From Flavobacteriia bacterium (GTDB lineage: Bacteria; Bacteroidota; Bacteroidia; Flavobacteriales_D; Crocinitomicaceae): DNA of 64,000 nucleotides. Positions within the stretch are counted from its first letter, which is position 1; each line of letters opens with the position of its first letter. The stretch covers positions 62,001 to 126,000 of the forward strand of contig JACPDW010000010.1 of assembly GCA_016183815.1 (NCBI GenBank), in the 5' to 3' direction. The notes beneath the pieces are model-generated. The model searched no databases and was not told where the DNA came from. It worked only from the letters and a program-made list of their open reading frames with translations. Both the position numbers and the translations under genes were made by a program. This document shows, piece by piece, positions 1 through 64,000 of the stretch.

Positions 1-136
1 TTCCTAAAACTCCACTTGCCATTCCACCAGCCAAAGGGTTACTCCCTCCTCCAGAACAACACCCTTGCGAAAAAAGAAAATTACCTGAAAAAAAATTGCT
101 TATTAATACAAAAACTAAAATTAATTTTTGATACAT
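1..136 (-). CDS. Secreted Cys/Gly-rich protein, N-terminal part only (cut by window start)
   Basis: Hand translation of the minus strand from ATG at 136: MYQKLILVFVLISNFFSGNFLFSQGCCSGGGSNPLAGGMASGVLG...; signal peptide followed by CCSGGG motif; not in ORF track because truncated; overlaps the stop of the 121..891 gene by 16 nt. Confidence 0.7.
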   Translation of the reverse strand, partial: MYQKLILVFVLISNFFSGNFLFSQGCCSGGGSNPLAGGMASGVLG

Positions 137-891
137 TTTTTTATATCTTTAACACGACCAGCTTCCATTAAATAAATCTGATAAACACCAGATTGTAAAT
201 CGTTTAAATCCAAATCGATATTTTTGGTATTTAATGTAACTGGGCTATTTTTTATAATTTTTCCATCAATATTTATCAATTGTATGTTGTCCACTTTTAA
301 ACTTTCTATCCAACTAACAGTAATACTGTTTTTAATGGTTGGATTTGGGAAAACAAAACTTTGACTAATTGAATTTTCTTGAATTGAATTCAAACAACCA
401 GCATTAATTTCGTTAAAAGCTTCGTTTACAGCTGCTGTAACGCCAGATTCATTAGGAGTGGTATTGACATTATAATAAACTTTTCCATTACAGCCAATTA
501 CAACCGCCTTAGGCATTCCATACGAACCGAAATCATCCATGTTAATTGCACTAGTAGAAAATTCAATCGCCATACTTAATCCAGTATTCATCGACCAAGT
601 TGTTAATGAAGAACAAGAAGTGTTTGCAAAATCATCGGCTAACCAAAATTCAACTTTATTTGGATGTGAAATTGCAAAATTTATAACTGAATTATTAACC
701 TCAAGCAAAGGTGAAGCACAACTTGAACAAGGCATTGGCCAACCAATTACAATTACTTTCCCTTCATTTAATTTATCGTACAAAACATATTGATCGTTTT
801 TACAATCTGTTGCTGTAATCTGAGGTGCAGTTTGTGCGATTATAAATGAAGTCACTGTCAACCAAACAATTAAGATGTAATTTTTTTTCAT
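121..891 (-). CDS. T9SS type A sorting domain protein with thioredoxin-like region
   Basis: Signal peptide; WPMPCSSCASP motif in a thioredoxin-like context; C-terminal FVFPNPTIKNSITV...LQSGVYQIYLMEAGRVKDIKKCIKN typical of T9SS type A CTD. Confidence 0.75.
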   Translation of the reverse strand: MKKNYILIVWLTVTSFIIAQTAPQITATDCKNDQYVLYDKLNEGKVIVIGWPMPCSSCASPLLEVNNSVINFAISHPNKVEFWLADDFANTSCSSLTTWSMNTGLSMAIEFSTSAINMDDFGSYGMPKAVVIGCNGKVYYNVNTTPNESGVTAAVNEAFNEINAGCLNSIQENSISQSFVFPNPTIKNSITVSWIESLKVDNIQLINIDGKIIKNSPVTLNTKNIDLDLNDLQSGVYQIYLMEAGRVKDIKKCIKN

Positions 892-974
892 AAAACATTT
901 TTTTGTAAAATTAAAAAAAAAATTTCTTTTAATCCTTATTAATTCAAGTCAATTATTGGAATCCAACTTTAAAT

Positions 975-3128
975 TTATTTTTGAAAAATACTCCCTACCT
1001 CTTTGGTTATTTTCTGCAATGTTTCCATACCTTTTTGAAGTGCTTCAGAAGACATATCCTCATAATTTGAAAATAAATTTTCAGTAGCTTCCTGTGAAGG
1101 ATAAACTAATATATAATCGTTTTTATTATAAGCTTTATCCATTTTTAATAAAAAGTTTTCTGTTTCATTTGAGAACGAAACACTCCCTTTTCTTGCACTA
1201 CAAATCACTAGTAAATCGCTTTTATAAATTTTAATATTTTTTAAAAAAACCTCCTCTAAAGTGTTAATTAAATGGATATTCAATTCAATAGTTGTTTTCC
1301 TATTTTCTAAATACAATTTGATTTTTTCACTAACATAAGAATTGGCAACAATTTCTAAAGAAATATTCAGTTGAAGTGATAATCGGATAATTCTTTCCAA
1401 CCATGAAGTAAAACTATTTTCTAAATCTGAAAATGGTGGACAATAAAGAAAAATTCTTTTTTTCTCTATAAAAGGACGGTCAATTTTACAAAAAAAGATG
1501 GTTTTAGGACAAAATTCTAATAAGCGTTCTCTTTCATCACCAACAATTTTCATCAATAATTGGTCGTGTTTACTGTCATTAAGCACAACAATATCAGCAG
1601 CTAACTCTTTTGAAGTTCGTGCGATACCACTACTAATGTTATTATCTATTGTAGCAATTGGATTAACTTTAATTTCTCCTCCTGAATAATGTTTCACAAT
1701 TTCTTCCATGTGATTTCGGGAAGCACGTATCTTTTTTTCGGCTTCAATATCATTCTGAAGAACACTGACAACAGATATTGGATTTATTACCTTTTTGTCC
1801 GTTATTAATATTGAAAAGTCAATTAAATTTTCATTTCCTTTTAATTCATTTGTCGCCACAATAAGATGTTGACTTCTTTTAGAAGGAGAAGTCAATGCTT
1901 CATCATCAATGTTTTCTAATAAATATTTTCTTGAAGCATTTTCTGTGATTAAAGAGGCAATCATACAAGTTAAAAGAATTAAAATTACTGTTCCATTGAC
2001 TACATCTATGTCTAAAATTTTGTTTTCATAACCAACAAAAATAATCGCTAAAGTAGCTGCGGCATGAGCTGAACTTAATCCAAAAATAAGTTGTCTTTCT
2101 GAGGATTTTAAATGATAGATTTGTTGTGTGATAAATGCAGCAAACCATTTTGAAAAAAGTGCAAATGTTGTAAGTACTCCAGCAATGATAAGAGACCAAT
2201 AGCCATTAAATAGTATTTTAATATCAACGACCATACCCACTGAAATCAAAAAGAAGGGAATAAATAAAGCATTACCTATAAATTCAATTCGATTCATCAA
2301 TGGAGAAGAATGTGGAATCAGTCGATTTAAAGCCAATCCAGCCACAAAAGCCCCAATAATATGTTCCATTCCAGCCATTTCAGCTAAAAACGCAGAAAAG
2401 AAAATGACAGAAAGTATAAAAATATAATGTGCTGTTTTTTCACTTTCTAATCTACTTAAAAACCACCTTGATATTTTGGGAATAATCCAAAACATAATGA
2501 CTAAAAAAATGATAAATGAAGTAATTAATCTCAACCAAAAATCTTGACCTAATTCACCTTTAACGCTCGCAGTAATAATGGCTAATATGATTAAAACAGC
2601 GGTGTCTGTCAAAATTGTTCCACCAACAGAAATAGCAACTGGACTTTTTTTTGTTAAACCAAATTTACTTACAATTGGATAGGTAACTAAGGTATGCGTT
2701 GCAAACATCGAAGCAGTAAGTAAACTCGCCATTAAATCAAAATTTAAAATATAGTAACACAATGGAAATCCAAGAGAAAGAGGGATAATAAAAGTAAGAA
2801 ATCCAAAAGTGATGCTCTTATTACGATATTTTTTAAACTCGTTCATGTCTAATTCCAATCCAGCCATGAACATAATATACAATAATCCTATGGTAGAAAA
2901 CAATTTTACCGAGCCATCTGATTCTAAAAGTTTTTCACCAATTAAATTCATTCCTTTTGGTCCGATGATTACCCCTGAAATGATCAACCCAATGATTGCT
3001 GGAATTTTAAATTTCCTTAAAACTATTGGAGTCATTAAAATAATAAAAAGTAATAAAGAAAATATTAGTACCGGGTTTTTTAACGGTAAATGAAAAGAAT
3101 GAATAAGATGACTAAAAAAATAGTTCAT
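975..3128 (-). CDS. Cation:proton antiporter (CPA2/Kef-like) with C-terminal cytoplasmic universal-stress-like domain
   Basis: Multi-TM N-terminus with GLIISGVIIGPKGMNLIG and HIIGAFVAGLALNR motifs of Na+/H+ exchanger family; about 300 aa soluble C-terminus. Confidence 0.85.
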   Translation of the reverse strand: MNYFFSHLIHSFHLPLKNPVLIFSLLLFIILMTPIVLRKFKIPAIIGLIISGVIIGPKGMNLIGEKLLESDGSVKLFSTIGLLYIMFMAGLELDMNEFKKYRNKSITFGFLTFIIPLSLGFPLCYYILNFDLMASLLTASMFATHTLVTYPIVSKFGLTKKSPVAISVGGTILTDTAVLIILAIITASVKGELGQDFWLRLITSFIIFLVIMFWIIPKISRWFLSRLESEKTAHYIFILSVIFFSAFLAEMAGMEHIIGAFVAGLALNRLIPHSSPLMNRIEFIGNALFIPFFLISVGMVVDIKILFNGYWSLIIAGVLTTFALFSKWFAAFITQQIYHLKSSERQLIFGLSSAHAAATLAIIFVGYENKILDIDVVNGTVILILLTCMIASLITENASRKYLLENIDDEALTSPSKRSQHLIVATNELKGNENLIDFSILITDKKVINPISVVSVLQNDIEAEKKIRASRNHMEEIVKHYSGGEIKVNPIATIDNNISSGIARTSKELAADIVVLNDSKHDQLLMKIVGDERERLLEFCPKTIFFCKIDRPFIEKKRIFLYCPPFSDLENSFTSWLERIIRLSLQLNISLEIVANSYVSEKIKLYLENRKTTIELNIHLINTLEEVFLKNIKIYKSDLLVICSARKGSVSFSNETENFLLKMDKAYNKNDYILVYPSQEATENLFSNYEDMSSEALQKGMETLQKITKEVGSIFQK

Positions 3129-3415
3129 ATCTCTTGCAAAAGTACGCTTTTTTATGCTGTTGAAACAGAGTAAGTGATTTAATTTAGAGGAGCTCTAAAA
3201 ATTCAAATAGTCAAAATTTAAATAGCTTTACAAAGATAAAGAGAAATTATGAAACACATTAGCTTGTTTTAAAATGTTTAAATTTTCAAAAAGAACTACT
3301 ATTTTAATTTTTAACTACTATTGTTGATATTTAAAAAAGTTTGATTATTTTTGATAAGCAAAAATTTATTAAAACTTTTAGGTGAATTGTTTATTTGATT
3401 TTTATTATTTTATTT

Positions 3416-4990
3416 ATGAAAAATAGTTTAACATTTCTAATTATTTTGGTTTTCTCTTTTAAAGCGAATAGTCAACCTTGTGGAGTAGTTCAAAATTTAA
3501 GTCAAATTCAACAAACCCAAATCAATTCATTATTAAGTTCTCTTGACAATGTACTTAATGACGAAAATTTGTTTCTCATTGACTCGATAAGTAATGAACT
3601 AAAAAACGTTTTTTCCACTCAAGGAGGCCTTCCAGACGCTGTTGAAACTTTTTACACTTTAAATTCTAATATTTCTTGGATAGAGCTGGAAAATGCACTT
3701 TTACTTTCCAGAGAATTAATAGCTTCAGACAGTTTGGTATATGCTAACTTATGGAAAACAGCTAAAGGAATGAAACCGCCATCATATCTAGCAAATTCTC
3801 TTTTTTTAAGATCCTCTGCTGAAATAGCAAGTGGATTACTTAAAATCGCTGAAAAAGAAACAGATTTAACACGAAAATTATTATATCAGTCATGGGCAGT
3901 TAGGACTTTTGATAGTTTAGCTACAATGCAAATTCAAAGTGGTCCATGTATGGGTGCATTTCCATTTCCAGATCTTAGAATTTATAACGACCCTGAGTTT
4001 AGCCCAATTATAGAAAATTTTATGCTTTTTTGTGGTGAAGATTCTATAAATGTATTACAAAACGGATGGATTATTGATGACAAAGAAACTGGTGAATTTA
4101 AATTTGATGCTGGGGTTATAGCAAATGCATACTATGAAGCATTTCAATACACAGGCAATATAAATTATAAAAATATTGTATTATCAATCGGAAATTATTT
4201 AAAACAATTAAAATTTAATCTAAATTACAACTACAATACATTTGTTTCTTTAGGACTCACAAGAGCTTATCAATTAAGCAACGATACTAGCTATTTAAAT
4301 AGAGCAATAGTAAATTTGCGTTATGCAGTATTTCCTGGACAAATTGAAAATGGCAGATGGGTTGACGGACACAATGCCAATTCAAGGTATCACAGTATTA
4401 TTATTCAAAACATTATTCCAACAATTCAAATAATACCTTTAACAAATAGTTACAAAAGTGTTTTGGAAAACATGACCCACAAAGCCGTTAAAAACATGTT
4501 AGATTATTCTACTGTTTGCAATTCAGCAACGGGATATCGCTGGCTTTTGAAGGCGTACAATCTTAACTCTTCAATTATTTCGGATTTTTTAAGGGATTCT
4601 ATTTCAAATTTGATTGGAAAACATATCAATCAATCCTTTGAAAATGGAAAGTATTTAGATGTTCCCACGATGGGAGAATATTTAGAATTACTTGATGTTT
4701 TATCTAGTGTTGATGAAATAGAGAATAGTAAAAATTTAAAAATCAACATCTTTCCTAATCCAACGAATAAAATAATAAACATAAATTTTAATATTTTAGA
4801 ACAAGATAATATTGATTTATCAATTTACGACAATAAAGGACAACTTGTTCAAGTCATCGACAAAGGAAAAAAATCTAAAGGAAATTATAATTATCAATTT
4901 GACTTTAGTGGAAATAGAAATGGTGTATATTTTATAACTCTATGTTCATCTTATGGAAAAACTACTCAAAAATTTGTACTTATGAAATAA
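3416..4990 (+). CDS. T9SS type A sorting domain protein, alpha-helical toroid-like N-terminal domain of unknown function
   Basis: ATG at 3416 gives signal peptide MKNSLTFLIILVFSFKANSQ; C-terminal INIFPNPTNKIININF...NRNGVYFITLCSSYGKTTQKFVLMK = T9SS CTD. ORF track start 3395 is a TTG upstream extension. Confidence 0.8.
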   Translation: MKNSLTFLIILVFSFKANSQPCGVVQNLSQIQQTQINSLLSSLDNVLNDENLFLIDSISNELKNVFSTQGGLPDAVETFYTLNSNISWIELENALLLSRELIASDSLVYANLWKTAKGMKPPSYLANSLFLRSSAEIASGLLKIAEKETDLTRKLLYQSWAVRTFDSLATMQIQSGPCMGAFPFPDLRIYNDPEFSPIIENFMLFCGEDSINVLQNGWIIDDKETGEFKFDAGVIANAYYEAFQYTGNINYKNIVLSIGNYLKQLKFNLNYNYNTFVSLGLTRAYQLSNDTSYLNRAIVNLRYAVFPGQIENGRWVDGHNANSRYHSIIIQNIIPTIQIIPLTNSYKSVLENMTHKAVKNMLDYSTVCNSATGYRWLLKAYNLNSSIISDFLRDSISNLIGKHINQSFENGKYLDVPTMGEYLELLDVLSSVDEIENSKNLKINIFPNPTNKIININFNILEQDNIDLSIYDNKGQLVQVIDKGKKSKGNYNYQFDFSGNRNGVYFITLCSSYGKTTQKFVLMK

Positions 4991-5143
4991 ATTTAGATGA
5001 GTTATAAAAATTGATGTTATGAATCTAAAATCTTAACCAATAAAAAAAAATGAAATAAATTCTATTTTTTCATTCTATTTCGTTTAAAAATTGTAACTTT
5101 GCAGTCGCCTTTGAAAAAAAGCAGTGTGTTTTATTATTAAGAA

Positions 5144-5641
5144 ATGGCGAAAAAAAACAAAGAATATGTCATCCCATTTGTGGGTTTAAAAGTAGGTAAA
5201 CACGAATTTTTATTTGACATAAACGATTCGTTCTTTGATGATTATGAATTTTCTTTGATTAAAAAAGGGCAACTCAAAGTGAAGTTGTTTTTAGAGAAAA
5301 AAGAGAATATGTTGGTGGCAGATTTTACTATGAAAGGAGTAGTAGAAACGATTTGTGATTGTTGTAATGATGTACTTTCATTGCCAGTTAAAAATACTTC
5401 AAAATTGATTTATACAATTGGTTTAGAAGATTTTTCTGATGACAATATTACCGTTTTACACCCAGATGATTTTGAAATTGATGTTAAATATCCAATTTAC
5501 GAACTCATTTCACTCTCCTTGCCGAGTAAAAAAAAGCACACTAAGGGATTTTGTAATCCCGAAATGATAGAAATAATGAGAAAATATATGGTTAATTTTG
5601 ACGATACAAATGTTGAACCAGGTACTTTTTCTGAGAATTAA
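5144..5641 (+). CDS. YceD/DUF177 family protein
   Basis: DUF177-like sequence with C-x-C-C motif (ETICDCCNDVL); immediately upstream of rpmF as in many bacteria. Confidence 0.85.
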   Translation: MAKKNKEYVIPFVGLKVGKHEFLFDINDSFFDDYEFSLIKKGQLKVKLFLEKKENMLVADFTMKGVVETICDCCNDVLSLPVKNTSKLIYTIGLEDFSDDNITVLHPDDFEIDVKYPIYELISLSLPSKKKHTKGFCNPEMIEIMRKYMVNFDDTNVEPGTFSEN

Positions 5642-5673
5642 ATTTGAATTAAATATTTTATTTATAACTAGTT

Positions 5674-5865
5674 ATGGCACATCCAAAAAGAAGACAATCT
5701 TCAACAAGAAGAGATAAAAGAAGAACACATGACAATGCAACATCTGGTAATATTGCTATTTGTCCAACTACTAAACAAGCACATTTGTTTCATCATGCTC
5801 ATTGGCATGAAGGCAAATTGTATTATAGAGGTAGAGTTCTAGCCGAAAAAGAAGTTGCAGTTTAA
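5674..5865 (+). CDS. rpmF: 50S ribosomal protein L32
   Basis: [23 protein letters not shown]... canonical L32. Confidence 0.97.
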
Positions 5866-5888
5866 TTTATTCTAATTCTTCATCCACT

Positions 5889-6827
5889 ATGAAGATTGGG
5901 ATTGATATACTAGGTGGTGATTTTGCACCATCAGCGAATATCTTAGGAGTTGTTCAAGCATGTGAATCACTTCCTAAAGGGGTAACTTTTGCCCTATTTG
6001 GTGATATGCATCAAATAAAAGAAGCTTTACAAAATCATAATGTTGACTTCAATAGGATTGAAATTATTCATGCTCCTGATATTATTACAATGCATGATCA
6101 CCCTACAAGAGCAATACCTAACAAACCAAATAGCTCTATAGCAGTTGGTTTTGAATATTTGTCACAAAAGAAAATCGATACTTTCGCCTCTACTGGAAAC
6201 ACAGGTGCAATGTTGGTTGGTGCTATTTATAAAATAAACACCATTCCAGGTATTATAAGACCTTGTATCACTTCAGTTATTCCAAATATTCTTGGAGGCA
6301 CTTCACTTTTGTTAGACGTAGGGTCAAATGCGGATTGTAAAGCAGATGTTCTTTACCAGTTTGGTGTATTAGGTAGTATCTATTCAAAAAATATTTTTGG
6401 CTTAGAAAATCCAAAAGTTGCTTTGTTAAACATAGGTGAAGAAGAAAGTAAAGGTAATTTGCTTACAATTGCAACTCATAAACTCTTAAAAGAATCCGAT
6501 GAAATCAATTTTATTGGAAATATTGAGGGTCGAGATATTTTTACTGGTGTTGCAGATGTGATTGTTTGCGATGGATTTACTGGAAATGTAGTATTAAAAG
6601 AAGCTGAAGGCATCTATACATTAATGAAAAAAAGAGGCATTAAAGACGAATACTTCGATCGTTTTAATTATGAAAATTATGGCGGAACTCCAGTATTAGG
6701 TGTTAAGGGTAATGTAATTATTGGACATGGAATTTCTAATGAAAAAGCAGTAAAAAACATGTTGATTCATAGTTATGAAATCGCAAAATCAGAATTGTCA
6801 TCCAAAATCAATCAAGCATTTAACTAA
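5889..6827 (+). CDS. plsX: Phosphate acyltransferase PlsX
   Basis: MKIGIDILGGDFAP, STGNTGAML, DGFTGNVVLK motifs; adjacent to fabH. Confidence 0.95.
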   Translation: MKIGIDILGGDFAPSANILGVVQACESLPKGVTFALFGDMHQIKEALQNHNVDFNRIEIIHAPDIITMHDHPTRAIPNKPNSSIAVGFEYLSQKKIDTFASTGNTGAMLVGAIYKINTIPGIIRPCITSVIPNILGGTSLLLDVGSNADCKADVLYQFGVLGSIYSKNIFGLENPKVALLNIGEEESKGNLLTIATHKLLKESDEINFIGNIEGRDIFTGVADVIVCDGFTGNVVLKEAEGIYTLMKKRGIKDEYFDRFNYENYGGTPVLGVKGNVIIGHGISNEKAVKNMLIHSYEIAKSELSSKINQAFN

Positions 6828-7826
6828 ATGAATAAAATAACAGCAGCAATTACAGGCGTTCAAGGATATGTACCAGAATACATTTTAACCAACGAGGAAC
6901 TATCTAAAATGGTTGATACTTCTGATGAATGGATAACCTCTCGTACTGGAATTTCTGAACGAAGAATAATGAAAAATGGGGCTTCTTCTGATATGGCTTG
7001 TAATGCAATCGATCAACTATTAAAGAAAAAAGGAATTGACCCTCTGGAAATTGAACTTGTTATTGTGGCTACTGTTACTCCTGACTTCCCTTTTCCAAGT
7101 ACATCAAACGTGATTTGTGATAAATTGGGAATGAAAAATGCCTGGGGATATGACATCATTGCTGCATGCTCTGGTTTTATTTTTGCTCTTCAAACAGGTG
7201 CAAAGTTTATTGAAACAGGTACTCATAAAAAAGTTATTGTAGTTGGAGTTGATAAGATGAGTTCTATTATTGACTATACTGATAGAACAACTTGTGTGAT
7301 TTTTGGCGATGGATGTGGTGCAGTTTTATTAGAACCAAATTCAGAAGGTCTAGGTATCATTGATGCTATTCTTCATAGTGATGGTAGTGGAAGAAAATAT
7401 CTAATTCAACCTGCCGGAGGATCTAACTTACCTGCTTCGCAAGAAACTGTTGACAATAGATTACATTATGTAAAACAGGAAGGGAAAACGGTGTATAAAT
7501 TTGCCGTAACGAATATGGCGGAGGTTTCCGCTCGAATTATGGAAAAAAACAATCTAAAAAGCGAAGATGTGGATTGGTTAGTTCCTCACCAAGCTAATCT
7601 TAGAATTATCGATGCTACAGCGGAACGTATGGGTTTGCCAAAAGAAAAAGTAATGATCAATATCCAAAAATACGGAAATACAACTGCTGGAACTTTACCT
7701 TTATGTCTTTGGGATTGGGAAAAACAATTAAAAAAAGGTGATAATATTATTTTATCTGCTTTTGGTGGAGGTTTTACATGGGGTGCTCTTTATTTGAAAT
7801 GGGCTTATGATACCCCAATAAATTAA
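6828..7826 (+). CDS. fabH: Beta-ketoacyl-ACP synthase III
   Basis: [36 protein letters not shown] motifs. Confidence 0.97.
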
Positions 7827-7896
7827 ATTAAAAATTTAACAAAGAAATATTATTATAAATATTTATTTTTACAAATATTTTAAACATTAAAAAACT

Positions 7897-8388
7897 ATGA
7901 ATTTAAACGAAATCCAAGAACTTATTAAGTTTGTTTCAAAAACAGGCGTAAGTGAAGTAGAAATAGAAAGAAAAGATTTTAAAATAGTTATCAAAACTGA
8001 GTCAAAACAAAAAGAACAAGTTATTGTTCAAGCAAGTGTGCCTCCTGTATATCAATCTGCACCTGCAACAACTCCAATAAATGCTCCCACTCCTACACAA
8101 AATACGCTTGACAACAAACCTGAAAATCCTATTGAAGAGAAAACAAATTTAATTACCATAAAATCCCCAATGATTGGAACTTTTTATCGTTCTTCATCTC
8201 CTGATAAAGACCCTTATGTACAAGTTGGAGATTCAATTCAAAAAGGTGCTACTGTTTGCGTTATTGAAGCTATGAAACTTTTTAATGAAATTGAATCAGA
8301 AATTTCTGGTAAAATAGTAAAAGTTTTGGTTGACGATGCTTCTCCTGTTGAATATGATCAAGCTTTATTTCTTGTAGATCCAAGCTGA
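7897..8388 (+). CDS. accB: Acetyl-CoA carboxylase biotin carboxyl carrier protein
   Basis: Biotinylation motif [14 protein letters not shown]; followed by accC. Confidence 0.96.
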
Positions 8389-8428
8389 TTTTTATTTTTG
8401 ATTTTCGTTTCCAACTAATTAGTTACTT

Positions 8429-9763
8429 ATGTTTAAAAAAATATTAATTGCCAATAGAGGTGAAATTGCGTTACGAGTTATAAGAACTTGTAAAGAAATG
8501 GGAATTAAAACAGTAGCTGTTTATTCAACTGCAGATAAGGACAGTTTGCCAGTACGTTTTGCTGATGAAGCTGTTTGTATAGGTCCTCCTGTAAGTGCAA
8601 AATCTTACCTTTCAATACCAAATATCATATCTGCAGCTGAAATAACCAACTCAGACGCAATACATCCTGGTTATGGATTTTTGTCAGAAAATGAAAAATT
8701 TTCATCTATTTGTCAAAAACACGGTATAAAATTTATTGGTGCTTTACCCGAACAAATTGCAGCTATGGGTGACAAAGCAACCGCTAAAGCTACAATGATA
8801 GCCGCTGGCGTTCCATGTATTCCTGGTTCAGAAGGTTTATTAAAAGATATTAATGATGCTAAAGATCAAGCAAATATAGTTGGTTATCCTATCATCCTGA
8901 AAGCAACGGCTGGTGGTGGTGGAAAAGGAATGCGTATTGTTTGGAAAGAAGAAGATATTGAAAATGCTTGGAATTCTGCTCGTCAAGAAGCCTCAGCAGC
9001 TTTTGGAAATGATGGTATCTACATGGAAAAATATATCGAAGAACCTAGACACATTGAAATTCAAATAGCTGGTGATAGTTTCGGAAACGCTTGTCATCTA
9101 TCAGAAAGAGATTGTTCAATTCAAAGAAGACATCAAAAATTAATCGAAGAAACGCCTTCTCCTTTTATGACTCCAGAATTAAGAGATAAAATGGGTGAAG
9201 CAGCCATTAAAGCAACTAAAGCCGTGAATTACGAAGGGGTTGGGACTGTAGAATTTTTAGTGGACAAACACAGGAATTTCTATTTTATGGAAATGAACAC
9301 CAGAATTCAAGTTGAACACACTATTACAGAAGAAGTTATTGATTATGATTTAATTAAAGAACAAATTAAAATAGCTGCTGGAGAAAAAATCTCAGGCAAA
9401 AATTATTATCCTCACCTTCATGCCATTCAATGTCGTATTAATGCTGAAGATCCTTATAATGATTTTAGACCTAGTCCAGGAAAAATAACCAGTTATCATT
9501 CTCCTGGTGGTCATGGTGTTAGAATAGACACCCATGCCTATGCGGGTTACACTATTCCTTCAAACTACGATTCAATGATTTCAAAATTGATAGTGGTAGC
9601 GCAAACTCGTGAAGAAGCCATATTAAAAATGAAAAGAGCTCTTGATGAATATATCATTGAAGGTGTTAAAACAACGATACCTTTTCATCAGAAATTAATG
9701 GAAAATGAAGATTTTAATAAAGGTAATTTTACTACCAAATTTATGGAAACTTTCCAATTTTAA
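8429..9763 (+). CDS. accC: Acetyl-CoA carboxylase biotin carboxylase subunit
   Basis: [49 protein letters not shown] motifs. Confidence 0.97.
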
Positions 9764-9773
9764 ATTGAAAAAT

Positions 9774-10517
9774 ATGCCTTTTTTCTGCCATAGATACTGG
9801 CTTCTATTTTTTAGTTTAATTTTTGCTTTTCAATATCATGCTCAAATTATCAGTAATAACTCTACTGTAAAAACTAAGAAATCAAAAAAGTTATTGAGTG
9901 TAAAAGACAGCTCTGATGTATCTTTTTTTATTGAATATTCACCTGGTTTATCTTTTAGAAAATTATATCCTAACGATGATTTTATTTCTAAACCTTTAGG
10001 TATAAAAGAAAATGAAAAATTTCTTTTTACTCATTCCTTTTCTTTAGGAATAGAACATTTAATTGCTCCCAAATTATTTCTACGCATAGGACTTTCTGGA
10101 GTAAATTTTGGCGAAAAATATTCAAATAATTCTAACGACTCCATAGTAAAATATTCTAATCATTATAGAACTATTGGAATTCCTCTTCATTTAGGATTTA
10201 AAAGTAAAGGAAAAGTGTCTTTTTCATTTTCAGCAGGTTTCCAAGCTCTATTTTTAGTTCATTTTATTCAAAAATATTCTTTAGAATGGAATGGAATAAA
10301 AGAATCAAACAAATTAAAACAAGACAAAGATAGAAAACAAACGCTTTTAGCAGTTAATGCAGATGTGAGATGTTCTTTTCCAATTAATAAACTCTTTAAT
10401 GGATATTTAGGGCTTGGTTTTACAAAACAATTGACCAATTCTTACAACAAACAAGCGGATTACAAACATTATTCATGTTTATTCAATTTAAGAGGTGGAA
10501 TTTTATATCCTCTTTAA
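9774..10517 (+). CDS. Porin-family/outer membrane beta-barrel protein
   Basis: ATG at 9774 in frame gives MPFFCHRYWLLFFSLIFAFQYHAQ signal peptide; alternating beta-strand pattern; ORF track start 9705 overlaps accC. Confidence 0.55.
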   Translation: MPFFCHRYWLLFFSLIFAFQYHAQIISNNSTVKTKKSKKLLSVKDSSDVSFFIEYSPGLSFRKLYPNDDFISKPLGIKENEKFLFTHSFSLGIEHLIAPKLFLRIGLSGVNFGEKYSNNSNDSIVKYSNHYRTIGIPLHLGFKSKGKVSFSFSAGFQALFLVHFIQKYSLEWNGIKESNKLKQDKDRKQTLLAVNADVRCSFPINKLFNGYLGLGFTKQLTNSYNKQADYKHYSCLFNLRGGILYPL

Positions 10518-10538
10518 AATTAAACATTTAACAATATT

Positions 10539-11894
10539 ATGAAAAATATTTTAATCTTAGGAGCAGGTTTATCGAGTTCATCGCTAATTAGATATCTTCT
10601 TCAACATTCTGAAAATCTGAATATAAAAATTCGTATTGTAGATCAAAATCTTGAAAATATCTTTGTAAAAACTAATCAACATCCTCGTTCTGAAGCATTG
10701 GTTTTCGATGCCCTAGATAAGGAAAAACGTTTATTTGAAATAGAAAAAGCCGATATAGTTATAAGTATGTTACCAGCTAAATATCATGTTGAGGTAGCTA
10801 AAGATTGTCTTGAGAAAAACAAACATTTAATTACACCATCTTATGTTACTAATGAGATGAAAGCTCTTTCCATAGAAGCCGAAAAAAAAGGATTAATTTT
10901 TTTGAATGAAATTGGAGTTGACCCTGGAATAGATCACATGAGTGCTTGTAAAATAATGGATAATGTAAAAGAAAAAGGTGGAAGAATTCTTGAATTTAAA
11001 TCCTATTGTGGTGGATTAATCGCACCAATTAGTGATGACAATCCATGGCATTATAAATTCACATGGAATCCAAGAAATGTTGTGATTGCTGGCTTCAATT
11101 CTACATCAAGATATGTTGAAAATAACGAATTTAAATACATTCCTTACCACCGCTTATTCACTCAAGTTGAAGAAATTAATATCCCTGAATACGGAGCTTT
11201 TGAAGCTTATGCCAACAGAGATTCCCTCTCCTACCAAAAGGTATATGATTTAGAAAACTCCCCTACTTTATTAAGAGGTACTTTAAGAAAAAAAGGATTC
11301 TGTGAAGCATGGAACATTTTTGTTCAGTTAGGAATGACCAACCCTGATTTTGTTTTAGACGATTCGGAAAATTTAACTCCACGAAAATTTTTAAACGTAT
11401 TTTTGCCTTATCATCCTAGTTTAACTATTGAAGAAAAATTTATTCGATTTTTAGGCCCACAAAAACATTTATTTCCATTGTTTGAATACCTTGATTTGTT
11501 TAGCTCAAAATCAACTATTGGAATTCCAAATGCCAGTGCAGCAGTCATTTTAGAACATATCTTAATCTCTAAATGGAAATTAAATCCAAACGACAAAGAT
11601 ATGTTAGTGATGTTTCATCATTTTGTTGTTGAGTTTAACCATCAAAAACAAATTATTCAATCCTATTTTGTTACAATTGGTGAAAATAATCTTTATACAG
11701 CAATGAGTAATACAGTCGGTCTTCCAATGGCTATTTGCACCAAATTAATTATTCAAAATAAAATTAAACAAAGAGGTGTGATTTTACCTATTTCCAAAGA
11801 AATTTATGTGCCCGTTTTATATGAATTAGAAGATTATGGAATTCGATTTGTAGAAAAACAAATGGAAATAAACTCAAAAATCTACAATTCGTAA
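10539..11894 (+). CDS. Saccharopine dehydrogenase family protein
   Basis: N-terminal Rossmann ILGAGLSSSSLIRYLL; NEIGVDPGIDHMSACKIMD motif of saccharopine reductase/LKR-SDH family. Confidence 0.85.
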   Translation: MKNILILGAGLSSSSLIRYLLQHSENLNIKIRIVDQNLENIFVKTNQHPRSEALVFDALDKEKRLFEIEKADIVISMLPAKYHVEVAKDCLEKNKHLITPSYVTNEMKALSIEAEKKGLIFLNEIGVDPGIDHMSACKIMDNVKEKGGRILEFKSYCGGLIAPISDDNPWHYKFTWNPRNVVIAGFNSTSRYVENNEFKYIPYHRLFTQVEEINIPEYGAFEAYANRDSLSYQKVYDLENSPTLLRGTLRKKGFCEAWNIFVQLGMTNPDFVLDDSENLTPRKFLNVFLPYHPSLTIEEKFIRFLGPQKHLFPLFEYLDLFSSKSTIGIPNASAAVILEHILISKWKLNPNDKDMLVMFHHFVVEFNHQKQIIQSYFVTIGENNLYTAMSNTVGLPMAICTKLIIQNKIKQRGVILPISKEIYVPVLYELEDYGIRFVEKQMEINSKIYNS

Positions 11895-11966
11895 TTTATT
11901 GCTTCTAAACTATCTATTATCATGACTGCGAAGAAATCAATTCTATCTTAGTATAGATTTGAGGTT

Positions 11967-13871
11967 TTAACTTAAATGACTCTCCCATTTAACATATAAA
12001 TAATCAATTTTATTTTTTACTTCATTGTATTTATTTAACATCGAATGATAATTCTCACTGTCATTATAATCAATCAACGTTAATTGATTCTCAATTTCAG
12101 AAAGCTGATTTTCAAGTACATTGATTTCCTCTTCAAGTTTTTTTACTTGTTTTTCTATTTTCGCTTTGTTCTTGGTTTCCTCTCTATTATCTCTTGTTTG
12201 ATAAGTATCATTTTGTTTTAAAGTATCGTTACTTTTTTTAACTTCAACTGTTTTATTATGACTACTTAATCCTTTTTTAGACAAATACTCCTCTAAACCA
12301 TCATGATAAATTTTCAAGGTTTTATCTTCAATATCCCAAATTCGATTTGTTAAACCACTCAAAAATTCACGATCATGTGACACAATAATAAAAGTTCCTT
12401 CATAATTTTGTAGGGCTTTTTTTAAGACTTCTTTACTTTGCATATCAAGATGATTAGTGGGCTCATCTAATATTAATACATTTGATGGACTTAACAATAA
12501 ACAGCACAAAGCCAGTCTATTTCTCTCACCTCCAGATAAAACAGAAACTTTTTTCTGTACGTCTTCTCCTGAAAACAAAAAACTACCTAATATTTTTCTT
12601 AAATCCTTTCTAATTTCTCCAACTGCAATATCGTCAACCGTTTCTAAAATTGTTTTTTTATTGTCTAAAAATTCAGATTGATTTTGAGCAAAATAACTTA
12701 AAACTACTTGGTGTCCATATTTAACATCCCCATCAAATGGAATTAATTTCATTATAATTTGTAACAAAGTTGTTTTACCAACTCCATTTGGTCCTAATAA
12801 GGCAATCTTTTCTCCTCTACCTACTGTTATATTAATATTTTTTAAAATATTTTGCTCTCCATAAGACTTGCTAATATTTTCAAGTTCAAAAACCCATTTA
12901 CCAGGTTGATTGGATAAGGGAAAATGAATTTTAATGTTAGATAATGAATCGTCATCGACTTCAATCAATTCCGTTTTTTCTAATTTTTTAATTAAACTTT
13001 GAGCAAATGATGCTTTACTGCTTTTAGCTCTGAACTTTTCTATTAACTGTTTGCTTTGTTTTATTTCTTTTTCCTGACTTTTTTTAGCCGATTCCAATCT
13101 TTCTAATTCTTCTTGTCTCTTTATTTTATAAACAGAATAAGAATACGGATAATCTAATAACTTTCCTTTTGATAAATCCAAAGTTCTGTTGCACACTCTA
13201 TCTAAAAACAATCGATCATGTGAAATTAATATCAATGCAGAATCCATTTTAATTAGATAATTTTCAAGCCAAATTATACTTTGTAAATCCAAATGATTGG
13301 TCGGTTCATCTAACAATAACACATCAGGTTGATTGACTAATAATTTAGCTAATTCTGCACGCATTTTCCAACCTCCAGAAAATATTTGTAAATTTTTAGT
13401 AAAATCTTTTTTATCAAATCCTAATCCTACTAAAATTTCAGCAATTTTCTCTTCCCATTGAAAACCTTCATGAATATTAAATAATTCATTGTATTTATTT
13501 AATTCATCTAACAATTGTAAATAACTTTGATTTTCATAATCATCTCTTTCTACTAATTGTTGATTAAAATATTCTATTTTATCTCTGATTTCATTTAGCT
13601 GTGTATTTGAGTAATACAAATAATTAAAAAGACTACCCTCAAATGGAATATGAATATCTTGACTTAAAAGAGAAATTTTACACTGAGATGGAACACTTAA
13701 AATACCTTCACTGGCTTGTATTGAACCATCAATTATTTTTAGTAAAGTTGATTTTCCTGCTCCATTTTTGCCAACTAAGGCAACTTTTTCTCCTTTGTTT
13801 AACTGAAAACTAATTTCTTTGAATAAATACCCTTGTGGTAAAAAAACGGATAGTTGACTAACTTGTATCAT
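11967..13871 (-). CDS. ABC-F family ATP-binding protein
   Basis: Two NBDs (GKNGAGKSTLLKI, GPNGVGKTTLLQI; two LLLDEPTNHLD/LILDEPTNHLD), no TM region, charged coiled-coil C-terminus. Confidence 0.93.
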   Translation of the reverse strand: MIQVSQLSVFLPQGYLFKEISFQLNKGEKVALVGKNGAGKSTLLKIIDGSIQASEGILSVPSQCKISLLSQDIHIPFEGSLFNYLYYSNTQLNEIRDKIEYFNQQLVERDDYENQSYLQLLDELNKYNELFNIHEGFQWEEKIAEILVGLGFDKKDFTKNLQIFSGGWKMRAELAKLLVNQPDVLLLDEPTNHLDLQSIIWLENYLIKMDSALILISHDRLFLDRVCNRTLDLSKGKLLDYPYSYSVYKIKRQEELERLESAKKSQEKEIKQSKQLIEKFRAKSSKASFAQSLIKKLEKTELIEVDDDSLSNIKIHFPLSNQPGKWVFELENISKSYGEQNILKNINITVGRGEKIALLGPNGVGKTTLLQIIMKLIPFDGDVKYGHQVVLSYFAQNQSEFLDNKKTILETVDDIAVGEIRKDLRKILGSFLFSGEDVQKKVSVLSGGERNRLALCCLLLSPSNVLILDEPTNHLDMQSKEVLKKALQNYEGTFIIVSHDREFLSGLTNRIWDIEDKTLKIYHDGLEEYLSKKGLSSHNKTVEVKKSNDTLKQNDTYQTRDNREETKNKAKIEKQVKKLEEEINVLENQLSEIENQLTLIDYNDSENYHSMLNKYNEVKNKIDYLYVKWESHLS

Positions 13872-13881
13872 AACATAAAAA

Positions 13882-13906
13882 AAGCCGTTAATTAAATTAA
13901 CGGCTT
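13882..13906 (-). terminator. Intrinsic terminator downstream of gldN
   Basis: Inverted repeat aagccgttaattaaattaacggctt; read on minus strand it is followed by T-run (plus strand aaaaa 13877-13881). Confidence 0.8.
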
Positions 13907-13926
13907 ATTAATTAAAAATTTATACT

Positions 13927-14931
13927 TTAAAAATGCCACACATCATGTTCAATGTTCCTAATTTCATCTGTAATTTTTTCAGATTCCATTAGCGCATCTA
14001 TACCAGTGCGATAAGACTCAATTTTTCGATCAAAAACATTGCTTTGTTTATAGATTGTACTATTAAATTGTCTTTTCCAAAACAAGTCATCAAAACTCAT
14101 CCATTGTGCATCGTTTTTGGTGTTATATACAAAATAATTGTTGAACACAAAACGACAATGAGGAAAATACAACCAAAACAACTCTTGTAAACCACTGATA
14201 TTTCCTTTGTTGTCTTGTTTATATACAACAGGACATATACCAATTATTCTAACGTCCATTTGAGATCTTTCTTTATCAAAAAACCAATCCTCTTTCACTC
14301 GATATTGAATTATCTCTTTTGAAGAAATCCATAAAGTATCTCTTGGAGGATAAATTGTTTGAAAAGATCCATCAGGCATTAAAATCACTGAATCTCCACT
14401 ACCATCAAAATTTGATAATGCAGTTTCACTTTGTGGACCTAAACGACCAAAAAATCGAAACACATCATTTTTGAATACCGAATCAGTATAATAATTTTTT
14501 CCAGGTTCTGGTATTACTGGATATTTAAATTGATCACCATCAAACAAACGTCCGATTGCATAAGGACATTCTGGATCAAACAATTTTAAATCTCCATTTA
14601 AAATGTGTGTACGAATTACTGTCCATAAAGACCATCTCGTTGCGTGTCTAATCCACACACCACCTGAGAAATCATCATGAGGCAGATAAATAGGATGGTT
14701 AATTTTTTCGCGCATATCTATTGTTCGCCACACACGTTTACTCCAAATAACGTCCGCCTCTCTTACAAATTCATAAGGAATTAAACGTTTTGTTGGAATG
14801 TGTTCCTGAATATAAATACCATCAACTATATTTTCTGACGGTACATTTATTGGCCCTCCATTGATTTCTGGCTGAGCCATATAAACCAAAGAACTGACTA
14901 AAAATACTGCACTTACAATTAACTTTTTCAT
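13927..14931 (-). CDS. gldN: Gliding motility / type IX secretion protein GldN
   Basis: Position after gldM; conserved IYIQEHIPTKRLIPYEFVREADVIWSKRVWRTIDMREKINHP; signal peptide from ATG at 14931 (ORF track start 14970 is an extension). Confidence 0.93.
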   Translation of the reverse strand: MKKLIVSAVFLVSSLVYMAQPEINGGPINVPSENIVDGIYIQEHIPTKRLIPYEFVREADVIWSKRVWRTIDMREKINHPIYLPHDDFSGGVWIRHATRWSLWTVIRTHILNGDLKLFDPECPYAIGRLFDGDQFKYPVIPEPGKNYYTDSVFKNDVFRFFGRLGPQSETALSNFDGSGDSVILMPDGSFQTIYPPRDTLWISSKEIIQYRVKEDWFFDKERSQMDVRIIGICPVVYKQDNKGNISGLQELFWLYFPHCRFVFNNYFVYNTKNDAQWMSFDDLFWKRQFNSTIYKQSNVFDRKIESYRTGIDALMESEKITDEIRNIEHDVWHF

Positions 14932-14951
14932 TTTTTCATCCTTTTTAAATG

Positions 14952-16694
14952 TTATAGTTTGACTACGCAAACTCCTTTTCTTCTCACCTTATCAGGACCG
15001 ATATAATCAACAATAAAGGAAACATTTGCACCTGGACGGGCTTGTTTTAATAAATTTTGAGCGGCAACATCAATTTGATTTCCACTACCTTTTACAGATC
15101 TACCCATAAATTCCATTTCCCAACTTAAAGTTGTAAATTGAACATTTAACGGAATTTCAGGTGGATATTTTGTAAATAATCGAGTTTCAAATTTACTTGC
15201 TGAACCTCCATTACCTGCTTGTCCAAAATAAACTTGTGCTGGAGGTAAATTCATTACTCTAAAAGTAAACGAACCTAAACTAACTGTTTTATTAGTTACG
15301 GTATTTTTACCACTAATAGTTATGGTGGCTGTTTTTCCACTTCCAGGGAAACCAATATAACCTTTAGCGACTTTTCTTAATTCAACATTACTTCCATTTA
15401 ATACAGTTTGGTCATAACCTGACGCTACACCTTCCACTTTATTTTCATAACCTCGATATAACACATTCATATCTGGTAAAGAAACAGTTCCTTCTGGTTT
15501 CATTATCTTAATTGGTAATGTCCATGGTTCTTTTTTCTCAACACCAGATTTGTTTCTTATTGCTACTGTTCCAGATAAAGTCATTTCACCAGACCCAGAA
15601 ACTTTTGTTTTAACAACTCCTTGTCCATTAGCAATGGTAATTGAACCACTATTAGAAGTAACCACAGGTTGATTATCAGAGTCATAAGCAGCCATCATTA
15701 CTTGAACTTCTACTTCATCACCATTGTTTGCAATCGGTGGACCATAAGCCAATGCCATAATTTTATTAAACGAATACTCACCAGTTGACACTTTGCCTTT
15801 TAAGTGGTTAACAGCAGTTGCTCTAGCAGACAAAATTTCTTGTTGCATTGCTGATAATGACGCAATTGCAGCAACTAAAGGAGAATGGTCAAATGTTTTT
15901 CCTATCCAATGTACTCCTTCCATGTCATGTACTTTTGATCTTTCTTGTTTAGAAAGTTCGGTGTAAACTTGCTCCAAAACGCCAACATCTTCAGGATTAA
16001 CCTTGTTTGATGCTATCATTTTTTGAACTTGTTTCACCAAATCAGCATTATCTTTATGATTATTTATATCCTTAGCTTTAAAAGACCATGGCTTATCACC
16101 ATCTTTATAGGTACCTAAACTTTCAGTTAAAAACTTACGGTATTTATTGTAGTTTTTCCATAAAGTTAAACCAGAACCAGTTGGATTTTTAATGTCTTCT
16201 CCAACTATTTCATGCATAGGTACATCATATTGGTCTTTAGCTTGAACAGCCATCAAGTTCATTCTAATAGGTAAAAGTGGTGAGTTCTTTTTGTCGTATT
16301 TTTTCCAAAGAATTACTTCCTCTTCTTTATCTTTATACTCTGATACGTTTTCTCCACTTTTTTCAAGAATATCTAATTTAATTTTATCAATTTCTTCAAC
16401 CATTTTTGCTGTTTCAGCATCAATTTTTGAAATCATATCCAAATAAAACTTAACTTTTTTCTTCTTTTGTTGACCTGCTTCATCTTTAGTAGCTGTTTCA
16501 AACTCTTCAACTAAAGCTTTTCTTGCCGCTTCACCACGTTCGTAGTGAGTAATGTTTGCTTTTTGAGTATTCTCCTCAATTGCAACAAATGCGTCCAAGA
16601 TAGATTTCGATACATTAAGAGCCAAAAGTGCGGTAAGTACTAAGTACATCATACCTATCATCTTCTGCCTTGGGGTTTCCTTTCCTCCTGCCAT
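14952..16694 (-). CDS. gldM: Gliding motility / type IX secretion protein GldM
   Basis: MAGGKETPRQKMIGMMYLVLTALLALNVSKSILDAF is diagnostic for GldM/PorM. Confidence 0.96.
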   Translation of the reverse strand: MAGGKETPRQKMIGMMYLVLTALLALNVSKSILDAFVAIEENTQKANITHYERGEAARKALVEEFETATKDEAGQQKKKKVKFYLDMISKIDAETAKMVEEIDKIKLDILEKSGENVSEYKDKEEEVILWKKYDKKNSPLLPIRMNLMAVQAKDQYDVPMHEIVGEDIKNPTGSGLTLWKNYNKYRKFLTESLGTYKDGDKPWSFKAKDINNHKDNADLVKQVQKMIASNKVNPEDVGVLEQVYTELSKQERSKVHDMEGVHWIGKTFDHSPLVAAIASLSAMQQEILSARATAVNHLKGKVSTGEYSFNKIMALAYGPPIANNGDEVEVQVMMAAYDSDNQPVVTSNSGSITIANGQGVVKTKVSGSGEMTLSGTVAIRNKSGVEKKEPWTLPIKIMKPEGTVSLPDMNVLYRGYENKVEGVASGYDQTVLNGSNVELRKVAKGYIGFPGSGKTATITISGKNTVTNKTVSLGSFTFRVMNLPPAQVYFGQAGNGGSASKFETRLFTKYPPEIPLNVQFTTLSWEMEFMGRSVKGSGNQIDVAAQNLLKQARPGANVSFIVDYIGPDKVRRKGVCVVKL

Positions 16695-16742
16695 TTCTTT
16701 TTACAATTTCTGGTTTGTTAATATTTAAATAATAGAAACTTC

Positions 16743-17549
16743 TTAGTCTCTAGAAATTGTCATAGCTTTTAACATGTTTCCATAAATACTGTTCAAATCA
16801 GTTAAATTTCTGGATAGCATTGCCATGTTGTCTTTGTATCGTTTAGTATCTTCAACTGAATCAGCTAAATTTTGCATCATATCCATTACTTGTGATTGGA
16901 ATCTTTCAGTAGCTTCTAAATGTGAAGAAGAACCTTTTAATTGTAATTCATATACATTATTTAAAGCAGATAAGTTTTGAGAAACTTTTTGCATTTGTTC
17001 TCCAAAAGATTCTCCTTCAGCAGCATCTGAAGTTAAACCAGAGATAGACAAAGAGGCTCTTTCATAAGCATCTGATAATGAGGACACCTTATCTGAAGCG
17101 GCTTGCAAACTGTTCACATAAGTATCTGTTGCTGCTGCAGCTCCTGCAACTTCATTAAGTTGACGAGCATTCTCTCCTAAAGTTCTCATCCCATCTCCTA
17201 ATCGTTCAATTAATTGACCATCAATTTTCGCTTCTTCAAGCATTTTATCAAGATGTTCTGAAATTCCTCCATCTTTTTTACGTGAACTTGAAATTGCATC
17301 ATGATCTAAGTCTTCACTATGACCTAATCCTAATTCAGGATATACCAACTCCCAATTGGGATCTTCATGAATTGGTTCAAATGCAGAAAAGATAAAGATT
17401 ATCGCTTCTGTACCTAATCCTAAAATTAACATGGGACTTGCACCTGGCCAGTGTTGAATTTTAAATAATGCCCCAACGATTACGACTGCTGCTCCAAACC
17501 CATATAGTTTGGCCATAAATTTTTTCCATCCTTTACTTCCTGGTTTCAT
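16743..17549 (-). CDS. gldL: Gliding motility / type IX secretion protein GldL
   Basis: Two N-terminal TM helices, YGFGAAVVIVGALFKIQHWPGA motif; between gldK and gldM. Confidence 0.95.
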   Translation of the reverse strand: MKPGSKGWKKFMAKLYGFGAAVVIVGALFKIQHWPGASPMLILGLGTEAIIFIFSAFEPIHEDPNWELVYPELGLGHSEDLDHDAISSSRKKDGGISEHLDKMLEEAKIDGQLIERLGDGMRTLGENARQLNEVAGAAAATDTYVNSLQAASDKVSSLSDAYERASLSISGLTSDAAEGESFGEQMQKVSQNLSALNNVYELQLKGSSSHLEATERFQSQVMDMMQNLADSVEDTKRYKDNMAMLSRNLTDLNSIYGNMLKAMTISRD

Positions 17550-17601
17550 AGAATTTGTTTTTTTAAGGTTTTTAAAAGTTTAATTAAACATTGATAAAGT
17601 T

Positions 17602-19155
17602 CTAGCGTAATTGTATATCGCTTTGAACATCTTCGCTACCCTCAGCAGAAAAGTTTTTACCTCCTCTACCGATGTGTGTCATCACATTTCGGAATCCTAT
17701 ATAGGATTTAGCAGTATCTTGATACTCGTATGTACGAGTAGAAGTTTGTAAATAATAACCAATATCTTTCCAAGAACCACCTCTTAAAACTTTACGTTTC
17801 ATTGATGGTGGATCCCAATCCATAGCATCGTATCTATACTCAGTATTTAAATCATTAGAAAATTCATACATTGACTCATCATATGCTGTTTCACACCATT
17901 CTGATACATTTCCTGCCATACAATATAAGCCGAAATCATTAGGATTGTAGGAAAATGCTTTTACAGTATGGAAACCTCCATCTTCAAAGTATCTACCTCT
18001 CATTGGTTTAAAATTTCCAAGAAAACAACCTGATTCATTTCTAATGTATGGCCCACCCCATGGATAAGCAGATAATGCTAAATCTCCTCTCGCTGCTCTT
18101 TCCCATTCAGCTTCAGAGGGTAATCTAAATTCATTTACATATAATTCCCCCATTGATGACAACCATGTGTTTAATAATTGTGAACGCCATATACTAAAAG
18201 CTTTAGCTTGAACCCAAGTAACACCTACTACTGGATAATTATCATATCCAGGATGCCAAAAATACATATTTGTCATTGGGTCATGAAAAGAATAAGTAAA
18301 ATCACGTACCCAACATAATGTGTCTGGGAAAACATTTACTTCTTCATTAATTATAAATCGTTCTCTATTTTCGTGACCTCTAATTGCATTATTTTGACCT
18401 TTTTTATTAAAGAACCCCATATCTTTATCCATACCTTGGTCTTCTTCTGTAAAAGGATGTTTTGGAGTATTCAACATTCGATGATTATCTGCAATTTTAT
18501 TTCCTTGATTGTCATAACCATTTGGTACAATGTCTATTCTACCTCTTCTAGCGGCTTCTTTTAAATCAATCCAAAAATATTTAAAATTTAATTTTCTTGT
18601 ATCAATTTCTCGTTTTTTATAGAAGCGTTCTGGTTGAGGATAATACATATCAGCTAATAATGGCATGATTTGCTCATTTTCTAAATCGTTATAATCAAAC
18701 TCTCTATCCCAATTTAAAGCAAATACAGCTCTATTTTCTGCTCTATTTGAAGGATCAAATTCAGCAACAGCCATTTCTGTTTCATTAAAATATTTTTCCT
18801 TATAATTTATATAGTCTTGTGCTTCTTCGTCGTCTTCTAAGCCAATATAAATTTTTTCACGAGCAATTGAATCTCTTACCCAAGTCACAAATTGGCGATA
18901 TTCATTATTAGTGATTTCTGTTTGATCCATATAATATGCTTGAACAGAAACCGTTTTTGCTCTAGTTTGATGCAAAAATGGAACATCTTGATCGTTTTCG
19001 CCCATTGTATATGAACCAGAGTTGATATAAACCATTCCTAATGGAATCTCAGGTTGAAATATGGGACGTCCTAAAACACCTGTCACATGACCAGTTTTAG
19101 ACTTACATGATACGAGTAAAACAGCAATTAGTCCTACAAAAAACAGTTTTTTCAT
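17602..19155 (-). CDS. gldK: Gliding motility / type IX secretion lipoprotein GldK (FGE-sulfatase domain)
   Basis: Lipobox LLVSC; SGSYTMGEND, RLPSEAEWERAARG, GNVSEWCE, VLRGGSW motifs; start of gldKLMN. Confidence 0.95.
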   Translation of the reverse strand: MKKLFFVGLIAVLLVSCKSKTGHVTGVLGRPIFQPEIPLGMVYINSGSYTMGENDQDVPFLHQTRAKTVSVQAYYMDQTEITNNEYRQFVTWVRDSIAREKIYIGLEDDEEAQDYINYKEKYFNETEMAVAEFDPSNRAENRAVFALNWDREFDYNDLENEQIMPLLADMYYPQPERFYKKREIDTRKLNFKYFWIDLKEAARRGRIDIVPNGYDNQGNKIADNHRMLNTPKHPFTEEDQGMDKDMGFFNKKGQNNAIRGHENRERFIINEEVNVFPDTLCWVRDFTYSFHDPMTNMYFWHPGYDNYPVVGVTWVQAKAFSIWRSQLLNTWLSSMGELYVNEFRLPSEAEWERAARGDLALSAYPWGGPYIRNESGCFLGNFKPMRGRYFEDGGFHTVKAFSYNPNDFGLYCMAGNVSEWCETAYDESMYEFSNDLNTEYRYDAMDWDPPSMKRKVLRGGSWKDIGYYLQTSTRTYEYQDTAKSYIGFRNVMTHIGRGGKNFSAEGSEDVQSDIQLR

Positions 19156-19265
19156 TTTTCCTATTTTTAAATTATCCGAATCTCACATTAACATTCTACA
19201 GGATCAATTTTGTGATATAACGGAAATTATGCAAAAATGGTTACATTTTCAATTATTATTTTATC

Positions 19266-20186
19266 CTACAACCAACGTGGGTGTTTTGATTTTTGTACCG
19301 GTGGTTCTGGAATTATATATCTATATTTCAAAAAGAACTCATGAGATCCTTTTGATATTGTTCTTAATTTATTCAAAGTTAAATCATAAGAATATCCTAT
19401 GCCAATTTTTCCGCTATCATAACCCAACATTACTCCTAATCCATCACTTAATCGGTAAGTAGCCCCAGCATATAAACTGTTATAAAAAAATCTTGCATTT
19501 AACTCAGTAGAGAATTTCACAAACTCTGTTCTCATTAACATTTGAATATCTATACGTTTAACCCCTTGATCATCTAAATTTAAACCTTTACCAACTAATA
19601 CAAATAAGTTTCTTGCATTATTGTAGTTTATATTTTTCAATTCAGCTCCACTTAAGTGAGTCATAGAAAGCCCTGCATAAAACTTATTCAATGTTTTATA
19701 GAACAAACCTAAGTTAACATCTAAATTAACACCTCCACCTGATGCAGGTAAAAGCGGGTCGGTATAATCACCTCCAGATGGAATCCAATCACCATTAAAT
19801 CCAACATTCACCATACCAAGACCCAGTCCGATACCCAATTCTCTACCACCTCCAAGCTGCCAAGGAAATGATACATTAAGAAGAACGTTATTTTGACGCA
19901 TGTGACCGATGGCATCGTGATAAAATGATAGACCCAAATTAACAGGTAAATACCTATTAACGTTTGCATCAACATTAAATAACACAGAATTGGGAGCTCC
20001 ATTAATCTTATCCCACTGATTACGATAAATAATCGTACCAGTTATTCCATCATTCATTCCAGTTGATCCTGGATTGATTGTCATCTTATCATAAATAAAA
20101 TGCGTCAACAATTTTTCCTGTTGTGCATTTATCATTTGACTTGAACAAGCCAAAATTGTAGTAATTGATAATAAAAATTTTTTCAT
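19266..20186 (-). CDS. PorP/SprF family type IX secretion outer membrane protein
   Basis: Signal peptide; HFIYDKMTINPGSTGMNDGITGTIIYRNQWDKINGAPNSVLFNVD typical PorP/SprF start; upstream of gldK. Confidence 0.93.
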   Translation of the reverse strand: MKKFLLSITTILACSSQMINAQQEKLLTHFIYDKMTINPGSTGMNDGITGTIIYRNQWDKINGAPNSVLFNVDANVNRYLPVNLGLSFYHDAIGHMRQNNVLLNVSFPWQLGGGRELGIGLGLGMVNVGFNGDWIPSGGDYTDPLLPASGGGVNLDVNLGLFYKTLNKFYAGLSMTHLSGAELKNINYNNARNLFVLVGKGLNLDDQGVKRIDIQMLMRTEFVKFSTELNARFFYNSLYAGATYRLSDGLGVMLGYDSGKIGIGYSYDLTLNKLRTISKGSHEFFLKYRYIIPEPPVQKSKHPRWL

Positions 20187-20399
20187 AAATGGTATTGGTT
20201 TACACTCATTTAACTAACCATAGCATTGGAAAAGACCTCTGCATTTGGGCACTAAAATAAATAAAATTATTTAATTAACACATCTTTTGTTAAAAAATTT
20301 TAACTTTTTTAATAAAACTTTAAATAGCTTTTACGAAAATAATTCTATTAAGTTACATTAAGTATAGATTATTTAACGAATTCAAACTTTATTAATGAT

Positions 20400-20407
20400 T
20401 AATTTTG
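20400..20407 (+). promoter_or_regulatory. Bacteroidetes -7-like box TAATTTTG upstream of truB
   Basis: Match to TAnnTTTG, 4 nt before ATG at 20412; no clear -33 TTTG seen at 19-20 nt spacing. Confidence 0.4.
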
Positions 20408-20411
20408 TGGA

Positions 20412-21104
20412 ATGAATTTTATAAACGGAGAAATATTACTTATTAACAAACCTTATGGCTGGACATCTTTTGATGTTGTCAATAAAATAAGATGGCATAT
20501 TAAAAGAAAATTGGGTTTAAAAAAAATTAAAGTGGGTCATGCAGGAACCTTAGATCCTTTAGCAGAAGGATTACTTATCCTTTGTACAGGTAAAAAAACA
20601 AAAGAAATCGAAAAGATACAGCAAGAAAGTAAATGGTATTCAGGAAAAATACTTTTAGGAAAAACCACACCTTCTTTTGATTTAGAAACAGAATATTCTG
20701 AGGAATTTGAAACACAACATATTTTGAAAGAAGATATGGAAAGGGTTTGTAAATCTTTTATTGGTAAACAAAATCAAATTCCCCCGCTTTTTTCAGCAAA
20801 AAAAATCGATGGTAAAAGAGCTTATTTGTCAGCAAGAAAAGGTCAAAACATAGAATTAAATCCACAACAAATAGAAATTTTTGATTTTAAAATAAATACA
20901 GAAAATTTTCCAGAAATAGAATTCAAGATACATTGTACTAAAGGAACTTATATACGAAGTATTGCAAATGATTTTGGAAAAAAATTAAATTCAGGCGGAA
21001 CATTAATACAACTTAAAAGAGACTCTTCGGGTTCATTTCATATTAACAAAGCTTATCAAATAGATGAAATTCTCACTTTGATTGATGAGCTTGAGGTAGG
21101 GTGA
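20412..21104 (+). CDS. truB: tRNA pseudouridine(55) synthase TruB
   Basis: LLINKPYGWTSFDVVNKIR, KVGHAGTLDPLAEGLLILCTGKKTK, CTKGTYIRSIANDFG motifs. Confidence 0.96.
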   Translation: MNFINGEILLINKPYGWTSFDVVNKIRWHIKRKLGLKKIKVGHAGTLDPLAEGLLILCTGKKTKEIEKIQQESKWYSGKILLGKTTPSFDLETEYSEEFETQHILKEDMERVCKSFIGKQNQIPPLFSAKKIDGKRAYLSARKGQNIELNPQQIEIFDFKINTENFPEIEFKIHCTKGTYIRSIANDFGKKLNSGGTLIQLKRDSSGSFHINKAYQIDEILTLIDELEVG

Positions 21105-21984
21105 TTTTAAAGACAGAACCTTTTGGCTTGTTTAAAAAATATTCAATTTTACCGTTACTGATATTAACAAATTCTTTAACTATATATAATCCCAGTCCAG
21201 TTCCTTTTGTTTTGCGTGTTTCTTCTTCTCCAATTCTAAAAAATTTTTCAAACAATTGACTGTGATATTTTTCTGGTATCCCCTCCCCTTTGTCTATAAA
21301 AGAAATGTTTATTTGTTGGTCGTTTTGAATATGAATTTCTAAAATTTCATTTATACCAACATATTTTTGCACGTTTTCAATTAAATTTATACAGATTGTT
21401 TTAAAAATAAACTCGTCAATATATAAAAAACAAGTAGGTTGATTGTGGTAAATCTTTATCCATTCTTTTTGATATTTTTGATTGTATTTGATTTTTAAAT
21501 CATTTAATAATTGAAGCAAATCTATCCAATTATTTTGAGTTTCAATTTGTTTGTTTTCGATAGCTGCAGAGAGCAAAATGCTTTCAACAACTTCTTCTAA
21601 ACGTTTGTTTTCTATTAATGTTTTTTCTAAAAGTTCTTTGTTTTTATCAGGGCTTAATTGGTGTTTTAACAATGTTTGAAGATATAATTTAATAGATGCT
21701 AAAGGTGTTTTTAATTCATGTGTTACCGACAATAAAAAGTTGTGTTGTCGTTTGCTTAACTCTTGTTCCTTGGTAATAGAGGATTTCAATTTCCATAATC
21801 CGAACAATAATATAAGTAAAAAAACCGTTCCTTCTCCAATTATCATTGAGACTTTATTACCAGTAACCTGATGAACAGCTTTAAATTCATTTGTCATTTT
21901 AATCAAGAGGTAACCCCACCATATAAATTGAATGATTACATATATTGATAAAAAATAAAATAAAATTAAAGTTTGTTTTTTCAT
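21073..21984 (-). CDS. Sensor histidine kinase
   Basis: Two TM helices; H-box SVTHELKTPLAS; N-box NLIENVQKY; DKGEGIP; GTGLGLYIVKEFV. Confidence 0.92.
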   Translation of the reverse strand: MKKQTLILFYFLSIYVIIQFIWWGYLLIKMTNEFKAVHQVTGNKVSMIIGEGTVFLLILLFGLWKLKSSITKEQELSKRQHNFLLSVTHELKTPLASIKLYLQTLLKHQLSPDKNKELLEKTLIENKRLEEVVESILLSAAIENKQIETQNNWIDLLQLLNDLKIKYNQKYQKEWIKIYHNQPTCFLYIDEFIFKTICINLIENVQKYVGINEILEIHIQNDQQINISFIDKGEGIPEKYHSQLFEKFFRIGEEETRKTKGTGLGLYIVKEFVNISNGKIEYFLNKPKGSVFKITLPQAHQSK

Positions 21985-22103
21985 AAAATATTATTGAATG
22001 ATTTTTAAAATGATTTATAGATCTCAAATGATTTTAATATGTACTAAATTATAAATAATTTGCTTTAGCAACTTAAAATCTAATTTTAAAAGCGTTTATT
22101 TTT

Positions 22104-22111
22104 TAATTTTG
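22104..22111 (+). promoter_or_regulatory. Bacteroidetes -7-like box TAATTTTG upstream of 22116 gene
   Basis: TAnnTTTG match 4 nt before GTG start. Confidence 0.35.
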
Positions 22112-22115
22112 TGAA

Positions 22116-22769
22116 GTGAAGTTTATTGAAATCGCATTTCGTTTAGGAGTAGTGTTAGGAATATTTTCTTTTATTTGGTTTTTTATTCAATTAAGTTATA
22201 CACTAATTACCTCAAAAAGGTCAAAATCGATATATGAAATATATTTTTTTAAATACATTCAATACTTTTTAATTGTAAACGTATCCTTTTTATTCTGTTA
22301 TAGAAATGATCAATTCAATGAAATTGTTTTTTCTGATGTTATTTTTTCAGGATTTGTATTGATATTGTATTTGGTTGGAAAGTTGCAAAATCAAGAAAAT
22401 CGAAAAAATTTATTTCAATTTGCACAAAACAAATTACCTTTTATACAAATGGGTTACAATTATTATGCTGAATTAGGAAGTATATTTTTTTCAATAAGCA
22501 TTTTTTTTCTCTTTATTATTTATCCACAAATTGCAACAAATGTTATCAGTAAATGGTTTTACTACAACATATTAAGCATAGAAAAAAGTTTCTTTTTTGG
22601 AATGATATTCAAACTAGTAGGTTTTTTTATTTTAATGGGAATTATTATAAAATTGTTAAATGGTTTTATGTTCCTTGTTTCTGGAAGACCATTGATGTCA
22701 GTTGATAGTAAATTATATAATAACAAAAATAATAAAGACGACGATTTTGATTCTTATGAAGAATTATAA
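22116..22769 (+). CDS. Hypothetical multi-pass membrane protein
   Basis: Intact ORF with GTG start, about 6 hydrophobic segments, charged C-terminal tail DDDFDSYEEL. Confidence 0.65.
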   Translation: MKFIEIAFRLGVVLGIFSFIWFFIQLSYTLITSKRSKSIYEIYFFKYIQYFLIVNVSFLFCYRNDQFNEIVFSDVIFSGFVLILYLVGKLQNQENRKNLFQFAQNKLPFIQMGYNYYAELGSIFFSISIFFLFIIYPQIATNVISKWFYYNILSIEKSFFFGMIFKLVGFFILMGIIIKLLNGFMFLVSGRPLMSVDSKLYNNKNNKDDDFDSYEEL

Positions 22770-22805
22770 GAAGTTTTCAAAATAAATTTAAAAGAACAAA
22801 CTTAC

Positions 22806-23882
22806 CTAATTATCCCCTTTCATCTTTTCAGCGTTTTCTGCCATTTTTAATGCGTCAATCATGTCTTGAATATCACCATTCATAAAACTACTTAAATTAT
22901 AAATTGTTTTATTAATTCGATGGTCTGTTATTCGACCTTGAGGATAATTGTACGTTCTAATTTTAGCCGACCTGTCGCCTGTTGAAACCAAGGTTTTTCT
23001 ATGAGCTGCTCTTTCATCATGAACTCGATCTAACTCAATTTGATACAATCTAGATCTTAATACTGAAATAGCTTTTTCTAAATTTTTATGTTGAGATCGA
23101 CCGTCTTGACATTCAACAACTAAACCAGAAGGAATATGTGTCAATCGTATTGCAGACTCGGTTTTATTAATATGTTGACCGCCAGCCCCACTTGCACGAA
23201 AAGTATCTCTACGAACATCACTCATGTTTAATTCAAAATCTACTTCTTCAGCTTCAGGAAGAACAGCAACAGTAATTGCTGAAGTATGAACTCTTCCTTG
23301 CGATTCTGTTTCGGGTACACGTTGAACTCGATGAACTCCAGATTCAAATTTTAACATACCATAAATTCCTTCACCGGTAATTTCTAAGGCGATTTCTTTA
23401 ATGCCCTTAGTTCCTCCCTCTTGTGAATTTAATACTTCATAATTCCAACCTTTTTCTTTGAAAAATAAAGTGTACATTCTAAAACAATCTTCAACAAAAA
23501 TACAAGCTTCATCTCCTCCTGTACCAGCTCTTAATTCCATTATTGCATTTTTGTCGTCTTCAGGGTCTTTTGGAATTAATAGATATTTAATTTCTTCTTC
23601 TAAAGCAGGTTTTAGATTTTCAAGCTCGTCTAATTCAAGTTTGGCCATTTCTCTCATTTCTGCATCCTGTTCATTTTGCAACAAATTTTGAGTATTAGAA
23701 ATATTATCTAAAATATTTTTATATTTTTTATAAACAATTACAATATCTTCTAAATCTCTATATTCTTTATTTAATTTAACAAAACGACTCATGTCGGAAA
23801 TAATATCAGGATCTACGATAAGTGTACTTACCTCTTGAAAACGATAATAAATTGCTTCTAATTTTTGTAATAATTCATTCAT
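22806..23882 (-). CDS. prfA: Peptide chain release factor 1
   Basis: ELRAGTGGDEACIF, RASGAGGQHINKTESAIRLTHIPSG, GDRSAKIRTYNYPQGRITDHRI. Confidence 0.97.
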   Translation of the reverse strand: MNELLQKLEAIYYRFQEVSTLIVDPDIISDMSRFVKLNKEYRDLEDIVIVYKKYKNILDNISNTQNLLQNEQDAEMREMAKLELDELENLKPALEEEIKYLLIPKDPEDDKNAIMELRAGTGGDEACIFVEDCFRMYTLFFKEKGWNYEVLNSQEGGTKGIKEIALEITGEGIYGMLKFESGVHRVQRVPETESQGRVHTSAITVAVLPEAEEVDFELNMSDVRRDTFRASGAGGQHINKTESAIRLTHIPSGLVVECQDGRSQHKNLEKAISVLRSRLYQIELDRVHDERAAHRKTLVSTGDRSAKIRTYNYPQGRITDHRINKTIYNLSSFMNGDIQDMIDALKMAENAEKMKGDN

Positions 23883-23884
23883 AA

Positions 23885-25051
23885 TCAATATTCAAAACGA
23901 CCAAATTCGGATTCAATTGTTAATTTTTTACTATCACTTTTTTCGACATAACCAATTACTTGTGCTTCGACATTAAATGATTTTGAAATTTGAATTATAT
24001 CGTCAGCAATCTCTTTTGGAACATATAATTCCATTCTGTGTCCCATATTAAAGACTTCATACATTTCTCTATAAGATGTATTGGATTCGCTATGAATTAA
24101 GTTAAAAAGAGGGGGAAGTGAAAACAGATTATTTTTAATCACATGTAACGAATCAATAAAGTGTAAAATTTTAGTTTGACCACCACCACTACAATGCACA
24201 ATCCCATGAATTTCTTTTCTATATTTGTCCAATACTTTTTTAATAATTGGAGCATAAGTTCTAGTTGGAGAAAGAACTAGTTTACCTGCATTTAGAGGAG
24301 TAAATTCAATTTTATCTAAAAGTGATTTACTTCCAGAATAAACGAATTTAGATTCTATTTGATTGTCATATGACTCGGGATAAACTTTATTTAAATCTTT
24401 AAAAACATCATGTCTAGCTGAAGTTAATCCATTACTTCCCATTCCACCATTATATTCTTCTTCATAACTAGATTTACCAAAAGAAGACAAACCAACGATG
24501 ACATCACCTACTGAAATATTTGAATTATCTATAACGTCTGATTTTTTCATTCTACAAACTACTGTAGAATCAACAATAATTGTTTTAACTAAATCACCGA
24601 CATCAGCAGTTTCACCTCCAGTTGAAAATATTGAAATACCATAAGAACGCAAATTTTCTAAAAAATCTTCAGAACCTTTAATAATTTCAGAGATTACAAT
24701 TCCTGGAATTCGTAATTTATTCCTTCCTATTGTTGAAGAGATTAAAATATTTTCTGTTGCACCAACACAAAGTAAATCATCAATATTCATAACGATTGCA
24801 TCTTGAGCAATTCCTTTCCAAACAGAAAGATCACCAGTTTCTTTCCAATAACAATATGCTAAGGAAGATTTTGTTCCTGCTCCATCGGCGTGCATTACAA
24901 CGCAATATTGATCATCATTTCCTAAATAATCAGGCACAATTTTACAAAATGCTTTAGGATACATTCCTTTATCTAAGTTTGATATTGCTTTATGAACATC
25001 TTCTTTTTGAGAAGAAACACCTCTTTGATTATACCTTTTATTTTCTTGCAT
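23885..25051 (-). CDS. purM: Phosphoribosylformylglycinamidine cyclo-ligase (AIR synthase), Bacteroidetes-type
   Basis: MQENKRYNQRGVSSQKEDVHKAI, HADGAGTKSSLAY, IAQDAIVMNIDDLLCVGA; ATG at 25051 preferred over TTG at 25063. Confidence 0.85.
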   Translation of the reverse strand: MQENKRYNQRGVSSQKEDVHKAISNLDKGMYPKAFCKIVPDYLGNDDQYCVVMHADGAGTKSSLAYCYWKETGDLSVWKGIAQDAIVMNIDDLLCVGATENILISSTIGRNKLRIPGIVISEIIKGSEDFLENLRSYGISIFSTGGETADVGDLVKTIIVDSTVVCRMKKSDVIDNSNISVGDVIVGLSSFGKSSYEEEYNGGMGSNGLTSARHDVFKDLNKVYPESYDNQIESKFVYSGSKSLLDKIEFTPLNAGKLVLSPTRTYAPIIKKVLDKYRKEIHGIVHCSGGGQTKILHFIDSLHVIKNNLFSLPPLFNLIHSESNTSYREMYEVFNMGHRMELYVPKEIADDIIQISKSFNVEAQVIGYVEKSDSKKLTIESEFGRFEY

Positions 25052-25060
25052 AAATCGATG

Positions 25061-25068
25061 CAAAATTA
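25061..25068 (-). promoter_or_regulatory. -7-like box TAATTTTG upstream of purM
   Basis: Plus strand caaaatta; 9 nt before ATG at 25051. Confidence 0.4.
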
Positions 25069-25081
25069 ATTATTATAAATA

Positions 25082-25111
25082 AAAAAAGAGTTCCAATTGG
25101 AACTCTTTTTT
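25082..25111 (-). terminator. Intrinsic terminator after ompA-like gene
   Basis: Perfect 30-nt palindrome aaaaaagagttccaattggaactctttttt with A/T flanks. Confidence 0.85.
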
Positions 25112-25132
25112 ATAATTTAAGTTATTAAATTT

Positions 25133-26503
25133 TTATTCTTGGAAGCTTACTTTGAATTCTACTCTTCTATTTTCAGCTTGTCCTTTTTTAGTTTTATTAC
25201 TTGCTTTTGGTTGAGTATCTCCAAAACCTTGAGCTTTCATTCTTCCTTCAGCAACACCTTTTCCAACTAAGTAAGCTCTTACAGCTTTTGCACGATCATC
25301 AGAAAGTTTTAAGTTATTTGCAGGAACACCAACATTATCTGTATGACCTTCAATTGATAAATTGTAAGAAGGATTAGCCAACATTACTTTAGCCATTTCA
25401 TCTAAGATAGGTAATGATTTTTTAATGATTGAAGCTTTTCCAGAATCAAATTGAACTCCTTTCATCGCTTTAGTCATTAAGTTTTTAACAGCTTCTTTAA
25501 CTACTGGACAACCATTATCTGCAGCTAAACCAGCAGCGTTAGGACATTTGTCAACGAAATCATAAACTCCATCACCATCTTTATCAGGACAACCATTAGC
25601 AGAAGCAACACCTTTGATAGTAGGACAGAAATCGTTCACATCTAATACTCCATCACCATCAATATCAACTACTTTTTTCTCAATTACAGTAACACCTTTT
25701 GTATTTACATTAGCACCTTCTGCTGTACCTGGTTCTTGATCAATATAGTTAGGAACACCATCTTTATCATCATCCATCATGTCTTTTTCAGCTTTGGCAA
25801 TTTTTGCTTTTAAAGCTTCTAACTCTGCAGGATTACCTACTTGATTTGGAGTCCAATCAGCATGTTCAGCTTGATCACCTAAGTAATAAGAAAAACCTAA
25901 AGCTAAATTTACATGAGTCTTATCTAAACCTCTTAATGCAGCTTTATCTTCAGTCCATTCATCCATACTGTAAGTCCATTGTCCTTGAATACCCGAAGTA
26001 AAACCTGCATCTATCCATGCAGACAAATTAGGGATGATTTTAAACATAGTTGACAAACCAAAATTTATACTTACTTGTTTATCCAATCTTGCATTTGGCG
26101 TTACAGCATCAGTAGATCTCATTAAAAAAGACATCCCTGGACCAGCATGTAACATAAAGTTAACACGATTTGTCCATTGAGAAATGTTACAAATTGTTCC
26201 TAAAGCCACAGTTCCTTCAACTTTCAAATTAATAAAATTATTTGTGAAAGCAACTGCAGTTGTACCATCGTCATTAAATTGGTCAAAAGCCAAACCTAAT
26301 CGATAACCGAAAATGTTAGTCACATTATATCTTACACCAAGACCAGCGTGTACATAGTTCACAACATTCGCATTACCTTGTCTTCTAACTGGCTTATTAA
26401 TACCATACTCTAACTCTATGGCTGTTTTTTTAAAATCTGTTTGTGCACTCAACAAGGTTGACACCACTACAGAACCTAATAATAAAATCTTTTTCATAAA
26501 CAT
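25133..26503 (-). CDS. OmpA family outer membrane protein with thrombospondin type 3 repeats
   Basis: N-terminal beta-barrel, DKDGVPNYIDQ/DIDGDGVLDVNDFCP/DKDGDGVYDFVDKCP TSP3 repeats, C-terminal SIEGHTDNVG...LSDDRAKAVRAYLV OmpA domain. Confidence 0.92.
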   Translation of the reverse strand: MFMKKILLLGSVVVSTLLSAQTDFKKTAIELEYGINKPVRRQGNANVVNYVHAGLGVRYNVTNIFGYRLGLAFDQFNDDGTTAVAFTNNFINLKVEGTVALGTICNISQWTNRVNFMLHAGPGMSFLMRSTDAVTPNARLDKQVSINFGLSTMFKIIPNLSAWIDAGFTSGIQGQWTYSMDEWTEDKAALRGLDKTHVNLALGFSYYLGDQAEHADWTPNQVGNPAELEALKAKIAKAEKDMMDDDKDGVPNYIDQEPGTAEGANVNTKGVTVIEKKVVDIDGDGVLDVNDFCPTIKGVASANGCPDKDGDGVYDFVDKCPNAAGLAADNGCPVVKEAVKNLMTKAMKGVQFDSGKASIIKKSLPILDEMAKVMLANPSYNLSIEGHTDNVGVPANNLKLSDDRAKAVRAYLVGKGVAEGRMKAQGFGDTQPKASNKTKKGQAENRRVEFKVSFQE

Positions 26504-26522
26504 ATTTTCTTAAATTACGGGA

Positions 26523-26553
26523 CAAAGTTAATACTAAATAATTAAATAGCAAA
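26523..26553 (-). promoter_or_regulatory. Bacteroidetes promoter of the OmpA-family gene (TTTG-N19-TAACTTTG)
   Basis: Minus-strand reading TTTGctatttaattatttagtatTAACTTTG; exact 19-nt spacing. Confidence 0.7.
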
Positions 26554-26704
26554 TTTTTTTTAACTTTTTTTTAAACTTTATTCTATAATACTGAATAACA
26601 GCTTGTTATAATATATTTTTTTTAAGTTTTGTTTTGTATTTTAAATTATCTGTTTATTTAACTGAAATTTTTCAAAAATTATAATGTATAAATCAAAAAA
26701 TAAT

Positions 26705-26712
26705 TAGGTTTG
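26705..26712 (+). promoter_or_regulatory. -7-like box TAGGTTTG upstream of rfbA
   Basis: TAnnTTTG match 4 nt before ATG at 26717. Confidence 0.4.
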
Positions 26713-26716
26713 TAGA

Positions 26717-27592
26717 ATGAAAGGAATTATTTTAGCTGGTGGAACTGGAAGTAGATTACACCCAGTAACCATTGCTGTATCTAAACAGCTTTTACCAATA
26801 TATAATAAACCAATGATTTATTATCCTTTATCGGTACTATTACTTTCAGGAATAAAAGAAATATTAATCATTACAAACAGAGAAAACGTAGAGTTTTTTC
26901 AACTTCTCTTTGGGAATGGGAAACAATTAGGCATCAAAATAGAGTATGCTGTTCAGGAAAAAGCAAATGGTATTGCTGAAGCATTTATAATTGGTGAAAA
27001 GTTTATTGGCAATGATTCTGTTTGTTTAATTTTAGGAGATAATATTTTTTATGGTGATGATTTAATAAAAAAATTGAAAAACGCTATTGAAATAGTTGAA
27101 AAAGAAAAAAAAGCATGTATCTTTTGTTATAATGTAAAAGATCCTGAAAGATATGGCGTGGCAACATACAACACAACAGGAGAGGTAACTTCTATTGAAG
27201 AAAAACCAACAAATCCTCAATCAAATTATGCTGTAACTGGCCTCTATTTTTATCCTAATAATGTAATTGAATTGTCAAAATCCATTACTCCATCAGATAG
27301 AGGTGAATTAGAAATTACATCAATCAATCAACTATACTTAAAAAGTAAAGAATTAAAAGTTCAAACTTTAGGAAGAGGATTTGCTTGGTTAGACACAGGT
27401 ACTTATGAATCTTTACTTGAAGCGAGTCTTTTTATTCAAACAATTGAAAAACGTCAAGGTTTAATGATTGCTTGTATTGAAGAAATCGTATATGATTTAA
27501 AATACATTAACAAAGAAGAATTTATTAAATTAATTGATAGAGTGAGCAAAAATGAATATGGTCAGTATTTAAAAAACAAGTTAAATTCATGA
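26717..27592 (+). CDS. rfbA: Glucose-1-phosphate thymidylyltransferase
   Basis: MKGIILAGGTGSRLHPVTIAVSKQLLPIYNKPMIYYPLS canonical RfbA. Confidence 0.96.
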   Translation: MKGIILAGGTGSRLHPVTIAVSKQLLPIYNKPMIYYPLSVLLLSGIKEILIITNRENVEFFQLLFGNGKQLGIKIEYAVQEKANGIAEAFIIGEKFIGNDSVCLILGDNIFYGDDLIKKLKNAIEIVEKEKKACIFCYNVKDPERYGVATYNTTGEVTSIEEKPTNPQSNYAVTGLYFYPNNVIELSKSITPSDRGELEITSINQLYLKSKELKVQTLGRGFAWLDTGTYESLLEASLFIQTIEKRQGLMIACIEEIVYDLKYINKEEFIKLIDRVSKNEYGQYLKNKLNS

Positions 27593-28131
27593 ATATATTA
27601 GAAACAGCATTTGAAGGTTTATATGAAATTCTTCCAACTGTTCATTTGGATCAAAGAGGATATTTTTTAGAATCTTTTAATCAAACTTTAAATGCCCAGC
27701 TTAACACAACTTTTATACAAGATAATGAATCTATGTCTTTGTATGGTACACTTAGAGGATTGCATTACCAAAAAGAACCATTTTCTCAGTCTAAGTTAGT
27801 ACGGGTAGTAAAAGGAGAAGTTCTAGATGTAGTTGTTGATTTAAGACCAAACTCAAATACATTTTCAAAACATTTTTCAACAATTTTAAATGATAAAAAC
27901 AAAAAACAACTTTTTATTCCAAAAGGATTTGCACATGGTTTTATAGTTTTAAGTTCAAATGCCATTTTTTCTTATAAAGTAGATAATATCTATAGTCCAA
28001 AGGAAGAAATAGGAATAATTTGGAATGATAAAAAACTAAACATTGATTGGAAATTAAAAGAAAATGAAATTATTGTGTCTGAAAAAGACAAGCACTTAAC
28101 AAGTTTTAATGAATGTATAAATCTATTATGA
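27589..28131 (+). CDS. rfbC: dTDP-4-dehydrorhamnose 3,5-epimerase
   Basis: RGYFLESFN, QDNESMSLYGTLRGLHYQ, VVKGEVLDVVVDLR, FIPKGFAHGF; overlaps rfbA stop by 4 nt. Confidence 0.95.
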   Translation: MNILETAFEGLYEILPTVHLDQRGYFLESFNQTLNAQLNTTFIQDNESMSLYGTLRGLHYQKEPFSQSKLVRVVKGEVLDVVVDLRPNSNTFSKHFSTILNDKNKKQLFIPKGFAHGFIVLSSNAIFSYKVDNIYSPKEEIGIIWNDKKLNIDWKLKENEIIVSEKDKHLTSFNECINLL

Positions 28132-29144
28132 AAAATATACTAATTACTGGCGGTTGTGGATTTATTGGTTCACATTTTATTTTGAAATTTCTGAAAGTGA
28201 ACAAAGACTATCATCTTGTTAACTTAGATAATCTTACCTATGCATCTAACATAAAATATTTAGACGAAGTAAAAGATTCTCCAAAATACACTTTTGTTCA
28301 AGGAGATATAGTGGATTTTGAATTACTTAAAGATTTATTTTTAAAATATCAATTTGATTCAGTTGTTCATTTTGCAGCAGAATCGCATGTTGACAATTCC
28401 ATTCATTCTCCTGCTGATTTTATTAATACTAATATTTTAGGTACTTTTAACCTACTTGAAAATGCTAAAAATTTATGGTTAAATGAAAAATTTGAACTAC
28501 GTGAAGGGTTTAAAAAATCAAAATTTATTCATATCTCAACAGATGAAGTTTATGGCAGTTTAGGTGCAACGGGCTTATTCAATGAACAATCATCCTATTT
28601 ACCTAATAGTCCATATAGTGCAAGCAAAGCGTCTAGTGATTTACTTGTCCGTTCCTATTTTCATACTTACGGACTAAATATTAATATAACAAATTGTTCT
28701 AATAATTACGGCCCACACCAGCATAATGAAAAATTGATTCCTACAATAATAAGAAATGCTATTGCACAAAAACCTATACCAATATATGGAGATGGATTAA
28801 ATGTAAGAGATTGGCTTTATGTGGAAGATCATTGTGAAGCGATTTTACAATTATTTAATAAAGGTAAAATTGGTGAAAAATATAATATTGGAGGGAATTT
28901 TGAGCTTACTAATTTAGAAATGGTCAATATTATTTTAGAAAAACTGGATTCAATTTTACCTTTAGGAAACAATGAATCTTACAAAAAATATATTGTTTTT
29001 GTGAAAGACCGTGCGGGGCATGATAGAAGATATGCGATTGACTCTTCAAAAATTAAAAAGGAACTTCAATGGTCAGCGAAAACATCCTTTGATTCAGGAA
29101 TTGAAAAAACGATACACTATTATATTTCATTATATAAAAGATAA
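28128..29144 (+). CDS. rfbB: dTDP-glucose 4,6-dehydratase
   Basis: MKNILITGGCGFIGSHF, HFAAESHVDNSI, STDEVYGSLG, YSASKASSDLLVRSY; ATG at 28128 overlapping rfbC stop. Confidence 0.95.
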   Translation: MKNILITGGCGFIGSHFILKFLKVNKDYHLVNLDNLTYASNIKYLDEVKDSPKYTFVQGDIVDFELLKDLFLKYQFDSVVHFAAESHVDNSIHSPADFINTNILGTFNLLENAKNLWLNEKFELREGFKKSKFIHISTDEVYGSLGATGLFNEQSSYLPNSPYSASKASSDLLVRSYFHTYGLNINITNCSNNYGPHQHNEKLIPTIIRNAIAQKPIPIYGDGLNVRDWLYVEDHCEAILQLFNKGKIGEKYNIGGNFELTNLEMVNIILEKLDSILPLGNNESYKKYIVFVKDRAGHDRRYAIDSSKIKKELQWSAKTSFDSGIEKTIHYYISLYKR

Positions 29145-29151
29145 AAGATTT

Positions 29152-29682
29152 TTACACTTTCATTCCTTTTACGACTCTATCTTTTCTTTTAGTCTTAACA
29201 AGTTTTTTAGTAATCACTAAAAGCATTGCTGATCCTGATTCAGGTGTAGCATAATAAACTAGATTGCCATAATCAATTTCACCCCCCTTTTGACCATCCC
29301 ACTTTGCATCTAAATATAAACGACCGTTAGAATTTCCTTTACGTGTTTTAAACCTCAAAACTTTATTGCTACCTGGTTCAAAACGAACAATATAAGTTTC
29401 GTCATCTTCAATAGATTCTAAAATACATTTCGTACCTGATGGAATTATTATTCTGTTTTCCACTTTGTTTTGAGCATCCACTAATTTTCCATCTTCTGTT
29501 CCTTTGTTTTCCTGATTGTTACTTCTAACTAAAATCATTGTTGAAGAGATATAGAATTGAATCTTTTTTAGATTAGATTCTTCTAATTCATATTTTGTTT
29601 TTAATTCTTCGGTAAAAGGTATTTTAACTCCACAAGAAAAAAGTAAAAAAAATACAAAAAATAATAATAAAATCTTTTTCAT
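29152..29682 (-). CDS. Hypothetical lipoprotein
   Basis: Lipobox FLLFSCGVKIPF; no recognised domain. Confidence 0.65.
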   Translation of the reverse strand: MKKILLLFFVFFLLFSCGVKIPFTEELKTKYELEESNLKKIQFYISSTMILVRSNNQENKGTEDGKLVDAQNKVENRIIIPSGTKCILESIEDDETYIVRFEPGSNKVLRFKTRKGNSNGRLYLDAKWDGQKGGEIDYGNLVYYATPESGSAMLLVITKKLVKTKRKDRVVKGMKV

Positions 29683-29725
29683 TTTGAAATTTTATTTACA
29701 AAAATATAAAATTCTAATCAAATGA

Positions 29726-30685
29726 TTAGCTATTCATTAATTCTTCAATGATTTTATCAATAGAATATCCTTCAGCTTCAGCTTTATAATTTCTTACAAT
29801 TCTATGTCTTAAAACAGGTTTTGCAATTGCTTTAACATCTTCAATATCAGGTGAGTATTTTCCATTTAAAACACTATTTACTTTAGCTCCTATAATTAAA
29901 TATTGAGACGCTCTTGGTCCAGCTCCCCAGCTAATAAATTCTTTAGTTAATTTTCCAGCAAATTCTGAATTTTCTCTTGTTTTTCCACAAAGTTTCACCG
30001 CATATTCCAAAACATTATCAGGAACAGGAATTCTTCTTATCAAATCTTGATATTCTAGTATCTGAGAAGCATTTAAAACTTGATTAACTTCTTGAATTTG
30101 TTCAGATGTAGTAGATTTTACTATGGACAACTCTTCTTGATAACTAGGATAATCCACCCAAACATTAAACATAAATCGGTCTAATTGTGCTTCTGGAAGT
30201 GGATAGGTCCCTTCTTGTTCGATTGGATTTTGAGTGGCTAATACAAAAAAAGGCAACGGTAATTTATAGGTTTGTCCTGCTGCCGTTATAGATTTTTCTT
30301 GCATTGCTTCTAAAAGAGCAGATTGGGTTTTTGGTGGAGTACGATTAATTTCATCTGCTAAAATAATGTTTGCAAATAATGGTCCTTTAACAAATTTAAA
30401 TTGTCTGTTTTCATCTAATATTTCAGAGCCGATAATATCTGATGGCATTAAATCAGGAGTAAATTGTATTCTTTGAAAATGTAAGCCTAATGTTTGAGAG
30501 ATAGTATTTACTAATAAAGTTTTTGCTAATCCAGGAACACCGACCAACAAGGCATGTCCTTTAGAAAAAATTGACATTAAAACTTGATCGATTACTTCAT
30601 CTTGACCAACAATTATTTTGTGGATCTCACTTTTTAAAATACGATAATCTTCTACTAAGCGATTAGCCAATTGAACGTCTGACAT
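29726..30685 (-). CDS. MoxR family AAA+ ATPase
   Basis: LLVGVPGLAKTLLV Walker A, NIILADEINRTPPKTQSALLEAMQE Walker B, FVLATQNPIEQEGTYPLPEAQLDRF. Confidence 0.93.
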   Translation of the reverse strand: MSDVQLANRLVEDYRILKSEIHKIIVGQDEVIDQVLMSIFSKGHALLVGVPGLAKTLLVNTISQTLGLHFQRIQFTPDLMPSDIIGSEILDENRQFKFVKGPLFANIILADEINRTPPKTQSALLEAMQEKSITAAGQTYKLPLPFFVLATQNPIEQEGTYPLPEAQLDRFMFNVWVDYPSYQEELSIVKSTTSEQIQEVNQVLNASQILEYQDLIRRIPVPDNVLEYAVKLCGKTRENSEFAGKLTKEFISWGAGPRASQYLIIGAKVNSVLNGKYSPDIEDVKAIAKPVLRHRIVRNYKAEAEGYSIDKIIEELMNS

Positions 30686-30694
30686 AAATTATAA

Positions 30695-32050
30695 TTAAAG
30701 GTTTTTTATCCAAGAATTTTTAAAAGTGCAAGTTTGATATTCTTTATCAATACGAATGTAAGCACCTGAAATTTTTGAGCTTACCCATTGTTTTATTTTT
30801 TCTTCGTGTTTTTGATTTTCAGCTGCTCTTAAAATTAAAGGGTAATCTTCTTTTAAATTTGCCACATGCGGTTGTGTTCTTTCCATCAAACGAACAATTC
30901 TAATTCCTTGTTTTCTTTCAATAAAATCAAAATAAAACGAGGGACTTGAGAAATCACCGACTTTCATGTTGTCTGTTAATAAATAAATCTGTTGATCTAC
31001 TTGATTTAAATCTTCCATACTCCAAAGGATTTCACCAGTAATTGGATTAGTAATAACACCTTTATTTTTGTTTGTGTTTTTATCATTTGAATATTTTTCA
31101 ACTGCTTCATCCCATGTAATGCTTTTGTCACTTAATTTTTTAAAACATTCTTCCATCATCTCACTTGATTGAGCTAAACTTTCTCTGTTAAATTCAGGTA
31201 CAATTAAAATATGACGACATTTATATTCATCACCTTTTCTTTCGATTAACTGAATAATATGATAACCGTAATCCGTTTCAAAAACAGTACTAATTTCACT
31301 TGGTTTCAAACTAAAAGCAATCGATTCAAATTGAGGAACCATCATGCCTCTTGAAGCTTCTATATACCCTCCTTGTTGTGAACTTCCAGGGTCTTGAGAA
31401 TGTATGCGAGCTTGTGTTTCAAAAGATTTTCCAGAAATTATGTCTTCTCTAATGTCGTTTAGTTTTTTAACTGCTAATTGTTTGTCTTGTTCGGTAATTT
31501 GAGGAAAAACAACGATTTGCTGAAAACTAAGTTGTGAACTAATTAAAGGTAAACTGTCTTTAGGAATTTTATCAAAAAATTTTTCAATCTCTTTGGGGGA
31601 GACAGAAACAGAAGATAAAAGTGTTCTTTCCGTTTCATCTGCAAGCATACGTTTTTTAATAGTTGAACGGAATTCATTTTTTATATCGGTAATTGTTTTT
31701 CCATAAAACTGTTCCATTTTTTCTCTACCTCCGATTTGATTTTCAATGATTCGAATCCTGTTTTCCATTTCAGCGTCAACCTGAGCATCCGTTATTTGAA
31801 CACTGTCGATTTCTGCTTGATTAAGTAAAAGTCCTTGATAAAGAAGTTGTTCTAAAATGTCACAATCTGTTATTTGATCTAATTTTTGGCCATTTTGAAT
31901 AAATTCTATCTTTTTATTCTCAATATCAGATTTTAAAATAGGATTATTTCCAATTTGAGCTACAATTTTATCAATGATGTAGGAATTTTTTTCTTGAGAA
32001 AAAAAAGAAAAGCTAAATAGGAAAAAAGTAAATAATATAGTATATTTCAT
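30695..32050 (-). CDS. SurA-like peptidylprolyl isomerase (two parvulin domains)
   Basis: Signal peptide; FQQIVVFPQ...GGYIEASRGMMVPQFESIAFSLKPSEIS...YGYHIIQLI and CRHILIVPEF parvulin segments. Confidence 0.85.
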   Translation of the reverse strand: MKYTILFTFFLFSFSFFSQEKNSYIIDKIVAQIGNNPILKSDIENKKIEFIQNGQKLDQITDCDILEQLLYQGLLLNQAEIDSVQITDAQVDAEMENRIRIIENQIGGREKMEQFYGKTITDIKNEFRSTIKKRMLADETERTLLSSVSVSPKEIEKFFDKIPKDSLPLISSQLSFQQIVVFPQITEQDKQLAVKKLNDIREDIISGKSFETQARIHSQDPGSSQQGGYIEASRGMMVPQFESIAFSLKPSEISTVFETDYGYHIIQLIERKGDEYKCRHILIVPEFNRESLAQSSEMMEECFKKLSDKSITWDEAVEKYSNDKNTNKNKGVITNPITGEILWSMEDLNQVDQQIYLLTDNMKVGDFSSPSFYFDFIERKQGIRIVRLMERTQPHVANLKEDYPLILRAAENQKHEEKIKQWVSSKISGAYIRIDKEYQTCTFKNSWIKNL

Positions 32051-32117
32051 AGTTCAATTGCAAAATTGAGTTTTATTTTGCTCAATATTTAAGATTTTAA
32101 TGATTATTAACAATATT

Positions 32118-34085
32118 TTATTGACCTATGGAATATAAAACATCTTCATAAATTTTAATTGGATGTTTTTGAGTTAGTTCTTCTAACCATTTTTTTTCTA
32201 AATAACTTTGATAATCAGAAGTAATTACTCCTTTTGCTTCATCAATTGATTTTGGACCAGCAGGTAGAACTTCTTCTACTTTTATTACATAATGTTTTCC
32301 GTCGATGTCATAAGGTATATTTAGTCCTTTTTGAAGATTTTTATCTTTCAAATAAGGCGTTTCAGAAACTTCAAATTTGTTAGTTTTCACTTTAAGATTC
32401 AGTTCAGTATCTTTGTTTATCTTTTCTAATACATGTTTTGATGTGATGGTATCTTTTTTGTCTTTCTTAAGCATCTTATATACAGAGTTGGCAACATCGG
32501 CGTTAGCACATTCATAAACCACAGCGTTTAACCTATCTTTCCACATATAATTTTGTTTATTATTATTATAATAAACTCTTAATCCAGCGGTATCTTTACT
32601 TGCTTTATTCCAAACTTTATCAGACATCACCTCGTACAACAGAATTCCATCGTGATATTCTTGCATTAATGCTTTAAATTCAGGATATTTAGCTTCAAGT
32701 TGAGATTCTTCAAAACTTAAAATACTGGATTTTTCCCATTGTTTAAACTGTAAATTGACTAAATCATTAATTGATGTGCTTTTAGGGTAAGCATTGGTAT
32801 TTTTTGCTAAATATTCTGCAAATTGTTTTTGAGTATAATTTTGTTTTGCAAGAGTAAATAAAACCTCATCCGTCAAAATTGATTCTTTTTTCCAATTCCC
32901 AGAAAAATAATTAGAGTCTAAACTTTTATAAAAAGGTTTAATCGCTTTGTCTTTATTAGAAATATAATTGTATTCTTTTTTTAAATTCAATACAAAAACA
33001 TCTTGAGTTAATTTAGATCTTTCATCTCTTTTCACTTTATTTTGAAGTTCTTTTTTCATTGATTCATAAGAAGCAATGTCTTTCCATGAAATTCTTTTTA
33101 AAATATGATAACCATAAGGAGTCATAACTGGTTGAGAAAATTCACCTTCCGATTTTAATGCGAAAGCTGCATCTTCAAATTCGGGTAACATTCGAGTTGT
33201 AGTACCAGAACCAAATGGAGGTAATACACCACCTTTTTCATTTGAATTAAAATCGTCTGAATATTTTGTCACCATTTCTTCAAAACTTGCACCTTGCTTT
33301 AATTTATCGTGAATCTCGTATATTTTTTTACGAGCATTTTCTTTGTCTTGTTCAGTATCTTCTTTACTTAATGCAACCATAATATGAGCTACAGTAATAG
33401 TTCCTCTAGCTGGTCTAACATCAAAAACTTTAAGGATATGATAACCAAATTTAGTTCGAATTGGATTTGATACTTTACCAACTGGCGTATTAAAAGCGGC
33501 TTGTTCAAAAGGGAAAACCATTTGAAATGCAGTAAAATATCCTAAATCTCCACCGTTTTGAGATACAGAAGGGTCTTCAGAACCACCAGCTCCTTTTGCT
33601 ACAGTTGCAAAATCTTCACCATTTTCAATTCTTTTTTTAAGTGCAAGCAATTTATTGTAAGCAGCTAAAGTGTCTGCTGAACTTGCATTTTCTGATACTT
33701 TTATTAATATGTGAGATGCTTTTATTTCTTTTTTTAATCTTTCATAAGACTCTTTAACTAAAGCTTCGTTGAGTTGATTGTCCACTAAATATGGAGCAGA
33801 TAACGATTTTCTATACCCTTCTAATTCTTTTTTCAGACGAGGAATTGTATCGTAACCTAAAACTTCTGCTTCAGCCACTTTTAATTTGAATTTTTTAAAT
33901 AAATCCATGTACTCATCTAAAGTTTTTTTATCGTACTTTGGCGTTGGATTATTTTTGAGATAGATTTGTAAAAAATCAGATTTTGTAACTTTTTTTCCGT
34001 TAACTTCCATTAAAACAGGATCTGTTTGAGCAGTCAAAAAAAGAGTTGAAAATAATACACTTACAATAAATATCACTTTTTTCAT
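32118..34085 (-). CDS. Parvulin-type peptidylprolyl isomerase (two PpiC domains)
   Basis: KASHILIKVSE...GGDLGYFTAFQMVFPFEQAAFN...YGYHILK and VAHIMVAL...GGVLPPFGSGTTTRMLPEFEDAAF...YGYHILKRI. Confidence 0.88.
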   Translation of the reverse strand: MKKVIFIVSVLFSTLFLTAQTDPVLMEVNGKKVTKSDFLQIYLKNNPTPKYDKKTLDEYMDLFKKFKLKVAEAEVLGYDTIPRLKKELEGYRKSLSAPYLVDNQLNEALVKESYERLKKEIKASHILIKVSENASSADTLAAYNKLLALKKRIENGEDFATVAKGAGGSEDPSVSQNGGDLGYFTAFQMVFPFEQAAFNTPVGKVSNPIRTKFGYHILKVFDVRPARGTITVAHIMVALSKEDTEQDKENARKKIYEIHDKLKQGASFEEMVTKYSDDFNSNEKGGVLPPFGSGTTTRMLPEFEDAAFALKSEGEFSQPVMTPYGYHILKRISWKDIASYESMKKELQNKVKRDERSKLTQDVFVLNLKKEYNYISNKDKAIKPFYKSLDSNYFSGNWKKESILTDEVLFTLAKQNYTQKQFAEYLAKNTNAYPKSTSINDLVNLQFKQWEKSSILSFEESQLEAKYPEFKALMQEYHDGILLYEVMSDKVWNKASKDTAGLRVYYNNNKQNYMWKDRLNAVVYECANADVANSVYKMLKKDKKDTITSKHVLEKINKDTELNLKVKTNKFEVSETPYLKDKNLQKGLNIPYDIDGKHYVIKVEEVLPAGPKSIDEAKGVITSDYQSYLEKKWLEELTQKHPIKIYEDVLYSIGQ

Positions 34086-34226
34086 TTTACATTAAAATTT
34101 AAAAACAGCCAAAGATATATAATTCATATGAATAAAATTAATTTTAACATTTTTTTAAAAGAATTCTTTTTTAAATGTATGAATAACTTGTATTAGAATA
34201 TAAAGAAATTCTATTTAAAATTAAAT

Positions 34227-34661
34227 TTAAATGTGAGCTGTTTGTTTATTATCTATAAAACCATTCTCTTGTTCTTTTTTAATTGTTTTTAAAGGGGTTG
34301 AAGTGTTAGTTGGAGTCATATTTACTCTTCCGTTATACACAGCTCCAAACTCCATTTCCATTTGAGTTGTTTGAATGTCACCATTTATTTTTCCAGAAGA
34401 CCGAATTTCAAGTTTTTCGACATAAATGTTTCCATTTAAAGTTCCATAAATCACTGCTTCTTTAGCTTTTACATCTCCCGTTACTTTTCCACTTAAACCA
34501 ATAATTATTCCTGATTGAATTGTTACATCACCTTTAACTATTCCATCAATTTTAATACTACTATTGGATTGGATTTGTCCGTCAATTTGACAACCATCTG
34601 CAATGATTGTTGCGATTTGTTGACTATCCAAGTTTCTTTCTTTTTTACCGAACATTGCCAT
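34227..34661 (-). CDS. Bactofilin (polymer-forming cytoskeletal protein)
   Basis: Short beta-helical repeats IDGIVKGDVTIQSG...GKVTGDVKAKEAVIYGTLNGNIYVEKLEIRSSGKINGDI. Confidence 0.9.
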   Translation of the reverse strand: MAMFGKKERNLDSQQIATIIADGCQIDGQIQSNSSIKIDGIVKGDVTIQSGIIIGLSGKVTGDVKAKEAVIYGTLNGNIYVEKLEIRSSGKINGDIQTTQMEMEFGAVYNGRVNMTPTNTSTPLKTIKKEQENGFIDNKQTAHI

Positions 34662-34674
34662 AACAAAATTTTTT

Positions 34675-35532
34675 TTAATTGTTTAAATCTAAAAATTGAG
34701 CAGGATTAAGGGGTTTGCCTAAATATCTCACTTCATAATGCAAATGAGGGCCAGTTGATCTACCCGTTGACCCTAAATCGCCTATGATTTGATTTGTTTT
34801 AACTTTTTGACCTAAACGTACACGTATTTTAGATAAATGACCATAAAGGGTTTCGTATCCGTTTTTGTGTTTGATTACCACACATTGACCATAACCATAA
34901 TGATAGGAAGCAATAGTTATAACGCCAGATGCCGTGGCTTTAATTGCATCACCAATTTTACCTTCAAAATCAACGCCTGAATGAAACTCAGATCCTCTAC
35001 CACTAAAAGGATTTCTTCTGTATCCAAATCCAGATCCTCTTTTGTTTCGATGAGGATAACCTAAAGGTACATATTTTAAGTTTTTTAATAAACTACTTAG
35101 ATAAATATTATAGTATTTATAAGATTCAATTGCACTTAATTTTGTGTAGTCAATTCCACCCTGCTTAATTTGATTTTTAACGCCCCTTTTTGATAAATAT
35201 GACGAAATTTTTTCCAATTGTTTATCGATGTTATTGATATAACTTCGAGCAATTAAAGTATCTGTACTCATTGGAGCTAATACTTCATTTTTTAAATAAT
35301 CAAGCTCTGTTTGAGCCTGTTGATTTTCATTTGCTTTTCTATTTTGAATATACAATGATATAGCTAAAAAAACAATTAGAAGTAAAACAGAGGAAACATA
35401 ATATTTTAAACGTGAGAGATGCTTTGTGGCAATTGTGATAGACTTTGTCGCAGGATTATTTTTATTTACAATTACAATTGTACTGTATTCTTTTTTTTTT
35501 CGTTTTCTATTTATTGATTTATTTTTAAGCAC
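34675..35532 (-). CDS. M23 family metallopeptidase
   Basis: N-terminal TM; GSGFGYRRNPFSGRGSEFHSGVDFEGKIGDAIKATASG, VVIKHKNGYETLYGHLS, GSTGRSTGPHLHYEV; GTG start. Confidence 0.92.
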   Translation of the reverse strand: MLKNKSINRKRKKKEYSTIVIVNKNNPATKSITIATKHLSRLKYYVSSVLLLIVFLAISLYIQNRKANENQQAQTELDYLKNEVLAPMSTDTLIARSYINNIDKQLEKISSYLSKRGVKNQIKQGGIDYTKLSAIESYKYYNIYLSSLLKNLKYVPLGYPHRNKRGSGFGYRRNPFSGRGSEFHSGVDFEGKIGDAIKATASGVITIASYHYGYGQCVVIKHKNGYETLYGHLSKIRVRLGQKVKTNQIIGDLGSTGRSTGPHLHYEVRYLGKPLNPAQFLDLNN

Positions 35533-35750
35533 TTAATTATCACATTTGGATTGCGAATATACGAAAAATATTTCATATTGAATCAATTTTAAATCTAAAT
35601 TTATTTTTTTTAACAACTTTGTGTTTATAAATAGAGAATTTTATATTCTTAATACTCCTATAAAAAAAATATAATTTTGATGCAACTTTTTAATTAAAAA
35701 TTACGTCATCTAGAACGATTTAATAAATTTGCATATCTTTAAAATATAAT

Positions 35751-36143
35751 ATGAAAAAACTACTTTTATTTAGCATGTTGATATTAAGCACTTTGCTTTT
35801 TTCACAAGAAATAGATCAACGTTTGTTGGTAAAATACAATTCTTCCGAAATAAAAAAAATACAAAAAGATAATCCCAACGAATATCTATTTTTAATCAAT
35901 GCATTAAATAAAGGTATTTTTATAGGTGACATTCCTCAAGAAAAAAGTAAATCTATTGTTTTTGATGGAGAAATAACAGTTGACTTAACTCAAACCCATA
36001 CTTTTTTAACCCTTGGATTAGAAATAAAAGATAAATACCAATATTACAAAATTAAAGGTACAAATAAAATGCTGGGTGTTTTGCCTCGTATTGCTCTTGA
36101 TGAAAAATTGTTAAAAGAAAAAACTCAATCTACTAAAAAATGA
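35751..36143 (+). CDS. Small secreted protein of unknown function
   Basis: Signal peptide MKKLLLFSMLILSTLLFSQ; stop overlaps start of the following 984-aa T9SS cargo gene by 4 nt. Confidence 0.7.
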   Translation: MKKLLLFSMLILSTLLFSQEIDQRLLVKYNSSEIKKIQKDNPNEYLFLINALNKGIFIGDIPQEKSKSIVFDGEITVDLTQTHTFLTLGLEIKDKYQYYKIKGTNKMLGVLPRIALDEKLLKEKTQSTKK

Positions 36144-39094
36144 AAAAAATAATTTCTCTTTCTTTTGTATTATTATTAAATTTATATAATTCTATAAATG
36201 CTCAAGTAATTAATATTACAGATGCAGATCAAACTCCTTTAACTTGTGCAAATTTTAACGATGGTGCTGCTATAAATTTTGAAGACAATGGTGGTGCGGG
36301 AAATTATCCACCTTTAAGCGATGAAACCATTACACTTTGCCCTGATTTGCCTAATGGACCAAAAATTTCAGTTACTTTTGCAACCAATGCAGGTTTTTCC
36401 TTTGATGTTGATGCTAGCGATACCATTTATATTTTTGATGGAATAGATATAAATGCACCTTTACTTGGTAAACTAAACAACGGGATCAACCCAAATGGTG
36501 GAAGTTATTCTGCAAGTTTTATTAATAATCCAAGTGGGTGTCTAACAATACGATTTCTTACAGATGGAAGCAATGAAGGAACTGGATTTGGAGCAAATAT
36601 TTCATGTGGAAATCCTCCTCAACCATTTGAATTACATATTGAAGCTTATATTAATGGACAAGGAAACAACGCTTTAAATCCTGCAGACACTGGTTATGTT
36701 GATATTTGCCTAGGTGATTCTGTTTTATTAATAGCTAAACCTCTTTTTCCATATTCTTTAGAAAATAATGGATTTGGATACTCACAAAATATTGATAATG
36801 TTAACTTTTTTTGGGAAACTAGCAACAATTGGGTAGGTCCAAATAATGACAGCATCTGGTTTGTACCTCCACAAAGAAGTGGTTACTATATGTCTTTAGA
36901 AATAAGCGATGCTTTTCCTCAAACCTTTCAAATGCCTTGTAAAATTAGAGTAAGTCAACAGCCCATTTTTAGAACTACAGTACCTGAAGACACTATTATT
37001 TGCATCAATCAACAATTGATTATAACTGGAGGTGCAACTCCACAAGACACGGTTGGAGTTCAATTCCCTCCAGGAGCATTTTTATTAGGGGGAACAATAG
37101 CTGGTTTAACCTATTTACCAGATGGATCAGGACAAGAATATTCAACCACAATTAATATGGATGATTTTGACAGCACTTTGACTTTTCAAAATGTAAGTGA
37201 TTTACAAAACATTTGTTTAACTATGGAACACAGTTATCTTGGGGATCTTGAGGTATGGTTGACCTGTCCAAATGGAACAGCAGTTTCTTTAATTAATTCT
37301 TATGATCCAGGAAATATTCCAGGTGGTTTTGGTGGTGGTGGTACTTTTTTAGGTGATGCTGATGATAATGGGAATGGCACACCTGGTATTGGCTGGGAAT
37401 ATTGCTTTTCTGCTGTAAACAACACTTTAGGTACAATGGGAGATGAACTTGCTGCTGGAAATACACTTCCAACAACCATTTCAAATGGAACTGCTATGAA
37501 CCCAGATGGAGTATATTTACCTGATGGAAATTTCCAAGATTTAATTGGTTGTCCTCTAAACGGTGATTGGACGATACATGTTAGAGATAATTTGGGAGTT
37601 GATGATGGATATATTTTTGAATGGGGTTTGTATTTTAATTCCGCTTTATTTCCAGAAATGGAAACTTATGTGAATCATTTAGTTGATGAATATTGGATGC
37701 CTAATCCAACAATTATTTCAGGATTAACCGATACAATGATTGTTGTACAACCCAACACTTTTGGTGATCACTTTTATACTTATCAAGTAATTGACAATTA
37801 TGGTTGTGTTTATGATACTACAATTACAATAAACGTAACAGATTTTCCTGTTGTAGATCCTGTTCAATCACAAACTGTTTGTGCTGATCAAGGTTTTGAC
37901 CCAATTGATTTTACTTTTACTGACAATACAAATCTTGTTTGGGTAAATACTAATGAAGATATTGGATTAGCAGATTCAGGTTTTGTTGATATTCCAAGTT
38001 TTGTAGGTCAAAACCAGGGAAATCAAACAAGTAATGCTTTAATAACTGCATTTGCTTACATTGGGGGTTGTATTGGTCAACCAATAACTTTTAACCTCAC
38101 CGTTAATCCAAACCCAACTATTACAGCAAGTGCTGATGATTTCATCTGTGTAGGTGGTTCAACAAACATTTCGGCAAGTGGAGCTAATACTTATAATTGG
38201 GACAATGGATTAGGTGCTGGGGATAATCATGATGTATCTCCAATTGATACTACAACTTACACCGTAACTGGAACAGATAATAACGGTTGTGAGGGTACAG
38301 ATCAAGTAACAATTTATATTATTGACCCTCCAGTTGTTTTTGCTGGAAATGACACCACTATATGTTATGGAGAATCATTACTTCTTTATGGTACTGGAGC
38401 TGATAATTATGCTTGGACAAACGGCATATCAGATAGTGTTAGTTTTATTCCAAACATTGGGACTATTACTTATACAATGACAGGTTCAAGCTCAAACGGA
38501 TGCTCTTCTCAAGACGATGTGGTTGTTAATGTTTTAGCTCAACCAATTCCGATTATTACTCCTAGTTCAACTATGGGAACTCCACCTTTAAATGTAACTT
38601 TTACAAATACAAGCCAAAATGCATCTACTTATACTTGGGATTTTGGCAATGGAAGTAGTATTTTAACAACAACTAATTTAACTGAACAAAACGCAGAATA
38701 TTCAACAATAGATGTTTATACTGTTGTTTTTACAGCTGACAATGGGGTTTGTTCAAACGATACTACTTTTCAAATCATTGTTATAAATTTTGATCCAGTA
38801 GTTTTGCATATACCAAATATTTTTACTCCTGATGGAGATAAGAAAAACGATGTTTATACTATTGGAGTAGAAAATGGAGCTGAATTTGATGGACAAATTT
38901 TTAACCGTTGGGGTAATTTAATGTATGAAATAAAAGGATTGTACAATGAAAACGATCCAAATACTTATTGGGACGGAACAAAAGATGGGAAAGAATCTAC
39001 CGAAGGGACTTATTTTATTACATACGCTGTTAAAGGTCTTGATGGAAGTTCGTATGATGGTCACACTTATTTTCACCTACAAAGGAAAAAATAA
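36140..39094 (+). CDS. Large T9SS type B (gliding motility-associated C-terminal domain) cargo protein with proprotein-convertase P-like domain and PKD domain
   Basis: LTMEHSYLGDLEVWLTCPNGTAVSL...GDWTIHVRDNLGVDDGYIFEWGLYF P-domain; TSQNASTYTWDFGNGS PKD; C-term IPNIFTPDGDKKNDVYTIGVENGAEFDGQIFNRWGNLMYEI...YWDGTKDGKESTEGTYFITYAVKG. Confidence 0.88.
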   Translation: MKKIISLSFVLLLNLYNSINAQVINITDADQTPLTCANFNDGAAINFEDNGGAGNYPPLSDETITLCPDLPNGPKISVTFATNAGFSFDVDASDTIYIFDGIDINAPLLGKLNNGINPNGGSYSASFINNPSGCLTIRFLTDGSNEGTGFGANISCGNPPQPFELHIEAYINGQGNNALNPADTGYVDICLGDSVLLIAKPLFPYSLENNGFGYSQNIDNVNFFWETSNNWVGPNNDSIWFVPPQRSGYYMSLEISDAFPQTFQMPCKIRVSQQPIFRTTVPEDTIICINQQLIITGGATPQDTVGVQFPPGAFLLGGTIAGLTYLPDGSGQEYSTTINMDDFDSTLTFQNVSDLQNICLTMEHSYLGDLEVWLTCPNGTAVSLINSYDPGNIPGGFGGGGTFLGDADDNGNGTPGIGWEYCFSAVNNTLGTMGDELAAGNTLPTTISNGTAMNPDGVYLPDGNFQDLIGCPLNGDWTIHVRDNLGVDDGYIFEWGLYFNSALFPEMETYVNHLVDEYWMPNPTIISGLTDTMIVVQPNTFGDHFYTYQVIDNYGCVYDTTITINVTDFPVVDPVQSQTVCADQGFDPIDFTFTDNTNLVWVNTNEDIGLADSGFVDIPSFVGQNQGNQTSNALITAFAYIGGCIGQPITFNLTVNPNPTITASADDFICVGGSTNISASGANTYNWDNGLGAGDNHDVSPIDTTTYTVTGTDNNGCEGTDQVTIYIIDPPVVFAGNDTTICYGESLLLYGTGADNYAWTNGISDSVSFIPNIGTITYTMTGSSSNGCSSQDDVVVNVLAQPIPIITPSSTMGTPPLNVTFTNTSQNASTYTWDFGNGSSILTTTNLTEQNAEYSTIDVYTVVFTADNGVCSNDTTFQIIVINFDPVVLHIPNIFTPDGDKKNDVYTIGVENGAEFDGQIFNRWGNLMYEIKGLYNENDPNTYWDGTKDGKESTEGTYFITYAVKGLDGSSYDGHTYFHLQRKK

Positions 39095-39104
39095 TATATC
39101 AAAG

Positions 39105-39129
39105 TTCGATTTTAAAATTGAAAGTTTTT
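39105..39129 (+). terminator. Weak intrinsic terminator between convergent genes
   Basis: ttcgatttt/aaaattgaa inverted repeat (one G-U) followed by T-run. Confidence 0.35.
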
Positions 39130-39151
39130 GGAATAGAAATTTAAATTTGGT

Positions 39152-39661
39152 TTAAAAAAATAAAGCTTTTAATTCAGTGGCATCAGAAGGTTTCATTTTA
39201 CCTGCTAAAATTAAACTAAGTTGCTTTCTTCTTAATGCACCTTCGTATCTTTCTTTTTCTTCGTTTGTTTCAGGGATTATTTCAGGAACTTGAATTGGAC
39301 CACCGTTTTGATCCACTGCAACAAAAGTATAAATGGCTTCGTTACATTTTCTTTTTTTACCATTTACAGGGTCTTCTACAAAAACATCAACAAACACTTC
39401 CATAGAAGAAGAAAAAGCCCTTGAAACTTTGGATTCTAGTGTGAGAATTGATGATTGTAAAATTGGTTCTTTAAAAGATACATTATTTACAGAAGCTGTT
39501 ACAACAACTCTCCTACAATGACGATGTGCTGAAACGCTTGCGATTACATCCATCCATGCTAAGAGCTGACCACCAAATAAATTACCTAATGTATTGGTAT
39601 CGTTTGGAAGAACAACTTTGGTTGTTATTGCTAATGTTTCAATTGCTTTTTTAGGTTTCAA
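39152..39661 (-). CDS. Acyl-CoA thioesterase (hotdog fold)
   Basis: LPNDTNTLGNLFGGQLLAWMDVIASVSAHRHCRRVVVTASVNNVSF. Confidence 0.92.
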   Translation of the reverse strand: MKPKKAIETLAITTKVVLPNDTNTLGNLFGGQLLAWMDVIASVSAHRHCRRVVVTASVNNVSFKEPILQSSILTLESKVSRAFSSSMEVFVDVFVEDPVNGKKRKCNEAIYTFVAVDQNGGPIQVPEIIPETNEEKERYEGALRRKQLSLILAGKMKPSDATELKALFF

Positions 39662-39746
39662 AATTAAATTTTTTACAAAATTAGTTTATTTAAAGTTACT
39701 ATCTTTATAAAGATTGTTAAATTGGTGATTTACTATATTCAAAATT

Positions 39747-40478
39747 TCACCATGATTGAACTTCATTTAGAATTACTTTTCCCCAAGATTTGTCACCAAA
39801 CTCTTCAATTAACTTATTTTTAAATTCTTTATCTGTATATATTTTTTTCCCTTTTTTTGGAATTACTTTATCCCAGTCTGGAACGATTAATTCCACTTTT
39901 TTAGCAAAATACACTACTCCCCCGTCTTCAGTAGCTAAACCTAGAATCGCACCAGGAAGTCCGTTAAAAGTTTCGGGTCCAACTGTTGGAATAATATCTT
40001 CACTGAACCAAGCGTAAAAACGAGTACTATCGTTTAAATGGTATATAGCTTTAGTACACATATATTTTCCAATTTTTCTCTTATTTTCCGTTATTTTCCA
40101 TTGTCGCTTAATACAATTGTCATTTACAGATATACTTTCACCCCAAAAATTATAAATACTTATTCTATTTTTACTATTTAAATGATGTATATGAGAATTT
40201 TTCATTGTAGCCCAATCCATCATTCCTTTTTTTGAAGGGTCTTCAATGGGTTGAAAAACACTTAAAGTATCATCAAAATAAAGTTCGAATTCATCAATAA
40301 TAATTTTATTTTGATCATTTAACCAGCGTTTTGATCTTTCATCAGTGTATTTTTTTTCTAAATTGGTTTTTCTTTCAAAAATTATTTTTCCTTTATTTAT
40401 TAATTGTCCAAAAAAATAATTATTCCAAAAAAATGAAAACAAAAAAATCAAAAAAACTAAAAAATGTTTAAAATTCAT
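39747..40478 (-). CDS. GLPGLI family protein
   Basis: AWFSEDIIPTVGPETFNGLPGAILGLATEDGGVVYFAKKVE contains the GLPG(A/L)ILG signature. Confidence 0.9.
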   Translation of the reverse strand: MNFKHFLVFLIFLFSFFWNNYFFGQLINKGKIIFERKTNLEKKYTDERSKRWLNDQNKIIIDEFELYFDDTLSVFQPIEDPSKKGMMDWATMKNSHIHHLNSKNRISIYNFWGESISVNDNCIKRQWKITENKRKIGKYMCTKAIYHLNDSTRFYAWFSEDIIPTVGPETFNGLPGAILGLATEDGGVVYFAKKVELIVPDWDKVIPKKGKKIYTDKEFKNKLIEEFGDKSWGKVILNEVQSW

Positions 40479-43197
40479 CTTCTTCTTTGGATTTTTTATG
40501 GTTAAATTTATAACTTAAACGAAGTAAAAAATAGCGAGCAATAACTAAAGACTTTGAATCAGTTATAACATTTGCACTAACTTCTCTGTTGGCAGAAATA
40601 TTTTGATTTAATAAGTCATACGTATCAACTGAAATAATCAAATTTTTGTTCTTTAAGAAACTTTTTCCCACATTAAGATTCCAAATAAAATAGTTAATGT
40701 TATATCCATCAGATCGTTGAGAGTTTATAGTAAATTGAGCATCTGTTTCAATAAACAAACCAAAAGGAGTTGTCCAGTGAATTCTAGCAGAGTAATTTTG
40801 TGTATAATAGGGCAATAATTCTTGAGAAGTTATACTGCTAAATGGAATATTATATACTAAATAAGCTCCAATTGAAAATTCTAATGAATCTTCTGAAGTA
40901 TTTAAATTAACACCTCCACTTAACTCGGAATTAATTGTTTTATTTTCTTGAGAATTAATGTAATTATACACTCGACTATTAGCAAAAGCAATATCAGGAT
41001 TGATGTCTAAAAAACTATTAAAAACTGGGAAACCAAAAGAAAAATTTGCATCAAATGTATAATTTCCGTTAACATTGATAGCTTGAGACACATTTCTTCC
41101 ATAGGAATCATAGAAAGAAGATTTAGAGATGGCGTTTTGGGTAGAAGTATAATTCATAGAAGCCCAAAGGTATGTATTAGAGAGTGCTTTATACGTATTA
41201 TAATTTACAGACAATTTATGTACAAAATTTGGGTTTAAATTTGGGTTTCCAATTTGAATTCTATTCGGGTTAGAGTTATCAGGAACGGGTTGAAGTTGAT
41301 TAATTGTTGGTTGAGATGAGGATGTTCTATAATTAAAATTCAATCTACTATTTTGTGAAAATTTATACACATATCTAAATCTAGGCAAAACATTATTAAT
41401 TAACTGATGTATTTCCGTGTTGAAAAAAAGATTTTTATTATCAATATCAACTTGTCTAAAATAAACACCTGTAGTTAACCTATGTTTTTTATGTTCAAAT
41501 ATAATCTGTGTTCCTATTCTATGAAAATTTTTATTTGTAACAAAATCATTAGAAAAATTTGAATCAAGTTCTGTGTAAGTTTGGTTGGATAAATTATAGG
41601 TATATTTTTCCTGTGAATTTTCATGTATATAAAATTCGTATTCTGTCTCAATTTTAAACTTTTTTCCGATGGGTTCGATATAATTTAATTTAGCGTTGTG
41701 AGACAAAGATTTTGCATTGTTTTTTTTGTTTTGGTCAAAATTAAACGCTTCTTCAGTATCTTGTATAACAAGATTAGCTTCCGACTGATTACTTTCTGAA
41801 ACTAGAGAGTATTTAGTTAATAAAGACCTGTTTTTTTTCTTAAAATTTTTTCTATAAGACATTTGTATAGAGGAATTAACACCTTCTGCAATGTTTTCAT
41901 TTGCTGTTGTAGTGTTTCTAAATTCACTTCCGAAACTATTATTAAATTTATTTAAACTTTCATTATTGGTTTTATTTGTTTTTAAAGACCATTTAGGTTC
42001 AATTACCAATGAGTTTAAAGAATCTATTTTCCATTTATATTTCATGTTAATTTCATGACTTTGCACTTTTTCAACACTTTGATTTTCAACATCTGAAGTA
42101 TAGGTTGAATCGTTTAATAAAAATTGAGATTTTTCTTTATCGTTAGTGAAAAGTTCATTATTATTATAGGTGTAATTTACGTTAGCTTCTAATTTTTTAT
42201 TGATTTTATTGTTATAAAACACACCAGACTTCCAAGTTTTAGGGATTCCATTTTGAGAGTCACTATTAAACCACATAAAATCATCTTCATCATTTTGCCA
42301 ATCTCTTTCTTGATTTAGTCCATAAGTGTACATATCACTCCAATTCAAGCTCGATTTAATTGTATTTGAGAGTAATGAAAAGACAGCGATTTTTTGTTTT
42401 TTATCAAAGCGATTAAAAAGTGCTTCCCCTTCGTAAAAAGGAGGATAAGACGAAGTTGCCCCCACATCGCTGGCAAAAGAAATTTTACCAAAATATCCTT
42501 TTTTTGCATCTTCTTTTAATTTTAAATCCAAAACTTGAATGGTTTCATTTTCTGTTGAATTTTCATCTTTTTTTTCGTATATCTGTACATTTTCTATACT
42601 GTTTGCAGGTAGATTTTTTGTAGCCATTGTTGGGTCTGCACCAAAAAACTCATCTCCATCTACTAAAACTTGTTGTACTTCTTTCCCTTGAGCTTGAATT
42701 GTCCCATCACTACTCACTTTTATTCCTGGAAGTTTTTTCAATAAATCCTCAACAACAGCATTTGGTTTAGTTGCAAAAGAATCTGCTACATAAACCAAAG
42801 TATCTCCTTTATAGAATATAGGATCTTTATAAGCAAAGATAACTACTTCCTTTAAAAGTTGACTTTTTGGAGGTAAAATTATTTGTTTAATTGAAAACTG
42901 TCGATTTGATACACTCGGAAATATATAATAGGAATAATCACTAAACTGAGGGTGAGAAATTCTGAGTTCAAAAGTATCTAATTTTGATAATTTAAAAGTA
43001 AAATCTCCTTGATTATCTGTTCTTTTGAAATCGATTAAAAGAGAATCTTTTATTCGCACCAACATTGCTAATGCGTTTGGCAAAGCTCTTTTTGATGTAT
43101 TGGTTGTATCTACTACATGCCCACTAATTTCTAATTCTTGAGAAAAAAAAGAAAAAGTAAATAAAAAAAATAGTATTGTGACTTGTTTTTTAAACAT
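40468..43197 (-). CDS. Outer membrane beta-barrel protein with carboxypeptidase-regulatory-like N-domain and TonB-plug-like region
   Basis: N-terminal Ig-like ALAMLVRIKDSLLIDFKRTDNQGDFTFKL; VEDLLKKLPGIKVSSDGTIQAQGKEVQQVLVDGDEFFG; long beta-barrel C-terminus. Confidence 0.88.
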   Translation of the reverse strand: MFKKQVTILFFLFTFSFFSQELEISGHVVDTTNTSKRALPNALAMLVRIKDSLLIDFKRTDNQGDFTFKLSKLDTFELRISHPQFSDYSYYIFPSVSNRQFSIKQIILPPKSQLLKEVVIFAYKDPIFYKGDTLVYVADSFATKPNAVVEDLLKKLPGIKVSSDGTIQAQGKEVQQVLVDGDEFFGADPTMATKNLPANSIENVQIYEKKDENSTENETIQVLDLKLKEDAKKGYFGKISFASDVGATSSYPPFYEGEALFNRFDKKQKIAVFSLLSNTIKSSLNWSDMYTYGLNQERDWQNDEDDFMWFNSDSQNGIPKTWKSGVFYNNKINKKLEANVNYTYNNNELFTNDKEKSQFLLNDSTYTSDVENQSVEKVQSHEINMKYKWKIDSLNSLVIEPKWSLKTNKTNNESLNKFNNSFGSEFRNTTTANENIAEGVNSSIQMSYRKNFKKKNRSLLTKYSLVSESNQSEANLVIQDTEEAFNFDQNKKNNAKSLSHNAKLNYIEPIGKKFKIETEYEFYIHENSQEKYTYNLSNQTYTELDSNFSNDFVTNKNFHRIGTQIIFEHKKHRLTTGVYFRQVDIDNKNLFFNTEIHQLINNVLPRFRYVYKFSQNSRLNFNYRTSSSQPTINQLQPVPDNSNPNRIQIGNPNLNPNFVHKLSVNYNTYKALSNTYLWASMNYTSTQNAISKSSFYDSYGRNVSQAINVNGNYTFDANFSFGFPVFNSFLDINPDIAFANSRVYNYINSQENKTINSELSGGVNLNTSEDSLEFSIGAYLVYNIPFSSITSQELLPYYTQNYSARIHWTTPFGLFIETDAQFTINSQRSDGYNINYFIWNLNVGKSFLKNKNLIISVDTYDLLNQNISANREVSANVITDSKSLVIARYFLLRLSYKFNHKKSKEEDEF

Positions 43198-43323
43198 TAG
43201 AAATTCTTTGCAATGTTACTTCTTTTTTTTATTATTGAGACATTTGACTACAAAACAAAGTTAAATTTTGGCTAATTAATAAATGTAAAGATTGTAAAAT
43301 TGTAAATTTTTAACTCTACAAAT

Positions 43324-43380
43324 TTTTCAACGCAAATCTGCGTGAAAAGGAATCCTATCACCTCTAATTTCTCAAATTAG
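43324..43380. repeat. Two adjacent stem-loops in divergent intergenic region
   Basis: ttttcaacgcaaatctgcgtgaaaa (10-bp stem, one bulge) and ctaatttctcaaattag (7-bp stem). Confidence 0.45.
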
Positions 43381-43450
43381 CGAAACAAATCGATGAAAGT
43401 ATATGTAAATAAATAATAAGTTTTACTTTTGTTCATTAAAAATAAGAACA

Positions 43451-44413
43451 ATGCGAGTTAAACACTTTACAATATTAAGTATTCTAATAGCAGGTGTTTT
43501 TTTATTTAGTTTTAAAAAAACTAAACAATTAAAATCGACTAAAAATTTATTAAAAACAGAATATTTAGTGGTATTTGTTATGGACGGGCCAAGATATACT
43601 GAAACATTTGGAGACACAAGTTATCAATATATACCAAACATGGGCAAAAAGCTAAAAAAAGAAGGTGTTTTATATACTGAATTTTTTAACAATGGAGTAA
43701 CACATACTAATCCTGGTCATACCGCAATAACTACTGGTGTTTATCAAAAGCTAAAAAACAATGGAACACAGTTGCCCAAAAATCCTTCTTTTTTTCAATA
43801 TTATTTGAAAGAAAAAAAAGCAGATAAAAATACATGTTGGATTATTTCAAGTAAAGGTAAATTGCATGTGTTAGCCAATACAAAAAATAGTGAATGGAAC
43901 AATCAATATACTCCAAACAAATTTTGTGGACCTGATGGAAACGACAAAGACTATGTGGGTGATGCATATACAAACGAAAAAATCAATGAAATATATTTTA
44001 AAAATCACCCTAAATTATGCTTAATTAATATGTTAGGTGTTGATGTAAACGGACATGAAAAAAATTGGGAAGGATACAAAAGATGTTTAAAAGAAATTGA
44101 CCAATATATTTATCAATTTTGGCAAAAAATTCAACAAGATCCAATCCTTAAAAACAAAACAGCTTTATGGATTACTAATGACCATGGAAGACATTTAGAC
44201 GGCCATAAAGATGGTTTTATTTCACATGGAGACAAGTGTTTGGGTTGTAGAAAAATCAGTTTATTGGCTTTAGGACCAGACCATTCAAAAGGAAAAATAA
44301 TCACAAAAGAAAGAGAACTAATTGACATTAGTAAAACAATTTCTGTATTGTTTCAATTTTCCATGCCTACGTCAAAAGGTAAGTTTATGGAAGAATTGTT
44401 TAGTACAAACTAA
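43451..44413 (+). CDS. Alkaline phosphatase/sulfatase-like family protein (secreted)
   Basis: VVFVMDGPRYTETFGD, THTNPGHTAITTGVYQ, WITNDHGRHLDGHKDGFISHGD metal-binding motifs. Confidence 0.8.
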   Translation: MRVKHFTILSILIAGVFLFSFKKTKQLKSTKNLLKTEYLVVFVMDGPRYTETFGDTSYQYIPNMGKKLKKEGVLYTEFFNNGVTHTNPGHTAITTGVYQKLKNNGTQLPKNPSFFQYYLKEKKADKNTCWIISSKGKLHVLANTKNSEWNNQYTPNKFCGPDGNDKDYVGDAYTNEKINEIYFKNHPKLCLINMLGVDVNGHEKNWEGYKRCLKEIDQYIYQFWQKIQQDPILKNKTALWITNDHGRHLDGHKDGFISHGDKCLGCRKISLLALGPDHSKGKIITKERELIDISKTISVLFQFSMPTSKGKFMEELFSTN

Positions 44414-44523
44414 GTTTAAAATCGTCTTCTAAAAAATCATTTAATATGATAATAACTCCTTTAAATGATATAAAATTTCCAATTTAAGAACATATGAAAA
44501 TCAAGGTTATTAATATCTTTTAC

Positions 44524-44531
44524 TAATTTTG
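44524..44531 (+). promoter_or_regulatory. -7-like box TAATTTTG upstream of hemH
   Basis: TAnnTTTG match 10 nt before ATG at 44542. Confidence 0.4.
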
Positions 44532-44541
44532 AGGTTGAAAT

Positions 44542-45564
44542 ATGAATGAAACTGTAGTATTGTTAATCCAGTTAGGAACTCCAGATAGCCCAAGTGTTAG
44601 TGACGTAAGAAAATATTTATCTGAATTTTTAAACGACCCTAGAGTTATTGATTTGCCATGGCTTGCAAGAAAATTATTGGTCAATGGAATAATTGTACCT
44701 TTTAGAGCTCCAAAGTCGGCTAAAATATATCAACAATTGTGGAAAATTGGTAATGGCACATCCCCCCTTTTGACTTATTCAAATCAACTAAAAGAAAAAT
44801 TAACTAAGGAACTCTCTCAATATCATATAGATGTTGAATTAGCCATGCGTTATCAAAATCCTTCAATGGAAGATGTTTTACTTCAAATAAAAAAGAAAAA
44901 CTACAAAAAAATCATTTTATTACCTCTTTTTCCTCAATATGCAAGTGCTTCAACTGGCTCTGCTTTTGAAAAAGCTTTTGAAATAATAAAAAAATGGTGG
45001 GTAATCCCAGAAATTCATTGTGTACATCAATTTTATAACAATGAGAAGTATTTAGAGGCAGTTATAGCTCAAGCAAAACAGTTAAATTTAGTGGACTTCG
45101 ACCATATTTTGTTTTCATATCATGGCTTACCAGTCCGGCAAGTTGATAAAGTGTATGAAGACGGATTATGTAAAGACCACAATTGCGAAAACGAAATAAC
45201 TGAAGAAAATAAATTTTGTTATAAGGCCTGTTGTTATGAAACTACTCGTTTATTAGCAAAAAAATTACAACTTAATGAAAATCAATATACTGTGTGTTTT
45301 CAATCCCGCTTGGATAAAAATTGGCTTGAACCATTTTCCGATAAAGTTATCGTAAATCTTGCAAAAAAAGGAAACAAAAAAATTGCTGTTTTTAGTCCAG
45401 CTTTTGTAGCAGATTGTTTAGAAACCATCATAGAAATTGGGGAAGAATATCAAATCCTTTTTAAAGAAAACGGAGGTGAAAAAATTCAATTAATTCCTTC
45501 TGTTAATGCCGACAACCTTTTTGTTGATGCACTAAAAGAACTTGTTTTAAAAGCTGGGGGTTAA
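44542..45564 (+). CDS. hemH: Ferrochelatase
   Basis: VVLLIQLGTPDSPSVSDVRKYLSEFLNDPRVID; FSYHGLPVRQ; CFQSRLDKNWLEP; FSPAFVADCLETIIEIGEEY. Confidence 0.96.
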   Translation: MNETVVLLIQLGTPDSPSVSDVRKYLSEFLNDPRVIDLPWLARKLLVNGIIVPFRAPKSAKIYQQLWKIGNGTSPLLTYSNQLKEKLTKELSQYHIDVELAMRYQNPSMEDVLLQIKKKNYKKIILLPLFPQYASASTGSAFEKAFEIIKKWWVIPEIHCVHQFYNNEKYLEAVIAQAKQLNLVDFDHILFSYHGLPVRQVDKVYEDGLCKDHNCENEITEENKFCYKACCYETTRLLAKKLQLNENQYTVCFQSRLDKNWLEPFSDKVIVNLAKKGNKKIAVFSPAFVADCLETIIEIGEEYQILFKENGGEKIQLIPSVNADNLFVDALKELVLKAGG

Positions 45565-45640
45565 CTTTTCTAAAATAAAATATAAAACAACTTTCTTAAA
45601 ATTTACTATTTTTGAAAAAAAACAAATAAACTATTTTCCG

Positions 45641-46675
45641 TTGTTATTAAAATATTTGAGAATTTTACTTTTGCCATTTTCAATAGTTTACGGATTTGTA
45701 GTATTTACCAGGAATTTATTTTTTGATTATGGTATTTTTTCTATGTATATCATTCCAAAAAAATCAATCTGCATTGGAAATTTGTCAACAGGTGGAACTG
45801 GTAAAACGCCAATGGTCTTGTTCCTAACAAAAAAATTAAAAGACAAATATTCTGTTGGGATTTTAAGTAGAGGATATGGAAGAAAAACCAATGGATATTT
45901 AGATGTTTTTATTGATAGTGATGCCGGATTGGTAGGTGATGAACCCTTATTATTCGCTAAAAATTTAGGTGATGGGGTTAAAATTGCAGTTTGTGAAGAC
46001 AGAAAAAAAGGAATTCACCTACTTTTAAGTAAGTTTTCAATAGATTTAATTCTATTAGATGATGCGTTTCAACATCGAAAAGTAAAAGCGGGTTTGAATA
46101 TTTTGATTAATGATTATAATCAACCAATCCATAAAGATTTTTTATTGCCAATGGGTAACTTAAGGGAAGGTAAAAATGGAATCAAAAGAGCAGATTTAAT
46201 GATTATTAGCAAATGTCCGATGGAAATAAATGAAAATGAAAAATCTCAATTTATTTCAAATTATTCAATGAAAAAAGAAAATATTTTTTTCTCCCACATT
46301 GTGTATGAAGATTTTATTCCATTTTTTAAGAACAATATAACTAGTACTAATAAGATTATTTTGGTTACAGGTATTGCTAATTCAAAACCAATTATTGAAT
46401 ATTTAGAAAAAAATTATGAAGTTTTTACACTAAATTATTCAGACCACTATCAATTTAATGAAAAAGATATTGAACAAATTCACAAAAAATTTGATACTTT
46501 TGCAAGTCGTGAAATAAGGATTGTATGTACTGAAAAAGATTTTGTTCGTTTTGGTTCTTTGCTAAATCGATGTAAAATGGAGGAATATCCTTGGTATTAT
46601 TTACCCATCAGAATACAAATAGATCGCGAACAGGAATTAATTAATAAAATTGAAAATTATGTTAGAAGCATTTAA
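45641..46675 (+). CDS. lpxK: Tetraacyldisaccharide 4'-kinase
   Basis: CIGNLSTGGTGKTPMVLFL, GILSRGYGRKTNG, LDDAFQHRKVKAGLNILI; TTG start. Confidence 0.94.
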   Translation: MLLKYLRILLLPFSIVYGFVVFTRNLFFDYGIFSMYIIPKKSICIGNLSTGGTGKTPMVLFLTKKLKDKYSVGILSRGYGRKTNGYLDVFIDSDAGLVGDEPLLFAKNLGDGVKIAVCEDRKKGIHLLLSKFSIDLILLDDAFQHRKVKAGLNILINDYNQPIHKDFLLPMGNLREGKNGIKRADLMIISKCPMEINENEKSQFISNYSMKKENIFFSHIVYEDFIPFFKNNITSTNKIILVTGIANSKPIIEYLEKNYEVFTLNYSDHYQFNEKDIEQIHKKFDTFASREIRIVCTEKDFVRFGSLLNRCKMEEYPWYYLPIRIQIDREQELINKIENYVRSI

Positions 46676-47471
46676 AGTCTCTGTAGATTATTTAAAAAGT
46701 AAAACAACGATTCAACCTACTGTAGGAATTATATTAGGAACAGGATTAGGTGGATTAGTCAATGAAATTGAAATTATTGATGAGATTCCATATAATGAAA
46801 TTCCCAATTTCCCAATTTCAACCGTTCAAGGTCATTCTGGAAAATTAATTTTTGGAAAACTAGCTGGAAAACAAGTTGTTGCTATGCAGGGTCGATTTCA
46901 TTTTTATGAAGGGTATTCCATGCAACAAGTAACCTTTCCTGTACGAGTGATGAAGTTGATGGGTGTTGAACATTTGTTTGTCAGTAATGCTTCTGGAGGT
47001 GTTAATCCAAATTTTGAGATAGGAGAAATTATGATTATTGACGACCATATCAATCTTTTTCCAGCACACCCTTTAATTGGTAAAAATTTTGATGAACTTG
47101 GTCCGCGTTTTCCAGATATGAGCAAACCTTATGACCATCAATTAATTGATAATGCTAAAAAAATAGCGGAGAAAAACAATATTCGTGTTTCAACTGGCAC
47201 TTATGCAGGTCTAACTGGACCCACTTTAGAAACACCAGCTGAATATAAATACGTCAGAGCGATTGGAGCTGACGCTGTTGGCATGTCCACTGTGCCTGAA
47301 GTAATTGTTGCTCGCCACATGAATATACCTTGCTTTGCCATTTCAATAATAACCGATTTAGGTGTTCCAGGAAAAATAATGGAAGTTACTCATGAAGACG
47401 TTCAAAGAGTTGCAGAAGTTCAAGAGCCAAAAATGACTTTAATAATGAAAGAGTTAATTTCAAGTATTTAA
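46659..47471 (+). CDS. punA: Purine-nucleoside phosphorylase
   Basis: GIILGTGLGGL, VQGHSGKLIFGKLAGKQVVAMQGRFHFYEGYS, AVGMSTVPEVIVARH; ATG at 46659 (17-nt overlap with lpxK). Confidence 0.94.
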   Translation: MLEAFKVSVDYLKSKTTIQPTVGIILGTGLGGLVNEIEIIDEIPYNEIPNFPISTVQGHSGKLIFGKLAGKQVVAMQGRFHFYEGYSMQQVTFPVRVMKLMGVEHLFVSNASGGVNPNFEIGEIMIIDDHINLFPAHPLIGKNFDELGPRFPDMSKPYDHQLIDNAKKIAEKNNIRVSTGTYAGLTGPTLETPAEYKYVRAIGADAVGMSTVPEVIVARHMNIPCFAISIITDLGVPGKIMEVTHEDVQRVAEVQEPKMTLIMKELISSI

Positions 47472-47492
47472 AAAAATTAAACCAATTAAGAA

Positions 47493-48944
47493 GTGAAAGA
47501 CAAGTATGAAGTTGTTGTTGGTTTAGAAGTTCACGCTCAATTATTGACCAAATCAAAGGCATATTCTTCTGATTTGAATGAATATGGTGCACATCCGAAT
47601 ACCAATGTCAGCGTTGTTTCATTAGGTCATCCCGGCACTTTACCCGTGATGAATAAAAAAACGATAGAGTTTGCCATAAAATTAGGATTGGCATGTCATA
47701 GTGAAATTTCCTCTCATCAATATTTTGCACGTAAAAATTATTTTTATCCTGATTTGCCAAAAGGTTATCAAATAACTCAAGATAAAACTCCAATCTGTAC
47801 TGGTGGATTTATTGAAATTAAAGGGGAAAATGAAGGGCAAAAAAAAATTGGAATTACTCGTATTCACATGGAAGAGGATGCTGGAAAAAGTATTCACGAT
47901 GTGGATGTTTACGACACGTTAATTGACTTAAACAGAGCAGGAGTTCCATTATTAGAAATTGTTTCTGAACCTGATATACGAACTTCACAAGAAGCTTATC
48001 AGTATTTAACAGAAGTAAGAAAATTACTTCGTTACCTCGATATTTGCGATGGAAATATGGAAGAAGGTTCTTTACGTTGTGATGCAAATATTTCTGTACG
48101 TTTAATTGGTGAAACAGATTTCGGGACAAAAGTAGAAGTGAAAAATATGAATTCTATTAAAAATGTCCAAAGAGCAATTGAATATGAAGTAACAAGACAA
48201 ATTGAAGCAATAGAAAAAGGTGAAAAAATTGATCAGGAAACTCGTTCTTTTGATGCTTTAAAAGGAATTACTATTTCCATGAGAACAAAAGAAGCGGCGA
48301 ATGATTATCGATATTTTCCTGAGCCAGACTTACCTCCTCTTTATATTTCTGTCGATCAGATAAATGAAGTTAAAAAAACCATGCCCGCTTTACCAAAAGA
48401 ATTGTTTGTTAAATTTAAAACGGATTTTGGTCTTTCTGATTACGATGCCTATAATTTAACTGACAATAAATCCTTGGCACTTTATTTTAATGAGGTTACA
48501 AAAAACACGACACATTATAAAGTTGCAGCCAATTTAATGATGGGCGAAGTTAAATCGTACTTAAACGAACTTGGTGTTGAAATTGATCTTTTTCCAATTT
48601 CTCCAATTGTAATTGCAAAACTTAGCAACTTAATAGCTGAAGAAAAAGTCTCCAAAACAGTTGCCAATCAAAGAATTTTTCCTGAGTTGTTATCTAACCC
48701 AAATGAGGAACCAATAGATATTGCTTTACGTTTGAATTTACTTGTAGAGTCTGATGAAAACAATTTGAAATCCTATGTAGTTCAAGTATTAAATGAAAAT
48801 AAAGTCGAAAAAGAAAGGTATCAAAACGGAGAAAAACAATTAATTGGATTTTTTATGGGTCAATTAATGAAAGTTTCCGGAGGAAAAGCAGACCCAAAAC
48901 AAGCGAACAGTATCTTACGAGAATTATTAGAATCAAGTAAATAA
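47493..48944 (+). CDS. gatB: Asp-tRNA(Asn)/Glu-tRNA(Gln) amidotransferase subunit GatB
   Basis: YEVVVGLEVHAQLLTKSKAYS, FARKNYFYPDLPKGYQITQ, MEEGSLRCDANISVR; GTG start. Confidence 0.96.
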   Translation: MKDKYEVVVGLEVHAQLLTKSKAYSSDLNEYGAHPNTNVSVVSLGHPGTLPVMNKKTIEFAIKLGLACHSEISSHQYFARKNYFYPDLPKGYQITQDKTPICTGGFIEIKGENEGQKKIGITRIHMEEDAGKSIHDVDVYDTLIDLNRAGVPLLEIVSEPDIRTSQEAYQYLTEVRKLLRYLDICDGNMEEGSLRCDANISVRLIGETDFGTKVEVKNMNSIKNVQRAIEYEVTRQIEAIEKGEKIDQETRSFDALKGITISMRTKEAANDYRYFPEPDLPPLYISVDQINEVKKTMPALPKELFVKFKTDFGLSDYDAYNLTDNKSLALYFNEVTKNTTHYKVAANLMMGEVKSYLNELGVEIDLFPISPIVIAKLSNLIAEEKVSKTVANQRIFPELLSNPNEEPIDIALRLNLLVESDENNLKSYVVQVLNENKVEKERYQNGEKQLIGFFMGQLMKVSGGKADPKQANSILRELLESSK

Positions 48945-48945
48945 A

Positions 48946-50103
48946 ATGAAAAATATCAAAATATTTATTCCTTTTTTAGTTCTTTTTTTATTTTCATGTG
49001 AAAATAAGGAAGAGGTCAAAGAGATTAAAGCAGGAGACAATGTTCAACTTACAGGCGAAATAAAAGGTGGAGAAAATCAACCATTGGTTCTTGAGTATGT
49101 TGATGAAAGAGGCAAAAAAGAAATTTCCTCTACCACTTTAGATGAAGAGGGAAAATTTCAACTGTCTGCAAAAATTGATGAAATCTCCATCTATCAATTA
49201 AGGGTTGGAATGGGTGAAAGAAAAGTAATTCCTTTAACCTTAGTTCCAAAAGACCAGATAAAAATTGTTGTTTCCTACTCAGATTTTGAGATAAAACCAC
49301 AAATTAGTGGAACAGAATGGGCAAAACCTCTTTCTGAATATATGAGTTTGTTTAATCAATTTGCTTTAAAGCAAGTAGAATTAATGAAAAGAACAGATTT
49401 AACTCAGGATCAACAACTAAAAGAGTTTTTAATAATGAGAAGTCCTATCGATGAATTTTCTTATCAAAGAATATTAAAAGACCCAGCCAATCCTGTCAAT
49501 TTAATTCTTTTAACCTCTTTAACCCCAGCTATGGGATTTACTTATTGGGACAAAAAACACCTCGAATGTTTTCAAAAAATGTCCACTGCTTTTAATAAAA
49601 AATTTCAAGGAAAAGCTGTATCAATTTCTTTAGACCAACAGACTAAACAATTAGAAAGTGCTTATAATGATTATCTTTTGACAAACAAAGGAGATAAAGA
49701 TGCTCCTGAAATTGCTTTAAATAATCCAGATGGAAAAGAAATTAAACTCTCTTCATTAAAAGGTAAAGTGGTTTTAATTGATTTTTGGGCTTCATGGTGC
49801 GGACCTTGTAGAAAGGAAAATCCAAATGTGGTTAGAATTTATAATCAATATAAAAACAAAGGGTTTGTAGTATTCAGCGTATCATTAGATAGAGACATAA
49901 ACGCTTGGAAACAAGCGATTCAACAAGATGGTCTGAACTGGCCTTATCACGTCAGTGATTTAAAACATTGGAACACTCCACTCACACAAACTTATCAGTT
50001 TAACACAATTCCTTTTACTGTTTTAGTCAATAAAAAAGGTAAAATTGTAGGGACAAATTTAAGAGGAGAAAGTTTGGAACAAAAATTGAAGGAATTATTA
50101 TAA
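48946..50103 (+). CDS. TlpA-like thioredoxin lipoprotein with DUF4369-like N-domain
   Basis: Lipobox FLFSCENK; LKGKVVLIDFWASWCGPCRKENPNVV. Confidence 0.9.
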   Translation: MKNIKIFIPFLVLFLFSCENKEEVKEIKAGDNVQLTGEIKGGENQPLVLEYVDERGKKEISSTTLDEEGKFQLSAKIDEISIYQLRVGMGERKVIPLTLVPKDQIKIVVSYSDFEIKPQISGTEWAKPLSEYMSLFNQFALKQVELMKRTDLTQDQQLKEFLIMRSPIDEFSYQRILKDPANPVNLILLTSLTPAMGFTYWDKKHLECFQKMSTAFNKKFQGKAVSISLDQQTKQLESAYNDYLLTNKGDKDAPEIALNNPDGKEIKLSSLKGKVVLIDFWASWCGPCRKENPNVVRIYNQYKNKGFVVFSVSLDRDINAWKQAIQQDGLNWPYHVSDLKHWNTPLTQTYQFNTIPFTVLVNKKGKIVGTNLRGESLEQKLKELL

Positions 50104-50108
50104 AAAAT

Positions 50109-51209
50109 ATGATGAAATCAAACTTAACAATATTCATTATCCTGTTTACAACGGGGTTTTTTAGCCAAATTTCTGTTGAAATCAGTGGAAATATATTTAA
50201 TGGCGATAGTATTTACATCAGTTCAATTGCAAATAATCGATATGTCAACCATCTAAAAACTTTTGCTGATTCAAAGGGAAATTATACTTTAAAAGGAAAT
50301 ATACCTGCTCCTGATTATTATCAATTTAGAGTTGGAAATCAATCGATTCATATTATTTTAAGAGATAAAAGTAAATTTCAAATTCATGGAGACGGAAAGA
50401 AATTTCAACAATTTCACAACATTATTCAATCAGATGAGAGCATTAAATTAAATGAGTTTGTCAACACAATGATGCTTTACAATTACAAAAAAGATTCTGC
50501 AACAGCTTATCTCAGAAAATATCCTGAGCAAGAAAAAGAAATCAATCAATCATTTACTACAACCTATCTTGATTTTAAAATGTATAAGGATAATTTTTTA
50601 AAGGAAAATCAAAATTCACCTGCTTTATTACCTATGTTAAATGAAACAGATTCAGAAAAAGAGTTTGCACGATATGAAGAAATTGTATTACAATTAAAAG
50701 CTTCCTTTGGCAACTCTCCTACAATTCAAAATGTTTATGCTCAATATGAACAAACTAAATCGAGAAAGGAGGCAATGAGTTTTTTAGAAAGCGGAAAAAC
50801 TGCTCCTGATTTTACACAACCAAAAGTAGATGGCACTATAATGAAATTATCGGATTTAAAAGGAAAAGTTGTTTTATTAGATTTTTGGGCTGCTTGGTGT
50901 GGACCTTGTAGAAAAGAAAACCCTAATGTGGTTAAATTGTATGAAAAATACAATAAAGATGGGTTTACAGTAATGAGTGTTTCTTTAGATAAAGATAAAC
51001 AAGCATGGTTAGATGCTATAAAAAAAGACAATTTAATTTGGCCCAATCATGTTAGCGATTTAAAATTTTGGCAAAATGAGGCAGCCAAACAATATAAAGT
51101 AACTGGAATTCCCTTCACTGTGCTAATTGATAGGGAAGGTAAAATAATAGATACTAATCTCAGAGGTGAAGATCTCCATTTAGCTTTAAAAAATATTTTT
51201 GGACATTGA
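50109..51209 (+). CDS. TlpA-like thioredoxin (secreted, no lipobox) with DUF4369-like N-domain
   Basis: Signal peptide without lipobox Cys; LKGKVVLLDFWAAWCGPCRKENPNVV. Confidence 0.9.
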   Translation: MMKSNLTIFIILFTTGFFSQISVEISGNIFNGDSIYISSIANNRYVNHLKTFADSKGNYTLKGNIPAPDYYQFRVGNQSIHIILRDKSKFQIHGDGKKFQQFHNIIQSDESIKLNEFVNTMMLYNYKKDSATAYLRKYPEQEKEINQSFTTTYLDFKMYKDNFLKENQNSPALLPMLNETDSEKEFARYEEIVLQLKASFGNSPTIQNVYAQYEQTKSRKEAMSFLESGKTAPDFTQPKVDGTIMKLSDLKGKVVLLDFWAAWCGPCRKENPNVVKLYEKYNKDGFTVMSVSLDKDKQAWLDAIKKDNLIWPNHVSDLKFWQNEAAKQYKVTGIPFTVLIDREGKIIDTNLRGEDLHLALKNIFGH

Positions 51210-51973
51210 ACATCGAGGAAAAATTAACTGATAAAAAAATTTTCTTTGCTTCTGATTTTCATCTCGGAACACCAACAATTGAAAAAAGTAGAGAACGAGA
51301 AAAAAAAATTTGTGCTTGGTTAGATGAAATTAAACCACTGTGCAAAGAATTGTTTCTTTTAGGTGATATTTTTGATTTTTGGTTTGAATATAAACAAGCA
51401 ATACCAAAATATTTTGTTCGTATCCAAGCAAAAATTGCTGAATTTACCGATGCAGGAATACCTGTTCATCTTTTTACTGGAAATCATGACATGTGGATTT
51501 TTGATTATTTACCAGATGAACTAGGTGTCCATTTATACAGAAATCCAAAGGTTTTTGAACGTGATAATAAAAAATTATATATTGGTCATGGTGATGGATT
51601 AGGTCCTGGTGACTATAAATACAAATTCATTAAAAAAGTTTTTCAATCTAAGGTTTGTCAATGGTTGTTTGCTCGACTTCACCCAAATTTCGGATTGTGG
51701 TTAGCACAAACATTTTCTCGTGGAAGTAGAAAAAGCACTGGACTTAAAGACGAAATATTTTATGGAGAAGACAAAGAAAGATTGATTCAATATTGTAAAA
51801 AAATTTCAACTACAGAACAGTATGATTATTTTTTATTTGGACATCGACATCTTCCATTAGAAATTAAAATAAATGAAACTTCTACCTATATCAATACTGG
51901 TGATTGGATAAAATATTTTACTTATGCAATATTTGAAAAGGGTGAGGTGAAATTGTGTAAATATGAACTATAG
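51206..51973 (+). CDS. lpxH: UDP-2,3-diacylglucosamine diphosphatase-like metallophosphoesterase
   Basis: FFASDFHLG, LLGDIFDFWFEYK, LFTGNHDMWIFDYL, YIGHGDGLG, FGHRHLP; TTG start overlapping preceding stop. Confidence 0.85.
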   Translation: MNIEEKLTDKKIFFASDFHLGTPTIEKSREREKKICAWLDEIKPLCKELFLLGDIFDFWFEYKQAIPKYFVRIQAKIAEFTDAGIPVHLFTGNHDMWIFDYLPDELGVHLYRNPKVFERDNKKLYIGHGDGLGPGDYKYKFIKKVFQSKVCQWLFARLHPNFGLWLAQTFSRGSRKSTGLKDEIFYGEDKERLIQYCKKISTTEQYDYFLFGHRHLPLEIKINETSTYINTGDWIKYFTYAIFEKGEVKLCKYEL

Positions 51974-52105
51974 TCATTCAAATATTATTAACCTGAGTTC
52001 GATTATTAAATAAAGTGTGGCTTTGTAACAAAAGAAAATTCTTTTCATGTATTGCTTTTTAACATAAATTTCTTTAAATTTGAAAAATTACTATCATTTA
52101 GTTTT

Positions 52106-52549
52106 ATGAACATGTATAAAAATAAAATTTTGTGTTTTATTGTTTTGATTTTTTTATTGTCATGTAATTCAAAACTATTAGAAAAGAATAAACTAAAAGT
52201 AAAAAAAACCATTTTATCTCCAAAAGAAAATGAATTAAATAGAATTAATAAAGGAACTTTGATAACACTTTCATTTGATGAAGTGAAAGGCATAGACAGA
52301 AGTGAGTATCCTTTAGCAGAATATGTTAAATTAATTGATAGTTCATTTTTTGTGTTTTATAAAAAAACAATCACAAATATTTCCGACGAGTCTGGTGGGA
52401 TAAAAACTACTAATGAATTTTATAAAGCAATAAAAAAAGGAGAAAGTGAGATAAAAATATTTTCAAGAGAAAAAATTAGATTAAAAGAACTTGATTCGTA
52501 TCTTGACACATTATTACTTTTAAAGACCTATAAATTTTTAATAAATTAA
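52106..52549 (+). CDS. Hypothetical lipoprotein
   Basis: ATG at 52106: MNMYKNKILCFIVLIFLLSCNSK lipobox; ORF track start 52052 is an extension. Confidence 0.65.
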   Translation: MNMYKNKILCFIVLIFLLSCNSKLLEKNKLKVKKTILSPKENELNRINKGTLITLSFDEVKGIDRSEYPLAEYVKLIDSSFFVFYKKTITNISDESGGIKTTNEFYKAIKKGESEIKIFSREKIRLKELDSYLDTLLLLKTYKFLIN

Positions 52550-52560
52550 TTGTTTGAGTT

Positions 52561-53850
52561 TTGTTTAAAAATCTTAAAATATTCTTATTTTTTGTATTAA
52601 TTATCAACAGTTTAACTTTGTTTTATACACAAACTCAGATTGGAAACGCAATTGAAGGCACTCAAAGCGATGAATATTTTGGGAAAATTTCATCAATGAG
52701 TGATGATGGTAAAACATTAGTTATAGGTTCTCCAAATTTTAGTATAATGTCACCAAATAATAAAGAAATTAAGGTTCCACATGCTGGAAAAGTGGTAACA
52801 TATAACTGGACAGGAACTGAATGGGAACAAAAGGGAGACTTATTACTCGGAAGTAAAAATTATGAAGAATTTGGGAAAAATATAAAAATTAGTAAAAATG
52901 GAAAAGTATTAGTTGTTTTGTATCAAAGTGGTTTAGATAATACAGAATTTTATATTCAAGCTTATTATTTGAGTGGAAGCACATGGGAAAAACGAGGTGA
53001 AAAATTAATAAGTTCAGAAAAAAATCATTTTGGAAATTCAATTGTTATGAGTTTTGATGGAAAAACTCTTGCTATTTCCTCACCTAATTTTTCTTATTCA
53101 ACTGATAATTATAAGAAAGGAATCGTCGATGTGTATGACTGGGATGGAAAATCATATCAAAAAAGAATTGGTAAAACAATTTTTGGCGATTTTAATTATA
53201 GGAGTCTAGGAACATCAATTGACATGAGTTCCGATGGTCAAACTCTAGCTGTTTGTGGTCAATCTTTTAATAATGAGAAAGTATATTCAGGTAGATTTAT
53301 AAAAATATTAAATTGGAGCGGTTCAGATTGGGTACAAATAGGAAAAGATTTTTTGTTTAAAAATAAGGAAAATCATTTACAAGAAATAAATATTTCACTT
53401 TCAAATGATGGTAATTGTATTGCTATTGGACTTCCTGATAATAATTTATGTGGCGAAAACTCTGGTTATATTTGTGTTTATTTATGGAATAATACAGAAT
53501 GGATACTAAAAGGCAACGATCTTTGTGGAAAAAAAGGTTATGGAATAGGTTCTGAAATAAAATTATGTAAAAATGGAGATAGGATTGTTTATTCAATTCT
53601 TGGAGCTTCAGATTATTTTGTGGCTCTTTCTGAAATTAGACAAGGTTGGGTCGAAATACTAGACTTTGAAGCTTCAAAATGGGTAAATAAATCGAACTTA
53701 ATAGTAGGAAACAACAAAGAAGAGGGTTTTGGATCTTCATTACAAACAAATGCTGAAGGTTCTTTTCTTGTCGTTGGTCACTCAAGGTGTTGTTACAATA
53801 ATAATAGCGAAAAACACAAAGGCAAATTACTGACATTTAAAACAGATTAG
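52561..53850 (+). CDS. Secreted seven-bladed beta-propeller-like (FG-GAP-like) protein
   Basis: Seven recurrent units of form xxFGxxIxxSxDGxxLxIxxPN...GxVxVYxWxGxxWxxxG; TTG start; no T9SS CTD. Confidence 0.7.
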   Translation: MFKNLKIFLFFVLIINSLTLFYTQTQIGNAIEGTQSDEYFGKISSMSDDGKTLVIGSPNFSIMSPNNKEIKVPHAGKVVTYNWTGTEWEQKGDLLLGSKNYEEFGKNIKISKNGKVLVVLYQSGLDNTEFYIQAYYLSGSTWEKRGEKLISSEKNHFGNSIVMSFDGKTLAISSPNFSYSTDNYKKGIVDVYDWDGKSYQKRIGKTIFGDFNYRSLGTSIDMSSDGQTLAVCGQSFNNEKVYSGRFIKILNWSGSDWVQIGKDFLFKNKENHLQEINISLSNDGNCIAIGLPDNNLCGENSGYICVYLWNNTEWILKGNDLCGKKGYGIGSEIKLCKNGDRIVYSILGASDYFVALSEIRQGWVEILDFEASKWVNKSNLIVGNNKEEGFGSSLQTNAEGSFLVVGHSRCCYNNNSEKHKGKLLTFKTD

Positions 53851-53863
53851 TTTTTGAAAAAAA

Positions 53864-56800
53864 TTATTTATTAATCAAAGTGATATATCCATGATCTGAA
53901 ATTTTTGTGTCATTTATTGTAGATATTTCATACACATAAAAATAAGTGCCCTCTGAGCATTTTTTACCGTCAGAAGTACCATCCCAATAACTGTTTGGAT
54001 TGGAATAATCATAAGGTTCATTAATTTCTTTCATTAAATTACCCCAGCGATTAAAAATTTTAAATTTAATGTCCTTAACCTTCAAACCACAAAAGTCCAA
54101 ATAGAAAACATCGTTGATGTTATCGTTATTAGGTGTAAAGACATTTGTATTGCAATCTTTTACACTTTCATAAGACTGAATATAAATCGTCTGGAAAGAA
54201 GTATCTTGACAACCAGTTTGACTGTCTATTGCAACTAATCCTATTATATAATTATTCACTTGATTAAATTCAACTGTTTGTGAACTTAGATTGTCAATAA
54301 ACACATTATCTTGACCGTTGTTAAACATCCATATATAGTTTGTTGCATTTTGTGAGTTGTTATCAAAAGTCACAGGTGAATTGATCCATAAATCAGAATT
54401 TGAATTGACATTAAAACTAGAAGTAGGTGTTTCTAAAATACAGAAATAATCGTCATAAAGAAAATTTGACGAACAAAAGTTTGCATCTGTGACAGACAAT
54501 GACAAATCATAACAACCTTCATTTTCTAATAAAATTGTTGCTTGACAATCAGAGTATGTTATATTATTTATTGTCCATAAACAAGCATTATTGATATTGT
54601 CCGTGTTCAAATTTATTTGTATTGGTCCACAATTTGATAAAGGTTCAGTAAGTAAATTTACACTTGGGTTTGGCAATATAAAAACTGTAATACTTTGAGT
54701 ATCACCATGACAAATTCCGTAATATGGTGTAATAACATAAGTTACCTCTCCAATAGCATTTGTAATAGTTTGTAAATTTTGAGAAATTGAGCTTCCAAAA
54801 CCATCAGAAAAACCCATTGCATTTACACCAGATGCAGTCCAATGGTAAATTACATCTGTAGAATCACTAGTAAAAGTAATGTTAACCATTGAATTATTAC
54901 AAATAGAGTCGTCCTCAATTAAAATAGTAAATGGTATATTGCAAAGAGTATCTAATGAGCAGTCAATAATGTCAACATTTAATTCACTAATAGTTGAACA
55001 ACCATTGTCTAAATTAATAACATTTAATTCATAATTATTGGTTTGAGCAAAAACTGTAAGTAGTTCTGTGTTTAATCCATTAGGATTACTTAAGCCAAGA
55101 GATGGAGTCCAATATATTTGATAATTTCCTTGATTTGGAAGAACATTTGCATCGATATTAAAAGTGGAAAAATCCAAACAAACTACATATTCAGGTAAAA
55201 TAATAGTTGGAGAAAGCGAGTCGCTTACAGTAACATTTACTGCTTGACTTTTTGAACAACCCTCAGAAGAAAAGACAGATAAAGTGTATTCAATATCATC
55301 ATTGATACAAGCTAATGGATTAGAAACACTTGAATTATTCAATCCTAATGTAGGATACCACAAATAAGTATAATTTGGATTAGATTCTATTCCAATATTT
55401 AAACAAGAATTAGAACAAACATAAAAATTGTTCGTTTCATCAATTTGAACTTCATTTACGGTAATAGTTAATTCATCTGAAGCACTACAATTCCCAATAG
55501 AGTTAACAAGTGTATATTCAAAAACACCTGATGAAGTTGGTGTAAACAAAGGAGCTGGAGAATTTGGATCAGATATATTTGAACTAGGAATCCATGTAAA
55601 ATTCCCATTATTGTTTATATCTCCAATTGTAATATTTCCATCTTCTAAACACATTATTCTGTCAATTCCTGCATTTCCACTAGAAACAGTTGGCACTACA
55701 ACAAGTGTGTCAGTATAGATACAATTTCTATTATCACTAGCAGTAAGGTAAAAAATTGTAGTACTCATTACATTAGTTGAAGTGTTTAGTATTTGTTCAT
55801 TTGAAACAAAATTAGAGGGTGACCAACTATAAGTTTGATAGTTTAATTGAATACCCTCTGCTAAATTTACTGGACCATCTGAAGGACAATAAGTAATATC
55901 TGGTAATGAAAAGGGATAATTGGATTGTTCTACAATCATATCATCTTCTAAAGATATTCCACAATCTCCAATTAATTCAATGTGTAAATTATATAAAATT
56001 TGATCTTGTAAATGTTGAACATTTGGTTGAGCACAATTTGTACAACTTAATCCATCAGGTGGAGACCAGGAATAGACAAGTCCATTCATTGCAGGATTTC
56101 CAATTTGTAAACCATCATCACCTAAACAAATGTACTTGTCAGCTATAGGAATTAGCGTTGGAAATTGGTCAATATATACAGTTACTGTATCTTTAACTGA
56201 ACAACCTGCATTATTAGTAATAGTATTTATAAAGGTTGTTGTGTTTGTTAAAATTACTTCAGGTAATACAGAAGTATTTGAAGTTCCATTTTGCCATGGC
56301 GAATTAGAAGGTTGCCAAGAATTAGAATAATCAGAGGTTGAATTGTTTCCTAGTTGAATTATGGAATTACTACAAGCATACCAATCTTCTGATTCTGTTA
56401 TATCAACTGTCTCAACTGTCACTTTAGGGTAAGACTTAAAAGCACATCCTGTTAATGAATCTTTCACTTTAAGATAAAAATCGTATAGTCCAATATTTGA
56501 TGGAAAAAATAATGGGTCACTTTCATTAGAGTAAAAATTCCCATTTAATTTCCATAAATAAGAATAAGCTGGAATAAAAATATTTCCAATATAAATTTGT
56601 TGCCCCAAACAAATTGTTGTATCAACAACTGGAAATACAGGGATTTGCCAAGTTGGATTATTCACTTCAATGGAATCAATACAGTTAAATAAAGGGTCTA
56701 TTAAACTCGTAACAATTACCTTATAAAATAAATGTTCAGTTGTAAGCAATGTAACTGTTTGAGTATTGTAATTAGACAAACCAGTTTGAGGATACCAAGA

Positions 56801-59800
56801 GTAAATTAAATTTTCATTTTCCTCAGTTCCTGCTATTAAATTAACTTGCCCTGTGTCGAGCAAAGTACTTGGGCATTCAGCTTCAGCTTCTACTTGTATA
56901 TCACAAAATCCATGGCAATTTCCAATTAAACAATCTCTAACAGTTACTTGATCAGAGCAAGATACACCATTGTGAGTAACGGTTAATTCAAAAATTGAAT
57001 TTTCGCCAGGAGAATCAGAAACATTGGCATAGTTTTGGTTAGTTGGCCCAAGGAATGTTGCAGGACCTGAGATTTTAGTCCACTGATACGTTTCGTTTAT
57101 GTTGGGTGTTAAATCGGGATATCCAATTGTACAAGGACCACACAGATCTAATCCAGCTATGGCTTTTATAATAGAAATTTCAATTTCATCAATATATTCA
57201 CAACCATTTTTTTCTGCCACAAGGTATTTATTTACAGGATTGCTATTATTTTCGTTTAATATTTCCATAGATGGATATGAATAAAATGTAGTAGTAGAGG
57301 TATTATAACTGGATAGGTAAGTTGTTGAATGCCATTGATAATCAAATCCATTTTCAGATGGTGTACCAATAGTCGGGTTTGTTCCATAACAAATGGTCAG
57401 GTCTTGTCCAGCAAAATTTGAATCTGTAGGACCAGAATTAACTTGAATAAAAACTGTATCTAAAGTGGTGCAAAAGTCTCCATCTGAGTTTTGTAAACTT
57501 AAGATTAAGTAATAGCTTGTTTCTGTGGGAGGATTTGCATAGGTTTGAGAACATGTTGGACAAGATAAATTTTGTGGAGGAGTCCAAGAATAACTTACAT
57601 TGGGTATTCCTTGAATGGGTAGGTCGCCAATTAAAATTTCTTCTCCATTACACACCGATCTGTCATTTCCTGCTAATGCTTTAAAAACGTGTATTACAGC
57701 TTGGTCTTTCTTAATACAACCATTAGCATCAATAACTGTTAAAGTAACAATAGAGTTTTCATGTAAGTTAAAACTAGGGTTAGCGATACTTTCCAGATTA
57801 TTATCCCAATTATAAGTATAAGGTTCTGTGCCCCCTTGTGCTGTCGGATTGCCTCCAATTGTGATGGCATCATTTGGGCAAGTATAAAAATTATTTCCTG
57901 CATCAACAGTTGGTGCTACAAACTCATTTAGAATAATGGACGAAACATCACTAATACTATAGGTTAAAGTATCTCCACAAATTATATAATAAGTTATTCT
58001 TCTATAAAATTGGTCTTGGTTTTGTACTATGGGTAAATAATCTTTTAAATATGCACCAGCTACCCTGCTCCAAGGACCATTTGAATTATTTGCTTTCTCC
58101 CAATAATATTTTAAATAAGCTTTTTGGTCAATAGCTCCAATAATATTTTGATAAATAATTGGAATTAACTCGTTTTCAATCAAGAACTTGTCGCCTTTTA
58201 TTAATTCAGGTGTACTAAATGTACATAAATTTTGAACACTAGGTGATAAAGTGTCCGTTATATTTAAATTTAAATAATTATTAGTATCAATTGAAATTTT
58301 TGAATAATTTGCTATTTCAAAAATTAAATATGGATTTTGATTCGGAGTAGTAAAAATTTGATAATTACCAAATGACCAAAAACCTGAAAAATAAATATTG
58401 TTGTCTTTTACATATAAGTTTTCATGACTTAATATTGAAGTTGAATAATTGAGATTTCCATTTAGACAAAAGTTTAAATACATTGAAAAATAACTTGATG
58501 AATCAGGCATTAAAGTATTGTTGTTTGGAGGATAATTAAAATAATCATTTGAATATAAAATAGCTGCAATATGAATACCATAATTATTGACACTTAAATT
58601 ATCAATAGTACTATTTCCTGAATAGAAGTCATTGTTTGGATAAGTATTTAATAAAACAGTTAAAACTTGATTGGATAAAGAGATGTTCTGATTAGCTTCA
58701 ATTAACGACAGGGGAATTTTTTTAAAATAACCTAGTCCGTTTAAATTTTCATCCGTTATATCACCAGAATAATAAAGATGGTTGTCAAAAAAAGTAATAT
58801 TTTTTAAAAAAGATGATTCTAATTCAAAATCATCAATTTTAGATAAATAAGTATAATTGTTTGAGCTTAAATCTAAGTCTTGTTCTGATAAGACCAATAA
58901 AAAAGGGTCATAACCAGTTGTACTTGTAACACCTACACTTGTATTGAATGGAATTGATGAATTTATATTTAATAAAATATACACTTGATTATTTAAAAAA
59001 TCATAACTCTCAAAACTATTTGATGGAATTTCTGGCAATGAAAAAGAAGCATAAGATCCTAATAAATCTAATGAAGTCTGAGTGTCTATAGTAGATTTTT
59101 TAATTTTATATAAAAAGTATTCATTATTCAAATAATCATTGACTAAAAAATGAATATTACCTTCTTTAATTTTAACTTCTTTAACATAGTCTTGATAGTT
59201 GTTAAATGAAGAAAAATAACTTGAAAAAGATTCCGAATCATTTTGAAAATTCATATCATTATTAATACAACTTGCACTTATTTTTTGAATATAAATAGAT
59301 TTTATTCCCGAAAAAAAAGTGTTATTTGAAGTATAAAGATCTGTTAAAAAAGTTTCATAGACCAAATAAACATTTCCATTTTCAATATTCATACTAGTTA
59401 TTTTATTGGATGTTAGATTCCATCCATTTATTAAAACATGTGAGTTTTCATAAGATAGAAGATAGCTAATATAATCTATTGAATTACTATTATTTTCGAT
59501 ACTTGAAGCGGAAATAAAAAGCAGAAAGTTATTATTATTATTGTGTAAATTTAAATCATTACTTACATTTAATTGTAAACCCCCACCATACATTCCAGTT
59601 AAATAAAGATTGCCTTCACTTACAGTAAATTTAGTATTAATAATCGAAATAGTACTTTGAATAGGTGTTGAATTGTTTCCAACTAAATAATTTTGTTCAA
59701 AACGAATGTTTCCTATTGTATCTCTAATAGTTAAATTTAAAAATACTTCATCGACAGAATTGTGAAATGAAATTGTGTATAATTCTTTATTATAAAAAGT

Positions 59801-59923
59801 TGATTTTTTTTCCCAAGAATAAGTGTTTTCAAGAATTTTACTAACTTCTATAAAAGGTTTTTGAGCATTTAAATAAAAAGTTAAAATACAACAAACAATA
59901 AGAAATAATCTTTTCAGTATCAT
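53864..59923 (-). CDS. Giant (2019 aa) T9SS type B cargo protein with tandem Ig/PKD-like repeats
   Basis: Signal peptide; about 12 degenerate CxGxxxxIG...YxWxPxxGLS...GCxxxDxVxV repeats; C-term CNTNVFTPNNDNINDVFYLDFCGLKVKDIKFKIFNRWGNLMKEI...YWDGTSDGKKCSEGTYFYVYEI. Confidence 0.9.
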   Translation of the reverse strand: MILKRLFLIVCCILTFYLNAQKPFIEVSKILENTYSWEKKSTFYNKELYTISFHNSVDEVFLNLTIRDTIGNIRFEQNYLVGNNSTPIQSTISIINTKFTVSEGNLYLTGMYGGGLQLNVSNDLNLHNNNNNFLLFISASSIENNSNSIDYISYLLSYENSHVLINGWNLTSNKITSMNIENGNVYLVYETFLTDLYTSNNTFFSGIKSIYIQKISASCINNDMNFQNDSESFSSYFSSFNNYQDYVKEVKIKEGNIHFLVNDYLNNEYFLYKIKKSTIDTQTSLDLLGSYASFSLPEIPSNSFESYDFLNNQVYILLNINSSIPFNTSVGVTSTTGYDPFLLVLSEQDLDLSSNNYTYLSKIDDFELESSFLKNITFFDNHLYYSGDITDENLNGLGYFKKIPLSLIEANQNISLSNQVLTVLLNTYPNNDFYSGNSTIDNLSVNNYGIHIAAILYSNDYFNYPPNNNTLMPDSSSYFSMYLNFCLNGNLNYSTSILSHENLYVKDNNIYFSGFWSFGNYQIFTTPNQNPYLIFEIANYSKISIDTNNYLNLNITDTLSPSVQNLCTFSTPELIKGDKFLIENELIPIIYQNIIGAIDQKAYLKYYWEKANNSNGPWSRVAGAYLKDYLPIVQNQDQFYRRITYYIICGDTLTYSISDVSSIILNEFVAPTVDAGNNFYTCPNDAITIGGNPTAQGGTEPYTYNWDNNLESIANPSFNLHENSIVTLTVIDANGCIKKDQAVIHVFKALAGNDRSVCNGEEILIGDLPIQGIPNVSYSWTPPQNLSCPTCSQTYANPPTETSYYLILSLQNSDGDFCTTLDTVFIQVNSGPTDSNFAGQDLTICYGTNPTIGTPSENGFDYQWHSTTYLSSYNTSTTTFYSYPSMEILNENNSNPVNKYLVAEKNGCEYIDEIEISIIKAIAGLDLCGPCTIGYPDLTPNINETYQWTKISGPATFLGPTNQNYANVSDSPGENSIFELTVTHNGVSCSDQVTVRDCLIGNCHGFCDIQVEAEAECPSTLLDTGQVNLIAGTEENENLIYSWYPQTGLSNYNTQTVTLLTTEHLFYKVIVTSLIDPLFNCIDSIEVNNPTWQIPVFPVVDTTICLGQQIYIGNIFIPAYSYLWKLNGNFYSNESDPLFFPSNIGLYDFYLKVKDSLTGCAFKSYPKVTVETVDITESEDWYACSNSIIQLGNNSTSDYSNSWQPSNSPWQNGTSNTSVLPEVILTNTTTFINTITNNAGCSVKDTVTVYIDQFPTLIPIADKYICLGDDGLQIGNPAMNGLVYSWSPPDGLSCTNCAQPNVQHLQDQILYNLHIELIGDCGISLEDDMIVEQSNYPFSLPDITYCPSDGPVNLAEGIQLNYQTYSWSPSNFVSNEQILNTSTNVMSTTIFYLTASDNRNCIYTDTLVVVPTVSSGNAGIDRIMCLEDGNITIGDINNNGNFTWIPSSNISDPNSPAPLFTPTSSGVFEYTLVNSIGNCSASDELTITVNEVQIDETNNFYVCSNSCLNIGIESNPNYTYLWYPTLGLNNSSVSNPLACINDDIEYTLSVFSSEGCSKSQAVNVTVSDSLSPTIILPEYVVCLDFSTFNIDANVLPNQGNYQIYWTPSLGLSNPNGLNTELLTVFAQTNNYELNVINLDNGCSTISELNVDIIDCSLDTLCNIPFTILIEDDSICNNSMVNITFTSDSTDVIYHWTASGVNAMGFSDGFGSSISQNLQTITNAIGEVTYVITPYYGICHGDTQSITVFILPNPSVNLLTEPLSNCGPIQINLNTDNINNACLWTINNITYSDCQATILLENEGCYDLSLSVTDANFCSSNFLYDDYFCILETPTSSFNVNSNSDLWINSPVTFDNNSQNATNYIWMFNNGQDNVFIDNLSSQTVEFNQVNNYIIGLVAIDSQTGCQDTSFQTIYIQSYESVKDCNTNVFTPNNDNINDVFYLDFCGLKVKDIKFKIFNRWGNLMKEINEPYDYSNPNSYWDGTSDGKKCSEGTYFYVYEISTINDTKISDHGYITLINK

Positions 59924-59940
59924 TAAATGGTTAATTTAAG

Positions 59941-59972
59941 CAAATTTAAAATAATTTTATGAATAAAACAAA
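59941..59972 (-). promoter_or_regulatory. Bacteroidetes-type promoter (TTTG-N20-TAAATTTG) of the 2019-aa gene
   Basis: Plus strand caaattta (59941-59948) and caaa (59969-59972); 17 nt before start codon. Confidence 0.55.
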
Positions 59973-59979
59973 TTTTTTT

Positions 59980-60660
59980 TCAAATTATTCCATTAAAAAT
60001 ACCGTTTATTTTATCTAAACTTGGTTTAAGTTTATTGTTTTTTTTCTCACAGCCTGAAAAATGAATGGATTGGGTTTTGCTTTCTTTTAATATTAACTTT
60101 ATGTTTTCTGGAGTAATTCCACCACCCAAAGCTATTTCAATTTTTTTACCAAATTTCTTCACTAAATTTTTTAACTCAAAAGTGTTTTTTTCAATAGGAA
60201 AATGTGCATTTCCAGAGGTTAAAACCCTTTCTATTCCTAAATCAATTAATTGTTCAAATGCTTTGTTTTTGTCTTTTACTAAATCTATTGCTCGATGAAA
60301 AGTGATTAGGGTTTGTGGGAAATTAGACTTTATTTCTTTTAAAAAATCGATATTGATTTCTGATTTATTGTTTAACACTCCAGTAACGATGTCAATTTTT
60401 CTATCCGTAAACGACAACACTTGTTCAATTTGTTTATAGATTAACAATTGTTCTTTTTTATCCGAACAAAAATGACCTGCTCTTGGACGAATTAAAATCC
60501 TGATTTGTTTTGTTGAAAAGTTGAGTGCAGTATTGATAAGTTTTAGTTCTGGAGTAAGACCTCCAACTTCTAAATTTCGACACAATTCAATACTGTCAAA
60601 ATGGAAATTTTCTGCTATTAAAAGGGCTTTTTTATTGGCACAACACAATTCAATTTTCAT
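59980..60660 (-). CDS. cutC: Copper homeostasis protein CutC
   Basis: SIELCRNLEVGGLTPELKLI, IRILIRPRAGHF, TFHRAIDLVKDKNKAFEQLIDLGIERVLTSG, EIALGGGITPENI. Confidence 0.93.
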   Translation of the reverse strand: MKIELCCANKKALLIAENFHFDSIELCRNLEVGGLTPELKLINTALNFSTKQIRILIRPRAGHFCSDKKEQLLIYKQIEQVLSFTDRKIDIVTGVLNNKSEINIDFLKEIKSNFPQTLITFHRAIDLVKDKNKAFEQLIDLGIERVLTSGNAHFPIEKNTFELKNLVKKFGKKIEIALGGGITPENIKLILKESKTQSIHFSGCEKKNNKLKPSLDKINGIFNGII

Positions 60661-62203
60661 AATGCATTATTCTTTCTTTGAAGGAAAGTATCCCGATAAA
60701 AAATCCTGTAATACTAGCACCCATTTGGGTTTCTAAGGTATCTTCACTCATAAAAGAAAGTATTAATAATGTTAAGATTATAAAATAATAAATATTTTTT
60801 TTCTTAATTATATAATTGAAAAACAGTACACAAAACAACAAAAATAATCCACCTCCAATAATTCCAAACGAAGCAAAATAAGTCAAAAATTGGTTGTGCG
60901 TTCTTAACCTATTTGCCGACCATAATTTTGAATCAACAGTCTTATAATAATTATTAAACTCGTCTTCTAAATCACCCGAGGAGACACCAATCAACCAGTT
61001 ATTAGTAAATAAATGCAAGGCAACTTTAAAATACTCTATTCTTTGTCTAATTGTTTTTCCATTAGGATCATTGTCGTTCCATTCACGTTTAATGTCCTGC
61101 AAACGATTTATCATTCCATACGATTTATCAACACAACAATTGTAAATTCCTTTTTCTATGTTTTTAATGTCTTTTTTTGATAATTTTTTGAAATGTTGGG
61201 CATCTTTTTTTAGATATCCTTTAGACGACATGTATTGTAACAAAATATAATAAGTTACATACCCATTACTATTTTGAGCGTGTAAATTTTGGTCACTTAC
61301 TTTACACCATTCTTCTTCTAATTCTTTTTTACAAATGTAGGTATAAACAGGAGTACCATTTACCATCGTTTTATTAGTTGGAAAAGATTCGTATTGATTA
61401 CCTTTTATTGTTAATTCATTTGTTTTGGGATAAATTATTTTACTTTCCAATACTTTAATTTTCTGAATATAATAAAAAGTGATTGAAGTTATTAAAACCA
61501 ATAAAAACCCTAAAAAGAGTAAAACAATTTTTTTATTCCATTTAGTATGAAGGTAATAGCAAAAATAAAAAACTGCTGATATTAGGATTGAAATATAAGC
61601 ACTTATCACCTCTGAAAAGTATATATAAATTAGAAACCATAGAATTAAAAATATAAAAAAAATACGATGTTTTTTTTCATTAAAAAACATTAAATAAATG
61701 CTAACACTTACTCCAATACTCATCATTAAACCAAAACGAATATGAGAAAGAAAAATTGACATCTCTCGAAAATCTGTCTGAGAAGTATAAACAAAATAAT
61801 GAATAAAATTTATTAAAGAGCTGAGGAAGAGTCCAGATAGAAAACAATATAATACTATATGAATATGTTTTTTTTCTAAAGTTTGATTAAATAAAAACAC
61901 AAAGGGTAATGCATAAAAAGACATTTTAATATTAATGTCTTTCCAAAAAAATTCTGTATTATCTGTCCAAAAATAATTTAAAAAATGAAAGGAAATAAAA
62001 AGTAATAAAATTGAAAATGCTGCATTTGATTTAAAAGCATTCCAATATTTCTTTTTATCCCATTCTAAAAGGGTGATTAAAGACAAGTAAATTGTAGATA
62101 AAGAGAGAATTATTTTGCTAAAGGACAATCCGAATGCAAAAAAACATAAACCAATAAGCAATAATACTTGAACTTTTTCTACACTCCAATATTTGCTTAT
62201 CAT
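60650..62203 (-). CDS. O-antigen ligase/polymerase family protein
   Basis: Polytopic membrane protein with large central soluble loop; LRTHNQFLTYFASFGIIGG motif of Wzy_C/O-antigen ligase family. Confidence 0.82.
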   Translation of the reverse strand: MISKYWSVEKVQVLLLIGLCFFAFGLSFSKIILSLSTIYLSLITLLEWDKKKYWNAFKSNAAFSILLLFISFHFLNYFWTDNTEFFWKDINIKMSFYALPFVFLFNQTLEKKHIHIVLYCFLSGLFLSSLINFIHYFVYTSQTDFREMSIFLSHIRFGLMMSIGVSVSIYLMFFNEKKHRIFFIFLILWFLIYIYFSEVISAYISILISAVFYFCYYLHTKWNKKIVLLFLGFLLVLITSITFYYIQKIKVLESKIIYPKTNELTIKGNQYESFPTNKTMVNGTPVYTYICKKELEEEWCKVSDQNLHAQNSNGYVTYYILLQYMSSKGYLKKDAQHFKKLSKKDIKNIEKGIYNCCVDKSYGMINRLQDIKREWNDNDPNGKTIRQRIEYFKVALHLFTNNWLIGVSSGDLEDEFNNYYKTVDSKLWSANRLRTHNQFLTYFASFGIIGGGLFLLFCVLFFNYIIKKKNIYYFIILTLLILSFMSEDTLETQMGASITGFFIGILSFKERIMHYEN

Positions 62204-62236
62204 TGATTTAAAAATCGGTTAACTAATAAACGTACT

Positions 62237-63880
62237 TTATTTCAAAATAGTATGATAAGCATTTAAATCTTTGAATAAATCCTTGCTTTTAATAATGTAT
62301 TCATCGTGTTTAAAAGAGGCCAAAGCTCTTCCTTTTTGAAAATAATATCTAGAAACAATTTCATTTTCAAGCATTTCGATAATTTCAGGTTTAAATTTCT
62401 CTAAATCTCGTTCTTTTGAAGGTGTTACTTTTTTAAGGATAGATTCGTATTCTGTTTTAATGTCATTGTAATATTCTTCTTCTTCTACCACCTCTTTCAT
62501 TTTTTGTAACATTTCCTCGGAGGCAGTAGTATAATTAAAAGTATCTTTAACTACAATTTTTTTAAACTCATTATAATCGTTTTCAGAAAGTGAAAAAGTT
62601 TCAGCTGAGGCAATCGAAGGGTGTTTAAAATAATATTGGGTTGCAAAATCAAACATTAAATTATTACCTACTAACATAGCTGTAAATCTGTTAAAATTTC
62701 TTTCATCTATTACAACATCAGGTTCTATTCCTCTTCCATCAATCACTTTTCTTCCGTTTTGTGTTTTAAAAATTTTAATGAGTGAATCGGGAATTTCTTT
62801 TGGACGGTCGTTTACTGCTTTTTCATAATATTCTAACTTTTGCACACATCGTCCTGACGGAGTATAATATTTGGCAATGGTCATTTTTACTTTAGAACCA
62901 TATTTCAAATCGTAAGTTCGTTGAACTAATCCTTTGCCAAAGGAAGTTGTTCCAACTATTACCGCTCTATCTAAATCTTGCAAACTTCCAGCTACAATTT
63001 CACTAGCAGAAGCAGAATTTTCATCAATTAAAACAATTAAAGGAATATTTAAATCCAAAGGTTCGTCAGTGGTTTTATATACTCTATTCTCTTCAGGAAT
63101 TCGACCTTTTGTACTGACAACCAATTGACCCTTTTTTACAAAGAAATTCACAATTTTTACTGCTTCAATCAGCAATCCACCACCATTTCCTCTTAAATCA
63201 AGAATAAGTTGCTGTACGTTTTTTTGTTTTAAATCCTGATAAGATTTTTTAACCTCTGCTGATGCAGTTTGAGTAAAACTATTAAGTTTTATATATCCAA
63301 TTTTGTCGTCTAACATACCAGAAAAAGGTACATCAGGAATTTTTATCTCATCTCTTGTGATTGGAATGGTTAATTCATCTTTTTCGTTTCTTAAAAGTTT
63401 AACTTCAATACTTGACCCTTTTGGTCCTTTTAAAGCAGAGGAAACTTCATCGCTTGGTTTGTCAAACATATTTTTACCATCAATAAACAAAATTTTATCA
63501 CCCGCTAAAAGACCAGATTTTTGAGCTGGATTACCTTCGTACGGTTCAGCAATATAGGTATATTTATCTATTTTTCTTATTAAAGCACCAATTCCACCAT
63601 ACTGTCCAGTTGTCATTAATCGATAATCTTCCAGGTCTGATTCGTGAATATAAACTGTATAGGGGTCTAGTCCTTTTAACATTGCATCAATTGCATCTTT
63701 TGACATTTTACCCGGCTTGATGTCATCAACAAAATACATTTCCAAGTGTTGATAAATCATGTCCATCAACTCCATTCCTTTGATGTATTCAAATCCAGTA
63801 GATTGACTTCTTACAAAAGAAATAGGAAGGAAGGTTAAACTAAAAATAAGAGCTAATATCTTAATTTTGATTAGATTCAT
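62237..63880 (-). CDS. S41 family (C-terminal processing) peptidase
   Basis: PDZ GALIRKIDKYTYIAEPYEGNPAQKSGLLAGDKIL; LDLRGNGGGLL; VLIDENSASASEIVAGSLQD; GTTSFGKGLVQ. In-frame starts at 63895 or 63880. Confidence 0.93.
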   Translation of the reverse strand: MNLIKIKILALIFSLTFLPISFVRSQSTGFEYIKGMELMDMIYQHLEMYFVDDIKPGKMSKDAIDAMLKGLDPYTVYIHESDLEDYRLMTTGQYGGIGALIRKIDKYTYIAEPYEGNPAQKSGLLAGDKILFIDGKNMFDKPSDEVSSALKGPKGSSIEVKLLRNEKDELTIPITRDEIKIPDVPFSGMLDDKIGYIKLNSFTQTASAEVKKSYQDLKQKNVQQLILDLRGNGGGLLIEAVKIVNFFVKKGQLVVSTKGRIPEENRVYKTTDEPLDLNIPLIVLIDENSASASEIVAGSLQDLDRAVIVGTTSFGKGLVQRTYDLKYGSKVKMTIAKYYTPSGRCVQKLEYYEKAVNDRPKEIPDSLIKIFKTQNGRKVIDGRGIEPDVVIDERNFNRFTAMLVGNNLMFDFATQYYFKHPSIASAETFSLSENDYNEFKKIVVKDTFNYTTASEEMLQKMKEVVEEEEYYNDIKTEYESILKKVTPSKERDLEKFKPEIIEMLENEIVSRYYFQKGRALASFKHDEYIIKSKDLFKDLNAYHTILK

Positions 63881-64000
63881 GAACTGTATTTTCATTAATT
63901 ATAAGTGTAAAAAGACTTTTTATTTTATCGTTTAAAATTACATATTTTAATTCTTCTCTTGCTGTATAGATTAAAAAAAGTACTAATTTTTTTTCACTTT
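63861..64000 (-). CDS. rnpA: Probable ribonuclease P protein component, C-terminal fragment (cut by window end)
   Basis: Hand translation on minus strand: SEKKLVLFLIYTAREELKYVILNDKIKSLFTLIINENTVHESNQN*; resembles RnpA C-terminus (xLxFIYTAKE...). Confidence 0.55.
   Translation of the reverse strand, partial: SEKKLVLFLIYTAREELKYVILNDKIKSLFTLIINENTVHESNQN

Follow-up and report, generated by a model that had tools for sequence, protein, structure and literature searches.

A small secreted protein family encoded beside CUB-PKD-P-domain cargo of the T9SS in Bacteroidota

Results

We identified a two-gene unit on the forward strand (35751-39094) of the 64-kb stretch of DNA analysed here, hereafter the window. 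The first gene (35751-36143, +) encodes a 130-aa secreted protein, and the second (36140-39094, +) a 984-aa modular protein, its partner, for which domain searches, alignment and a structural model give the architecture CUB-PKD-P-domain-Ig/PKD-type-B sorting domain (CTD). The tetranucleotide ATGA at 36140-36143 (+) is common to both reading frames, as the partner gene starts inside the stop codon of the small gene. The original prediction, a 130-aa secreted protein sharing this ATGA with a 984-aa type-B cargo bearing a P-domain, described both reading frames exactly. Genes on the opposite strand flank the pair, one divergent (34675-35532) and one convergent (39152-39661), and the pair stands alone. 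Its relatives assign the window to the Crocinitomicaceae, and a scan with a close subset of the small-family alignment pointed to Brumimicrobium and related members of that family.

The absence of an adjacent PorP/SprF gene, also claimed originally, was borne out: the nearest in the window (19266-20186, -) belongs to a porP/sprF-gldK-gldL-gldM-gldN operon (13927-20186, -), which encodes the ring and motor of the T9SS and lies some 15 kb away from the pair. sprA is located elsewhere in the host genome (SprA match of 2450 bits). The host genome thus encodes a T9SS, with GldK, GldL, GldM, GldN and PorP/SprF in the window and SprA outside it. The genome (3.24 Mb) contains 27 type-B cargo genes, one of which has the small gene, and six PorP/SprF genes. 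Three of the latter lie next to a type-B gene. The other three are set apart from such genes, and one of these belongs to the window's gldKLMN operon; any of these non-adjacent genes could provide the shuttle for the 984-aa cargo. The window encodes another orphan type-B cargo, a 2019-aa protein (53864-59923, -; TIGR04131, 48.5 bits) that has no adjoining PorP/SprF gene.

The partner begins with a Sec signal peptide, MKKIISLSFVLLLNLYNSINAQ, called by inspection (residues 1-22; 36140-36205, +). A CUB-like domain follows at about residues 36-156 (36245-36607, +), with a profile match to the neuropilin-2 CUB domain (E 3e-8) and, for the AF2 model, a Foldseek match to the same domain at 2.2 A over 113 columns. 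A PKD-like domain at about residues 216-275 (36785-36964, +) matches the PKD of collagenase ColH (E 4e-11), and residues 360-387 (37217-37300, +) match the core of the P-domain (PF01483, E 1e-8), which is longer in full and was matched in 45 of 46 aligned partners. This N-terminal half is the conserved part of the protein (47% mean column identity in the partner alignment) and has many invariant cysteines. The C-terminal half is variable and includes a PKD domain (residues 806-881; 38555-38782, +; PF00801, E 8e-7) and the type-B sorting domain (residues 890-975; 38807-39064, +), which scores 37.4 bits against TIGR04131 (cut-off 35) and 51.7 bits against CHU_C, PF13585 (cut-off 27; E 1e-13). 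Given a sorting domain above the curated cut-off, a Sec signal and a T9SS in the genome, the partner is predicted to be a T9SS type-B cargo. No protease domain was recognisable in it.

The small protein carries a hydrophobic Sec-type signal peptide (residues 1-19; 35751-35807, +) that ends ...LLFSQ|EID, and Q19 is invariant across 63 homologues. An outer-membrane lipoprotein anchor was rejected as its identity, since the lipobox cysteine after the signal peptide is missing; a lipobox-like match occurs in just 2 of 100 homologues and not in the protein of the window. It was likewise rejected as a T9SS cargo in its own right, as it has no CTD of type A or B (no match to TIGR04183 or TIGR04131 at E<=1), and as a PorP/SprF shuttle, as it has no match to TIGR03519 or PF11751 and is a 130-aa mixed alpha/beta protein as opposed to a beta-barrel of about 300 aa. 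The mixed alpha/beta fold comes from a confident AF2 model (63 sequences; pLDDT 88.7, pTM 0.74). The most conserved part of the family is a C-terminal beta-hairpin, QYYKIKGTNKMLGV (residues 97-110; 36039-36080, +), in which Q97 and Y98 are present in at least 90% of sequences and the strands span residues 97-101 and 106-110 (block pLDDT 91-97). As a guess, this hairpin, with the pattern QY-KI-GT-K-L-V, may serve as the binding surface. Searches of Pfam, NCBIfam and the PDB gave no family for the small protein, and a PDB fold search with the model returned no solved relative (best E 1.1). Its conservation is confined to its own family, and we found no description of the family or of the gene pair in the open-licence literature. 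It represents a dedicated, previously undescribed protein family, present in at least a dozen families of Bacteroidota.

The small gene occurs in 109 of the 299 genomes of the order sample, almost always in single copy. At the 60 loci of this sample taken for neighbourhood reading, every small gene with a downstream gene (64/64) adjoins a large reading frame on the same strand, and the complete large reading frames end in a type-B CTD, the exception being L055, which stops early. Across the class (395 genomes), adjacency was read from the coordinates in the match tables, with thresholds of E<1e-10 for the small family and >540 bits for the partner. Here 28 of 29 small-family matches sit directly before a partner-profile match, compared with a chance of about 1% that a random host gene precedes a type-B cargo gene (an estimate based on about 2,900 genes); the adjacency exceeds chance. 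In the reverse search, which was blind to the small gene, the small protein accompanies 26 of 28 partners above 540 bits, encoded upstream in 25 cases and fused in one. A family lying mostly away from CTD genes, the outcome that the original prediction had named as counting against it, is not what these three sets of counts describe. Weak class-wide matches near E 1e-4 that extend over just the first 30-70 residues (L160, L161 and L163 were inspected) are signal-peptide matches and were discarded.

Our full set of adjacent pairs numbers 100 and spans at least a dozen families. Gaps have a median of 2 nt, with 25 nt or less in 95 pairs and exactly -4, the ATGA stop-start overlap seen in the window, in 24; this overlap is merely one of several spacings. 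Flanking genes, named by eye, differ between lineages (GAPDH, PEPCK, YchF, a HemK-like methyltransferase, transporters), indicating that the pair has been kept while its neighbourhood changed. On a tree of 116 partners, a minimum of just five changes accounts for the presence of the small gene. At L153 (2179-10133), L154 (2238-10132) and L159 (2451-7975) the small gene lies between two large T9SS cargo genes, and its product may be shared with the upstream one.

Duplication has involved both genes together. Two pairs lie in tandem at L032, L033, L081 and L082, and three genomes have a second, unlinked pair (L085/L086, L090/L091 and L140/L141); tandem or unlinked, the duplicates retain one small gene per partner. 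The paralogue group L086/L090/L141/L157 forms a single clade in the tree of the small proteins and in that of the partners. The two trees correlate at 0.79, a value expected from shared descent alone.

At one locus (L146, genome G479) a single reading frame of 1101-1136 aa joins the small protein to the partner. Its order is signal peptide, small domain, linker (...FVPSLLTQTSEEEYTAEELESIIAMGGGPLVV...), CUB domain and the remainder of the partner; the partner's signal peptide is missing at the junction, whereas the near relatives L142, L145 and L147 all have it. As the partner's own signal peptide is gone, the fusion is not simply a lost stop codon, and the small domain there belongs to the cargo. 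We found no second fusion in eight other genomes of the same family.

The pairing has exceptions. L203 represents a lineage in which a type-B partner has lost its small gene, at a location otherwise like L156, and L139 (genome G512; 6986-7378, -) keeps a small gene with no detected partner remnant; L204 was left out of this tally because of masked bases. These cases indicate that each gene can persist alone, and they would suit two proteins co-expressed for a common task without contact, the small protein acting, for example, in the periplasm on a related pathway. We consider this decidedly improbable, as a physical link is suggested by the close adjacency kept across at least a dozen families while the flanks change, by duplication pair by pair and by the fusion. 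Among distant homologues of the partner (300-540 bits) the small gene accompanies a part, and many type-B relatives of the partner are without it. In family f21 (L211, L212, L213, L214 and L215), partner-related CUB/P-domain type-B proteins, in tandem in some genomes, have no small gene and are preceded instead by a protein of 340-430 aa (MNKNTLDPFERR... or MKDSVNSLFQQRF...).

A paralogue of the partner in the host genome, L198 (G000:C13, 893 aa), shares 74% identity with residues 1-799 of the 984-aa protein and ends in a type-A CTD (TIGR04183, 29.4 bits; cut-off 23). Its gene (G000:C13:115500-121500, 560-3241, -) and that in the window (36140-39094) present a natural swap of sorting domains, type A versus type B, within one genome. 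No small gene adjoins L198, and the gene upstream of it lies on the opposite strand. L198 could be served in trans by the small protein of the window, and the lack of an adjacent small gene at L198 and L203 indicates that the small gene is not needed in cis everywhere.

Considered alone, L198 would suggest a type-B-specific role for the small protein. Diverged pairs from a second genus (g5) have the small gene before partners with a type-A CTD, namely L237 (31.3 bits) and L242, a tandem array (27.3 and 30.8 bits). With signal peptides removed, profile comparison links the core small family to a remote set (98.7%, E 1.7e-16) and the remote set to the type-A set (98.6%, E 9e-16), and column-shuffled controls stay below 1%; the direct comparison of the core and type-A sets is weaker (74%), so the link is made in two steps. 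The presence of the small gene beside type-A partners in g5 indicates that the small protein follows the passenger and not the sorting signal: it tracks the CUB-PKD-P-domain passenger, whichever the CTD type.

These data bear on whether the small protein is an accessory of the type-B route, a shuttle helper or an anchor in the role that an adjacent PorP/SprF has elsewhere. The close partners that are complete and have a small gene, about 70 in number, all carry a type-B CTD, and in the host the type-A paralogue L198 has no small gene while its type-B sister does. A type-B-specific export factor was the reading that we first favoured because of L198, and we dropped it as the main one once type-A partners with a small gene were found. 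It also has to account for the 26 of 27 host type-B cargo genes and the many type-B relatives of the partner that have no small gene, and for the three host PorP/SprF genes away from type-B cargo that could serve instead. In F. johnsoniae, a type-B CTD fused to sfGFP is exported with a PorP/SprF shuttle, and a distant shuttle takes care of orphan type-B cargo (PMC12618676). As a CTD and the right shuttle suffice, and the shuttle may be distant, an adjacent extra helper is not required for export as such. We therefore regard an accessory of the type-B route as quite unlikely. The original prediction of a dedicated accessory is supported in part: adjacency, co-duplication and fusion indicate that this cargo family has a dedicated partner in the small protein. 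Its extension to type-B cargo as such, in place of PorP/SprF, is not supported, in view of the single small gene among 27 host type-B genes, the type-A partners L237 and L242 and the type-B relatives without one.

Discussion

A passenger-binding protein is the simplest account of the small protein. Specifically, we propose, with a probability of roughly 0.5, that it is a subunit dedicated to binding the CUB-PKD-P-domain passenger; it would probably leave with the cargo via the T9SS. The conserved gene pair, its co-duplication, one natural fusion and the independence from CTD type are directly established; binding, its site and co-export we infer. One short mRNA would yield both proteins, which would cross separately via Sec. 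In the periplasm the small protein would attach to the cargo's conserved N-terminal half, with the CUB domain or its vicinity as the probable site, and the complex would exit through the T9SS using the cargo's own CTD and shuttle. The small protein, having no CTD, would travel as a passenger and become part of the surface protein. That it crosses the outer membrane riding on its cognate cargo, two separately Sec-exported polypeptides folding together behind one sorting signal, we put forward tentatively.

Pairing, co-duplication and independence from CTD type fit equally well with a dedicated periplasmic chaperone, which would bind the N-terminal half of the cargo transiently, for solubility or for the folding of disulfide-rich domains, and be released before T9SS export. 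Such a role is consistent with the absence of a sorting signal from the small protein and with the many invariant cysteines of the partner's N-terminal half, and the order of the genes, small then cargo and overlapping or close, would let the helper be made first. However, at L146 the small domain stays joined to an exported cargo, a better fit to a stable subunit; a chaperone could be covalently attached, but it would need to be exported too. We prefer the stable subunit, since any export of the L146 cargo would necessarily take the fused small domain along, and regard a transient chaperone as rather unlikely.

Several observations weigh against a stable, co-exported subunit. The fusion was seen once, in a draft genome that is 83% complete, and the correlation between the trees is what shared descent alone predicts. 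L198 and L203 have no adjacent small gene, L139 has one without a partner, and distant partner homologues often have none. The fold of the small protein is also without a solved relative.

To our knowledge, the dedicated partners described so far for T9SS cargo have the sorting domain as their target. What is new here is a dedicated partner family tied instead to the passenger, and fusable to it. The sprB operon of F. johnsoniae, that of the type-B gliding adhesin, includes the accessory genes sprC and sprD, which resemble the small gene as accessory genes alongside type-B cargo; their products are larger, however, and are linked to SprB in Flavobacteriaceae that glide. SprB-SprF and other type-B cargo with PorP/SprF in F. 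johnsoniae (PMC12618676) are similar in that a cargo gene lies beside the gene of a dedicated helper. PorP/SprF proteins, however, are outer-membrane beta-barrels of about 300 aa that are encoded downstream and recognise the CTD (PMC12618676), whereas the small protein is a soluble mixed alpha/beta protein of 130 aa that is encoded upstream and follows the passenger with either a type-A or a type-B CTD; we found no sequence relation between the two in Pfam or NCBIfam. Anchored complexes of the PorE-PorP-PG1035 type (PMC12618676) likewise join type-B cargo with co-encoded partners, but PorE is an outer-membrane peptidoglycan-binding protein and the small protein has neither such a domain nor a lipobox. 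The small domain at the N-terminus of the L146 cargo recalls the N-terminal prodomains of gingipain-type T9SS proteases (PMC10202324), from which the small protein differs in being separate and having a signal peptide of its own in every genome but one; the partner, moreover, has a P-domain but no recognisable protease domain. Export of the complex as a whole would mean that the T9SS carries hetero-oligomers on one CTD, and that a class of T9SS-secreted proteins is missed by searches that use the CTD only.
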